Assembly (NCBI RefSeq): GCF_040054535.1
Contig: NC_090784.1
Coordinates: 5,937,501-6,001,500 of the forward strand
Length of the DNA: 64,000 nt
Reading direction: 5' to 3'
Source: Antennarius striatus
Taxonomy: Eukaryota; Chordata; Actinopteri; Lophiiformes; Antennariidae
Of this stretch, positions 1 through 64,000 are shown piece by piece; position 1 is the first letter of the stretch; the number at the start of each line of letters is the position of its first letter. Position numbers and translations under genes: made by a program. The notes below the pieces were generated by a model. It was not told where the DNA came from. It worked only from the letters and a program-made list of their open reading frames with translations, and ran no database searches.

Positions 1-35
1 TTTTTTTTTTTCCCCTTTGTGCTTGTCTCTCCCAG

Positions 36-151
36 GTGGTTCAGGGAAGCACCGATCCAAAGAACCAAAGAAGAAGAACAAGCAGAGACTGAGATTTCGC
101 GCCCAGAACCAGCACAGCGACCACTTGGCATCTGCGCGCACCAGCCAGTGA
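36..151 (+). CDS. rspo2: R-spondin family, terminal coding exon (partial, rspo2-like)
   Basis: This is the last coding exon of a gene entering from the left. A polypyrimidine tract (1-33) and a CAG acceptor (33-35) precede it. Two bases complete a split codon, then 37 codons run to TGA at 149-151. The peptide is very basic (segment PKKKNKQRLRFRAQNQHS) and ends in LASARTSQ. R-spondins are secreted Wnt/LGR agonists whose C-terminal tail is a basic heparin-binding region. The pattern RAQ-x-QHS-x-x-LA-x-x-R-x-x-Q matches the tail of vertebrate RSPO2 better than RSPO1, 3 or 4 as I know them. The furin-like and thrombospondin repeats would lie upstream, outside the window. The neighbouring plec gene fits, since both RSPO2 and PLEC are on human 8q. 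Paralogue assignment is inference; an intact terminal exon is seen. Confidence 0.6.
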
Positions 152-1440
152 AAACTGAAACTACGGACTTCCATTGAAATCAACGCAAAGCTGCTAGCTG
201 CTGCTACACCCATGTTCTGACCGACGGCTACCCCACCACAAGCCCACCTGCCCATCTGCCTGCCAGCCCAACCCCCAACCGCCCCTGGACTCAGTCCATC
301 ACTACAAAAATATATGTCTAACATATAATGTCAGTATCAACACACTTAACACATGCTTCATGCCTCCCCGTCGCTTTCCCCTGCTGCAGTGACCAGCCGG
401 GGGATTCTGTTCTCTAAGCCTTGTGGACTGTTACAGTTGACATTACTGAACTAATTTCCCGTCATTGACAATGTCATGATGCAAGGTGGAGGAAAACGGA
501 CGGGCAACCAGAGACTGTGGAGGCAAGAAAGCTAAATAGAGGGAGGTGGATAGAGGAGGTGGTGATGGAGTTGGCAAGCTAAACTGCTGGTGGAAAGAAA
601 AGGGGGAGGAGAGGGATAGGTTGAACGACAGAGGATGGAAGAAAGAAGAGATAAGATGATTCTGATGGACAAGAAAAGAGACTGTTTTCTTGTTGGTCCT
701 ATATTTATGTCAAAACTGCCCTCACCTGCCCTTCTAAATGGAGACGATAGCGTTCTCATGTGTGGCCTTTATGTTATGTACATTTTTGAGAGTAATATTA
801 AAGAAATTACCATGCATAGTTGCAAAATATTTTATTCTCAGCACAAACTGTTTACGTTCAGACCGCTTTATGCTCTAACTGTATAGTGTGGATAAAAAAA
901 TAAGGAAATTAGTTGTTGGACTAGCATGGCAACAGACTCATGTGTACATAGTTTATCTAATTATGGAAGCTTATTACTGTATTTTCAGTACTGACTTGTT
1001 CATCGTTCTAAATGTTTTAGAAATTTAAAAAAAAGTTGTAATAGCAAGCTACAGAGTAAAATGATAAAAACAAACAATAAACATAGCCGCTACATAGCTA
1101 TTTCATTTATATGGTATATATTTGATTTATTTATTAATTCTATTTTGTACTTTTTTTTGTTCAGTGAGAAGTTTTGCCTCATACTGTTACTCTTATATGC
1201 TGAAATATTCTTTGACTTCCTTATAACAGTGCATATCTTTAACACGTGGAAAATGTTTTTTGTCCGATGTCACACAAAGTGTCGTATTACATTCATTTGA
1301 CCTCATCTACTGATTTCAATGTTTTAAAGAAGAGGAAAAAAGACAAACTATGCTTTGACATATTATATGTTTAATAATTAGGATCCAGCAAATGTATGGT
1401 CATAGGACTGCGTATGTGTACATTGTGTTTTATTAAAATA
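152..1440 (+). other. Probable 3' UTR of the rspo2-like gene
   Basis: AT-rich non-coding sequence follows the stop codon. Possible poly(A) signals are ATTAAA at 797-802, AATAAA at 1076-1081 and ATTAAA at 1432-1437. Several ATTTA-type AU-rich stretches are present. The true end cannot be chosen from sequence alone. Confidence 0.45.
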
Positions 1441-2559
1441 CATTTCATGTGACTGTATGAAGACCTTCATTACTGTCTCTGGCTTTAATATTAATGGCTA
1501 TGCTCTCAAACTGACATTTCCTTATTTCACTTCGGTGTACAATTATGTGATTTCAAAAACATTTGTGAAATCCATCATGTCACACTTCTACCTCCAGCCA
1601 AAGGATTGGGTATGGTCAATTGAGCCTTAACAGCATGACGGCACTGTTAAGGGTTTGTAATTCACAATGACGTATCCTCACAAATGGTACAAATCCATTA
1701 CGTGTCTTTGGTGGCTCATTTATTCTTAACATCATACTTTAACGCCCTAACAACATGTACTTGGCTTTGGCGATTGTCTTTCATCACGCACACAAATTTG
1801 ATCACGTCTTTATGTGATGCATGTCCCACTTATCCACTTATACGGTCTTAAAACATCAAATAAAAAGCACATTAAAGTATTTTTTAGGCTAAGACTGACT
1901 TGTATAAAGGGGATATTTAATGTAAGTCACGGACAATTTAGCCTGAGATCCACACCTTATAATCATTGTGCCGAAAGACAAAAAAAATCTGCTGAATCTG
2001 CCAGACAGCTTATGGACGTACAGTAGCACATGAATCACATTGTGTCACATCAGCTGTATGTCACCCTTGCAGATGCTCTGCCTGCTCTGGTGTTATATTT
2101 ATGTGGAGAGGTTGTCAGTGATGAAATGTACTACTCTTTATATGACTTACTGTCCACCATTTATGCAACTGCTTTTGGCTGAACATCTGTAACAGGTGCT
2201 GAAGGTGCCAACAGTCATTTTATTTTAGAGGTTATTCATTTCCACAGCTAAATGCTTTCACCAAGGGACAAAGCTAAAGCTAAAGCATTTTAATCAGTCA
2301 GACATTATGACATCAGAGTCTGAGCCAGAAGTACATAACACCTTTCACAGAGGAAAAACTGAAACTGGCATGCATATGTGTTGCTATGGTTTCCAAATGA
2401 TTTTTACATTATTATTTAGGTCTGTATGAGGCCTAAACGGATCAGTTACAAGATTGCTTCTTAAACTGTCTGTGGTTGGTCTTCTTTCTTTCACATCACA
2501 AACAAACTGCACCACAGTCTGCCTGGAAGCATACCAAGACCTTTATGAGAGGTCTTGTC

Positions 2560-2690
2560 TCAGCTATTTGAGCCGCATTTCCACTACGTGGTACCGGCTC
2601 AACTCTACTCGACTCTACTTGCCTTTTTTGGTTTTCCATTGGGTAAGCAGTGCCAAAAAACTTGTAAATGGTACTACATTTTAAGCGCCA
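2560..2690 (+). repeat. Fragment of a dispersed teleost MITE-like repeat
   Basis: The segment around 'cactacgtggtaccggctc', followed by repeated 'ctcgactctact', resembles the end of a common fish non-autonomous DNA transposon. I could not find a matching opposite terminus, so this is at best a partial copy. Confidence 0.35.
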
Positions 2691-3289
2691 CCTTCAGTGG
2701 GGTTACAGAGGGCTGATTAATTGATAAAAGGTAAAATTAAATATTAGAGACTGCTTATTGGTTAGAGAGAATCATTTCTTCAATGCCTCATCAATGCTCA
2801 CCTACACAGCACGAACCAATGGCTGCCATCATCAGCCAAGTCGTTTTTATGGCTGTTTCATCTGGTAGGTGCTAATAGGAAAATATTGTAGAGAACGCTT
2901 CCTTCTCATATTATCAGACCTGTGATCATCTGTTGTGTTACTCTACATGCCAGTTTTTAATGTATTGTACACCTAAGTAAGTATGCATGCACAGCTATTC
3001 CAGATGTGCTGTGGCTGTACAGATTCTATTCAGGACACTGAAAATTGAAAATAAAACATGGTGGCCGGAGGATCATTCAACGGGGGCTACGGTAATTCAA
3101 CAAAAATTAGTGGTTGTTTAACTGAAAGTGAAAATAGACATTCGACAGTTATTGACAAAAATGTTGAGGATATGTGAACACTTCCGCTGTGATTCTTCAT
3201 AAAGACAAAAGAGACACGCACCTCATTACGAAAATAATTTTATTTGGTAAATTTTCTCAACTACAATCAACTATCTGAATCTTTTTTGG

Positions 3290-3470
3290 AATTTGTCTCT
3301 TCTTGAAGATAATAATAATCTTGGAGAGCCTGAAGAGAACCCACGAGGACACGAGGGGAACATACAAACTCTGAACAGACAGGCCTGAGGTGGAATTGAA
3401 GTTCGGAACTTCTTGCTGTGAGATAACAGCGCTACTCACTGCGTTCCTAAGCTACTCACTGTAATAAAAT
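3290..3470 (-). repeat. SINE-like dispersed repeat, reverse orientation
   Basis: Read on the minus strand it contains 'agtgagtagcgctgttatct', then an eroded B-box-like stretch, then a run resembling 'gtttgtatgttcccctcgtg'. The same family occurs on the + strand near 26.53 kb and 60.03 kb, and its 3' tail recurs near 10.0 and 19.5 kb. Confidence 0.5.
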
Positions 3471-6400
3471 GTCACATGTGAACACAACCAGAAAATATTA
3501 AATAAGACTCAAAATCAATAGTAAAATTGAATAAAAAGGTACAAGTTTAATTTTGCAACTGATTAGTGGTAGAAGGATAAAATACTCTCAGTTTGCACCT
3601 GGATATACCTAAGTTGCCTTGTCCAAACATTAACAGTTTTATGTTCTTTTCACATTATGATATACCAAACATAACACTCTTCATTGTTAGTAATTGCATG
3701 TTCTTTTCAGTGTGAGGTAAATAGGTGGCTCCATGGAATAAGTGATTCAGAAGTGAATGAAGCAAAAAAAGTGACTGCTGCATGGAGTGAAATGAGGCTT
3801 CGATGTAGTGACTTGTTTTGAAATACATCTGCTGTTGGTTACAAGTTAATGAACGATTCACAGATGTCATCCTCTGGGCCAGACTATCACTGCTCCAGAC
3901 TGGGGGATTAAACCTAAAGGGTTACGGAGAGGAACTGCACTGAAGTGGATTCATTAAGCTCAAGACCACCACTACAGCACATATTGCTGTGTCTACGATG
4001 CAAATAAACAACACATTTTTGAGGAATGGGTCTCTCTATTTCTCATCACCTCTTTCCTTTGATTTCGATCCACTTGTCTGTCTCTGTTGCTGAAACATAA
4101 ACAGGACACTGATGGTATTCTCTAAGTTGTATAGAGGGTTTGCAGCCATTCACACATCAGGAGGACTGGTCCTCCCACTGTAAACCACTTCTGTACTCAC
4201 AGAGTATGTGTGTACACATGCCGCTGTGGATGTATGTATGTGTGTGTGCTCTAATGTTTGTGCTAAATGTGGTTAGGTGGCTGAGACTGAAGCTGTCTTT
4301 TAATCTGACAGAGAGCATTTTCATTAGTTTTGCTGGGTTCTATTAATATAGCCTCTTTCAAAGGCCCAACAAGTGAAACCACTAGCAGGAAATGACCGAG
4401 GGCTCTACACTACATAGATCAGTGACAGCAATCTGTGCGTTTAAAGCCAGTTGTTATGGCACATAAAGGCATCTATTGTACACAATAAATGAAGCTCAGA
4501 AGACAGTGAGCGGACGAGGGGAGGGGCTTTTATCGGCCATTCACTTACTGTAGCCGACTGTGAGTGTCCAACTGTGGCATAGGTGACACATTTGTTCCAA
4601 TGCAGATGGCTGAAATGGAAGTTATGACATTGGCGAGGCAAATAAGATTGCCCAGTATAATAAATGTTGTAATAATTTGCTGTTTTTAATAACTGTATAA
4701 TGAGGCATTGCTTGCCCTTACAGCTGAGGGAAATCTGGAATCATTATGGGTTAGCCACGGTGCTTGGCGCAGGCTAAAGCAGCAACGAGTAGGAACATAG
4801 CAGTGTGAAAGGACAAGAGGTCTTAATATTTTGAACAAGTTTGACATATGTTAGCCATCATGGTGTGTACAAACCCACTAAATGGTGGCATTAATGGGTG
4901 AATTTTATTGCTAAAGTCACCCCTAATTGCAAAAATGCTATCCAAAGTCAACTCTCAGTGCAGATTTTGCCTACATTTGAAGTTGCTAGGTAACAAGTTA
5001 ATCCCCAAATAAATACGTTCTTCGATGAAAACTAAGTGTTTGTGACAGTTGTTTGGTTTGTGACTTTTGAAACAGGAAATTGTAGAATGTAGCTGTACTG
5101 GAAGTCCTTGGTGATCCCAGTCATTTACTTCTTCCACATCTGCCTCACCTGCTTGACAGGAAGTGGAAAGATTCATGTTCCTATTATTCACCTTGCGTAT
5201 TAATATCACCATGCTGTTTTTGTTTCATTCTCGGATGACAAATGGGGAATATTTATGAGCCACTTGCTGTGGTAGTGTTTCTGTAGCTGGGATTCATAAC
5301 AGCAGGTGCAGTGAGGGACGTTGGACTTTTTATCACCATCCATTACACGGAACAGACAGGCATTTCTATGCTGACCTGGTGTGGTGTGTCCTGTGGGTGC
5401 TGTAAGCAATTTTTGGCCTACTTAAGCACATGTTCGTCTGAACAGTTTGGCCTTTTCTTTTACATGTGGGTCCAAATATAACACAAAGTCATTGTCCCTG
5501 ATCACTTGAGGGGAATATATCCAAGCAGCTCCATCCTCCCTCTCAGGATATGACACGCAAGGGCTTTATGACTTGAACGGAATCACATTGTGCACCTTAA
5601 ACACATTACAGGCTGGGCAGATATTTCTACTAACTGCTGCTCTGAGAGCCATGGGCACAACCATTATATTGGTCTCCAGAGCCAGCTGGTGAGGACAAAT
5701 CCACAAGGATTCCTATTTTCCCCTTTCTGACTCTCTGGCAGCCCTTCTCCATTCATTCAGTTTTTATATGTGCCTAGTAGCCGTGTTACTACCGGCTTCA
5801 AGGGAGAATTAATCGAAAACAGGTCTTATTAAAGTATATTAAGACCATTTGAATTGAATAAATTATGCTCAGTAAGGCCCATAAGGGTTGTATCTGAGCC
5901 ATAACTGACACTTTTGGCGTATAGCAGTGTTATGTGGTGGCAGTGGGTCTGGGGGTGGGAGGGGGGTACTTCTCACCTTGGCCAAGTGTTGCATGGAGGG
6001 TAAACAGACATTAAGTGGGTATGAGGGCAGCAGGGGGTAAATTAGGGCCTCATTGTCCGCCTCCATTCAGGGGTGGATTATGCAGCTCCTTGTTTCAAAA
6101 GCAACCTTTGCCCCAACTTGGAGGGTCTGTTGAGGAAATAATCATTTATACCTACAAATATGTGCGAACAAACTTTATCCTCCACCTAAAAAGAAGCCAG
6201 GGAATGGGGAGTGGGTGGATGTGGAGCCACTGTAGCAGCATGTTGTACCTCAGTCTCTCTAACTGGACTGGGATCTGGAAATACTGGAGCCAATAACGCT
6301 CCCAGTCGTCATCCTCAGCATGGCACATTGTACTGGGCAAGTGCGTGGGCAAGTAGACTGTGTTTAATCAACTCAGCTGAAGGTGAGGTCTTGACCCCAT

Positions 6401-8139
6401 GTCAGCGGTTTTCCAGCCATGATAGTGTGCGTCTGTGTGATTGGCTTCCAGCCTTTGCTGTGTGACCTGCGGTGGAGCCTCCGGTTCATTCTCTGCTCTC
6501 TGCTGTTGCTGGTTTAAGTGATTAACTGTAGAAAGTGATGACTAATCTGTTGGATAAGAGTCTGAAACATTTGCAGTTGAATGAGATATTACAGGCAATG
6601 TTGTATGTATTCTGGCCCTCTGGATCCAATCAAGGAAAAGATTAATAGAAAGCATTACCAAGTTATTTTCTGTAGTGTTATTCATTTGAAAAAGTATTAC
6701 ACAATCCATCGTTCCCAATTGGGAAATTACTTCGTAATGATTTATATTTTGCCAACCGCGAAGTAAACCTGACTAATATGTTTTGACAGACAAATACCAT
6801 ACAACAATTTAATGCTGTGCATCCAATCATATGTTATTAATTTCACATTGAATGGAATATTCACTTCCATCATTCATTTTTAGTGGCCTAGCTTTAGGGA
6901 TGGCAATGTCATGTGTGTTTGTCCACTGCTAACAAACTGTAACAAGGATCACTCCACTTTACTTCAAGCTCCTGTCTCTGACCCGATGTCTAGTCAATGT
7001 TTTGCATGACCAGCATCAATGTCGGTCCAGTAATAGCCCAATTATCATAATAAAACCTTTTTAATGACTGTAGCTTCACCTAGCCCGTTTGGAACAGCAC
7101 AGCCCTCTCATCTGTTTAGAACGTGAAAGTGAAATTTAGGGTGCCAACAAAACACTTCCCAACAGATAAACAGGATTCAAAGATGAACGACTGTAAAGCA
7201 ATGTGTGGTGTCACTAATCAGGATAGAAAGTGCAATTTGTCTGAAATGATCCACTAGGTGTCAGCACTAACCATGTAGGCAAGTCAAGTATTCTTCCACC
7301 CTATTGTCAAAGGAACATGTGAGGGCATTCATCACTGGTGCTGATTCAACCTCCACTTTGACTGAGAGACAATCCTTTTGTTTCATTATGAACACCAGTA
7401 GCAACATAAGTTTGTCATCTTCAGAAACACGTGCCAGACTCTTCTGATTTACTACTTTTGCCTGAGAAATTAGTTAATAGATATAATGACACATGAATTG
7501 TCTACGTTGAGCAGTTGATGCAGAAACATGTTTGAAACATAGACTGATAACTGCATATTATACAAAATTGTGTTGAAGAGTATACATTTTCTAGGACAAC
7601 CTGAAAGATACCACTTTGTTTCTAACTGTTTTACAGTTTTTGAAGGCAATTTTTCTATGAGAAAAGCTTAACCGTGCCAGTTCGAATTTGAATTAGAACA
7701 AGCCAGCTTTCATTGTAATCTATTAAAAATCAGTACTTTCCTGACAACCTGAAGTTGTTCTTTAAATTCGGACATCAAATCAACATTTTTCTGACTTAGA
7801 AATCCAGAGACTGAAACACAACATCCAGAAATCTCAGTATTACAGTTTGTTCAGCTTTCAGTTCTGCATCTGAAAGATCTGAAGATCTGACTGTCATTTG
7901 CGTTTGTCTGGATACCATCCAGTCAGAGTTTCTAATGAAATCACAAACAACATCAACATCCTGTGAATTCCTCAACGTACCGCCCCAGCACTTTACTTTT
8001 GTACATTTTAAATATGCTTGCCTGAAGATTTATTGAGCTAGTATAATTTAGTTCAGCAACGAACAGTCCCCTAATTGCTGCCTGCCTGCCTGCATTGTGT
8101 TCTCTGTGTGTGAATGAGTTAGATAAAATAAACCGCATG

Positions 8140-8146
<7 letters not shown>

Positions 8147-8216
<70 letters not shown>
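8147..8216. repeat. (TG)n microsatellite
   Basis: About 70 bp of nearly uninterrupted TG dinucleotides. Confidence 0.97.
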
Positions 8217-8219
<3 letters not shown>

Positions 8220-8960
8220 AAACTGAACAGAGCCCACTGCTTTCATTTACTATCTCCTTGTGTGGTTTGGCAGCTGCTCTGTTGGTAAGGGGGCGTAGAA
8301 TGGGGCATCCGTCTCAGCGCAAGCCAGGCCTGGCATGGCGCTTCACCCCCTTCATGGGTGGATGGGAGTGGCATGTGTGTCTGCTGGCATTTACATGTAC
8401 AGTACATTTGTTGTGTGTATGTGTGAGTGTGTGTGTGTGGGTGTTGGGGATTACATCATAAACACAGGTTTGAACAACAACCACAGGTTTACCATTGTTC
8501 TGCTTGTCACATGCAATACCTTTTACCTATAAAAGATACTATTGTACGTCATGCTAGTAAACGCCCCATGTCTGCAGTGAATTAACACCAGGCCATTTAT
8601 TTTAACTTGGTGGTCATTATAATTGATAAGTAATGCAATAACATGCACACTATTATGGCGAGATGCCATACTTCCGTTTTCCATACTGGATGACAAGTGA
8701 AGCACGACAGAACTGGGCCGGTCTGAGCCTGCGTCGCATTTGGACAGCAGACCACCCCTGGAAAATGAAGCTGCCTCCGGAAGTCTAGATTATTTGAGGC
8801 CAGTGGAGAACGTCACTTAATGAACATACAAGTACTTGTGGCTGCATGGTGACACATGAGATTAAGTGTCATACATCCAACATCAAATCCTTGTCAATGG
8901 GTTACAATTTTTTGATGATCACATAATTGCTATTAATCATTCACTCATTCTTGGATTAAT
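8217..8960. other. Intergenic, left flank of hepcidin cluster
   Basis: No gene or clear repeat is seen, apart from a short interrupted GT run near 8410-8445. Confidence 0.4.
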
Positions 8961-8961
8961 T

Positions 8962-9010
8962 CCTGAAAAACCTGCAATGAGAAGGTTTACGCTTCTGTGT
9001 TGTGTGGCAT
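8962..9010 (-). pseudogene. Hepcidin exon-3 relic 1 (gutted)
   Basis: On the minus strand the sequence starts like hepcidin exon 3 (ATGCCACACAAC-like, then AGAAGCGTAAACC), preceded by a decayed intron acceptor (9011-9035, compare 'ctttcacacag'). It then jumps to the terminal 'tgcaggttt' equivalent, so about 50 bp carrying the cysteine core is missing. It cannot encode a peptide. It lies directly downstream, in minus-strand sense, of relic 2. Confidence 0.6.
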
Positions 9011-9180
9011 CTGTTTGAAAGATGAAAGGCAAGAGTTATGTGGTGTGAGTATATTTATTGACAACGTCAGATATTTCAAATGATTCACATTGAAAACTGG
9101 CTGAAGCAGACTAACAACTTAATTGAACACGTGAACATTTATCTATGGTTTTTCAAATTGAAAGGCTGGTGTAGACATCC

Positions 9181-9279
9181 TCAGAACCTGCAGCAGAAAC
9201 CACATTCACTCATACGAGGACAGCAGTTGCAGCAAAACTTGTAGCCAGCAGGATTACGCTTCTGTCTGTTCTATGGCAT
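9181..9279 (-). pseudogene. Hepcidin exon-3 relic 2 (full length, disabled)
   Basis: A 99-bp minus-strand match to hepcidin exon 3. Codon 3 is TAG instead of TAC, the first mature cysteine is TAC (Tyr) instead of TGC, and a glycine codon has become GAA. The other cysteines and the RQKR processing site are still readable. Part of intron 2 (9280-9311) follows on the upstream side. Exons 1 and 2 and the promoter are absent: at about 9312 the sequence switches to a hepcidin 3' UTR in the opposite orientation. Confidence 0.85.
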
Positions 9280-9311
9280 CTGTGTGAAAGACAAGAGATT
9301 GGAGTTCATCT

Positions 9312-9960
9312 CTGAGGATATATATACCAATCTGAGATTTCTATGAGTGTCAATAAATTTTGACATCTTGAATTAAGTTGATAGTCTGCTTCTGTCACTT
9401 TTAGATGCAAGTCCTTGTAAACATATGATGTTATTAATAGATATAATCTGTGCTTCAAGTGAGCCCCACTTTGTGTATAATACAGGATACATTCATTGTT
9501 TTAATAAATGTTATTTCAAAGAAAATATAACGTGCAATGAAATTTAATATTCTTCAGGTCTTACATTAAAAACAGTGCCATTCTTTGACATGTATTAAAA
9601 TTGTGAATATCACAATAAATGTGACCCCCTGCTGCTGGACCCCTTGGAGTCTGTGGGGTGTGTTATACATAACAAGGAGTTCTGCTCCCACAAAGGCTAA
9701 CTGTGCAAACTGAACTCTTTCATTTATGTTTCACATTTTCAGGATACTCTTGATTTTTGGTCACCCTGTAGATGGTATGTGCTCAGTGATGTATTTCTCA
9801 ATGAATTTTATTTAAATTGCACAATGACCATGCATCATGCCCCGAAAACACTTCGTGTAAAAAGAGGAATTGAACAAAATACAAGAAAATATTCAACAGT
9901 TTGAACAATGTCACTGAATGCTAGGATACACAAAACAAAATAAAAATGTCATCAGAACAA
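9312..9960 (+). pseudogene. Orphan hepcidin 3' UTR/flank joined to relic 2
   Basis: From 'tctgagga' onward the + strand matches the 3' UTR and downstream flank of genes B and F, including AATAAA at 9352-9357, but no coding exon precedes it on the + strand. Together with relic 2 this makes a fold-back: minus-strand exon 3 fused to a plus-strand 3' UTR. It mirrors the 3' flank of gene E (19510-20287, inverted). Confidence 0.75.
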
Positions 9961-9964
9961 GCTC

Positions 9965-10110
9965 ATTAAGTAATGTAGGGTCTGTCTCTGTGTAGCTCCG
10001 CGGTGCACTGGCGTCGTGCCCAGAGTTTGCCCCACCTCAAGCCTTACGACTGCTGGAATAGACTCCAGCTCCTCGTGATCTGCTACGGCGGAAAAAACAC
10101 TGATTAGAAG
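9965..10110 (+). repeat. SINE-family tail inside hepcidin 3' flank (left copy, inverted sense)
   Basis: It contains the typical 'gactccagctcctcgtgatctgctacggcgg' type tail ending in ATGGATGG units. The mirror copy is at 19510-19660. Its presence in both arms shows the insertion is older than the inverted duplication. Confidence 0.6.
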
Positions 10111-10241
10111 ATGGATGGATAGATGGATGGATGGATGGATGGATGGATGGATGGATGGATGGATGGATGGATGGATGGATGGATGGATGGATGGATAGAT
10201 GGATGGATGGATGGATGGATGGATGGATGGATGGATGGATG
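10111..10241. repeat. (GGAT)n microsatellite
   Basis: About 130 bp of GGAT/GATA tetranucleotides growing from the ATGGATGG tail of the preceding SINE-like repeat. The mirror site (19508-19516) carries only about two units, so the array expanded or contracted after duplication. Confidence 0.97.
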
Positions 10242-10559
10242 GGCTAAATAATGGATGAAAAGGGGTGCAGTAGTAGTTTTCAGATGGATGCAACATCAGT
10301 TGAGATCTCATTCTTGTTCATGGAGTAAAGATGTTGTCCGTGTTTTCTTGTGACTTTTGCATGTCTTTTCATACTTTGTAATTGTTTAATAATATATAAT
10401 TAATTATGCTCTGGTAAAGTGTGAATGTCTGTTGTCGATAAAAATATGTCTTTTTCATAGTTCGAGGGTTTGGGGGCTTTTGGTCAATGCTGGAAGAGAT
10501 TATAATGATATTAGTCATTTTAAATGTTGCTGACTTTTGAGCTCAGTCAGGGAACAAAT

Positions 10560-11030
10560 TAAACCTGTATCTAAAGGTCCTACTGCATTATATTAAGATG
10601 CTCATTTAGTAAATAGAAGTGGGTTTCAACCTTGACTTGAAAAATTTTGCTAAGGTTTCTTCCTTAACATGTGGGGGGAGTTTATTCCAAGGAAACAGGT
10701 CTCGATAAACAAATGCTCTGAAATCAAGTAATAATTATTTGTAGGAATGACCAAGACAGCAGCATCAGAAACACAGACAAGTACCTCAGTGCTAATCAAT
10801 GTAAGGCCTTGGAGGTTAAATAAAGAATCTAACAATCATCTCTTGCTTGCACTGGCAGCAGCATTCTGGACAAGCTGCAGTTTTATGATAGTGTATTCTT
10901 GAATCCAGATAGGAGTTCATTACAATAATCAAGTCTGGATGGATTAACTTTTCATCATTACATTATGACAAAAAGCCCAGATTGTAAAAATTTGACTGAG
11001 ATGAAAAAAATGCTGATTTCGTAATGGATT
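10560..11030 (+). repeat. Dispersed repeat shared with the flank of gene F
   Basis: The segment 10560-10770 ('tctcgataaacaaatgctct' region) is repeated in the same sense at 23320-23520 beyond gene F. The rest ('gcagcattctggacaagctg', 'attacaataatcaagtctgg') resembles a very common teleost interspersed repeat whose class I cannot name. It is missing from the right palindrome arm, so a deletion there is more likely than an insertion here. Confidence 0.5.
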
Positions 11031-11175
11031 TGATGTGACCCTGAAATTCTAAATGGGGATCAAAAATCACTCCAGGATTTCTCACAGCAGAGCTTTCATT
11101 ATAAATGCCGCCATCAAAATTAACAATTCATGTCAGACTTTCCAGTATAAGTATTAAAGCTCTGTTTTGTCAACA

Positions 11176-11181
11176 TTTATT
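11176..11181 (-). terminator. Candidate poly(A) signal for gene A
   Basis: TTTATT on the + strand (AATAAA on minus), about 420 nt past the A stop codon. A weaker ATTAAA (minus) lies nearer, at 11449-11454. Gene A lacks the standard hepcidin 3' UTR poly(A) site because its 3' region is replaced. Confidence 0.35.
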
Positions 11182-11599
11182 TGCAGAAAGTAATACACAT
11201 ACATTTAGTAAGTAATAAACACATACATGTATTAATTTCTAAAAGACATGCTCCTAAAGTACAGAATTGGGAAAGATCAGTTGGAGCGTATAGTTGTATC
11301 ATCAGGGTCACGATGGGCTCAAAGGTCATGTTTCAAAAAATATCAAAGAGGGGAAACATATAAGAAGAAAACACGTAGGGCCAAGAATCATGCCTTGCCA
11401 TACACTAGACTTTACTTACACAAACTTGTTCATACATATTCAAAAAGTTTTAATTCATTGGGATCAAATGATTTTATCAGCAGATATTGAGTATGTCCTA
11501 CTGTGTGGCTGATACTATCACATCATGTAAACTGCAGCCTCACAAATCTATCAAAATTCTTGAATATTTAAAAGTCACTCAGGGCTGGTGTAGATACCC

Positions 11600-12084
11600 T
11601 CAGAACCTGCAGCAGAAACCACATCCACTCATACGAGGACAGCAGTTGCAGCAAAACTTGCAGCCAGCAGGGTTACGCTTCTGTCTGTTGTATGGCATCT
11701 GTGTGAAAGACAAGAGACAGGAGTTCATCCCCAGCATCATCATCATCCTCAGTCTGTTCATTGTCTCTCTCCTTCAATGGACCTTACATATTTGCCTCAG
11801 TCCATTCATTGAATTGGACATACCTTCCAGGAGTCATCTGACATCTCTTCTTGGGGAGCAACTGGATGGTCATTGCTCAGTGGCTCCTCCAGCTCCTGAA
11901 CCTGTCAATGAATTGTGAACATTTAAAGTCAGAGCCAGTACATAGCATTATACACAACAACCTCAAAGCAAATGGAACAACTGACTGAAGGTCTTACTTC
12001 AGACACTGGAACAGCAGAGCTCTCCTGAATACAAATAAACACCAGCATGATGGCCACTGCAACTACAACACTGAAAGACTTCAT
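11600..12084 (-). CDS. hamp2: Hepcidin type 2 preproprotein, gene A
   Basis: A three-exon gene on minus: exon 1 12084-11998, exon 2 11901-11824, exon 3 11698-11600, all introns GT-AG in phase 0 (96 and 125 bp). The product is 87 residues: a 24-residue signal peptide starting MKSFSVVVAV and ending ESSA, an acidic propeptide (exon 2 VQELEEPL...), the furin site RQKR, then a 24-residue mature peptide starting NPAGCKFCC with eight cysteines (mature positions 5, 8, 9, 11, 12, 18, 21, 22). Hepcidins are secreted peptides acting in iron control and antimicrobial defence. This one lacks the Q-S/I-H-type N-terminus tied to ferroportin binding in type-1 hepcidins, so an antimicrobial HAMP2-like role is inferred. 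The protein is identical to that of gene B (one silent difference in exon 2). It lies head-to-head with B, 752 bp between start codons, and its 3' region matches only gene D. Confidence 0.95.
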
Positions 12085-12192
12085 GTTTGGAGGTTCGACT
12101 GGTTTAGTTTGAACTCCTCTGACTCTTCTGGTGACTCTTGTCAGCTCCTTTGACTTCTCCTCTCTGATGGAGGAATGCTGTGAGTGTGTTGG

Positions 12193-12200
12193 TATTTATA
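12193..12200 (-). promoter_or_regulatory. TATA box of gene A
   Basis: TATAAATA on the minus strand, about 110 bp upstream of the ATG. The core around it ('gttgtcaataatgaggcaac') is the beta type seen in B, C and F. Farther upstream the sequence is alpha type (a GGGAAAGTCC imperfect kappaB-like site at 12256-12265), as in D and E. Confidence 0.8.
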
Positions 12201-12652
12201 CTGACTTGACTTCAGTTGCCTCATTATTGACAACACCTCTGCTGGGAATGAAAATGGGAAAGTCCTCAATGATGGGAAGTGAGATTTCTGTGCCACAAAT
12301 CAATTATTATTTCGAAGGCTTGTTTACTAAAGTATAAAATAATTTTATGTAATTTGTGTTTCTGATCTATAACTAACCTGCATCTGTTAATTGAGCAATA
12401 CAGCATGAACAACACAATGCAACAGCAACCCTGTAAAACCTTTTCATGTCAGACTATTTAGGTTATAAAACCTTATGATTTCGTGAAAAGATGTAACATT
12501 TTACCAGAAATCAGAAACAAAGCTTCAGATTCATTATGAGTAAAAACCATGTAAAAAAAAAAAAGCACATTTCAACAGTATATGTTTGTTTCACTTTCTG
12601 TAGAAACATTGATTAATTGTCCTGGGGCAGAAAGAGCTGAGTTTCCATCAGT
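12201..12652. promoter_or_regulatory. Shared upstream spacer of divergent pair A/B
   Basis: The spacer is non-coding. Compared with the C-D spacer, about 540 bp is missing at roughly 12480, where 'aaccttatgatt' joins 'gtgaaaagatgtaaca'. Both promoters face outward, so common regulatory input is possible but unproven. Confidence 0.5.
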
Positions 12653-12662
12653 GGAACTTCCC
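12653..12662 (-). promoter_or_regulatory. NF-kappaB-type site of gene B
   Basis: GGAACTTCCC, whose reverse complement GGGAAGTTCC fits the kappaB consensus GGGRNNYYCC exactly. It lies 56 bp upstream of the B TATA box. The same decamer is present in the same place in C and F. Confidence 0.55.
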
Positions 12663-12717
12663 TTTGTCATTCCCAGCAGAGGTGTTGTCAATAATGAGGC
12701 AACTGAAGTCAAGTCAG

Positions 12718-12725
12718 TATAAATA
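12718..12725 (+). promoter_or_regulatory. TATA box of gene B
   Basis: TATAAATA, 119 bp upstream of the start codon, in the conserved context 'aagtcagTATAAATAcc'. Confidence 0.8.
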
Positions 12726-12836
12726 CCAACACACTCACAGCATTCCTCCGTCAGAGAGGAGAAGAAGTCAAAGGAGCTGACAAGAGTCACCAGAAGAGTC
12801 AGAGGAGTTCAAACTAAACCAGTCGAACCTCCAAAC

Positions 12837-13335
12837 ATGAAGTCTTTCAGTGTTGTAGTTGCAGTGGCCATCATGCTGGTGTTTATTTGTATTCAGGAGA
12901 GCTCTGCTGTTCCAGTGTCTGAAGTAAGACCTCCAGTCTGAACCATTCCATTTGCTTTGAGGTTGTTGTGTATAATGCTATGTACTGGCTCTGACTTTAA
13001 ATGTTCACAATTCATTGACAGGTTCAGGAGCTGGAGGAGCCACTGAGCAATGACCATCCAGTTGCCCCCCAAGAAGAGATGTCAGATGACTCCTGGAAGG
13101 TATGTCCAATACAATGAATGGACTGAGGCAAATATGTAAGGTCCATAGAAGGACAGAGACAATGAACAGAGTGAGGATGATGATGATGATGATGATAATG
13201 CTGGAGATGAACCCCTGTCTCTTGTCTTTCACACAGATGCCATACAACAGACAGAAGCGTAACCCTGCTGGCTGCAAGTTTTGCTGCAACTGCTGTCCTC
13301 GTATGAGTGGATGTGGTTTCTGCTGCAGGTTCTGA
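12837..13335 (+). CDS. hamp2: Hepcidin type 2 preproprotein, gene B
   Basis: Exons at 12837-12923, 13022-13099 and 13237-13335; introns 98 and 137 bp, GT-AG, phase 0. The 87-residue product has signal peptide MKSFSVVVAV..., propeptide VQELEEPL..., RQKR cleavage site and the eight-cysteine mature peptide NPAGCKFCC...GFCCRF. The protein is the same as gene A, and the Ser at residue 3 is shared only by A and B (Thr in C-F). Intron 2 contains a GAT/GATGAT simple repeat whose length differs between copies. It has the standard hepcidin 3' UTR. The class and role are as inferred from the missing type-1 N-terminal iron motif. Its mirror partner in the palindrome is gene C. Confidence 0.96.
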
Positions 13336-13372
13336 GGACAACTGCACCAATCTGGGATTTCTATAAAGTGTC

Positions 13373-13378
13373 AATAAA
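13373..13378 (+). terminator. Poly(A) signal of gene B
   Basis: AATAAA 38 nt past the stop codon, in the conserved context 'gtgtcAATAAAtgtt'. Confidence 0.8.
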
Positions 13379-13936
13379 TGTTGTGTTAAATTAAGTCGAT
13401 TGTCTGCCTCTGACACTTTTCAATGTGAGTCCTTGTAAAAATGTAATGTTAGTAATAAATATACTCACTTCGTGCTTCAAGTGATCTTCACATTGTGTAC
13501 ATTGCAGTTCATCATTTCAATAAAATTCAATTCAGGTGAAATTTAATTTGTGATGGTGTTTCATAATCTTTAGGAACTGCTTTAAAAAACAGTCCTATTT
13601 TCTTTGATATTCATCATAATTGTTAATATCACATTAAGTGTGACCCCATGCTGCTGGACCCCCGGTGTCTGTTGAGTGTGTTAAACAAAACAAGTAGTTT
13701 ACTCCCAAGAAGACTGACCGTGTTATCTGTCTTTGAGGAAAGTTTTTCATATATGTTTTCTCACATTTTCAGAATGCTTCTGAATTTTGTTCACGTTGTT
13801 GATTTTATGTGCTCAGTGATGTCATTGAATACCTGTGATGTTTTTGTCAATCAGTCAATTGACATTATTTAAATTGCAAAACCACCATGCTTCACGGTCC
13901 CAATCCATTTTGTAGAAAAGGAGGCAGTGGACAAAA
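13379..13936 (+). other. 3' flank of gene B
   Basis: Non-coding flank homologous to 22712-23250 (F), to 9358-9890 (orphan) and inverted to 19800-20248 (E). It breaks off at the piggyBac left end. Confidence 0.65.
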
Positions 13937-13940
13937 ATAA

Positions 13941-16417
13941 CCCTTGGATATACATGTGGGGTCAGGCATGGCCCCATGGGTTGTTTTTGTTCAACAGCTT
14001 CAAAATGAAAGTTTGTAATATATTCATATTCCAGGTATTCCTCATAAAATATGTTGTGACATGAGGCCATTTTCTTAAAACATAAATTATTTTCAAGAAA
14101 TTGTAGTTTTTGTATCACTACCCCACTCTTCCATAAGTGGGGTCACATATGACCCCCAAAAGTTCTTATGGATTTTTGCATGAACCTTTACTTTTTAGCC
14201 ACTTTTACTGTCCCACTTTCACATCTGTTGTCCTTGTCCACTTCTGCTGCAACTTTCCAATCACCACAACTGGTATCAGGAAGCTTACCACCCAGGAGCT
14301 CTTTGCTACAGAGTAACACATGTATAAGTCATTTCTCTATTTTTGAACTTAATTTTTTGTTATATTGTAACATGTGATCACAATATGTGTTTTTTATTTT
14401 ATTTTATCTATAGTAAAATGGCTGATAAGAGGCCAGGTAGGATCCTTTTGGACTATACCCTGCAAATGATCCAGGACGAATGGGATGAAGTCATAGTGAC
14501 TGACTCAGATTCTGACCTCTCAGATATGGAAGACACAGCCTATTGTCCCCCCACTGAACTAGGGCAGTCAGACACACAGGAATCCACTGAGTCATCTGAA
14601 GAGGACATGGAGCCACAAGTTCTCTTACTGCAAATAGTTACCTGCCAGACAAGCTAAAACACCAAGTCACAGTTTTCAACGTATTATGCCAGGACCTGTA
14701 CCTGGGATTAGAAATGTCTCCCCAATAGATGCATGGAAGGGATAAATGTCTGATGACATAATAGAAGAGGTGCTGACATGCACAAACAAGGAAGGAGAAA
14801 GAGTAGCCTCAGACATGGGGAAAGAGTTGAGAAATACAACCAAAGATAAGCTTGTGGCCTTCATTGGATTGACCATTCTTGCAGGAAGTGAGAAGAACTG
14901 GGATGTGCCAGTCCATACGCTTTTTGGGAGTCCTCTGCACAACCCATTGTACAAGGTCACTATGTCAATTCAAAGTTTTGAAGACATTTGCCAGTCCTTA
15001 CGTTTGATGACAAGTAGACCAGGGCCAACCGACTGAAAACAGATCACCTTGCAGCTTTTTGCCACAAATGGGACCTATTCCTGATCAGCTGCAGGGACAA
15101 ATTCACCCCCGGTGATTGCGTGACAGTGGACGAATAACTCGTGCCTTTCAGAGGGAGGACCCAGCTTCTGTAGTACATGCCAAACAAGCCCGCCAAGTAC
15201 GGCAGAAAGACCTTCTGGGTTTGTGATGCACGTACTCCATTTGCAGTTGATGGAATTGTGTACCTCGGGAGACAACCAGGGGAAAATGTCCAGAAGAATC
15301 TGGGAGAAAACGTTGTCCGTCAGTTGTGCAGTGGATTCAGACACACAGGTCACAACATCACCACTTATTCACCAGTATGCCTCTTGCAGAACATCTCCTG
15401 GAGGAGGGTCTGACTATTGTGGGAACTTTGCGAGAGAACAAGCCGGACATTTCTCCAGTCATAAAGGCTTCCAAGTCAAGAGAGGTCCACAGCACCGAAT
15501 TTGGGTTCAATGGGAAGATGACCACGATCAGCTATGTAAGAAAGAAGGGAAAGGCTGTTCTGCTGCTTAGCACAATGCACCACAGCAGGACGGTGGATGA
15601 AAACAGCCCAAGAAAAAAGAGAAACAATCCTCTTCTACATTAAGACAAAAGGGGAAGTGGATATAGTGGACCAGATGGTCGGCAACTCCACCTGCAAACG
15701 GCAGATGCAGAGATGACCCATGGTGCTCTGGTATAACCTGATTGACGTCGCCGCTCTGAATGCCTATACATTTTTCAGGGCTCAGCACCCTGAAGTTTAC
15801 ACAGGCATCACCCATGGATGACGCCACTTCTTCATAGAGCTCTCAGTGGAGCTTCTGACACCTCACATCAAAAGTCGACTGGAAGGTACCCCGAACCTAC
15901 CAACCTACATCACAGCAATGGAAAGAGTTGTAGTGACAAAGACTGCTGAGATCCAGCCACAGGGATTTGACACAAGTCGCCAGCGGAAGAGGAAAAGGTG
16001 CAGGTTGTGTCGAAGAAAGAAAAATAGCAAAACCACTGATTGCTGTGTTAAGTGCCGCACCTCTGTGTGCGGCAGTCACAACCAGAAGCAAGTTGTTTGT
16101 GACAGATGCACACAGTGAGAGGAGATCTGTTTTTTGTGTGAATGTCGGCCAGGCTGCCATCGCCCCCCACTGGCCCCACAGGATCTCCGCAAGTGTGAAT
16201 GTGCATTTGTGTGTACAAAAAATGCAAATTCTTAAAGTTAATGAAAAAAATACATGAATAATGCAAATGTTTTCTGTCACAAACATGTTTTATTTGGAAT
16301 ACCTGGAATATGAATGTATTACATATTTCATTTTGAAGCCGTTGAAGAAAAGCAATCCTTGGGGTCATGTTTGACCTCTGGAAGTGTTGATGTATTGGTA
16401 ACTTATGCATCCAAGGG
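13941..16417 (+). mobile_element. piggyBac-family transposon relic at the palindrome centre
   Basis: A 2477-bp element. The ends are CCCTTGGAT (13941-13949) and its inverse ATCCAAGGG (16409-16417). Long subterminal inverted repeats lie at about 13980-14055 and 16282-16358 ('gaatacctggaatatgaat' and its complement), with further 'ggggtca...tgacccc' palindromes near both ends. It contains a decayed transposase in the + sense. The right end is flanked by TTAA (16418-16421), the piggyBac target, but the left end by ATAA (13937-13940). Left flank is the 3' flank of gene B; right flank is the inverted 3' flank of gene C. Confidence 0.93.
14418..16118 (+). pseudogene. piggyBac transposase, multiply disrupted
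   Basis: It starts at ATG 14418 (MADKRPGRILL) with an acidic N-terminal region (DSDSDLSDMED), typical of PGBD/piggyBac proteins. The core then runs through several frames: EEVLTCTNKEG, KLVAFIGLTILAGS, CQSLRLM; FRGR-like sequence after a TAA that replaces the residue next to the first catalytic Asp (VDE-stop, near 15136); PNKPAKYGRKTFWVCDART at 15181; PLAEHLLEEGLTIVGTLREN; KGEVDIVDQM holding the third catalytic Asp; and a C-terminal Cys-rich finger (CRLCRRKK...CCVKC...CDRCTQ). At least five in-frame stops and about three frameshifts are visible. The bases expected to encode the second catalytic Asp before FTSMPLAEHLL (about 15363) are deleted. It cannot make an active enzyme. Confidence 0.92.
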
Positions 16418-16421
16418 TTAA

Positions 16422-16637
16422 ACATGTAATAGTCTAAAGAATACAAAAAAGCATCATTCATTACATTTGACTTGAATTCAAATTTATTGAATTGGTAAAT
16501 TGTTCCTGTAATATACACAAAGTGGAGCTCACTTTAAGCACGGAGTGAGTATATTTGTTAATAATGTCTCACATTTACAAGGATTCACATCAAAATGTGA
16601 CAGAAGCAGATGATCAACTTAATTTAACATATGAAAA
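16422..16637 (-). other. 3' flank of gene C
   Basis: The reverse complement aligns to the F flank from about 22712 to 22930, then stops at the piggyBac right end. It is therefore about 300 bp shorter than the B flank on the other side of the element. Confidence 0.65.
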
Positions 16638-16643
16638 TTTATT
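16638..16643 (-). terminator. Poly(A) signal of gene C
   Basis: TTTATT on + (AATAAA on minus), 37 nt past the C stop codon, same context as gene B. Confidence 0.8.
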
Positions 16644-16679
16644 GACACTTATAGAAATCCCAGTTTGGTGAATATATCC

Positions 16680-17161
16680 TCAGAACCTGCAGCAGAAACC
16701 ACATCCACTCATACGAGGACAGCAGTTGCAGCAAAACTTGCAGCCAGCAGGGTTACGCTTCTGTCTGTTGTATGGCATCTGTGTGAAAGACAAGAGACAG
16801 GAGTTCATCTCCAGCATCATCTTCTTCACTCTGTTCATTGTCTCTCTCCTTCTATGGACCTGACATATTTGCCTCAGTCTGTTCATTGTATTGGACATAC
16901 CTTCCAGGAGTCATCTGACATCTCTTCTTGGGAAGCAACTGGATGGTCATTGCTCAGTGGCTCCCCCAGCTCCTGAATCTATCAATGAATTGTGAACATT
17001 TACAGTCAGAGCCAGTACATAGCATTATACACAACAAACTCAAAGCAAATGAAATGACTGACGGACGGTCTTACTTCAGACACTGGAACAGCAGAGCTCT
17101 CCTGAATACAAATAAACACCAGCATGATGGCCACTGCAACTACAACACTGAAAGTCTTCAT
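16680..17161 (-). CDS. hamp2: Hepcidin type 2 preproprotein, gene C
   Basis: Minus-strand exons: 17161-17075, 16978-16901 and 16778-16680; introns 96 and 122 bp, GT-AG. The product is 87 residues with MKTFSVVVAV signal peptide and propeptide beginning IQELGEPL. The Glu-to-Gly change in the propeptide is unique among the six genes, and it has Ser where A, B and D have Pro before Q-E-E-M. RQKR and the eight-cysteine mature peptide are unchanged. Its beta-type promoter with a kappaB decamer matches B, its mirror copy. It is head-to-head with D (start codons 1295 bp apart). Function is inferred as for the other copies. Confidence 0.95.
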
Positions 17162-17269
17162 GTTTGGCGGTTTGACTGGTTTAGTTTGAGCTCCTCTGAC
17201 TCTTCTGGTGACTCTTGTCAGCTCCTTTGACTTCTCCTCTCTGATGGAGGAATGCTGTGAGTGTGTTGG

Positions 17270-17277
17270 TATTTATA
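17270..17277 (-). promoter_or_regulatory. TATA box of gene C
   Basis: TATTTATA on + (TATAAATA on minus), 109 bp upstream of the ATG. Confidence 0.8.
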
Positions 17278-17332
17278 CTGACTTGACTTCAGTTGCCTCA
17301 TTATTGACAACACCTCTGCTGGGAATGATAAA

Positions 17333-17342
17333 GGGAAGTTCC
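17333..17342 (+). promoter_or_regulatory. NF-kappaB-type site of gene C
   Basis: GGGAAGTTCC, a perfect kappaB consensus match at the same distance from TATA as in B and F. Confidence 0.55.
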
Positions 17343-18314
17343 ACTGATGGAAATTCAGCTCTTTCTGCTTCAAAACAATTAATCAATGTTTCTACAGAAA
17401 ATGAAACACAAATTTTGTTGAAATGTCTGATTTTTTACATGGTTTTTACACATAATGAATCTGAAACTTTGTTTCTGATTTCTGGTAAAATGTTACATCT
17501 TTCAACAGATCAATAATAAACATGCAATAGAACACGGCAGTGATCCTGATGTCTCGACGTTTAACAGTTTTTAATAGTTTGATATTTTACATCATCCAAA
17601 TTTATACATTTTTTAAGCAATTACGGTATCAAATTAATCAATTTTTATTCATCTAAATTTTCAACAATACACAGCTGTTAGGGTTAAGCTATGCATTTGT
17701 TCTCTGTTCACTTGTGCATGAAAGGGAGTAATTGAAATTTACAAAGTTATCCACCTGGTTTAATTGAAGGAAAATGTTAATATTGGAGTTTCAGATATAG
17801 TCAAATTGTGAACTCAAACAACATTGAAAAAAAAGGGTAGCCTGTTGAAAACAATGGCTATTCAGGTGTTTATTTCATCATATATGCAGTGATTGATGCT
17901 GTTTGTTACAAAGATGTGATATACAGTATGTTCATTTATTACTGAGGGATATTGATATTGATTGAATTTCCTGAAAATTAACAACATCCTTGATGTTTCA
18001 GAATCAACTGAAAACATGGACTTCTTTATCTTTTACTTTTCTTTTGGACTTGGTTCACAAAATCATAAGGTTTTATAACCTAAATAGTCTGACATGAAAA
18101 GGTTTTACAGGGTTGCTGTTGCATTGTGTTGTTCATGCTGGATTGCTCAATTAACAGATGCAGGTTAGTTATAGATCAGAAACACAAATTACATAAAATT
18201 ATTTTATACTTCAGTAAACAAGCCTTCGAAATAATAATTGATTTGTGGCACAGAAATCTCACTTCCCATCATTGAGGACTTTCCCATTTTCATTCCCAGC
18301 AGAGGTCTTGTCAC
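17343..18314. promoter_or_regulatory. Shared upstream spacer of divergent pair C/D
   Basis: Non-coding and AT-rich. The outer parts match the A-B spacer inverted. The middle (about 17520-18060) matches the E-F spacer (about 21100-21800, inverted, e.g. 'aacaaatgcatagcttgaccctaa') but is deleted between A and B. Confidence 0.55.
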
Positions 18315-18320
18315 TGATAA
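18315..18320 (+). promoter_or_regulatory. GATA-type site of gene D
   Basis: TGATAA within 'cttgtcactgataaggcaac', 26 bp before the TATA-like element. It is shared with gene E and replaced by 'gttgtcaataatgaggcaac' in A, B, C and F. Confidence 0.4.
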
Positions 18321-18340
18321 GGCAACTGAAGTCAAGTCAG

Positions 18341-18348
18341 TACAAATA
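18341..18348 (+). promoter_or_regulatory. Degenerate TATA box of gene D (TACAAATA)
   Basis: At the position where the five other intact genes have TATAAATA, gene D reads TACAAATA. The flanking bases are otherwise conserved, 116 bp before the ATG. Confidence 0.75.
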
Positions 18349-18456
18349 CCAACACACTCACAGCATTCCTCCATCAGAGAGGAGAAGTCAAAGGAGCTGA
18401 CAAGAGTCACCAGAAGAGTCAAAGGAGTTCAAACTAAACCAGTCAAACCTCCAAAC

Positions 18457-18944
18457 ATGAAGACTTTCAGTGTTGTAGTTGCAGTGGCCATCATGCTGGT
18501 GTTTATTTGTATTCAGGAGAGCTCTGCTGTTCCAGTGTCTGAAGTAAGACCTTCCGTCAGTTGTTCCATTTGCTTTGAGGTTGTTGTGTATAATGCTATG
18601 TACTGGCTCTGACTGTAAATGTTCACAATTCATTGATAGATTCAGGAGCTGGAGGAGCCACTGAGCAACGACCATCCAGTTGCTCCCCAAGAAGAGATGT
18701 CAGATGACTCCTGGAAGGTATGTCCAATACAATGAATGGACTGAGGCAAATATGCAAGGTCCATGGAAGGACAGAGACAATGAACAGACTGAGGATGATG
18801 ATGATGATGCTGGGGATGAACTCCTGTCTCTTGTCTTTCACACAGATGCCATACAACAGACAGAAGCGTAACCCTGCTGGCTGCAAGTTTTGCTGCAACT
18901 GCTGTCCTCGTATGAGTGGATGTGGTTTCTGCTGCAGGTTCTGA
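18457..18944 (+). CDS. hamp2: Hepcidin type 2 preproprotein, gene D
   Basis: Exons at 18457-18543, 18640-18717 and 18846-18944; introns 96 and 128 bp. The product is 87 residues: MKTFSVVVAV signal peptide, IQELEEPL propeptide with Pro before Q-E-E-M, RQKR, and a mature peptide identical to the rest. The coding region is fully intact, but the TATA box has a transversion-free T-to-C change and the usual hepcidin 3' UTR is replaced after 'ttctgaggg' by the sequence shared with gene A. Expression may therefore differ from the other copies; that is inference. Confidence 0.95.
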
Positions 18945-19088
18945 GGGTATCTACACCAGCCCTGAGTGACTTTTAAATATTCAAGAATGTTGATAGATTT
19001 GTGAGAATGCAGGTCACATGATGTGAAAGTATCAGCCACACAGTAGGAAATACTCAATATCTGCTGATAAATCATTTGATGCCAATGG

Positions 19089-19094
19089 ATTAAA
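19089..19094 (+). terminator. Candidate poly(A) signal of gene D
   Basis: ATTAAA 145 nt past the stop codon. Canonical AATAAA follows at 19321-19326 and 19367-19372. The usual site 38 nt past the stop is absent. Confidence 0.4.
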
Positions 19095-20248
19095 ACTTTT
19101 TGAATATGTATAAATAAGTTTGCGTAAGTAAAGTCTAGTGTACCGCAAGGCTTGATCCTTGACCATACAATGTTTTCTTCTCATATGTTTCCCCTCGTTG
19201 ATATTTTTTGGAAATATGACCTTTGAGTCCATTGCGACCCTTATGATACACAACTTTCACTTTCTTGAGCCAACTGATCTTTCCCAATTCTGTACTTTAG
19301 AGGCATGTCTCTTAGAAATTAATAAATGTATAATACTGATAAAATGTATGTGTTTTACTTTCTGCAAATAAACGTTGACGAAACTGAGCTTTTATTCTTA
19401 TACTGGAAAATCCGACATAAATTGTTAATTTTGATGGCAGCATTTCTTATGAAAGCTCTGCTGCTGGAATGATTTTTGATCCCCATTTAGCATTTTAGGG
19501 CCACATGAGATCCATCCATCTTCTAATCACTGCTTTTTCCGCCGTAGCGGGTCACGAGGAGCTGGAGCCAATTCGAACTGGCTCAAGGCTTGAAGCGGGG
19601 CAAACTCAAGGCACGACGCCAGTGCACCGCGGAGATACACAGAGACAGACTCTGCATTACTTTACGAACTTCTTCTGATGAAAGTTTTAATTTGTTTTGT
19701 GTATCCTAATATCTAGTGATATTGTTCAAACTGTTGCATATTTTACTGTATTTTGTTCAATGCCTCTTTTTCCACGAAGTGTACTGGCATCATGATGCAT
19801 GGTGGTTTTGCGAATTAAATAAAATTCAATAACTGATTGAGAAATATATCAAGAGTATCCTGGAAATTTGACACATAAATGAAAGAGTTCAGTTTGCACA
19901 GTTAGCCTTCGTGGGAGCAGAACTCCTTGTTATGTACTGTATAACACACTCCACAGACACCAGGGGTCCAGCAGCAGAGGTCACATTTAATGTGGCATTA
20001 ACAATTTTGATACATGTCAAGAAAAATTGCACTTTTTTAATGTAAGACCTGAAGAATATGAAACACCATTGCACATGATATTTTCTTTGAAATAATATTT
20101 ATTAAAACAATGAATGTTTCCTGTATTATACACAAAGTGGAGCTCACTTGAAGCACATATTGTATTTATTAATAACATCATATGTTTACAAGGACTCGCA
20201 TCTAAAAGTGACAGAAGCAGACTATCAACCTAATTCAAGATGTCGAAA
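19095..20248. other. Tail-to-tail spacer between genes D and E
   Basis: Non-coding. 18945-19506 mirrors the 3' region of A; 19510-19660 is the mirror copy of the SINE-family tail; 19660-20248 is the inverted 3' flank of E, mirroring 9360-9960. A deletion at about 19507 removed what is 10.12-11.03 kb in the left arm. Confidence 0.65.
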
Positions 20249-20254
20249 TTTATT
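20249..20254 (-). terminator. Poly(A) signal of gene E
   Basis: TTTATT on + (AATAAA on minus), 34 nt past the E stop codon. Confidence 0.8.
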
Positions 20255-20287
20255 GACACTCGAAATCCCAGATTGGTGCAGATGTCC

Positions 20288-20780
20288 TCAGAACCTGCAG
20301 CAGAAACCACATCCACTCATACGAGGACAGCAGTTGCAGCAAAACTTGCAGCCAGCAGGGTTACGCTTCTGTCTGTTGTATGGCATCTGTGTGAAAGACA
20401 AGAGACAGGGGTTCATCCCCAGCATCATCATCATCATCATCCTCACCCTGTTTATTGTCTCTCCTTTTCTATGGACCTTACATATTTGCCTCAGTCCATT
20501 CATTGAATTGGACATACCTTCCAGGAGTCATCTGACATCTCTTCTTGGGAAGCAACTGGATGGTCGTTGCTCAGTGGCTCCTCCAGCTCCTGAACCTGTC
20601 AATGAATTGTGAACATTTAAAGTCAGAGCCAGTACATAGCATTATACACAACAACCTCAAAGCAAATGAAATGGTTCAGACTGGAGGTCTTACTTCAGAC
20701 ACTGGAACAGCAGAGCTCTCCTGAATACAAATAAACACCAGCATGATGGCCACTGCAACTACAACACTGAAAGTCTTCAT
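20288..20780 (-). CDS. hamp2: Hepcidin type 2 preproprotein, gene E
   Basis: Minus-strand exons: 20780-20694, 20595-20518 and 20386-20288; introns 98 and 131 bp, GT-AG. The product is 87 residues with MKTFSVVVAV signal peptide, VQELEEPL propeptide with Ser before Q-E-E-M, RQKR and the common mature peptide. The alpha-type promoter resembles D, with an intact TATA box and a GATA-type site. It is head-to-head with F (start codons 1389 bp apart) and tail-to-tail with D. Confidence 0.95.
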
Positions 20781-20885
20781 GTTTGGCGGTTTGACTGGTT
20801 TAGTTTGAACTCCTCTGACTCTTCTGGTGACTCTTGTCAGCGCCTTTGACTTCTTCTCCTCTCTGATGGAGGAATGTTGTGAGTG

Positions 20886-20893
20886 TATTTATA
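20886..20893 (-). promoter_or_regulatory. TATA box of gene E
   Basis: TATTTATA on + (TATAAATA on minus). Six bases that separate TATA from the 5' UTR in the other copies are missing here, so its spacing to the ATG is 105 bp. A GATA-type site (TTATCA) lies at 20914-20919. Confidence 0.75.
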
Positions 20894-21988
20894 CTGACTG
20901 GACTTCTGTTGCCTTATCAGTGACAAGACCTCTGCTGGGAATAAAAATGGGAAAGTCCTCAATGATGGGAAATGAGATTTCTGTGCCACAAATCAATCAT
21001 TATTTTGAAATCTTGTTTTCTTAAGTTTAAAACCCTTTTTTAAAACTCGTGTCTCTGATCTGTGACTAAAGCCTGCATCTGTTAATTGAGCAATGCTGCA
21101 TGAACAATTCAACAGCAACCCTGGTTTCTTAACAGCTACCAGTTGTTAATAGTTCAGTATTTTACAGGACACAGATTAATCACTCTGATTTAAATGACTG
21201 TGAGGTCATAATAATGTCATCAGATTTTATTAGCCCTATAATGTACATCGTTTTCATGTCAGTAATACTAAGATATGAAACTTTCTGTTATCGTGAACCA
21301 AATCCAAAAGAGAAGTATAAGATAAAGGAGGCAGTTTTTCGAGTTTACTCTGACAACAGTAAGAATATTACAAATTTTCAGGGAATTCAATAAATATCCC
21401 TGAGTAATAACTGAACATATATCACATCTTTGTAAAAACATTTGCATTAATCACTGTATATATGATGAAATAAACACCTGAATAGTCATTGTTCTAAACA
21501 GGCTTCCCACTTTTTCATAGTTGTTTGAAATTATCGTTTAATAATCTGAAACTCCATTTTTAACATTTTTCTTCAATCAAATCAGGTGGATAACTTTGTA
21601 AATTTTAATTACTTATGTAATGCACAAGCGGACAGAGAACAAATGCATAGCTTGACCCTAATATGCTGTTTATCGTTGTAAATCAAGATGACTATGACCT
21701 CACAAATATAACAAATCAATTAATCTGGAAGATGTGTAATACAAGACTTTTAACAACTGTTAAATGTCAGGACATCAGGATCACTGCTGCATTGTGTTGC
21801 ATGTTTATTATTGATCTGTTGAAAGATGTACTGTAACATTTTACCTCAGATAAGAAACACAACTTCAGATTTATTATGTATAAAAATCATATAAAAAATC
21901 AAATATTTCAACATAATACGTTCGCTTCACTTTGTATAGAAACATTGATTAATTGGTTTGGGGCAGAAAGAGCTGAGTTTCCATCGGT
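20894..21988. promoter_or_regulatory. Shared upstream spacer of divergent pair E/F
   Basis: Non-coding, about 1.1 kb. It matches the C-D spacer in inverted order and, at its ends, the A-B spacer. No coding content is seen. Confidence 0.5.
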
Positions 21989-21998
21989 GGAACTTCCC
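21989..21998 (-). promoter_or_regulatory. NF-kappaB-type site of gene F
   Basis: GGAACTTCCC (reverse complement GGGAAGTTCC), identical to the B and C sites and 56 bp before the TATA box. Confidence 0.55.
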
Positions 21999-22053
21999 TT
22001 TGTCATTACCAGCAGAGGTGTTGTCAATAATGAGGCAACTGAAGTCCAGTCAG

Positions 22054-22061
22054 TATAAATA
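22054..22061 (+). promoter_or_regulatory. TATA box of gene F
   Basis: TATAAATA, 116 bp upstream of the ATG. Confidence 0.8.
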
Positions 22062-22169
22062 CCAACACACTCACAGCATTCCTACATCATAGAGAAGAAG
22101 TCAAAGGAGCTGACAAGAGTCACCAGAAGAGTCAAAGGAGTTCAAACTAAACCAGTCGAACCTCCAAAC

Positions 22170-22668
22170 ATGAAGACTTTCAGTGTTGTAGTTGCAGTGG
22201 CCATCATGCTGGTGTTTATTTGTATTCAGGAGAGCTCTGCTGTTCCAGTGTCTGAAGTAAGACCTTCAGTGTGATTCATCTCATTTGCTTTGAGTTTGTT
22301 GTGTATAATGCTATGTACTGGCTCTGACTGTAAATGTTCACAATTCATTGATAGATTCAGGAGCTGGAGGAGCCACTGAGCAATGACCATCCAGTTGCTA
22401 CCGAAGAAGAGATGTCAGATGACTCCTGGAAGGTATGTCCAATTCAATGAATGGACTGAGGCAAATATGTAAAGTCCATTGAAGGAGAGAGACAATGAAC
22501 AGAGTGAGGAGGATGATGATGATGATGATAATGCTGGAGATGAACTCCTGTCTCTTGTCTTTCACACAGATGCCATACAACAGACAGAAGCGTAACCCTG
22601 CTGGCTGCAAGTTTTGCTGCAACTGCTGTCCTCGTATGAGTGGATGTGGTTTCTGCTGCAGGTTCTGA
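22170..22668 (+). CDS. hamp2: Hepcidin type 2 preproprotein, gene F
   Basis: Exons at 22170-22256, 22355-22432 and 22570-22668; introns 98 and 137 bp, GT-AG, phase 0. The product is 87 residues with MKTFSVVVAV signal peptide and IQELEEPL propeptide. The propeptide reads ATEEEM where the other copies have APQEEM or ASQEEM, the most divergent of the six. RQKR and the mature eight-cysteine peptide are unchanged. Its beta-type promoter carries the kappaB decamer. It is the right-most hepcidin, and its 3' flank is the least rearranged, so it serves as reference for the palindrome arms. Confidence 0.95.
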
Positions 22669-22705
22669 GAAAATCTGCACCAGCCTTTCAACTTCAAAAA
22701 CTGTC

Positions 22706-22711
22706 AATACA
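22706..22711 (+). terminator. Altered poly(A) hexamer of gene F (AATACA)
   Basis: AATACA stands where B, C and E have AATAAA (38 nt past the stop in F). The next canonical AATAAA is at 22857-22862. Confidence 0.6.
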
Positions 22712-23300
22712 TGTTCATGTGTTAAATTAAGTTGATGATTTGCATCACTGTTAGATGTGGGTCCTTATAAACATGTGAGCTTGTTCATAAACATCCTCAA
22801 TCACTGCTTCAATTAAACTCCACTTTGCGTATAATATAATAACAATTCATCATTTCAATAAATTTGAATTCATGTGAAACGTAATGTGTGATGGTATTTT
22901 ATACTTTTTAGGTTTTACAATATCAACAGTAACATTTTCTTTGATATTAATCAAAATAGTGAATATCTCATTAATTATGACCCCCTGCTGCTGACCTTTG
23001 GTGTCCGTGGAGTGTGTTACACACAACGAGTTCTGCTCCCACGAAGGCTGACTGTGTTATCTGTCTTTAAGGAAACTGAACTTTTCCATGTATGTTTTCC
23101 CACATTTTCAGGATGCTTCCGAATTTAGTAATTTTGTTGATTTTATGTGCTCAGTGAGATTTTTATCATCAGTCAATTTTGTTTAACTTGCAAAACCACT
23201 ATGTATCATGGTCCTAATACATGTTGTAGAAAAAAAGAGGTAATAGACAAAATAAAGCATGCAACAGTCCAAACAATGTCACTAAATGTCAGGGTACTTA
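22712..23300 (+). other. 3' flank of gene F
   Basis: Non-coding, homologous to 13379-13936 and 9358-9930. It marks the right border of the duplicated hepcidin material. Confidence 0.6.
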
Positions 23301-23319
23301 CAAAAACAAAACATTTCAC

Positions 23320-23520
23320 GGTTGAGAAGGGCTATTGTAATAAGATGCTATGTCATTTAGTGCATAGAAGTAGTGTTTCAACCTTCATTTAGAACTTTAG
23401 GTTTCTTCCCTAACTTGTGGGAGGAGTTCATCCCAGGGATAACAAGCTCGATAAACAAATGCTCTGAAATCAAGTAGTTATTGTTGATGGAATGACCAGG
23501 ACATATTTTTGAATTTTTCT
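23320..23520 (+). repeat. Dispersed repeat, direct copy of 10560-10770
   Basis: Shares 'tctcgataaacaaatgctctgaaatcaagta'-type sequence in the same orientation and at the same place relative to the hepcidin 3' flank as in the left arm. Confidence 0.6.
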
Positions 23521-24600
23521 AGATGAGTACTCTGGCCATGGTCTGTAATCATATTGATTGGAAATTAATTTTGTGTGTACCAAACTGATCTTCTGGATCC
23601 TCATACAGGTCTGAAGTGATTAGTACTACTGTCTTCCTTCCCAACATCAGAATAAGCATCATCATATCCTGATGTTCTGTCGTGTTGCCTGAACACTTCA
23701 TCTTTTCTTCATTCCACTTACTGATCTCCCCTCTCTCATCTCCCAGAAACTCCCCTGTCTCTCCTTGTCTAAATCTGCCTATGTTTCTACCTGAAATAGA
23801 ACCAGAGATATGTTCCAATACATATGGTCTCAGATGAACATGCAGTGCCACCCTGGCAGACAAAGTAAATCATCCACACACACAGCCAATGGAAATAGGA
23901 AATACTGGTTGTGATTGGCTTATCTCAAAAGGGAGTGGTCACTGATTGGTAACTGTTCCTATGGGACTGTTACTGATCAAGTTATGAAGTGATGTTTAAA
24001 AAATTGATACCCCAGAGAGGATAATCATTTCAGCATTTGACATCCCTGAGGATGAAGAGCAGTGTAAAGTCCTTAAAAGGTCCTTGGGGAGCATGTTTCA
24101 TCCTCAAAGAAAAAATGGCATGTAGTGTAGTTGTACTGGATGACTAAACCACTGACCATCTGATAAGTTCACAATGCTCATAACACCTAAGCCACAGTCA
24201 CCCTTTGATTTCACTGTCATGGGTTGTAGCAGTAGGATCCAAATGAAACAATCTCAGAAATGTAACAGTAATTCCGATATGATCCTTCTTCAGGTACTTA
24301 CAAGAGCTATGGCACAGAGAACAGGTAAGAGAGACTGAGTCCACGCTGAGCAAGGCAAGCTCATGGTTGGGTCAGAAAGCTGAAGCAAAGTGCAAAAGGG
24401 GGGATATGATTGGGCAACCAGATGCAGCTTTAGCAATGGGTGAGGGGAGTCGACCAGGTGACAAGGGAGAGGCCGGAAAACAGGGACGAGGAGGAAGAGC
24501 AGGTGTAAAAATACCGAGGAACTTGCAGACTGCGATGTTTAACGTTTCAGTGGGGTTGTGTTAATGTTTTAAGTGTGGAATATGGGAGTCCAAGTTTGCG
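23521..24600. other. Intergenic, no gene recognised
   Basis: A 104-codon minus-strand frame (23863-23549) is open but has no motif I recognise and no clear splice partners. Otherwise there is nothing identifiable. Confidence 0.35.
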
Positions 24601-24619
24601 TGGCTGTCCAAAAGTTGTT

Positions 24620-24720
24620 TAAATCAATCCACTGGACTTTAAGAAAGTTTCTTGAAAATGTTTCACCTCTCATCCAAGAGACTTCTTCAGTTTTAGTGGT
24701 GGCTTATTAACCCTGTGAGA
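24620..24720 (+). repeat. Dispersed fish repeat fragment
   Basis: The run 'gaaaatgtttcacctctcat' followed by 'ccaagagacttcttcagtt' belongs to a widespread teleost repeat. Class not determined. Confidence 0.5.
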
Positions 24721-24829
24721 TTAATTAGATGACAACTGTGTTACATATGGTTGGAACGGTCAAGTTATTTAATTAGTATAGAAAATTTAAACATGCAGAA
24801 GTTGACACAAAATCCTTTACAGGCATAGC

Positions 24830-25310
24830 GGGGAAAGTAAACAGTAATGTGCATTGAAAATACAAAATAAAGTATACAAGACTAAATAAAGTAATAAAAT
24901 GAAAAATAAAAAGAAACAATTAAAAGAAAGAATAAAAGAAGAACTAACAAGGTATAAAAGAATTATAAGAGTACAACAAAGCATTTAAATAAATTAGGAC
25001 TAAAGATGACAAAAACGAGGATAAAAATGCAGATACAAAAATAAATACAATAAAACAACAGTTGAGAGGACAAATGCAAATGCAATGAAAAGGAATTAAA
25101 AGTAAAAAGTTGAAAGCGTTTGTCCGAGTTAGACTTTAAACTGACAATAGTGTTACATGATTTGGCATTGGGTGGGGAGGACTTCCAAAGTTTAGGGTCT
25201 ACTACAGAAAAGGCTCAGTACCCTCTGATTTTTAGGCATGTCTGGGGGATGGCAAGGGGCTGTTGTGGAACTGAACGACCTGGAAAGGGTGTAGGTGGAT
25301 AAATGGCTGG
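24830..25310. repeat. A-rich stretch and old repeat-like sequence
   Basis: 24830-25110 is strongly A-rich with degenerate AATAA/AAATA units. 25110-25310 ('cttccaaagtttagggtc') resembles a decayed dispersed repeat of the type seen near 10.65 kb. Assignment is weak. Confidence 0.3.
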
Positions 25311-26520
25311 AGATATATAGAGAGGCTTGACCATCGAGTCTGGTAATACTGGAAAATCAATCCTTAATTTGTAAATGTGTGTCACACAAACCTATTCACA
25401 CCTAAAATCTACTGAAGCCCATCTAACTTACTTAAATTGACTATCGATTTATTGCCTTCAACACAGATACAGGTTTCCTAGAGTTGAATTTTCATCTAAT
25501 AGTTTTATAAAACAAATATAACAAAATTTGTGGAATGAAATAATAAAATACAAGAAAATAGATTTGTTCACATTCACATTACTTGTATTGAACGACGGCA
25601 TCTTTAACATCATTTTCAGCCTTTGTATCCTATCAGTCAGTAGATTTGCATTTTGCTACCTTGTGTCTATTAAGTTTGGTTAAGTTTAAGTTTTTATTGT
25701 TTCATAATTTTATTAGTTTTATCAATTTGTTTTGGTGTTATTTTTTTATTTGATATTACAATAAATTTCACAGCCAGAAATGCCCCACCTATTCCATGCT
25801 TCAATTCATACTCTTGTGAATGCATAGCCATGTGTTCACATTTTTGAGTGTCAAATAAATATTTCTCTGTAAATGTTATGATATCTGACCTTTAATGGTG
25901 CACCTCGCCACAGAGCTTTTTAATTAATTTATTTTTTAATTAAAAATAATACAGGGTTAACATTAGCTAGTTGATGTATCAATTAAAAACGAAAGTACCA
26001 TCAGTAAAAATGAGTTTAAACCTGCAGTAAAGACTTATTTAATCCTTAACTCTTCATGTATGGTAGTCAAAAGAAGCTAGACGTTTTGATGGAATGCTGG
26101 GAACTGTGCCAAAGCATGTGTAACACAGGAAGAAAGTCCAATAGAAGACCTTTGTAATTAGTCCAATAAATGTTTTCACTTGAATGTATATGAAACAAAG
26201 CAGGGCTTATTATAGCATGCGTGGGTTTTATTTTGAGGGCTTGTAAGTGGATGATGTCTTCTGCATGGAGTCAAAGGCCATTGTGTTTCTGTGATGTGAA
26301 ACTATTTAAATTGAGCCATTTCCCTTAGCTAAACATGTGTCCAGCTACATCTGAATGAAACTGCTTCCCTCGCTCCTAATAAGAGGACGTAATGAATACA
26401 TTGCTCCTTTTGGCTTTGCCCTTGTTTAAAGTTCTTTTTATCCTTTTCTTGTAATTCTGATATAATATATAAATAACTACTGAAAAGCATGCTGGTTCTC
26501 ATTAGGTAACATGGATGCCT
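25311..26520. other. Intergenic, AT-rich
   Basis: No gene or clear element seen. Confidence 0.4.
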
Positions 26521-26524
26521 ACAA

Positions 26525-26862
26525 CCAGGGCAGCACAGTGGGGCAGTGGATACCAACAGCAAGTTGGTTTCAGATTTGATTCCTTTCTGTACAGTTTGAA
26601 TGTTCTCCCCGTGTCTGCGTGGATTCTCTCCCACGCAGACACGGGGAGAGAACCCCATCCTCCTCCCACCTCCAAAACCATGCAGCTTGTCAGTAGGTGT
26701 AAGCGTGAGCATGCATGGTTCTTTGTCTTTCATGTGGCATCTTGTCCGGTGTTTACCCCACCTCTCGCCCATAACCAAGGGAGACCCGTGACCAGCAAGA
26801 GGGATAAGCGACTGCAGATGAGACAGTTGCGATCGTCTCATCTACTAGAAAATGGATGGATG
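26525..26862 (+). repeat. SINE-family repeat with an internal perfect hairpin
   Basis: It opens 'ggcagcacagtggggcagtgg', has an eroded B box ('gatttgattcc'), the usual 'tgttctccccgtgtctgcgtgg' body and an ATGGATGG tail. At 26604-26622 and 26631-26649 are two perfect 19-bp inverted arms with an 8-nt loop, not expected in the family as I know it. Confidence 0.65.
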
Positions 26863-28738
26863 GTTACAATTCAGCAAAATGGTGACATTGCGGTTATGGT
26901 TGAGAAAAAAAACCCTTGTCAAGTGAAACTAATATGTGTCAATACTGTTGAAAACTGTTGCGCTAATTACTGTAAAGTTAGCTTACATGCATGGATCAAC
27001 ATTTTCCAACATGTAATATCTGAAATTCATAGATATACATGATCCTAAGACTCCAACTTTACTGGGCTGGGCCCCTCAGGCTCCTCTGACAGATGTGGCT
27101 TTCCTGAGGGTGTCTGTGGGGGCAAGAGGGGGCAGAAAGTGGTAGACAGGGGGTCAGGCAAATTCACCACAGGGTGTCGGCTCGCCAAAATTGTTGCCAT
27201 ATGAATGGCCTTCTGATAAGTAAAATAGAGTGAACAGAAGAGTAGAAGGTGGTTTCTAGGTCATCTGGATAGGTAGGTGTGTAAGTAGAATGGTGAACAG
27301 AGAGCAAACATGGACTCAGAACATGAGGTGGGATGACTGGGTGTTCATCATTGCATTGATGAGTGATACAAGAAGGCCTTTGGTCCTGTTTCTCTTTGCG
27401 GTAAAGGCTACAAAGCTCCAGTCAAAGGGCTTCCACTGGCCTCTAATTATTTGTGTCCGGAGTTGGTTAATTAAGCCATGAGATAGTCGGTCAGACTCAA
27501 CAGGAGGTGGTATATTTAGCCGGCTCGTGAGGCCCTGCGTGGTGGTTGTTTTGAGGTGACAGAGCTGTCTGTTGCGGCCTGCTCGGTTGCAGCCTGTCAC
27601 GCCTGTAAAAATGTTTGTGAAGTGAAGAAACCAAAGAGCTGTGGTGTTGTGCCAAAAAAGGGTCCCGCGCTCACTGTTGGTGCCTAATGACAGAGCTACA
27701 CATAAGCTGCAACAGTTGTGTGGATGTAAGTCTGCTGTGAAGGCACCCTTTGAGTGGTAAAGAAACTTCCTTTCTTCTTTTATCAAGCACTGCAGCAGAG
27801 AGTAAACACGTGTGGGGGGAAGAATATATTTGTGCAGAACCCATCTTCCTCATTTAACATACCTAGCCTGTAATTAACATGGAATCTTAATTGGAAAGCT
27901 AATCAATCTATATAACTTTCAAGGCAGGCTTGTAAAGACCTGCACTCATACAAACTATGGCTGCAGTACATCATTGGAGACATTGGCAAGGGAAATGGTT
28001 AGTCTTTCAGCCACCCAGGAGCATTTACTACTCAAAATGGCCTTTTCAACAATGCATCTCGTCCCATTCTCACAACACTCTACTTATTCCATGGCAGTCA
28101 AAATAAGGCACACTGGAAATCACTCCTGTTTTATCCATGTTGCTTTACACCCTACTTTTATAGTGTAACATGGCAAGCATTACACAGATGAGAGACTAAT
28201 GATATATTTTCTCAGCTGGAACGTGGGCATTGTACCTTGGGCCCAGAACCATGTAGAGTCTCAGTAAATTAGCGTGCACCATTAAGTGAAAAGTGAACAG
28301 TGTGCCAGAGCTGTGCTGGCCTGGGATTTATCCTACACAGTTGAAGGGAGAGCTATAGGAGATATTGAACCTTCGCAGAATGGAAGCCCACCGTCAGCAA
28401 GAAGTCACAGGGCATGTCTGAAAACCCAGACTTCACCGTCTGACGGCTCAGAAATATCAATCTTAATGAAAAGGGAAAATGAATTTGGCCAGACATCTTC
28501 ATTCCTCCCTCAGAAACTCCTCTGGCATGTCCTGCTGTGAGGCGATACCTTCAGTGACTTTGAACAGAAGGTTCAGACTAGAAGGGCCAACATAGTGAAA
28601 CCAAACTACTGTCTTCAAAAATTCAAATCTTCTTGTGTGAACTATTCTAAATTCAGTAAATTGGAGTATTAACGATTATTGTATCAGATATGTATGTTTT
28701 AATTGTGTTTTGTCTTTTTATTACAGCAGGTCATAGAT
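26863..28738. other. Intergenic; possible conserved non-coding sequence
   Basis: No exon recognised. A 156-codon minus-strand frame at 27786-27316 has no motif. The stretch 27310-27600 is low in simple repeats and includes homeodomain-type cores ('ctaattat', 'ttaattaa'), so it could be regulatory. Confidence 0.3.
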
Positions 28739-28990
<252 letters not shown>

Positions 28991-31900
28991 TCAGGGCCCT
29001 GTACACACATATACAGTACACATGTGTAAAATATAGTAAGACTGATAATACAATTTCCCCAAGGGAATTAAGTGCATTTCTTCTTTTTCTTCTAGTCTCA
29101 GGCAATAAGAGGACAGTGTCTTGAGAGGGGAGCATCCCTTCCAATGAAGACAGTCAGATTTAATGAACACGGGTCGATTGCAGGAGCACTAGGTTGTAAT
29201 TCTAATATTACCATTGTGCAGCTGCAAAATTGCTTGAAATTACGGCTGACCTCCTGCACACATTTTTTTTTGTACTACTGCTGATGGTATCAGTCAAAAC
29301 GTACGGTTTCTCACAGTCTTGTGCAATAGGGGTCTTTCCGCTTATTTAACAACTGGCCAAAAGGGCAAGTGGAAATTATTTTGTGTAGCAATACAAACAA
29401 TTCTTAGGTGTAGGTACTATTTCTCTAGAGCCCAACACTGAGGCAATATCTCTGTTACAAATAATGGCTTCTTTGATCGTTGCTGAATCTGGTTCTTCCA
29501 AAGACGTTCAATTAGGGACTACAATAATGCTTGCAAAGACTTGAACGCTACATTAGTTAACTCAAATTTAAATGTTTAAGAGGGCCACATTACCTGTTTT
29601 TATGATTTTAATTATAATGGGGACTTATTTAAAACACATGGATGTAGTAATATGCAGCAGCTGCACAGCTCTGCCTGTGGGTATTCTTTGTTCAGCTACA
29701 AGGAAGGGGAAAAAAGGGGAAAAGGAAAAGAAAAACTTCCACATGCTAACATTTACACAGTGATTTTTTAATTGCACTCTACTTTTTAATTTTCCCTGGA
29801 CTAGTGCTTCTTAAAGTAGGACTGGAGGTATTTTACTGAAGTCATGCCTTGTGCCGTACCAAGTTTTCCTGATTGCTGCCTTGTAGCCTGGCTCTTTCCT
29901 ACCTGACAGCCTGTGTTATTCCTTTCATTTGCTATGACAAACATGCCAAACAGCATTTAGACTTGGACGGGCAAAGAAACACACTGGCTGGGTGAGCTTC
30001 CTCTGGGACCCTTCTTCAAAGGATTACGAGAAATTAACGTTCCTTGGTCTTGACCTGGAAATGCAGATGCCCTAATAGATATGTCTTTCTTTTTAAAGGG
30101 AAGAAGAATGTTGAATGGATCCTAATCTACGTGGCCAGAGGGCAGCCATAATCACTTCCAGTCACAATAAAGCATCTGTCAAACAAGTGAAAATAGACTC
30201 GGAGCTGATGAGCAGCTTTAAAATTTTAGACTTACTAACGTCTCAGCTACTCTGACGTTGCAGAAGAAGGACACATGTCTTTAAAGCACACTGGGCGTCT
30301 AACAGTCAATTCAAATGTCTCTCAATTTAATTTTCTCATAGACAGACCTGCAACCTTTTATTCACTGATGAGAGACACTCGCCCTGGCAAGAATTTTCCC
30401 TCCTGATATTTACGATTATGAGCCGCAGCAGTTCATCTGACCTTATATCTCTCCCGTTTGACAACCTGGCAGAGCCTGTGGAGCCCAGATCAGCAGTAAA
30501 ACACGTCTGTCTGGGCAGCATGATGGATCTTCCCTCTGGTCCATGTGCATTCATTAAGGTACAAACAAGGGATATAAAGAGTCACATTTACAAAGTTAAT
30601 TACAAAGAATACAATACAACCTGAAAATCAGCTGTTTTTAACTGCTGATTTTTTTGTTTTTATTTTGCTTAAAAATCCCTCTTTATACAGATATATTTGC
30701 TTTTCACTCAGATATAGAGTGGGCCAACTCTTTGTTTCATCAATCAGGATTTGAATGATTGCTTCAGAAATGTATTCTGATACAATTACAACAACCTGTA
30801 GAAACTCTGTACTCTGAAAATTGAATAATCTGATTATTTTGTTCTACTTTTTAATGAACTTATAATGAATAATTGACATAAGAGAAAGAATTGTTAATTA
30901 AATGGCTCCTATTTAAATGTAGCATGTAAAATAACAGAATAATGTGATGTGGGTGTAAACAACGGCAATGAGGTGAAAATTACTATCAAAAATGTTATGT
31001 CTGGTATTTTTTGTCAAAACACATTGGAGCCCTGATAGACTCTCACTGAAATTGCACATGTTCAAACATCAACTTTTTGCAACAGTTATCTGATCACTTT
31101 TTATTCTGCAAGTTTAACAGAATAGTTACCATTCTTGCATCCCAATGTACAGCAACATAATCTCTGACATCCCAAGCCCCATCTCAATGGAATTAACTCA
31201 TAGTATTCACATAACAGCAGAAATTGCCTTATTCCTCATTTTCTAATTCTACTTTCTGTCATTTGAATGGAATCACTGTCTGTATTCTGGGTTCATTCCC
31301 AGCGGTCTAAGTGCACCATCATTGAAAACCAACCTGTTAATGTGGACTGCTGTGCTCCTGGCGTTTGTTGACTTAAAGGGTGTAAACACTCAGACCACTC
31401 AGAGTGGATGCTGTTTTTCTGAGGAAGCGGCTGCTTAGAATAAAGAGGAATGCTTCATTAGAGGGGTAAATGGAAAAGTGAGTGTTTATGATCCCAATTA
31501 CCACCTTTCCTTTAGTACCTACTTTAATCATAGCCATATCCTCTCTCAGTCAACACTACAAAGCCTACCACTGCAGCACCCCACATATGCACACATTCAC
31601 ACACAAATTCACACACAAACGCGGGCTAGGCTTAAGAAGTTCAAGTTGCTTCAAACGGGAATGCACGGTGGAATCATTTTGCAACAGTTTTGCAGCTTGT
31701 ATGTCTTTGGGTTTCTGCCGTTTCTCATCAAATGTGACAAGTTTATTTGCTGACTTCAAATCACCTGGATTCATCAACCAGAATGTGTCAACATGCCACA
31801 TTCTTCTCTCTGAAGACAGTAATAGTTTTTTTTTAAAAGCTTTTAGTTCTACTCTACAGCTAAATAACCTGTGGCAGAAAACCTTTCACCATGATGATCA

Positions 31901-34900
31901 TCATTATAGTTAATCACCATTCATTTCCAGTTTCACAAAATCCCACAAGATCAAAGATGGAGTATTTTTGAGCAAGTTCCTATGGCATCGTCTGAACAAC
32001 AGTTTGGAGTAATTGAAATAATATACTGCATATCTACACACAGTTACTGAACCATCACCACAGTATGCAGATATCATAATAATAATGTGAATTTGTTTTC
32101 TCTATGTTGACGACACTGACTGCCAGTTCTACAACACACCGTCAACCCCATCTTGTGGTCGTGGCAGGTAAACTCACTCATAGGGAGCCAGACTGCCAGT
32201 AAGGTCAATTCCAGATCTGTTGAACCTGTGGAAAACAACAGTTTTTCCCTAAACCCTTCACAAATAAATCAACAAGCGGCAACAGCCTTCAGAGAAACTT
32301 TGGCTGCAGTCGGACTCTGAGGTTACATCAAACCTGACAGGAAGATGTTTGCGGCAGGGAGCTGCTGGGTCACAACAAGAACCAGGCTGCCCCAGTCACT
32401 TAAAACCTCCACAATACATTACCCAAAGACTCTCTTCTATGCTATGGCCAACATTTGATTTGTGGTCTTTGTCTCTGAGACAGTGTTTCCTGATTTGATA
32501 CATCCTCAGTGTTTAGAATGTTTCTCGTTTCACTGCCTATTCCATTACATGTTGTGCACGCCAGCATTCAGGGCTGGACAGCTCTATGGCGAGATGCGAC
32601 AGTTCAAACACACTGTGGTTCATTAAAGACATCCTGTTGGTTTCCACGGGGAATAGGATTCCGAAGCAGCTTGCCTTTGCCCCAGTCTGCCCTTTATACC
32701 CACACTGGCCAGACCACATCAGCTCTGAAGCTGAAATCACAGGATGACCGTGGTGAACCATACACACAATACCATTTCCATTTGTCATTTCTTTCCCGCT
32801 CAAGTGTTCAATAGATGCTATAGTATTCAGTGCTGCTCCAGGATGCCTGTGAACTATGCAAGTACTCTGTGATGTTTAATGTCATGTTTGTGGTGGCAGG
32901 ACCGTCGCAGTAACTTTAAGCACCCGTGAATCAAACTTCGGCTGTACTTCACACAATGCTGAATTTTATTTAATGAGACACATTGAATTCAAAGTGAATG
33001 TAATAAGAGGGAAGAACCACTGGCTGTAACAAATGGTATTCAGTCAGTGGAAACATGCATTCAAAGCACTAAAAGGAGAGTTTTGGTTACAATAAGTCAT
33101 GTTGTAATGAGCTGAAGGAGTCACCACCTCAGTTGACTCATAGGATGAAAGTTGATAGTTGAGGTTGGATCAGAAATTACTAGGTTCAGAGAGGAAACAC
33201 AAAGAAACAAAGATTTCAGGATGATCAACAGTATCCACCACCCTCATTGTGGAGAGTTAGCTTTTAGGTTGCCACAGTTGTTGTGAAAGCAATCCTCTGT
33301 AAAGTTATTATTTTTTTTACACCTTAATTTATTCCTCCAGTAGTTATATATCAACCAAAATCCATCCTCCTATCATTCCCTTCTTTGGTTTCAAACATGT
33401 TACCATTCATCAGCCGTCAGTGTCTGGGGTCCACTGGGGGATATACATCTTACTGCAGCTCAGGGCAGATCACAGTCCCACTGAAGTCCAAGAGCCACAG
33501 ACTTTCTAACAGATCAATTATCATATATCATACACTGCAACAAACAGTCATCTTCTACCATTGTCCTGATATGCAGTAAATGCAGTATTTTCTTTTTTGA
33601 GCCTATTTTGTTTTCAACTGCCTCTTGAAGGAAATATTACTCTTACTCTCTAGTAGATAAATCCTTCATTATGGTCATGGTCAGTAACATTGTGTGTTAT
33701 GCAGGTAGTGAAAAGCATTTTGGTGAAAAGTTCAAAAAGTAAGTATAGATTGTGTGTTGAGTTTTATTTTATTTTCATTTATTGTACTGTATATGTGTGA
33801 AAACAAAGACTGGTACCTGAAATTGCTGCTGTAGAAAAACCATAAAACCCACAAGAGTGGTGGTGGAGGGTTTCCTTGTTACAAATATGAATGTGGATGC
33901 ATTTAAAGTAAGCATTTTGATCTCATATTCTATCCTTTCATCTCTATTTTACTGTTCTACATGTGGGCTTATCTAGCGACAACATCTCTGTTCAAATAAA
34001 AAAATGCATGTAACGTTGTTTTTAAGTTTGTCCTGTGCAACATTAACAACAGTAATCTGCAGTAATTCTAGTAATTGTTCTTTGAGTCTCAGCAGCAACA
34101 TTAAATCTATAGTCATCAAACACATCACCTTTAAAGTGCTGTGTGTAAACACTCAAAGCAGCGTATGCATGAGTGCAGTTAAACAACTAGAATGAGTTGG
34201 TGTTCATGCATGCATGTGTGTGTGTGTGTGTGTGTATGAGTGGGTTGCAATACAGTAGCTGTGTACCCGAGGCTCTCATCCAAACAGCTGGTACCCATCT
34301 GTTTCGTCTCCTACCCCTGCGGCCTGCGGCTCAGGGAGTGAGGTGCACTGGCATGCGGCGTCTGGGTCTGGACCAATGGTGGGGAGGTATACACTGTAAG
34401 AGTATGTGTGTTTGAATGTGGTGACTGCTCCTGTGTGTGTATGTGTGGTTTCGCACTCAGTGTGTGTGTGTGTGTGTGTCTGTGTGTACTGCACATAATG
34501 GCTGTATGACCATTTGTGTGGATTATGCATGTTTGTGTGTGCATCTGGCCAGCGCTGCCTCCAACATGCCTCTGTGGTGTGACCATGTGTGAGTGTGTTT
34601 GGCGGTTTGTAATAATCACATTATATTTCCACTTTAATATTGTTGATACACACAGTCATATGTTACAATAAGCATATCCTGAAGCTTTCTGCTGCAGTGT
34701 TACTGCCTGTGTAAACTCTCCCATGATGCAGTCTGCTCCAAAAGAGCCTCCTTGCCAAATGGCATTCAGCTTTTCCATTTATTGTTTATGTAAATCATAT
34801 ATACTGAATTTACCATTTGCTTTAGTTTTCCAGATTTCCATCATTACTTTATGGCTTTATTGGTGTGATCTCTCTGTGAAAATATGTGCCTTCCATCACA

Positions 34901-34971
34901 CAAACACATTAAAAAAAAAAGCCTTATGATGTTTAAAACAGAAAGAGGCTCACAGTGGCTGAGGTGGTATA
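28991..34971. other. Intergenic, no gene recognised
   Basis: No supported exon on either strand. Short GT runs lie at 34215-34236 and about 34460-34478. 30.1-30.6 kb and 31.2-31.5 kb are free of obvious repeats and might hold conserved non-coding elements; that is a guess. Confidence 0.35.
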
Positions 34972-35382
34972 ATATAATAATAATAATCAGTCCTTTATTC
35001 GTTCCTCTGGGGAAATTCTTTTTCACTTCACCCACACATGTACAGTACATATATGTGTTAATTTCACACGGGGGTTACAGGCCCCTGAACACATTAGGGG
35101 CCTACAGGCCCCTAGTGTGTGTTGTATACAGAGAGAGGACATACAGAGGTACAAGGGAGGCTGAGTAACGGGTCGTGGACGAGGGTCCCGCCCCAATGAG
35201 CATCTTGTATGGGGGGACAGTGCCTTGCTCAAGAGTGCCTCGGCAGTGGCTGGGAGGTGATCCGACACTTCCCACTGTCAGCTCACACTCCCATGTTCTG
35301 GTGGGAGCTGGATTCGATCCCCCAATGGCTGGGCGATCCTGTCTTCAAGACGAGTGCTCTAACGCTAAGCCACTGCCGCCCC
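34972..35382 (-). mobile_element. tRNA-derived SINE, minus strand
   Basis: Read on minus, it starts 'ggggcggcagtggcttagcg', with an A-box-like region, a B-box-like GGATCGAATCC, the body motif 'ctgccgaggcactcttgagc' and ends in an (ATT)n tail (34972-34988 on +). It is the same family as 41091-41451. Confidence 0.8.
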
Positions 35383-36329
35383 AAATTTGGGTAAGGAAGT
35401 AGATGCCTGGAGATTGTTAACAGAATGAACTTTATGGATGTGGTGAATCCAACATCTAAGGCTTTGTTGTATTCAACAATGTGTCTTCATAATGGTTTAA
35501 TAAGACTATCATGAGGAACTGGTCAACCGATCTATGTCGTATCTTGAGCTTAAACTTTCAGTAAGAGTTAAAGGAATGTTTTCTTCCACTAGAGGGCGAT
35601 GTTGGATTTGTGATGCTCTCTGGCCACTGTAGGTGAAAGCATGTTGGGGTGTTTCTATAAGAAAACTGGATGGAACCCAATTCCAAATTTGGGGTTAGTT
35701 TTTAGGTCAGAGTGTTCAGAATAGTGTGTGTAAAGGTCAGTACAAGAGGTAGATAATGGTCTGAGACAAAACCTGGGCTCATCTTTAAATGTCTGGTGTG
35801 TTTGGTTGTCTTTTCTTCAACATTTAGGATTGCAGTTGTTGTCCTATTTTGATGGGATGATGGATTCTTTAAAATCAAAAGATTATAGAAACATATTCTT
35901 ATTTCTGTCAAAAGTTTATACAGTTTTTTCCATGTCTTTCACTGCCTTTCTAGTCGGTGGTCAAGGATCTTTTAAATGTTTTTTAAAGGATCTGCATATT
36001 TCTGCACTGCAAACCTTTACAGACATAACTTGTCTTGCATGGAATGGAAATTTTGTTTTATGGATTTTTATACTTTTGGAGTTTAAAATATATCAAATTG
36101 ATACATGAATAGTACATGACTACATGAAGGAAATAGACAAAATCACAATAAAATGTGGTGTAGAACAGAAATAACATTTGAACATTAATGAAATTGTATT
36201 GTATTTTGGTTAGGGCTTTGAACCAGAATTTTCATTACGAACAGAAACAATACTATAACCTTTCCAGTTTTAGGTTCCATCCAAGAATTGACGTCCTGAA
36301 CCATTTAGAACAAAATATATATAATAACG

Positions 36330-36520
36330 ATCTTCTTCTTCTTCTTTTCTTTCGGCTTTTCCCTTCAGGGGTCGCCACAGCGAATCAATTGCCTCCATCT
36401 AGCCCTGTCTTCTGAATCCTCTTCATCTCACACCAACTACCTTCATGTCCTCTTTCACTACATCCATAAACCTCCTTTTTGGTCTTCCTCTAGTCCTCCT
36501 GCCTGGCAGTTCAAAAAATA
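36330..36520 (+). repeat. Dispersed repeat inserted in hAT-like copy 1
   Basis: 'tcttctttcggcttttccc' followed by 'aggggtcgccacagcgaatc' is a frequent fish repeat. It is absent from copy 2, so it inserted later. Confidence 0.55.
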
Positions 36521-36553
36521 TAATAAATATAAATTATATAATACATACTGTAG

Positions 36554-36590
<37 letters not shown>
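36554..36590. repeat. (AAT)n microsatellite
   Basis: About 12 AAT/ATA units, followed by 'ctttattgtcccacagtggg', a common retroposon tail motif. Confidence 0.95.
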
Positions 36591-36594
<4 letters not shown>

Positions 36595-36958
36595 CCTTTA
36601 TTGTCCCACAGTGGGGAAATGTGTTCCTACAGTAAACAGAACAACAGCACTGATCCAGTTACAAGCAGAGGATGGAGAATCAGAGGGAGACAGAGAAATT
36701 GTGAAGCAGAGGATGCAACAAAGATTCAAAGTTTCAAAGTACGAAACTTTGAATGAATGACAGGAAGGGAAACATGGACCTCAGATATTTTTTTTTTCAA
36801 GAACAAAAAAAATCCCGGTATCAACTGGTTACAATTATTTTCCGTTTCGATTCATGAACGTCAGTTCAAGGGTGGAATGTAAAATCGGAAACATTATAAT
36901 ACTGTTTCTGTTTGGAACGAACCAATTGGCAAAAAAAAAATTATGGTTCAAACCCCTG

Positions 36959-38348
36959 GAATAGCAGACACATTTGTCACTGACACAATAATTCAGTTGT
37001 CCTTGACAAGTAGAGAGGTGAGTGGATGAATGTGTGTCCCTTTTTTGTGTAAAGAAATTACTAGATTACAAGTAAATATCATCTGTATGACCGCAAAAAG
37101 AATGACCTTTAGCATGTTATCTTTCGATCGAATCTTTTCTTTCACACTGAAATATGCCATGGAATAAAACTGAGAAATTAAGAGTAATTGATTGATAACA
37201 TAACAAAAAGTGATTCATTTTTCAAACAAACAAAACTATGTTCAAATGTTGTTATCTTAAAATATATTGATTACGGTAATACAAAACTAACATCAAGAAT
37301 AGCAGTCAGTGGACCAACATATACAGTATTTTCTACCACAAACATCCAATACAGTCGCTTGGAAAGGTTTTTATACCCCTGGAAAACAGACTGGGCCATT
37401 CTCGCACAAGAATACTTTGTTTTAAACATATTCGTATGCGGATGAGCAGTTGACGATCAGATGACCTAAATCCAATGGAGAATCTGTGACCATTCTAAGA
37501 AATTAGTTCTAATATATGCTTTCTTTGAAACCATTCAATTGTGGCCCTGGTTTCATGTTTTCATTGTCCTGCTGGATGGTGAACCTCTAACCCAGTCTCA
37601 AGTCTTTTGCAAACTCCAACAAGTTTTTGTCCATTATTTCCGTGTATTTGGCATCATCCACCCACCCATCTGCCCTGACCATCTTCCCTATGCCTACTGA
37701 AGAAAAGTACCCACAGAGCATGATGCTGCTACCATTCGTTTGACAGTGGGGATGGTGCATTCAGTGATTTGCAGTGTTACTTTCCTGCCACACAGCATTT
37801 AGCATCTAGACCAGTGTACCGTCCATGTTTGCTGTACCCCCCACCTGGCTTCTGGCAAACTGCAGATGGGACTTCTCATTGTTTTCTTTTAACAATGGCC
37901 TTCTTCTTACCACTCTTCCATAAAGGCCAGATTTGTGTACTGCACAACTAATAGTTTGTGCACTGCACTGTGGATCTCTGTAGTTCAGTCAGTCACTGCT
38001 CTGCTTGTTTTAATGGACAGCTGTGTCTCGGTTGGTTTACAGCTGTGCCATAGTCCTTTGATTTCCGGATGATAGACTGAACAGTGATCCGTGAGTTGTT
38101 CAAAGCTTAGGAAGTCTTTTTATAGCCAAACCCTGCTTTTACCATGACCTGTCTGGTGTGTTCCTTGGACTTCACGATGATGTTTGCTCACAAGTTTGCT
38201 CACAAGCTCACAGGTTCATATTTTTAGGTCAGACTCATTTTGTGAGAGCATTTATGAGATCTGCAGCTAGCTCTGGATGTAGGGTTTAATTACCTCTCAA
38301 CTGCTCTGCTTTCCATTAGGATGCAGTAACAACCTCCATGTTTGTCTG
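36959..38348. repeat. Mostly old repeat sequence between the two hAT-like copies
   Basis: The segment about 37350-38290 ('agcatgatgctgctaccatt', 'tgacagtggggatggtgcat') resembles a very common teleost dispersed repeat. I cannot assign its class or exact ends, and no intact ORF is present. Confidence 0.4.
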
Positions 38349-39151
38349 TTAAATTGCCGGGCTTTGAACCAGAATATTTTGCCAGTCGGTTTGTTCCGAA
38401 CAGACACAGTATTATAACGTTTCCGGTTTTACGTTCCACCCATGAACTGATGTTCCTGAACCGGTTGGAACAAAAAATATAGTTCCCAAACCGGTTAATA
38501 ACATTCCCTGTAAATATAAATAGTCAGGCATCTATAGGACTTTTACATTGGCAATTAAAAGCAATTAGTTTAAATACTGTAAATATGTTCCTACAGTAAA
38601 CTGAACAACAGCACTGATCCAGTTACGGAGCAGAGGATGGAGAATCAGAGGGAGATGGAGAAGTTGTGGCAGCTTATGATGCAACAAAGTTTCAAAATTT
38701 CAAAGTATCAAAGTTTCAGAGCAGAGTCCGAGGAACTCTGCCCCAATGAGTTACTGTCTAACTCAAACATTTTTGGAACAACCATTCACCTCACAGGTAA
38801 CCATGGATTTATTGGATTTATCGCTTCAGTGATCGTATTTTAAGACTGACAGACTGCAGTGTTTACCTGTTATGAATATGATCGAGGTTGGGAGACTGCC
38901 TTTTTCTTGACTGCTGGTGATATACCTCAACTTCTCTCTGCTCTCATCAAAAAATTGAGTGAATGACAGGAAGGGAAACATGGAGGTCAAATATTTTTTA
39001 CAAGAACGAAACCCCCCCCCCAGTATTAACCGATTACAATTATTTTCTGCCGATTCTGTTCCGGAAAATTAAAAACTATAAAGTTTTCGTTTTTTGTTCC
39101 TGGCAAAATACCTAAAGTTTCTGGTTTTCGCTTTAAAGCCCTGTTAAATTG
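38349..39151. mobile_element. hAT-like non-autonomous element, copy 2, with perfect 8-bp TSD
   Basis: The element is 38357-39143, flanked by identical TTAAATTG at 38349-38356 and 39144-39151. Ends are CCGGGCTTTGAACC and, inverted, CAGGGCTTTAAAGC. The inverted repeats extend over 100 bp. Internally, on the minus strand from ATG 38804, it keeps the first codons MVTCEVNGCSK of a THAP-type exon, then hits a stop. Confidence 0.85.
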
Positions 39152-40743
39152 TGTACTGTACCGTGTTCAGTAGTTACTACACCATGAAAGGGTGGATTCA
39201 CAGCTGTAGTATAGCACAGAAACCGTTAAATTCTACTCCTATGTTAAATACCTGTGTAGTTTACATATAATGTTTAGAGCCTTGTTTTAGACCTAAGTTT
39301 TCATTGAAGTACTATATAAAACATGCATATTTGTTTCAGTCATCTTAGAAGTTGTGAAGTGTGTGATCAGTTTTGACAATGACAATGTCACAAACAGTTG
39401 TCATGTTTTTCTTCCCGAAAATTATGTCATTACTCATTTTTGTTTATTTAATACATGAGACTGTGTTCCATGTGTTGCTTGGGAAGAGGGGGATAGGTCA
39501 GGAAGGTTAAGTTGAGGTGGGCGGTCTGTTCAGAGAGAAAGTCACCAGATTTCCTGTTTCAGCCCTACCTTTTTGACATCTAACCTTTCAATAATGAAGC
39601 AATGATTGCCATGGACCCTTGGTGTTTACTGAACAGTAGGAGCTACTGAGGCCTCTAAATGTTTGAGTGTTAACATGAAACAGCCTCTGGAACCATTTAA
39701 ATGAGGTTAACCTAAAAAGATCTACTTCTGCAATTTTTTAATATTCAAAATGGGTAGAGTCTGTTAAATAAAATATGATTTTTACATAAAATATCTAATC
39801 TGTTAAATAATGTAACATGTAATATTCTATTGTGAGCCCTTGCAGCACATCAAGATATCAAGAAGAAGAAACAGTTAATGCTGGTTCGGAAGCACATACA
39901 TTGTGCTGCATACTTGTGACTTTTCCATTTATCTCATTCAAGGAACAGTAAAGTCAAAATGAACCAGATGTGTATTTGAAGTACATAATTAAACAAGAGT
40001 TTTGGTGGCATTTTAATTTTTTTCTGACCAATGGGGACTTAGAAAAACAAAATTTATCTCAAGTTATGGAGCACACCTTGACAGCGGAAGTGATGCAATC
40101 GTAGACATCACGGTGAATCTATATCAGCGCTGTTATATAAATATACAGCAAGCGACAATGTAACAAGCTAACATTATCACATTCATTTATCAAGAAATCA
40201 TTCCAAATGATGTTTTGCTGACCCTCTACGAGTTTCAGTGGATTGTTTGAGCTGCTGCATTGTTTGTCTCTGTAGGCTTCAGTTGTTCTCAGCTGTAGTT
40301 CAGCTAGTCAAGTCAGTTGTTTCCACTCACCATTCTTTTTCTTCCTGCTGTACCTAGAAGGCTCATAGGTCTGTGGGTGAATGCACATATTGTTGGAGTG
40401 TCCCGTTTTAGTTTACTTTGTGTATATAAAATTTAATCGTGCTACCGATGCGCTAGCCCGTCAATAGGATTTTCCATGTTGTGTTAGCATTGAGCTAACC
40501 ACCATTCGTTACTGTTGGACTGAGTGAAGTTAGCTCTCGTATATATTAATATGTCTAGTATTTACAAATATATAAGGATCAGGGGCTGACATGCTGTTTT
40601 TGTATGATTTATTTCAGTGTCACAGATCTCAGTAAAATGATCCATCACTTTTCACATTGTTTAGTTTTCGTGAGTGCCATAATTGCGTGATAATCTGGTC
40701 ATGAAAACATTTATGGAATACCTCTAGTAGCTCAAGACATTAA
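39152..40743. other. Intergenic, no gene recognised
   Basis: AT-rich. 39880-40740 adjoins the THAP fragment and may be more of its parent element, but no coding motif is visible. Confidence 0.35.
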
Positions 40744-41004
40744 TTAATTATCCACTAAACCTTGGGAATTCTGAATAAATACTATTGCTTGTCTAAAAAT
40801 TATCTTAACTTCAAATCTTTCTAAATAATTCAGGTTTAAATGCTCATGGCAGATTCTCGGATCTTTGGTCATTTTGACCCTATTTATCCTTGCTTTCCAT
40901 CGCTCTCCAATCTTTCCAGAAGGTATTCTGAAGAAAGATAGGTTCCTGTCTTTGTGTCTAACTCCTGTGGCTTTGGAACAACCATTCACCTCACAGGTAA
41001 CCAT
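40744..41004 (-). pseudogene. THAP-domain exon fragment of a DNA transposon
   Basis: An 86-codon minus-strand frame starting MVTCEVNGCSKATG. It has the C-x4-C pair (Cys4, Cys9), aromatic/Pro motif FFRIPSG, Trp in GERWKARINR and the C-x2-H pair in RICHEH: a C2CH THAP zinc finger, a DNA-binding domain common in P-element-like and related transposases. Reading then degrades (LNLNYLERFEVKIIF) and stops; no catalytic region follows. Bases 40972-41079 match hAT-like copy 2 (38772-38879) with one mismatch, so this is a relic of the coding relative of that element rather than a host THAP gene. Confidence 0.75.
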
Positions 41005-41090
41005 GGATTTATCGGATTTATCGCTTCAGTGATCGTATTTTAAGACTGACAGACTGCAGTGTTTACCTGTTATGAATATTGTGTCTAATG

Positions 41091-41451
41091 GGCGGCAGTG
41101 GCTCAGTGGTAGAGCTCGGGGTAGAGTGGATCATCCTATGATTCAAGGTCAGGGGTTCGATTCCCGCTCTTGCCCAAAAACACCCGGATTGTGAGCTGAC
41201 AGTTGGGGGTGTCAGCTCACACTCCGGAGCACTGCCGAGGCACCCTTGAGCAAGGCACCCTTTACAAATTTTTCATGAAGGGCGCACCATGGAGGAGCTG
41301 CCCGCCACTCTACCTCACCTTGCATGCCTACAGGCTCCCTTGTGTGTGTGTGTGATACAGGGGCCTGTACTCACTAATATATATGCATGTGTTTGGACTG
41401 ACGACTAACTAGAGTGTGCCTTCTTAATCTCCCTTCGGGGATCAAAATCAG
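41091..41451 (+). mobile_element. tRNA-derived SINE, plus strand
   Basis: The head 'ggcggcagtggctcagtggt' contains an A box (TGGCTCAGTGG), and a perfect B box GGTTCGATTCC lies at 41154-41164. The body motif 'actgccgaggcacccttgag' is shared with 34972-35382. The tail is 'cccttcggggatcaaaatca'. Confidence 0.85.
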
Positions 41452-42378
41452 TACAGTGGTACCTCTACTTATGAAATTAATTGGTGCCGGATGAAATTTC
41501 GTAAGTAGAAAATTTCGTATGTAGATGCGTTTTCCATGCAAATGCCCTACTCCGTTCCAAGCCCCAAAAAATTCCGACGTAAATGTTTTATAAAGGATAA
41601 AAATACATCAAAACAAGTAACAAATACATGTTACGATTAGATTATTACACAATAAATGAGAGTTTTGCATGACGTGAAAAACGAAGAATAAAGAATAAAA
41701 ATGACGGTCATTTACCTTTTAACTGCTGTCATTGTTTTTTGCCCTGTTTGGTTCATGCGCTCTTGCCTAACAATGCCTAACAACAGAGTGAATTCCAGTC
41801 CTCTTTTTGCACTTCTCCAACCACTGATGCCTTAAACTCCTTAAACTTCCTTTTGTTTTAATAACATGGTGATTGTAGATGCATTACGGCCATATTCTTT
41901 GCCGAGATCAACCAAACGCGTCCCTTTTTCATGGTTTTCTATTATCTCTTGCTTTGTTTGTATAGACAAAAAACAATTTTTTTCATCTTTTCTTTCCCTC
42001 TTTTCTCCATCACTTTCTTGGGGTCCATAGTGAATACTGTAAAAGTTAATATATTTACGTAAAACTATAAGAACACCTCACGGGTCGAGGGCCGAATGAC
42101 AAGGACCCTGCATAAACACTGATCTAGGTCCACATAGAGGTCCCTCTTAGCCAATGGGATGCCAGGAAGATACTAGGTAATAGCCAAGGGCAGAGCAGCT
42201 ATGAGAATGTTGCATTCAGGAACCTGTGAGAGCTGCGAGCATTAGTCCATACTGTATTTTTTTACCTTTCGTAAGTCAAGATTTCTTTCGTAAATACAGG
42301 TAATATTTTCCTGCTGACAAGTTTCGTAAGTAGAAAATTTTATAAGTAGAGACATTCGTAAGTAGAGGTACCACTGTA
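41452..42378. mobile_element. Tigger/pogo-type transposon relic
   Basis: The element is 41454-42376 with ends CAGTGGTACCTCTACTTA and its inverse, the repeat extending about 25 bp. TA duplications flank it on both sides (41452-41453, 42377-42378). It is internally deleted and keeps only the N-terminal part of a transposase on the minus strand. Confidence 0.9.
41841..42028 (-). pseudogene. Tigger-type transposase N-terminus (CENP-B-like HTH), frameshifted
   Basis: ATG at 42028 gives MDPKKVMEKRGKEKMKKIV, then a frameshift. The second frame reads TKQEIIENHEKGTRLVDLG followed by KEYGRNASTITMLLKQKE and a TAA. This is the CENP-B/pogo N-terminal helix-turn-helix (E-I-I...G...VDL...EYG...STI) of Tigger transposases. 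The DDE catalytic domain is absent. Confidence 0.85.
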
Positions 42379-42900
42379 TATAAAATCAAAAACAAATTTA
42401 AAAAATAAAAATAATGGCTGCTTTGAATGATGAGGCGGCGGGTGTCGCGGATGACTTATGACCCCATGTGACCACTGGTTACGGAAGCTGTTGCAGTGCA
42501 GATTTTAAGGTTTCCTGACCACAGGGATGATGCCAGACATCAGGAAAAATTATTTCCTTAGTTTTTTCACAGTGATAAACAAAATATATATCACTTTAAA
42601 GTGAGTTTTATTGTATCCAAAGGCACATCTTACTTCCATGATCGGATCCCATGAAACTACAGTTGTGTGTGCGTGTTGTATCCGCTAGTTAAACACTCAC
42701 CCTCAATCCAAATGACAGCAGACCACGATAACTCAGTCCCTAAAACTCTCCTCTAGTCAAGCTCTGCTGTCTGCAGTACAGCAGGAGTCCGCAGACACGA
42801 CCCTGATGAGTCCGGGACAGCCAGGCAAACTAATCGAGCGGTGAGCAGCTTTCACCGCTGCAGCAGAGGTGAAGGTGCTGCAAGACAGACGCACTTAATT
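42379..42900 (+). promoter_or_regulatory. Probable promoter region of plec
   Basis: GC content and CpG frequency rise sharply from about 42780 compared with the AT-rich surroundings. No TATA box is evident near the presumed start; this fits a CpG-type promoter. Boundary is approximate. Confidence 0.45.
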
Positions 42901-43274
42901 GCTCCGGATCGACGCATAGGTCCTGGGGGGTGGACAGAAGGATGCTCGCCCCCGCTTTGTTTTTGATGCGATTCTGGCGCTCAGAAGCAGCATCTGGAGG
43001 ACGTTTTTGTACGAAGAAGCCTCTGGTCTCTCTCCCCCTCAGTCTCTCTCCCCGTCTCTCCCTCTCTCTCCTCCAGCCTTGCCTTCCGTAATAGGAGTGG
43101 CTATATCAGCATTACCGGCACACTGGTGCCAAACCCACTGTCAACCTCTCAGTCTTTCGTGGACTTTTGCTTGTTTTCTTGGGCGATATCCTGCAGGACA
43201 CTTAGTGACGCACCGGTTTACACATTGATGACTGTCGGACAGGGCTTCACGCAGGGATCCGGCACCGCAACCAG
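42901..43274 (+). other. plec: Non-coding first exon of plec (5' UTR)
   Basis: A GC-rich, pyrimidine-rich segment ends in ACCAG|GTAAGA, a strong donor (GT at 43275). It has no long frame. It carries a short upstream ORF from ATG 43228 (MTVGQGFTQGSGTAT...) that is still open at the donor. The transcription start is not determinable, so the left end is approximate. Confidence 0.5.
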
Positions 43275-45615
43275 GTAAGACCGCGCGTTATCTGCGGTGC
43301 GCGCACGTTTCACTGATCAGTTCAAATGACAGGTCTGACGGTAACTTACCTCAGCGGTCATCCCATTATTCATATTACATTGGTGCGTTCGGAATCTGTT
43401 CGTCGCAGGTGCTTCAGGTCGGCGGGGATTGCAGGTTCTTTGAATCCGCATGGTGCACTGAAAAATTAATTAATGCTGCACCAGAGAACAGCATAAATTA
43501 ATCCAACTGTAGCTGTAAATGCAGTTTGTCCTCATGCAGATACTGCACTTTTATTCCCTCAACATAACACACAGCTGTTTATTGCCACATGGAGGGCCTA
43601 CAACACTGCTAATGATGAGATCTCCAGACTAACAGGCTCAGGTCTAAAACATTTCTGAGCCTGTTAGTTATTACTGTCATCCAATATGGTTCATTCGTTT
43701 CTGTGGGGTTTCTAAGGCACACTGATGGGATGGGTAAATTCTCTCATTCAAATGGCCAAATTCCATTTAGTATACAAGTGCAATGAGATCAGTGTCAGTG
43801 GAAGTGTGTTGATAAAGTTGGCTATAAGCATACACATGCCTGAAGGGTAAATTGGGTAAACCCCTGATCCTGAGGCGGTATTGTCTTTTTGATATGGAAT
43901 CAATGAATTGACATAGCTTTGATCATTTTTTTTTACATCTGCCATGGAGGTTTATTTTTTACCCAGGTCCATATAAGTTGAAATTTTTTTAATCTTCTTT
44001 AACACTGCTAGCTAGTATGTTTTTCATGATTTACTTAAGCTTCTCAGAGAATAGAGCATGACATTTTAATAATAAAAACAGGTATATTCAGGGACACATC
44101 TAAAGTTTCTAAACTTGAATTATGGTTACAGGGCTTTTGAGTTAATTCATGGAAACTGTTGGGCCATTTTCTGAATGCTATTTTAGTTCTGTGATGAAAT
44201 CCTCGCCTCAAGTTCATTTACATGTACAGTGTGATAATGTCACAGAGGAGTGAACTTTGAACTCTTATGTGACAACATTAAGGCAGCACTGCTGTTACCT
44301 GTACTGGGTTATCTTTTACAGCAGGTGTGCCTGTCATAACATCAGCTGTAGATGCATAGACTGTAATGCTCATATCCCAAGTCAATAGTGTTTATAGGTT
44401 AGTGTTAAACACATTTCTGAAGCTGTTTGGAAACATTCATCCACAAGCCAGAGGGCCTTCGAGGAAGCACCACCTCCTTCTATTGACACATATACTTGCC
44501 ATACCATTAGCCTGAGCATTTACAGTATTTGTAGACAATGCACTGTAAAAATATTATTGGGGAATTGAACAGATATGATGTTTTGTGTAGTGACCTGAGA
44601 ACTTTGCAGCACATCTAGCTACTTCAGGCTACCGTACATTAGCTCTACAAACGTAACACTTTCATGTGCTATTGCATGTTCAGCAATCCATTTTTATTGT
44701 GGGCTATGTAGGTGACATGTCTTGACATGTATCTATATTTTGCATATATTATCTCAGGTTCAGTTGCGTCATTTACTCCATTAACTAAAAAACCCAAAAT
44801 AATTTTGATCTTTATAATTGTGATGATATACTGTAAGAGTGCAATGCTTTATCACTGGCGAGATCATTTGATAATTGTGTGAATGCTGTATTTACTCATT
44901 CATCCTGCTTCAGGTAAAGTCCAGCTTGAAGGAGCAAAATAATTAACAGAAGTGCAAAGTAACATCTTCAGTTTTGCACAAGAACAGGAGAAAGTCCTCG
45001 TAAGAAAGCTTTTCATGGTCAGAGAGCCTTTCCCTGCAAGCATTTCATTTTCCTCTGGTCATAACTAAGTCTATTGTGTGCCTAGTCCAACATGTTGAGT
45101 TTTATGATGCCTTGATATTTAAAATTTCAAGTTTTATCTCGCTGTGTATTTTAATTGCAGTTAAATATTAGAGGAGTGAGATCACAGCATATGAGAGAAT
45201 GTCGGTCACAACAAGCAGAGTGTGGACCTCTTTTACAATTTGGGTCCTGGCTAAAAATAATAAGAGTGAGTAGATTAATGATCAGCTGGATAGTGTGCTA
45301 AATAATTTACGTAAAACAATGATGATATGATAATGATATTGATATCGACAATGATATTTTCAGAGGCCTGTGATTCCTTATTATGACAAATGGTAGGATT
45401 AAACTACTGTATCTCCATTAAAATACCAATAAAATAGCTGACAGTACCTGGTTCCTTTTCATCATTCATTCATTTTTACCATTTTGTAAGGCAGCTTTAT
45501 AGAACCATATTAACGATAGCTAACCAGTCTTCTGTCTAAGTACAGTATTCATTATGGCACCATTTCATACTAATAAACAACAAACAAACAAACTGTTGTT
45601 TAATCTTCCCACAAG
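43275..45615 (+). other. Probable plec intron 1
   Basis: AT-rich, no coding content recognised; bounded by GT at 43275 and CAAG acceptor at 45612-45615. Confidence 0.45.
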
Positions 45616-45811
45616 GTGATAATGGCGACTCGTAGAGACAGACGCAGGGATCCAGCCCAAGTGGAGGAAAGCTGTGGAGAGAAGGGTGGTGCCCACGGTT
45701 CTGGAGACACCCTGCCATGGAACCTGTCCAAACACCACAGAATCAAACGCTCCAGGTCGGCCTCGGGGGAGGTCCTGGATCCAGCAGAGAGAGCTGTGAT
45801 TCGCATTGCAG
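45616..45811 (+). CDS. plec: Plectin N-terminal coding exon (long-type start), partial gene
   Basis: The acceptor 'cttcccacaag' precedes GTGATA and the start ATG at 45622. It encodes MATRRDRRRDPAQVEESCGE..., then GDTLPWNLSKHHRIKRSRS and LDPAERAVIRIA plus one base, with donor GT at 45812. GDTLPWNL and LDPAERAVIRIA are hallmarks of the alternative N-terminus of plakins (plectin, MACF1) that leads into the calponin-homology actin-binding domain beginning DERDRVQKK. The phase (G|AT) suits the Asp of that next exon. Plectin links intermediate filaments to actin, microtubules and junctions. Plectin is preferred over MACF1 because of AVIRIA (VV-R-V in MACF1, as I recall) and the alternative exon at 54679. 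The remaining exons are outside the window. Confidence 0.82.
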
Positions 45812-48800
45812 GTAAGATGATTATCACAACTGCACACACGTCACACACATGACATGGTGTCTACTTGCACTGCTGCTGTGATGCAGGAGTATACTTGGGT
45901 TTTGATATCACCTCTCATTCTTGATCACACCAGAAAGTGTGTTCCTTTGTGTGATTTACATTCACAGGATTTATTTTACTGCTGTTGCACAAATCTGAGC
46001 CTCTCTTTATTTTCTTTTTCTCATCTGGAAGTTTTTACTCTGAATTCTGCTGTCATTCAATAAAACCTACATGAGGCGAACAAACGACAGCACTCCGATC
46101 CAGTTGGCTGGTCAAATGCCATTTACCAACGCAATCTAAGACTAAAACAAGTTCACCTATTTTTGTTCAAAATGTGCGTTTGCACTATTGATTCCTGCAT
46201 CATGGAGATGTTAAATTAAACTGGTGTGACATCACACTTCAAGTCCTGTAGGAATAATGGTAATTTTTTTTAAATTCTTGAAACCAGGTTTTTGTTTTTG
46301 TTAGTGATGAATTTACTAACAATACTGATAATCTTTGAGAGGAAGATGATAAAAAGCTGATTTCACATGGGCAAAAAGGACTAATAGGAAAATTACATTT
46401 TTGTAGATATTTAATGCAAGGTCATGTACCCCCTCGCAGAATGATAATGGAGTCCCCCAGCTGAACAGGATAAGCGCTTTATGCCTTACATTAAGAGAGG
46501 AAATATGGAAGCGATGTTTTATTTTTTTTGCAGGGGTGAGGTGTGGCTCTTCATTCTCAAACAATAGACTGGAATCCAATCCAGTTCAACTGTAGGACTG
46601 CTGGGAATACATTCTTTTTTTACCGCATGGATAAGCAGGGACTGATGTGGTGTGCTGATGACCCAAGCCAGTATTTGATATATTTATCCAGCAGACGGTC
46701 AGTGAAGGGCTCATGTGAAGTTGGGTGTACCAACCAAGAATTGCATGTCACAACCATTCACCGTTAAATATAATTATTATTCACCTCTAGAACTTTTAAT
46801 TCTTTTAATAAGAATAAATAAGAATATCATCATATTCTTAATTCTGCTATTTTTTAAAGACTCCATAATTTAAAATACCTCATCACACAGAAATACAGTG
46901 ACTCACACAGCAAAGCCTTTCCCATCATGACCATATAATCAGCCAATATTTGCTTTTCTCAGATATACTACAGTTGCATGTTTCCAGATAAGATAAAGTA
47001 AATTGACTTTTAAAGTATACCATACAGTCTAGTCATAAATTATTACAACATTCCAGTTGTAATAATTTACGACCTTTGAGTAAGAACACAGGAAGTCCCC
47101 GCATCCTGATGGAAATTATGAAATCTGATAAAATTATAATTTACATTAAATTTGTATCAAAATGAACAATCCTAAAAGTATTGGCTACCATTGGAGTACA
47201 GTGGAGAGGTGTTCAGTGTTCCCCATTCATCTACCATACTTTTGCCATTTTTAGAACAATACGTCTTTGATGGAGTTTGTTTTGGATTGCTGTGCCTCCG
47301 CTGGGATCATGGAAGTTTACACAACTTGGGTCCTACAATAGGTCTGCATCCATATCCTGTACTGCTCTTCCTCGGTTCATCAAAAGGCCAGGTTAGGCTG
47401 CGTCAGCACCCATGGGTGAGGCTGTGCTTTTGTTATGGGATCTTCTGATGGACCAACAGGCTGAGACAGAGTCCCTGACTGAATGTGGTAATGGGGACTG
47501 GCTGTGATGCTGAACTGTCAGTGTACAATTTGATAATGTTTTAACCCAATGGCTGTAGATGTCAAGTAGACAGGCGTATTTGCTGTTTTCGACATGGCAA
47601 GATTGGAGCATTGATACCATTCTCATACCTGTCCTTTCAATACAAAGCTAACATTACTTAGCTTAGAATTACATGGGGAAACCACTGGCCTGGTTCTGTG
47701 AAAGTGACAGAAACCAATGTATTAGAATTTTGTTTATTTAATCTGTGAAAAAACATTTTTCTTCAAAATGAATTTCAACTTTTGTTTGTTTCACTCTCAG
47801 AAAGCAAATACATTAGTTTACTACCAGACTAAGGAGAAGGACTTTTCATCTGCACAGTCACTAGGCTATATTGAATTGATTTTTTTATTCATTAAATAAT
47901 TTCTATGAATTTGGTACTTTTATTGTTGCAAGAAAAATACAAATGACACAAATGTAATAGTGTCATGACATCTAATGTCAAAATGAAACACCGAAATCTA
48001 TGTGTTAGGATATGTTTATGCTGTCTTGGTTAATGTCAAAGTGTTATAATAAAAATGTCTTAAACAATGTCCAGAATTAAGAATGCCTGATGTGACAGAG
48101 TGACACTAATTGTCATTTACATTCATTAACTTGCTGAACATTCATGGCAGCTGTTATGGTTATGACGGTCTAAAATGCTTGCTGCTTAAAATAAAATGTC
48201 ACCTATTAATTTTTTAAATGACCTGCCAGAGCGGTTCGGACTAGCCTCTAAACACCTACAGGAGTGGGGCTTGAAAACTTGGATTGAGAGCTGGTGTCAA
48301 GTGGGGCCTTCATTAGAACTCTTTTTGTTGCCATGACATTAGGGTATGAGAAAGGCGAGTAAGGAGACTATTTTTGTATTGACTTGAGAACCTGAGAGTC
48401 TGATGAAATGATTCTATCAAAAGATTTAACAGTCGTTAAACCCTCTCTACTTTTATTGAGCTTGTTGAATTCTGGTAGTACAGGTGAAACCAGTTGTGTA
48501 TTGCCAGTTTACACTTATTCATAAATCAGTGAGTGATTGTCCATCAGCAGTCAGACTGGTCATAGACAGATATATAAATCTACAATGCTGCGGTAAGGTC
48601 AACACAAGAGGACATTAAGAGGTCAGAGGTCATTTCTGATGCTGGCAGAGTGTATACACATTTGAGTGCTTGTGTGAGACCCACACTAAAGGCATAGCAT
48701 TATAACTACTTACAGTTAAAGATAATAACGTTTGTTTTGTCATTACGTTGGTGTCTGTGGGTGACAAGTGAGAATTAGTCCTCAAAGTTGATATTTTGGA

Positions 48801-50498
48801 AAAAAACTGGCTAAGGTAAGGTTGTTGTGATGGCTCGATGACAGGGTCAGTGTCTCCAAAACTACAGGTCATTTTAGTTTGCTGTGGTTAGTGCCTCTCA
48901 AAACCTGTCCAACTAAGGACAGTTGGTGAACTAGTATAGGGTCCCCAAGATTCATTGTTGTGCATAGAAATCAAAAGCAAATCATAAGGTCTAATACCAA
49001 AAAAGAGTGGCACAAATTGCTGAGAAGATTAATAGTGTGTCAGACAGGATGCTGGAATATGCAACTCAGGTCGGTAAGTCCACTGTCAAAAACATGCCAC
49101 AGTTGACCATCACTGATAAGTATTGGATTAAAGACAGTTTTGAATGATGTAAAAAAATCATGTTATGTGTTACATTGATATAAGTAGACCAAGTTTCCAT
49201 AAATGTTTATTGCCCTTCAGTCACAATGCATAGACCTTGAGAGTCCATGCTGTTCTTAAACAGCAATTACCCCCGCTGGCTACTCTTTAATTATTCATTA
49301 TGTAGAGCCCATAATCTTCAGCTGACACCTAGCACAGACACAAGCGAAACATTGTGAGTCATACCCTATACTTCACGATACCAGTGTGAGAGAAGAAAGT
49401 ATGCTCTCTCAAGAGGTGTAATTCTTGACAAATTCAGGAATAGAACCACTGACATGTACTCCAAAGGCTGCTAAACTGTGACAGCTTTCATAATGGTGCT
49501 AAAATAAATTTTAGTTGAAGAATTAGAGCTGAATTTGTAGGCATTTTATCATGTAATCCCTTATGGTTTGGGTTTGTTTGCTTGATTCACCTGTTCAAGC
49601 CTCTTTTTTCCAGTTGTATCCCTCAGTATCTTATGTAAACAGCTGGGATTGGGATGTAGGTTTTCTTTGTAAAGGCTATTCATGGACCTTATTTGCATTT
49701 TAATAAAAGAGCCCCTTGCTGGTAAATGTACAACGCTATTTATCTGCTTTCAAATTGTAATGAAGCATTTTACCACTAGGTGGCACTTTCTATCAGAGGG
49801 ATTAACCTGAAACTTTCCTTCCTGGGGAGTTGCCTCAGCTTTGGAAAGAAGTCTCATTTCTCACACCCATCCCAGAAATCTTTGACTTCATAGTGTAATA
49901 CTTGTGCATTGACAATGCTCTGCTTTATTTGAGCAGACAATGAGTTTTTTGCTCATTGAAGAGCAGATCAGACAGAACTGCATTATTTCTGCCCTTTTTG
50001 ACAGCTTTGACCTTTCTGTCTTTCACATTACATGCATACAGGGAAGGATTGCTGACCCTCAGCATGACTTTCTGTTAATGAGCGGCAATGAAACAGACAG
50101 ATCCAGGCAACATGGACAAAATACTTCTAACAAATAGTGTTTCTGTGCCTCAGCTGGACTCAGACATCACAGCAGGAAATAACTACAAGTCAAGTGTTTT
50201 TCTAGGAGATATTCTGCAGTTTCATGTGCGATTAAGTTTTATTTCAGGACAGTTTATCATAGTCTGATGTCTGGGTTTGACAAAGACGGATTACATTTTG
50301 GTAAAAACTAATCTTTTAAAAGGAAGGGGGGGTATGTCTGGAAGAATACAAGCAACAATGTTCTCACAAATAAAATAATTAAGTTGACATCCATTTGAGG
50401 ATTGGTCAGAATCAGCATAATTTCCCTCATTAAAAAAAAAATCATTTGTTGGAATGTTCATCTTCTAAAGCCAGCTACTTTTGCTGCTGGTTGTGTGC

Positions 50499-50500
<2 letters not shown>
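45812..50500 (+). other. plec intron, nothing specific recognised
   Basis: AT-rich intronic sequence without recognisable exons. 49240-49400 is free of repeats and has 'ttaattattcattatg', a possible homeodomain-type conserved element. Confidence 0.35.

Positions 50501-50529
<29 letters not shown>
50501..50529. repeat. (GT)n microsatellite
   Basis: 29 bp of pure GT. Confidence 0.95.
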
Positions 50530-50870
50530 CATGCCCACATGGTCTTGCTTCTATATGGCTTTCTCATCAGCAGTGAGCTACGCTTCAGTCCTCCCTGTGA
50601 CGGCTGAAGTGTGTGTGCTGTGATCTGTGGTGACTGGCATCTCCTTCTCAAATCAGAGTGGTATGAAATAGATGAGAGTAATAATGATGTAGCTTCACTC
50701 GTCCTGAGCAGCCGCATGACTAGAATATCGAGCAGCAGGAAATACACCTGTAAAACGGGATCGACCATGTACAGCAGCTTCTTCAACCTTCATGGAATGA
50801 AGCCCAGAGTGAGATTATTCTGAAGTATGTGGATTATATATGGATAAATGGATGGCTGGGTAGATTGATT

Positions 50871-51842
50871 ACATCCCGCGAAGCGGTGATGTATTGTAAT
50901 TGTCAGTGTTTGTGTGTTCATCCGTCTGTCCGTCCACCAAATATCTTCACAACCATTGCAGACAGATGAAGAAAAAGGACATTACTCCGGCAGCAAAGGG
51001 GATGAAAATGAGATGATGATCCTGACCTTAAACTAGGTCAAGGTCAAATTTCAACTTTTGTAAATTTTTTTCCACACATCTCAGGCCCCGTCCACACGAT
51101 GACAGATTTTTTGAAAACGCAACTTTTCTGTTGCGTTTACGCCTTCCGTTCACACAACAACGCAGATATCCGGAACGAAAACGTAACTTTTTAAAAACGC
51201 TGGCCGAGGTGGATTTTTAAAAAAACGCTGGGTCTTGCCTGCGACGAAAACCGCTGTGACGTCATATTTATGGGCCCATGTGTTGTGACAACAAAACACG
51301 GAGGATTCCTATTGGATAAAATTTGACTCAATACTGCCACCACATGGTTTAGCATGCTTATAGCCGTCTTTGAAAATGCACTGCTGCGTTTACGTGTGGA
51401 CGGAGATTTTTTTGAAACACAGTCGTATGGACGCGAATCGTTTTTGATGCATTTTTAAAAAGTTGCGTTTTAAAAAAAATCCGTCATTTTGTAGACGGGG
51501 CCTCAGAAACCAGATAAGATAGAAAGACAAAACAAAAGGTATTATACTCAGGGAGGAAAGGATGAAAATTAGATCACAACCTTGACCTTGAAAATCTAGG
51601 TCAAGGTCAAATTTTCACTTTTATACCTTATTAGGTACACATCTCTGAAACCTGATGAGATATGATCACAAAAAAAAAGGAACATTTTCGGGAAGCTAGA
51701 GGCACAAAAATGTGATAATGATCTTCACCTTTGGAAAACTAGGTCTATATCATACTTGATAGTAAAATATAGAATCCATTGCTGCAACCATTATGAAAGC
51801 AGGTCAGGGTAAAATTTTTCATCCATGGGTGTCGCGGGATGT
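50871..51842. mobile_element. Repeat element with 10-bp inverted ends, interrupted by a MITE
   Basis: Ends ACATCCCGCG (50871-50880) and CGCGGGATGT (51833-51842) are perfect inverses. The interior has the recurring phrase 'aaactaggtcaaggtcaaat' (51033 and 51596 regions), as in a widespread fish repeat of unclear class. No flanking duplication was found. No ORF. Confidence 0.55.
51081..51505. mobile_element. MITE nested inside the 50871-51842 repeat
   Basis: The element is 51084-51502 with ends GGCCCCGTCCACACGATGAC and inverse GTCATTTTGTAGACGGGGCC-like (a long imperfect inverted repeat including 'aaaacgcaactttt'). It is flanked by TCA on both sides (or CTCAG if the terminal G is counted as host). 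Non-coding. Confidence 0.8.
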
Positions 51843-52542
51843 TGACTGACTGCCTTGTTGTTCCTATAGTGACACCCTTCAGGTCCTTTACCATAAGTAA
51901 TCATACTGTCAAATGATTATTGTAGCTGATGTGTCTGGATTGACACTACTGAATTGACACTGCTCCATGTTGCATTTTATTGCTGTTGATACTTAAAAGT
52001 TTAGTTTTTTAATTCATACTGATTGTTTGGGGATTTTTTTTCTGCAGCAAATCAGAATAATCTATAACGTCAGAAATAGTTAGCATACTGAAAAAAAAAC
52101 AAATCTTTTGGTACATCAGACACATTCTTTTACTGAAAATAGAGTTACTTGAGTCTCGCATCACAGCAGGGGATAAATAATTGAAACCTGAAAAGATATT
52201 TTACCAAAATCTGTTTGACAAATGTAGTGTTAAAATCTGCATTATTTGTTTCTGAGATGGATAAAGCTGAACAAAAGCAAAAAAAACAACTAAAGTATAA
52301 CTACTTTGGACTGAATATTCAGGCTGGAGGGGAAATCTTTAACATTAATAAGTCATCCATTCTTCCTTTGTAACTATTCATAGATTCTCAAAACATAAGC
52401 ACTCACTTCCAGCTCCCTGTCTACCAGCATGTCTAACAGTAGATCTGCACTCGTGAAGGAATGATCCCCCACAGTCAGGCCTTCAAAGGGTTAAAGCTCC
52501 TGTGAGTAAGCTGAAGAACATGTGCAAGTGTCTTGAGCCCGT

Positions 52543-52545
<3 letters not shown>

Positions 52546-52578
<33 letters not shown>
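52546..52578. repeat. (CA)n microsatellite
   Basis: 33 bp of CA. Confidence 0.95.
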
Positions 52579-52582
<4 letters not shown>

Positions 52583-54490
52583 AGATCATGACCTTCCTGA
52601 GGTCGCAACTTAAATATATAATCAGATGAGTGGACATTGAGCTATAGTTAGTAATATCCTGCAAGAAATATCCCTGTGTCCGTGAGTGTATATGAGAGGA
52701 AGAGAGAGAGAGTAAGAGTGAAAGAAAATATCATCAGAGTGTGAATAGGCAATGACTTTTTTTTTTTTTTTCACTTGGCTTCTTCACAGTCGCTGTAAAA
52801 CTCTGGTGTCACAGAGATCATTTAGGACATTAACTTTAGGACTCTGTTCTGATGTGAAAAGTTTGACAAGCTCATCTCACCACTAACAGTTCCTCCACAT
52901 TAATCATATTTCTGTTCAGTGTATGACTGTTACGGTTTAAAGTTCTCTTTATGGTTCATTACTGTTGAGTCTTTCAGGATCCACCTGTTCATTTTTGACA
53001 GAACAGAAAAAAGTAAATTCTGCCATATAACTAATTACAAACTCTAAAAATATAAAACAATTTAAAATTGGAAATGCTATTAAGAAAAGAAAATGCTGAC
53101 TCTGTGTTTTCCTACCTGTGTCTCTGCTAGTAAAATTTCCTGTTGAAGTGAGTGTAGAGATATGGACACACACTCTTTCATCTACAGCAGCAACAACAGG
53201 GAGTTTGGAGTGAGCTTATCGTGTTTCCTCTCAGGAAAGTATCCTGGCTGATGTCACTCCAGCTTCTGCCAAAGAAATGCCTGACGGACAGGCCGTGCTG
53301 CAGGGATTTTCCTTTTCCTCCATCAGTTCCTCACTATTGTGCTACATCACACTCTTATGTAATCCAGATTGGAAACAGTGCAGGGAGTAAGGTTTTAACT
53401 TTCCCCGTTATTTTATGAGGCTACTGTAAAACTCCTTAGTGAGATTCCAGTGTGGTGCAGCTGGCAGTAGATATTAATTATACACAGAAAGTCTGTTGGT
53501 TTCAAAGACACTTATTTATGCTGTAAAACATCACCATTCATTTTAGTGCTACATTGTGGAATTTATCATGTCTGGGAACTGCAAGTGGCTAAATTTAACA
53601 CAATGACAAATGTAGTTTTGAAATGTGCATCTAAACTGTTTTTTTATTAAATCTATGATTTATCTTCACGGTCATCGGCTCAGCTGGTCCAACTATCTGC
53701 TTAGTGTTCAGGGCTGCTCATCAGTGGACAGTCCAGGTGGATGTCAAGGACGCTTGCCTTCGAATGCAGTCATCAAGCTTTTCAGTGACCAAAACATAAC
53801 AGCTGCCAGCTGGAGTGTATCACTGCAGCATAAACAGGGTGGATGACATCTTCAGATGCACTTGAACATTATGACCGCTTTCGTATCAACCTTAGGGAAT
53901 AATGAGTATCTGATTTTTCACTTTGAGTGACTAGTGAATCTTCTGGTTTCTTTTAGACACAAAGCGTTTTGTAGTTTTGATTTTTGCTTGTGTACAAAAG
54001 CCTCCAGATTTCTGATCTGACTCCGTTCCCACAGCCCTACAAAATCTTAACGTGAACCCAGAAAACACAGACATCCTCAAGAACATTAGCACTGAAGAAA
54101 AGCAATATCGGCAATAACACAGATCCTATGTTTGCCTTTTCAAATTAAAAGCCTACTCTGGTTATGAGTTAGATTAATATTTATTAAAATCCTGCTTACA
54201 CTAGATATATGCAAAATGACGTTAAATTTGACTTTCCTTGAAATATATACTACTTCTGTGCTTTCGGAACATTTTTAATGGGGTCACACACAACAAAATT
54301 GTACCATTTGTCTGATGATAGAAGAATATCTGTGCTTACATTGACCTCTGCTATCTTTCACCCCCCATCACAGCTTGGTTCAGGACTACCAGAGCCTCAT
54401 GCTCTGCTCTTACTTCTGTTTTAGTGCTCTGCAAGCTTCAGTTTACTCGTGTCTGTGGGCCCAGTCTGTATGTCTTTAAGAGGAGGGGCC
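52579..54490 (+). other. plec intron, no exon recognised
   Basis: Non-coding as far as can be seen; a GA-rich run lies near 52700-52730 and a poly-T tract at 52758-52772. Confidence 0.35.
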
Positions 54491-54494
54491 TGAC

Positions 54495-54678
54495 ATTTAT
54501 ATTAGCATTTCTGAAACGAGGAGGGGGTGTGCTGGGCTGTGGAAATAAGTTGGGAGCAGTGGAGGCTTCAAGCACAACTAAGAGCACTCGCTGCCCCACA
54601 CACACATCCAACGGCACAGGAGCTGGCCTCAAGGGGAGGAGAACAAACCGAGGAGGAGAAGAGGGTTAGAGAGCCAGC
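54495..54678 (+). promoter_or_regulatory. Promoter/5' UTR of alternative plec first exon
   Basis: A purine-rich 5' leader directly precedes the ATG with no acceptor in a good context. A TATA-like 'atttatatt' at about 54496-54504 precedes it. An internal alternative promoter is the usual arrangement for plectin N-terminal isoforms. Confidence 0.4.
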
Positions 54679-54769
54679 ATGGCCATGTATGAACCTGCCT
54701 ACCTGCCCCCCAACGCCGAGGAGCAGGACTTCATTCAGGCTTATGAAAATGTCAGAGAGAAGTATAAAG
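54679..54769 (+). CDS. plec: Plectin alternative first coding exon (isoform 1f-like)
   Basis: ATG in context 'ccagcATGG', 30 codons plus one base: MAMYEPAYLPPNAEEQ then DFIQAYENVREKYK, donor AAAG|GTGAGT. The E-Q-D-F-I-Q-A-Y-E-x-V-R-E-K-Y-K block matches the plectin 1f first exon as I know it (dystonin has a related E-Q-E-Y-L-Q-A-Y-E version). The phase is identical to the exon at 45616, so both can splice to the same downstream exon starting with Asp (G|AT). That exon was not found before 64000, so this intron is at least 9.2 kb. Confidence 0.85.
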
Positions 54770-57700
54770 GTGAGTCTGCACTTATGTTAAGGTGATGACA
54801 GACACACACCACCAAATGACAATGGAGGTGGTGTCTCTGTGTATGTAAGAGGTGGGGCTTAGTCATCCTTCTGCCTGCAGTGCTGTTGACTCCACACAGG
54901 TGCAAACATGTGACTGTTTGCATATGCGCTGTTTGATCATGATGGCTGCTGTGGTTCCAGTAATCATCGTGCTGCGTTGCATTTTATTGATTGATTGCAC
55001 ACGTTCGCTGTCACTCCTGCATTCTGCCTCTGCTAGAGTCCACTGGATTTACAGCATTCTCACTTTGATATGTGACCCTATAGCCACAAACTCACTTCAC
55101 TGACCTCTGACCTCAATGAGATTCAGAGAGGGGAACTTAGGCTGAGGCGCTGTGATTGATCATTATCCTGTAACCAGTCACAGCAGAGGGCATGGACAGG
55201 TGACAGGTTCATTAGTGCATGACGGCACGAGAGTTTCATCTCAGGAATTCAAACAGGAATGTCCCATAAGTGTGGAGTTCAGCAAGCATAAGCTGGGTTG
55301 TCTCACAACTTTTTCAGGGATGTGTTGTTGAATTATATAATGGACAACCAGTGAGGGATGGCTCTGTTTGTACAGGAGACGATTGTCTTTGCATCTGCTT
55401 CATGTCTTCATTTCCTGTTGGTGTTTTGTCTTCAAAGTTTTCAGACCTTCATTCCTGCATGTGTATTTGGTATTACTCTTTTTACTGTTCCTCCTCCTTC
55501 ATGAGTCGTCTTTTCGCTTCAACAGATCATCAAGAAGAGGTAGAGCTCTATAAATATTGCCCCAGTTTTTATCTTTTTTGTTGTTGTTTTTTTGTTGTTG
55601 TGGTAATCTAGTGATTTATGGGCTGGAGTTGGATCATTGTTGCTTTTTTTTAAAATGTGTATTTCACTTTTTTGTTTGTGAATCTTCTCGTTGGAGCACT
55701 TAATATCATTTACAAAGTGACCTCCTCTCGCCTCTACGTTTTGTGTCAGTGGGTTACATTAGGAAGCAAAGTCATGAAACAACGTGTTGTTTGCTTTTCA
55801 AGGAAGGTTCTGCTATCAACTGCAAATAGTTAGATTTTTTTTTCTTTGTCAAAGGAATTGTGGAAAGAATGGATGACTGAGAGGAAAGTTGCTTCTATGA
55901 TGTGTTCACAAGCGTGGGGAATGTGCTAAAAAAAAACAAAAACAGGAGGAGTGGATAACTGGTCCTTGACTGTCTGGTATCACAGTTAATTTGATAGCAA
56001 CCATATTGGAATGCATTTGTCAGACTTGAGCACAGTTCTGTTTGTGTGTGATCCCAGTGTTTGTCATACTGTTTCTGTACCAGGACGTAATGGGAAACAG
56101 AAGCTCTGTGGCAGGTGTTTATGTTCCACACGTTCCTCTGTGTTTCTTCCTCGACAGCGTCTCAGCTCCTCTGTGGTCCAGCTCTCCTTATTAAGGCACA
56201 ATGATGACACGGCCAATCAGAGACTTTGTTGCATTTGTTTCCTTTCCAATGTGTTTTACAGCTATAGTCTCGTGAAAATACTGTAGCATCAGCTGATTGT
56301 ATGTAGAACATGTAGGAACTGTAGGAAGAAGAGCTGTGGGATATTTACCCTGGTATTCTGAAGGATTTGGTGTTAATCAGAGACAACATACAGTGTGGTG
56401 GTATGGATGGTGTGTAGTTTATTACATTGATTGTATCACTTGATAGCGGAAAGTATTCGGATTGCTAACATTCTCTGGGTGCCCAGCAGTACAAATGTTT
56501 CCACATCCATTTGACAGTCATCTGTATCCTGGCAGAATCAACCACTGTCCTGAATACCTGACCTTGTCCACGGCCGACACACACTGTCCTAGTTCGAAAC
56601 CAAGGCAGACTGCAGCTGATTTCTTCATTATTTGTCTAGCTAAGATATATGCTTGAATGTTTCTAAATTTTGCTTTTACCTAATGTGAAAACTGTTTATC
56701 TGGCTAAGGAAACACAGAATCTTCAACCTGCTGCCATGCAAAGAAATCATTTGCCTATGTAATCACTGATGCCGTACAGATAGAGTACATAGCTTCCGGG
56801 TATGCGTGTGGGCTGTACTTGTCCACTTAAACGGAGCTGAACAAAATAATGTTGGTTCTTGTGTTATTATTAGGCCACAAATTTGTTTTGTTCAGTTATC
56901 TGTAACCAAAATCATGTTGGCAATTATCTTAGTGGTTTTGGATAATGGCAAATATTGATGCATCAACTTTGGTACCAAATTTAATATAAATAATAAAATG
57001 TAAAATAAAACTTAAGTATGAACACAACCAAGTCAGAATTCGACATCCCTTCGGGGATGTAAAGATGACCGTCAATGTCTCTTCGCTGAATTTAAGACTT
57101 AAAAAGAAAAGCAAAAGTTGATAGATATCTTGCTTTGCCTGATGTTGATTTTGATTTGAGATAAAAGACATCTAAAATAAGTCAGATGGCTCTTTCCAGT
57201 GTTACTCACTGCTGTCTCACCACCTAATCTGAATGGTGGCTGGCTGGCTGGTAAGGACCCGGCTGTCTTCCCACTGTTCTCTAATGCAATTTGTGCTAGC
57301 AGCTGATGCCGGCATTACTGGGTAGCCTAAGTCTGGGAGTGCCCTGTTCATGATGGGTGGACTGCTGAGGGTGCACAGACATGGCTGGAATCCATGATTG
57401 ACCCCAGTGTGTGTCCTGCAAAGCCCTGTCCTCTGCCCCACAGGGCTTAAAATAACCCCTATATATAACTGTGACCACGTTCTGTCAACCAATTAAACAG
57501 TTATTTTTGGCATGCTTGATTGTCTGCTAAGGGTAATTTAAATTCCAGTTTCTTCATGGCTGGAAAAATCAAACGTTTGTTAAGTATTCAGCTCACTCAA
57601 GCCTGATTGTCTGTGAAATTAAATGGAGGTAGAATAACTGAGAATGTAGCGGTAGAAACTGGAGCGATCAATCGTTATTTTTGCATGGGCAGTGGTAACT

Positions 57701-59252
57701 GTTAATGATTTTTTAGGCTTCCGTCACAAAATGTTTTCTCCCAATATAGACCCACAGACTAATCTGTTTGAAGGACTACATTGCGTTGTATTTACAGGAT
57801 ATTATTGTGTATCAGATGTGTGAATGAACTCGTTAAAAGGCCAAAGGCCACAGAAAATGTGTGTGTATTTATTCTCAAGTTGTGTAATGAGTTTGTCTTT
57901 TTAAAACTACTGAGTTTAGGTCAGGTTTCCCACAGACACACTTAGAACTTTTCAAAACGTAGCGCTGGTATCCCTGTGGTCTTTTTTCTTTCCTTCCTGC
58001 GTCAGTTAAATCCATTATATGAATTAAGATCAAGTTTCCTGAGTGGTAAAATGTATTATGGACGTCTTTGTTTTGCCTTTTTTCCCCAAGATCTTCTGTT
58101 TTTGTTGGCTGCCTGTTATGGCTCAATAAATGTTAATAAAATGTCAAGAAGAGTGAGCAGTGAGTGCCCTTCAGAAAAGCACGTAATCTGCAACAATGAG
58201 ATTTGGAGGCAGTCTGTCTGCTTGTTTCAGATCAAGAGGTATTATTACTCTGTGGACTTTCCTGCCTTGTTTGTGGGTGACCAACAAAGTGCCTGTCGTT
58301 TTTATTGTCAAAAAAGATTTCAATCATACAGGTGGAATGATTACATATGGTTATATGTCGTCCACCAGTGTGTCTACATTCGGGTTGTCTGGCTAGTGAT
58401 CTACACAGAGGAGTGAGTTAGTAATATCTTATATATATATATATATATGGATATGTCCAAATGTAATGAAGACGCACCGAGGTGTCAGTTTGTTGCACCT
58501 CTGTGACACCTCAGGAGATAATAATTCTTGTCAAAAAGGCATATGTAGGAATGACATGCCCTGGAGTTGTTTTAGAACAGGAGTGACATCAGTAATATGT
58601 TCAGGTATACAAACCCACCTTGGAGGATTCAATTATGCGGAAGCAACGTGACGTCAAGTGCATCAGAGAACATGACCACTATGAGAGGAGAGAGTGAATT
58701 ACTCAAGCCTGGAAGGAATAACACAGCAGCCCCAGGTACATACTAATATACTTTGATGTACTGTTCTTCCAGTTTTTTTTTGTCATTGTGATTGACAAAT
58801 GAACTTTATTGATGAGATCCAGGAATCAGATAAAGCTCAAGAACAAAATATAACCAGATACACCCAAAAAAATAAAGCTAAATATGAAAATACATAAGAA
58901 AAAAAGATTTAGTCTGATTTTCCAGGAAAATCACTCAAAGGTGAGCACTATTTTCCCTCTCCCACTGCAGTAGGTAGGTGGTCTTTTTTTTTTTTTTTTT
59001 GAGGCCCACTCTGGCCACTGCTTCTCTGAACACATAGGGCTATATTCACGTTTGACGTCAGCCACGCACAGATGTCATCACCAACTTAAATGCTCATGCA
59101 AAGCGGGTCGTTGATCTGTCTGTTATTATACAGTTACATATAATTTTAAAAGGTTTCCCTTAAATACAGAGCAGCCAAACGGGATCCCAAACCTATGCCT
59201 TCACTGTTCCCCACCAAGAAAAACAAACAGGAAAATCCCCATAATGGAACTG

Positions 59253-59254
<2 letters not shown>
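54770..59254 (+). other. plec intron
   Basis: No confident exon. A (TA)n run is at 58430-58448. A weak candidate first exon (58672-58735) is discussed in the findings. Confidence 0.35.

Positions 59255-59318
<64 letters not shown>
59255..59318. repeat. (GT)n microsatellite
   Basis: 64 bp of GT. Confidence 0.97.
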
Positions 59319-59324
<6 letters not shown>

Positions 59325-60024
59325 TTGTGTGTCATAAATGCTGTGATTTACTTTAGCTGGGTTGCTTTTTTTTAATGAGTTTATATATTTCTGCAGGCAA
59401 GAAGATGGTGTGTTGCTCCTTTTTTGGGTTTTTTTTTAAACTTTTTTTTTTTTTTCATGTCCTGTAGCCTGAGATTAGATCCTTACTGACGCATCATGAG
59501 GTCAAAGGCTACTCTGGGACAGAGCCCGATAAGTATGAATGTACCGGGGTTCTTCAGCAGCCTTATATGGGAGAAAGGAGAAGCTCTGGACGGATACTCC
59601 CCTGATCTGCTGGGCTTTCTGTCAAACACAAAAACGTAGCAGAACAGAAGCTTGCTGTCCTTGCTTACTTGAATGGATGCTGTTGTAACAGTCTGTGCGT
59701 GAGAGACAAACTGAAACGAGGCCAGTAAAAGGAAGGGATAAAGTCACAGACAGTGAGACGGGATACTGAAGCATATCCTTAGTGAGAAATAACTAAAACA
59801 ATAATGAATACCTTAACCTGCATTTATAACTTACCTAAGACTCCTTAGGGGGAGTTTGGTAGTTGGGGAACTGGAGCCGTCATGTTTCATGGACATGAAT
59901 ACAGTAATCAGTTTAGAAATTATTCCAGTTTAATGCATCTTTGTACTGATTTCATTGGATACCATTCACACTACTTCTTCTTCTTCTGTTTGCTTCTTTT
60001 TAAAATATTGATTGAAAATGATGG

Positions 60025-60175
60025 GGTGCAGTATCGTGGTACCACTGTTGCCTCACAGCAAGAAGATCCCTAGTTTGATTCCACCGGGGGGTTTTCTGTG
60101 CAGAGTTGACATGTTCTCCCGAGGTACGTGTGGATTGTTTCAGGCTCCAGCAGATCCATCACCGGTGATTCGGCT
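60025..60175 (+). repeat. SINE-family fragment
   Basis: 'ggtgcagtatcgtggtacc' then 'gttgcctcacagcaagaaga', B-box-like 'tttgattcc' and 'gacatgttctcccgaggt'. It is an eroded copy of the family at 26525-26862. Confidence 0.6.
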
Positions 60176-61071
60176 AAACTTCTGAAGATGATTCTTTTCA
60201 TGAAGATGAATGAATGAAAATGATCACCAAAACCAAAACATAATTTGTATCATGCCGGATTTTTTTTTAGATCTGCCAGTTCTCAGTGGCTTTGCAATAA
60301 ATGTCAGTTCAAACTGTATGCTTTTCAACTCCATGTCGTAATTTTTTTCTCGTGTTTGTTGTACTTACTCAACAGAAATGATGCAATGTGGTGAAAATCT
60401 ATTTTTTTTACCTTGTTAAGGAGTGAAAATAAACATTTAGGCCTGTTACAAACCTTGTACCTTCACATCCTAACATGATGGCAGCAGCTAAACCGTTTGA
60501 AATCCAGGACATCTTGAAGCTTCAACTTTGCTGTGTGGGACTGATGTGGTTCTGCTGTCTCACTGGGTAATGCGGTGAAGCCTTCCTGTACATGATGATG
60601 TGTTCCTGGCTCGACTAATGATTCTATTTAATCTGACATCTTGTTTGCTTTTAAAATGCAGAAGCAAGTGCTTAACAGTGTTTAACCAGTGTTTTGAGTG
60701 GCGGCTGTCATTTTGATAACCCTTCACGTGTCACAATGGAGCACCAGACTCTCCAACTGGGCTTGGACTCATGCCTCGAGCTTCACCGCTGCTCTTTTTA
60801 CACAAACCAGGAGCTGTGTGTGTATTTGAGCGTTAAGAGTTTCTCACTCTATTTTTACAAGGAACACACGGTTTTATGGGCTGAGGGGAAAAAAAAGAGA
60901 GTGGAATTCACATTTGTTTGGAAAATAGTGAGGTTTTAACACCTGGGTAGTGTCTGACACTGCTGTGTACTACAGGGAGAGACCCTTAGCGTTATTAAAA
61001 CAAATATTCGACTGGTATTTAAGCTTCACAGCTTCAAAGAGCAATGAAAAGGTTAATAAGGAAAATGCCTT

Positions 61072-61072
<1 letters not shown>

Positions 61073-61132
<60 letters not shown>
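61073..61132. repeat. (CA)n microsatellite
   Basis: 60 bp of CA. Confidence 0.97.
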
Positions 61133-61141
<9 letters not shown>

Positions 61142-64000
61142 TGGCCATTTCTACCACACACTACTGTAGAAGGAGAGGTCTTTTAAAAAGCTGAGTCATC
61201 ACCTCTAAATCCAGGAGAACATTCCCTCCTCCTCATTCCCTAAGCTTCCCATATCAAACAGCTAGATTGACTGCTGTTGAGTTTACACAAGTTTGTCAAA
61301 CTTTATTTTTGATTTATACTAACAAGATGTAACCTGAATTACAACCGTACTGTAAACTATAATGAAATATACATCAGAATGCATATAGCTGCTCAGCCAC
61401 AGATTGTAGATTGAAATACATTTGGTATCCTAATATGTGGTTTCTCGACTCCACTTCTATCCTAAGTTAGGACACCGTTTGATGTTCATTTTGCTTTGGA
61501 AACTTTACTCCCCCCATTAGACGTCTTTTGGAGTTGCAGTGTGAAATATTAAAAGAAGAACTTGACAGTCAACGTAAGTTAAATTGGTGTTGCTAAGCCC
61601 AGAACTTGTAGAGAAGACGTGACGTGGTGACTGGAAGTGATCTGTGTTGTTCCACTTAGGTTACGTTGATGCAATTTTGTGATTAGGATGAAATGGTCTT
61701 GAAAAAAAATAAAAAAATAAAAAATAAAGTCGTCATGAAAGAATTGTCCTCTGAGCTCTGTGTTGCATCATAATGGGGTCACTATTCGCAGAGAAATAAA
61801 GCGTTATTAGCTTTGTGTCGTTACAGCCTGTGACTAATTAATTGCTGGAAGCACCTCGCTCTAGCGTATGTCAGACCTGATGCAATTTAATGTCTAATTA
61901 CATAAATTCCTGTTTGATTTCTTATCAGGATGATACAACAGTATCTATAGAATGTTATAACATTATACTTTAGTATAGCAATGTGTTTACTGTGTGATCA
62001 AGAACATAGGTTTTAGTTTGAGCATCATTTGAAGGAAAGTGTCCCTCTCAATATACTAGTGAATAAAGTTGACAAGATTTCTGAATTTTAGTGAGTCCTG
62101 CATCTCTGTAGAATTTTTGAAGGGGATTTAACAACAGGGTGAATGAATTTTTTAACACTGTCCTTAAATCTAGATCAAAATATGAATAAGAACTGTCATT
62201 TCAAGGATTATGTTTGACTAATGGCCGACACTGTATGCACAGCACTACTGTAAACACAGAACAAATTTCAGTTTTAAAGAAAGTAGACAAATAAGGCCAA
62301 CACTCTGTGCTGAGCTGTTTGAAATACTTCTACAGTACAGAGGTATCATCTGTTCCACTGTGGTTCAAATTAATGGAACTTTGTGTCCACTGTGAAGGAG
62401 AACCCTGTCAGAGGAAGACAGCAACTTTTTCATAGCAGGAGTAATTTTATTCACATTGAACTCTGTCCAGAAGCTGAAAGCCAGATCTAGTGGAAACATT
62501 TCTGCCTCATTTCCAACGGCACTTAAATAGATCTGAGTAGAGTTAATGTGAGTAACGTTGGAAAAACCCTTTTGATTGTGATCATGAGTGCAGCTTGTAT
62601 TAACAGGCAACGGTGATGGTGAGTCGTTGAGTATGAGAGCGTTGGGCTCGTTCTCGGTAAGCCCGTCATTTCCCGTCACTGACAGAGAATGAGTTTATTG
62701 CTGCTCAGAGGTATTCAGGGCAACTGGTGGCGGCCGGTGTGACAGTCACCTCACGGACCAGAAATGTCACAGCAGGTCACCCTACACAGCTGACAATGGG
62801 TGGAATGTGTCTCACGTGCATGTTCATACGCAAATACACTGACATTCTACACTCTGTTCGTCTCTAGTCTTTCCACATATACAGAAACATATTTGAGGAC
62901 TACAAACATGCCTGAAGACAGGACTTGTTACATTCCTGTCTGTTAGCAGTTCACTTAATCTCTTTTTTTCCCTGAGTTAAAAAAAAAAGAGAAAGCAATG
63001 AAGCTTGTTAGGTTCATCAAATACCTTCTAGAGACATATGTTCAGCTTTTGGAGGGTAGAGGATGGAGCAGGTTAAAAATTACCCTAAATGGTGTGGATT
63101 CCATGGATTTATTAAAAAGGGCTAACACATGCTGGCGTTACTTAAAAGGCATGATTAAGTTCATAGATAAAACGGCCTCTGAGATCATAGGCGGCTGTAA
63201 AAGTGAAAAAAGGACTGTCGTGCGATCACGGCCATGTTGACTAATGGATCTCTCTGAGAGGTGTGCCCCCTTCTCTGGCCAACCACAGGTCAAAAACATT
63301 GGAAAAAAAAAAGCCTGTTGTTTACTTTTGTTATCTCAAAGTTAGAATCACTGCTAATTTGGTCCTTCCTGTGCTACTACAGGCTGCACTTCCAAACAGA
63401 TGAAGTCAGTTGTTTTAGGAAACGCAGTATGGCTGCTCTCCAGAAACTGCTCATGGTTGTTTCAAATGTTTGAAAGGTGCGTTTGTATGGAATTAACAAA
63501 GTTTTGTTTGAAATATTTTACCTTCCTCTCATAAAGCTGATGCACCTATTGCCACAGTCATAGAGGACAGAATCACCTGAGAGTTGGCATCCCATAACCT
63601 CTGGTATACATACATACCATAAATTCGCAGCTGAAGGCTGGGAGCCATGATCATGCATGTGATATGACAATTATTCAGTTGATGTGTATACTGGGAGTTG
63701 ATAAATTACTGCCAGAGTTTGTGTTTCTCTGGTGAACGGCTATTAAAACTGTTCAGTATATCATATTTTGGCAGATGGGAGTTTTTCCAATGATGTAGAG
63801 TTTAGCAGTTTTCTTTAGGAAGACAGTTAAAAGCAACATTGCCTCTATGTGTGCTGTCTGTGAAGTGGTCACACATGTGTACCACAGTTCCAGTATAGAT
63901 CATTGCTATTGCTTACAGGAAATGGAGGATTTTTTTTTTTTTTTAGCTGTCACACAGTTTGATTAAGGAAAATGTTTAAATGTTTTGCTGCCAAACTTTT
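61133..64000 (+). other. plec intron to the end of the window
   Basis: No exon encoding the start of the plakin actin-binding domain (DERDRVQKK-like) was seen. Open frames at 62679-62365 (-) and 62998-63240 (+) have no motifs. Confidence 0.35.

Follow-up and report, generated by a model that had tools for sequence, protein, structure and literature searches.

In fish, expansions of hepcidin, a gene for an antimicrobial peptide and iron hormone, have often been attributed to diversification driven by positive selection. Six intact hepcidin genes (A-F), forming three divergent pairs (A-B, C-D, E-F) laid out as mirror images nested in mirror images, raise the question of how such an array was built and what has kept its members alike. 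They lie in a 64,000-nt stretch of Antennarius striatus DNA (GCF_040054535.1, NC_090784.1:5,937,501-6,001,500, forward strand), hereafter the window, to which all coordinates are relative. We consider it probable that the cluster, presumably of HAMP2 type, was built by successive inverted duplications with later losses, and that conversion homogenised its gene cores. The locus offers a compact natural test of the ways in which copies of an immune gene arise, are homogenised and are lost through inverted repeats, and a case for asking if copy number sets hepcidin dose. Its features are:

8938-9040, minus strand: relic P, a degenerate hepcidin intron 2/exon 3 fragment; 8967-9037 matches 11653-11725 in A (79.5%), and the reverse translation contains HNSCLSSFKQMPHN
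9046-9310, minus strand: relic O, what is left of a lost gene: exon 3, some of intron 2 and roughly 135 bp of 3' flank
9311-10120, plus strand: relic O', from another lost gene: its stop codon, 3'UTR and 3' flank, with a repeat-like tail; mirror of the E 3' flank
10110-10242, unstranded: (GATG)n array of 33.2 copies, short in the mirror arm
10121-11023, unstranded: left-arm-only segment, from the self-match comparison (junction read by eye)
11024-11582, minus strand: unique 3' flank of A, mirrored by D only (18962-19515)
11600-12084, minus strand: hepcidin A, exons 12084-11998, 11901-11824 and 11698-11600; 87 aa; PF06446 E=4.8e-18 (protein common to A and B)
12486-12487, unstranded: deletion junction in the A-B spacer, at which about 551 bp are retained in C-D and E-F
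12837-13335, plus strand: hepcidin B, exons 12837-12923, 13022-13099 and 13237-13335
13941-16417, plus strand: dead piggyBac-type transposon at the palindrome centre, with PF13843 and inverted ends
16680-17161, minus strand: hepcidin C, exons 17161-17075, 16978-16901 and 16778-16680
17503-18053, unstranded: C-D spacer segment, common to E-F and absent from A-B
18457-18944, plus strand: hepcidin D, exons 18457-18543, 18640-18717 and 18846-18944
18962-19515, plus strand: unique 3' flank of D, mirror of that of A
19510-20287, minus strand: E 3' flank with repeat-like tail, mirror of O'
20288-20780, minus strand: hepcidin E, exons 20780-20694, 20595-20518 and 20386-20288
22170-22668, plus strand: hepcidin F, exons 22170-22256, 22355-22432 and 22570-22668; PF06446 E=3.7e-18
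22669-23310, plus strand: F 3' flank, related to the 3' flanks of B, C, E, O and O'

Reading frames are intact in all six genes, and in each of them eight cysteines follow an RQKR cleavage site. Two of the five distinct proteins were submitted to the PF06446 profile and scored 65.6 and 66.0 bits (gathering cut-off 27), and a match to PDB entry 1s6w, named Hepcidin, was also obtained (E=4.4e-6). Profile scores above the gathering cut-off, together with an eight-cysteine mature peptide behind an RXKR-type site, place the genes in the hepcidin family. Exon 3 and the mature peptide are identical in all six. The type 1 N-terminus is absent from this peptide, as judged with an approximate type 1 query, and the cluster is probably type 2 hepcidin, HAMP2. 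A peptide fragment gave no match in a text search of the open-access literature.

The original prediction had the orphan 3' flank, A and B mirrored by C, D and the 3' flank of E. Self-BLAST of 8-26 kb recovered this arrangement as three inverted blocks: 9311-10120 against 20292-19510 (84.3% with gaps counted, 87.3% with gaps excluded), 11024-12487 against 19515-18054 (92.9%, 2179 bits) and 12487-13573 against 17502-16434 (88.9%). Pooled and with gaps excluded, the blocks agree at 91.9% of 3284 aligned columns and show 22 gap runs, and arm identity ranges from 87.3 to 94.5% by block. The mirroring proposed for unique 3' sequence (11.03-11.60 versus 18.95-19.51 kb) and for a shared tail, proposed to be a SINE, was likewise borne out in position: 11024-11582 matches 19515-18962 (89.0% over 543), with nothing else in the window matching at E 1e-3, and 9941-10110 matches 19689-19520 (85.3%), the tail being repeat-like and having no further match in the window at E 1e-3. 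When the same 18 kb was dinucleotide-shuffled 20 times, with scoring and word size unchanged, the best minus-strand self-match reached 37.4 bits against the 2179 observed, and a chance origin of the mirrored arms was rejected. The palindrome is real, and with gene-carrying inverted arms far above chance it is a palindromic gene amplicon. The anti-diagonal expected to run continuously between 9.3-13.9 and 16.4-20.3 kb is present as mirrored blocks, but it is broken by two large indels (10121-11023 on the left only, 17503-18053 on the right only), and the B 3' flank (13574-13936) has no C-side partner. On the right, the mirror copy of 10121-11023 was probably lost by deletion between ATGGAT repeats.

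The transposon at the centre carries PF13843 (DDE_Tnp_1_7) in all three plus frames and is thus frameshifted. Its inverted ends, 13960-14095 and 16376-16242, match at 80.3%, and it is bordered by TTAA at 16418-16421 and by ATAA, one base off TTAA, at 13937-13940. This domain, inverted ends and a TTAA target duplication are what we take to be the hallmarks of piggyBac, and all are found here, with TTAA on one side and ATAA on the other. Long inverted repeats pose difficulties for assembly, and the arms are known here from assembled sequence alone, which would favour an assembly artefact (a foldback read or collapsed haplotypes). A foldback would be expected to produce near-identical arms, whereas the divergence here is 8% overall and as much as 19% in flanks, and the gap runs, both large indels and a transposon lie between the arms. 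Because of this divergence and the independent indels, foldback was set aside as the main reading, and an artefact is highly improbable.

Since C-D is also mirrored by E-F (16434-18109 against 22911-21242, 83.7% in self-BLAST), the structure reaches about 23 kb. The alternating orientation proposed for the pairs (A-B, inverted C-D, E-F) agrees with the upstream flanks, which are of one type in A, D and E and of the other in B, C and F, so that successive pairs read as inverted relative to each other. In addition, C-D and E-F have a common intergenic spacer (17484-18058 against 21845-21293, inverted, 77.6%). Given the same two upstream flank types in all three pairs and this common spacer, the head-to-head pair would predate pair copying, in line with the earlier proposal that an ancestral head-to-head pair was amplified by inverted duplication. 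Left of the palindrome, 8938-9310 contains two degenerate hepcidin exon-3 relics. Relic O carries one in-frame stop together with C to Y and G to E substitutions; it is 94.6% identical to A over 9164-9310, while its 3' flank is just 68-73% identical to the others. The orphan 3' flank is the remnant of a fourth divergent pair (O, O') whose middle was lost at 9310/9311.

In a maximum-likelihood tree of six 3' flanks (200 bootstraps), E grouped with O' (100), F with O (98) and B with C (51-56); because the O branch is long, the O-F grouping may reflect long-branch attraction. The O'-E, O-F and weak B-C relationships, together with the unique 3' sequence of A and D, fit inverted doubling from pair to quartet to octet, followed by loss. 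Flank identity was 87.4% (1663 columns) for the presumed octet mates against 80.7% (994) for quartet mates (Fisher p=4e-6), a p value that compares partly different regions because 3' flank makes up most of the octet pool, and upstream flank and spacer most of the quartet pool. Like-for-like 3' flank gave 81.0% for B-C and 76.1% for C-F. The A-D upstream row (98.5% of 196), being probably converted, was excluded from the octet pool, whose figure it would have raised; from the pair pool, the B-E row (77.9% of 506) was excluded. A ranking of quartet above pair mates by 3'-flank identity (p=0.0004 with E-F alone) was dropped, as it vanishes with all rows: B-F 77.0% and C-F 74.4% against E-B 78.3%, E-C 77.0%, O'-B 76.6%, O'-C 76.8%, E-F 72.9% and O'-F 73.6%. 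In 225 shared columns, B-C and B-E are equal at 79.6%. We infer the duplication order from outgroup-free internal comparisons only.

Separate, unrelated events (single-gene transpositions or inversions in a tandem array), with no quartet-to-octet inverted duplication, would sit well with the broken anti-diagonal, the weak B-C grouping and an A/D 3' flank unlike that of the other four genes. Such events are harder to reconcile with the ordered mirroring of O', A and B by E, D and C, which takes in the A/D unique sequence as well as the O'/E tail, and with the grouping of O with F that an octet predicts; we regard them as unlikely. In the favoured history of inverted doublings, a head-to-head hepcidin pair would have arisen first and been copied in inverted orientation to give the quartet C-D-E-F, which would have been copied inverted in turn to give the octet O-O'-A-B/C-D-E-F. 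The O-O' pair would then have collapsed through a central deletion, the A-B spacer lost 551 bp, the D-E junction suffered a deletion, and piggyBac inserted at the centre. The three putative deletions (O/O' collapse, A-B spacer, D-E junction) point only indirectly to structural instability.

What has kept the genes alike is suggested by their cores. Over about 0.7 kb (promoter, exons, introns), identity region by region is 87.5-100% in 15 of 15 comparisons, against mostly 73-89% in homologous flanks. Introns are 87.5-99.0% alike against 73-90% in 11 of 12 homologous flank comparisons, and they exceed the homologous flank in 10 of the 12 (uncorrected p<0.05), these tests being non-independent and a chosen subset of possible comparisons. 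The two tests with no intron excess are B-C and A-D upstream; in the latter, the flank (99.0%) exceeds the introns (96.4%). Low values (30-60%) in the multi-gene flank alignment are mostly force-aligned non-homologous flank and were not used as distances. Furthermore, 27 core sites are biallelic and informative; of the 351 pairs that they form, 218 are incompatible, no set of compatible sites is larger than 9, and like sites cluster along the sequence (p=0.00035). These sites run from -172 onward; four A/D/E-type flank sites (-185 to -174) were omitted, as was any column with a gap or with three or more bases. Multi-base mutations may be an alternative source of this clustering. Upstream of A, the A/D/E flank type extends to -174 and the B/C/F state occurs at four sites between -153 and -141; TCT (Ser3) is common to A and B alone. 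Cores more alike than homologous flanks in those 10 comparisons, combined with mosaic sites, characterise a concerted array; this combination points to gene conversion between paralogs as the process that homogenised the cores. The contrast between mosaic cores and most flanks is new relative to the original prediction, which had also missed the O/O' deleted-pair remnant and the transposon centre.

Purifying selection, acting also on promoter and splice signals, could instead keep the cores alike after duplications that are merely old: the encoded protein is short, variation in exons 1 and 3 is scarce, and the short introns may be constrained. However, five of the seven varying codons alter the amino acid (two are synonymous), a pattern not expected under strict protein constraint. 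The introns also stand above the flanks as given, and conflicting partitions clustered along the core are not readily produced by selection alone; we regard this explanation as quite unlikely. With conversion as the preferred cause, the mirrored copies would have served as templates for each other, so that promoter and gene stayed similar as divergence built up in the flanks. The likely outcome would be six promoter-bearing genes with one mature peptide, that is, a dosage effect of six copies and not diversification. The fuller scheme, in which three inverted doublings (1 to 2 to 4 to 8) made the mirror layout a built-in homogeniser within and between pairs, with promoter and gene uniform in eight, now six, copies and a dosage-amplified single peptide in contrast to other HAMP2 clusters reported to diversify, seems to us evenly poised.

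Palindromic, apparently concertedly evolving gene arrays of this kind are already known. Percomorph multicopy HAMP2 clusters, such as the six hepcidins on chromosome 13 of large yellow croaker (PMC6240063) and the one type I and fourteen type II hepcidins of gilthead seabream (PMC12255565), resemble this locus in three-exon genes, lineage-specific expansion and an eight-cysteine mature peptide. Very high sequence similarity was noted for the croaker Hamp2 isoforms too, but that report stresses differing expression, promoters and functions of the copies, whereas at this locus all copies encode one mature peptide within a mirrored array; the terms 'inverted', 'orientation', 'tandem' and 'gene conversion' are absent from the main text of the croaker report (PMC6240063). 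No mirrored hepcidin arrangement was found in titles and abstract openings of the open-access literature among the matches listed. Mammalian sex-chromosome palindromes are described as similarly holding genes within inverted arms, with arm-to-arm gene conversion and structural variation (PMC6790999, PMC3403216, PMC9122934). Such sequences are described as nearly identical (PMC9122934), whereas here identity is 91.9% overall, short of near-identity along the full arm length, and highest in the gene cores. In a further study, opposite-strand arrayed duplicates are treated as long inverted repeats whose symmetry is removed by asymmetric central deletions, resembling the O/O' and A-B lesions here; convergent and divergent orientations made up 3% to 14% of arrayed pairs in 11 genomes, against all five neighbouring intact gene pairs at this locus (PMC2547482).

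Six-frame Pfam scans of 1-8942 and 24001-63992 (E 0.01), which domain-less exons would escape, detected no neighbouring genes, the sole matches being Tc1-type transposase remnants near 37.8-38.1 kb. Within the cluster, the TATA-like box of D reads TACAAATA in place of TATAAATA, and its promoter is predicted to be the weakest of the six.

Six intact three-exon genes, arranged as three divergent pairs (A-B, C-D and E-F), each encode an 87-residue hepcidin preproprotein, and they are listed here with the other features of the cluster.

Features of the hepcidin cluster
8938-9040: relic P, a degraded exon-3 fragment
10121-11023: segment present in the left arm only
12084-11600, minus strand: hepcidin A
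12837-13335, plus strand: hepcidin B
13941-16417, plus strand: transposon between B and C, with DDE_Tnp_1_7 in all three plus frames
17161-16680, minus strand: hepcidin C
17503-18053: segment present in the right arm only
18457-18944, plus strand: hepcidin D
20780-20288, minus strand: hepcidin E
22170-22668, plus strand: hepcidin F

The genes specify five distinct proteins, the products of A and B being identical. Two of the five (A/B and F) were submitted to Pfam and scored 65.6 and 66.0 bits against PF06446, whose cut-off is 27. In PDB, the sole match with E no higher than 1 was 1s6w, named Hepcidin, a fish hepcidin; by resemblance, the cluster hepcidins are presumably type 2. All six genes share the mature peptide NPAGCKFCCNCCPRMSGCGFCCRF directly after RQKR, exon 3 shows zero differences, and variation is confined to 7 of the 87 codons, with an amino-acid change in five. 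The functional consequence would be the dosage of one peptide. At the TATA-like box (18341-18348 in D), D alone reads TACAAATA, and the other five genes all read TATAAATA; D's box may be weak, possibly reflecting promoter decay in one copy.

Self-comparison of 8-26 kb revealed three collinear inverted blocks, 9311-10120/20292-19510, 11024-12487/19515-18054 and 12487-13573/17502-16434, with ungapped identities of 87.3%, 94.5% and 91.8%, respectively (91.9% over 3284 columns together, with 22 gap runs excluded). The strongest inverted match scored 2179 bits, against a best of 37.4 bits when this 18-kb stretch was shuffled 20 times with dinucleotides preserved. The original prediction of a gene-bearing palindrome at 9312..20287 placed the outer coordinates correctly to within a few bases, and its mirrored arms exist as these blocks, but the anti-diagonal is interrupted by two large breaks. 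At the centre, the transposon is frameshifted over three frames and is therefore taken as dead; its ends are inverted (13960-14095 to 16376-16242, 80.3%) and begin CCCTTGGAT, with TTAA adjoining one side and ATAA the other, features that fit a piggyBac insertion. Since no partner of the B 3' flank (13574-13936) was found on the C side, the centre is asymmetric even without counting the transposon.

The predicted orphan 3' flank on the left is present and carries more information than first reported. Relic O, left of 9311, retains a minus-strand exon 3 and part of intron 2, with one in-frame stop, a Cys to Tyr and a Gly to Glu change, while relic O', rightward from 9311, holds the stop codon of a plus-strand gene and then its 3' flank. 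Inspection by eye, using C and E as stand-ins for the lost genes, places about 2 bp of common sequence (TC) where the two fuse. Deletion of a divergent pair's whole middle, from O intron 2 to the end of O' exon 3, would leave exactly this layout.

Upstream flanks fall into two types, A/D/E and B/C/F, and therefore each pair unites one of each. Together with the homologous C-D and E-F spacers (77.6%), this indicates that the head-to-head pair is older than its copying, as originally proposed. C-D is inverted relative to E-F (16434-18109 to 22911-21242, 83.7%), and the right-hand quartet C-D-E-F is itself mirrored by B-A-O'-O, supported by a 3' sequence confined to A and D and a repeat-like tail confined to O' and E, which follow the mirrored order and have no other match in the window. 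The six 3' flanks that are homologous (all except those of A and D, which have a different one) were placed in a maximum-likelihood tree, which grouped E-O' at 100%, F-O at 98% and B-C at just 51-56%; given O's long branch, the O-F grouping may be attraction. Pooled flank identity was 87.4% (1663 columns) for copies paired by the proposed last doubling, into the octet O-O'-A-B/C-D-E-F, versus 80.7% (994 columns) for quartet mates (p=4e-6), in pools that span partly different regions; the A-D upstream flank (98.5%) was dropped from the octet pool as probably converted. Flank identity across all rows did not separate quartet and pair levels, and it is the structural argument only that suggests their order. 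Overall, nested inverted duplication with paralog gene conversion is considered a probable explanation, slightly weakened by the partly different regions compared for octet and quartet mates. A direct match (79.8%) also joins 10587-10758, downstream of O', to 23334-23503, downstream of F, and represents either 3' flank of ancestral origin or a repeat of the dispersed kind.

The cores (promoter plus gene, about -190 to the stop codon) are 87.5-100% identical region by region in all 15 comparisons. Homologous flanks are mostly at 73-89%, with upstream A-D (98.5%) and B-C (91.2%) as high outliers and relic O (68-73%) as a low one. Introns exceeded homologous flanks in 10 of 12 chosen comparisons (uncorrected p<0.05), the excess being absent for upstream B-C and upstream A-D. 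Among 27 biallelic informative core sites, 218 of 351 site pairs were incompatible with any single tree, the largest compatible set held nine sites, and neighbouring sites shared a partition seven times versus 1.7 in shuffles (p=0.00035). Furthermore, A carries the A/D/E flank type up to -174; between -153 and -141, where D and E have a different state, it matches B/C/F instead, and Ser3 (TCT) occurs in A and B only. Purifying selection alone is an improbable source of the core likeness, as it would not readily produce conflicting, clustered partitions; from these patterns we infer gene conversion among the cores.

Every divergent pair is a long inverted repeat in itself: A/B at 93.0% (11586-12306 to 13349-12614, spacer about 0.3 kb), C/D at 93.0% (spacer 0.85 kb) and E/F at 79.7% over a longer 1.4 kb (spacer 0.95 kb). 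In yeast, breaks close to inverted repeats were demonstrated to give rise to inverted duplications through foldback synthesis, chiefly in cells without Mre11-Sae2 hairpin cleavage (PMC10622511), and opposite-strand duplicates were argued to be unstable until symmetry is broken by central deletions (PMC2547482). Foldback synthesis at the pair-level repeats could have generated inverted duplications of the cluster. Three lesions, namely the O/O' collapse, a loss of about 551 bp from the A-B spacer and a loss at the D-E junction at an ATGGAT repeat, fit this picture of instability followed by central deletion.

Multicopy HAMP2 is already well known, with six hepcidins reported in large yellow croaker (PMC6240063), fourteen type II hepcidins in seabream (PMC12255565) and four hepcidins in black rockfish (PMC8533284). 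The very high similarity of croaker Hamp2 isoforms was also remarked (PMC6240063), so copy likeness alone is not new. The words inverted, orientation, tandem and gene conversion are absent from the available main text of the croaker study (PMC6240063), and open-access literature on hepcidin and arrangement or conversion gave no description of such a layout among the matches listed. The mirrored layout may be new, or may already be described elsewhere.

No host exons recognisable by Pfam were found in 1-8942 and 24001-63992 (six frames, E 0.01), and the surroundings are either gene-poor or contain exons only without known domains. The minus strand carries remnants of a Tc1/Sleeping Beauty-type transposase HTH at 37848-38139 (PF25787 at 23.3 bits, short of its cut-off of 43; PF01498 at 31.6 bits, cut-off 31.5), and a long (ATAG)n tetranucleotide array of 64.5 copies occupies 28733-28990.
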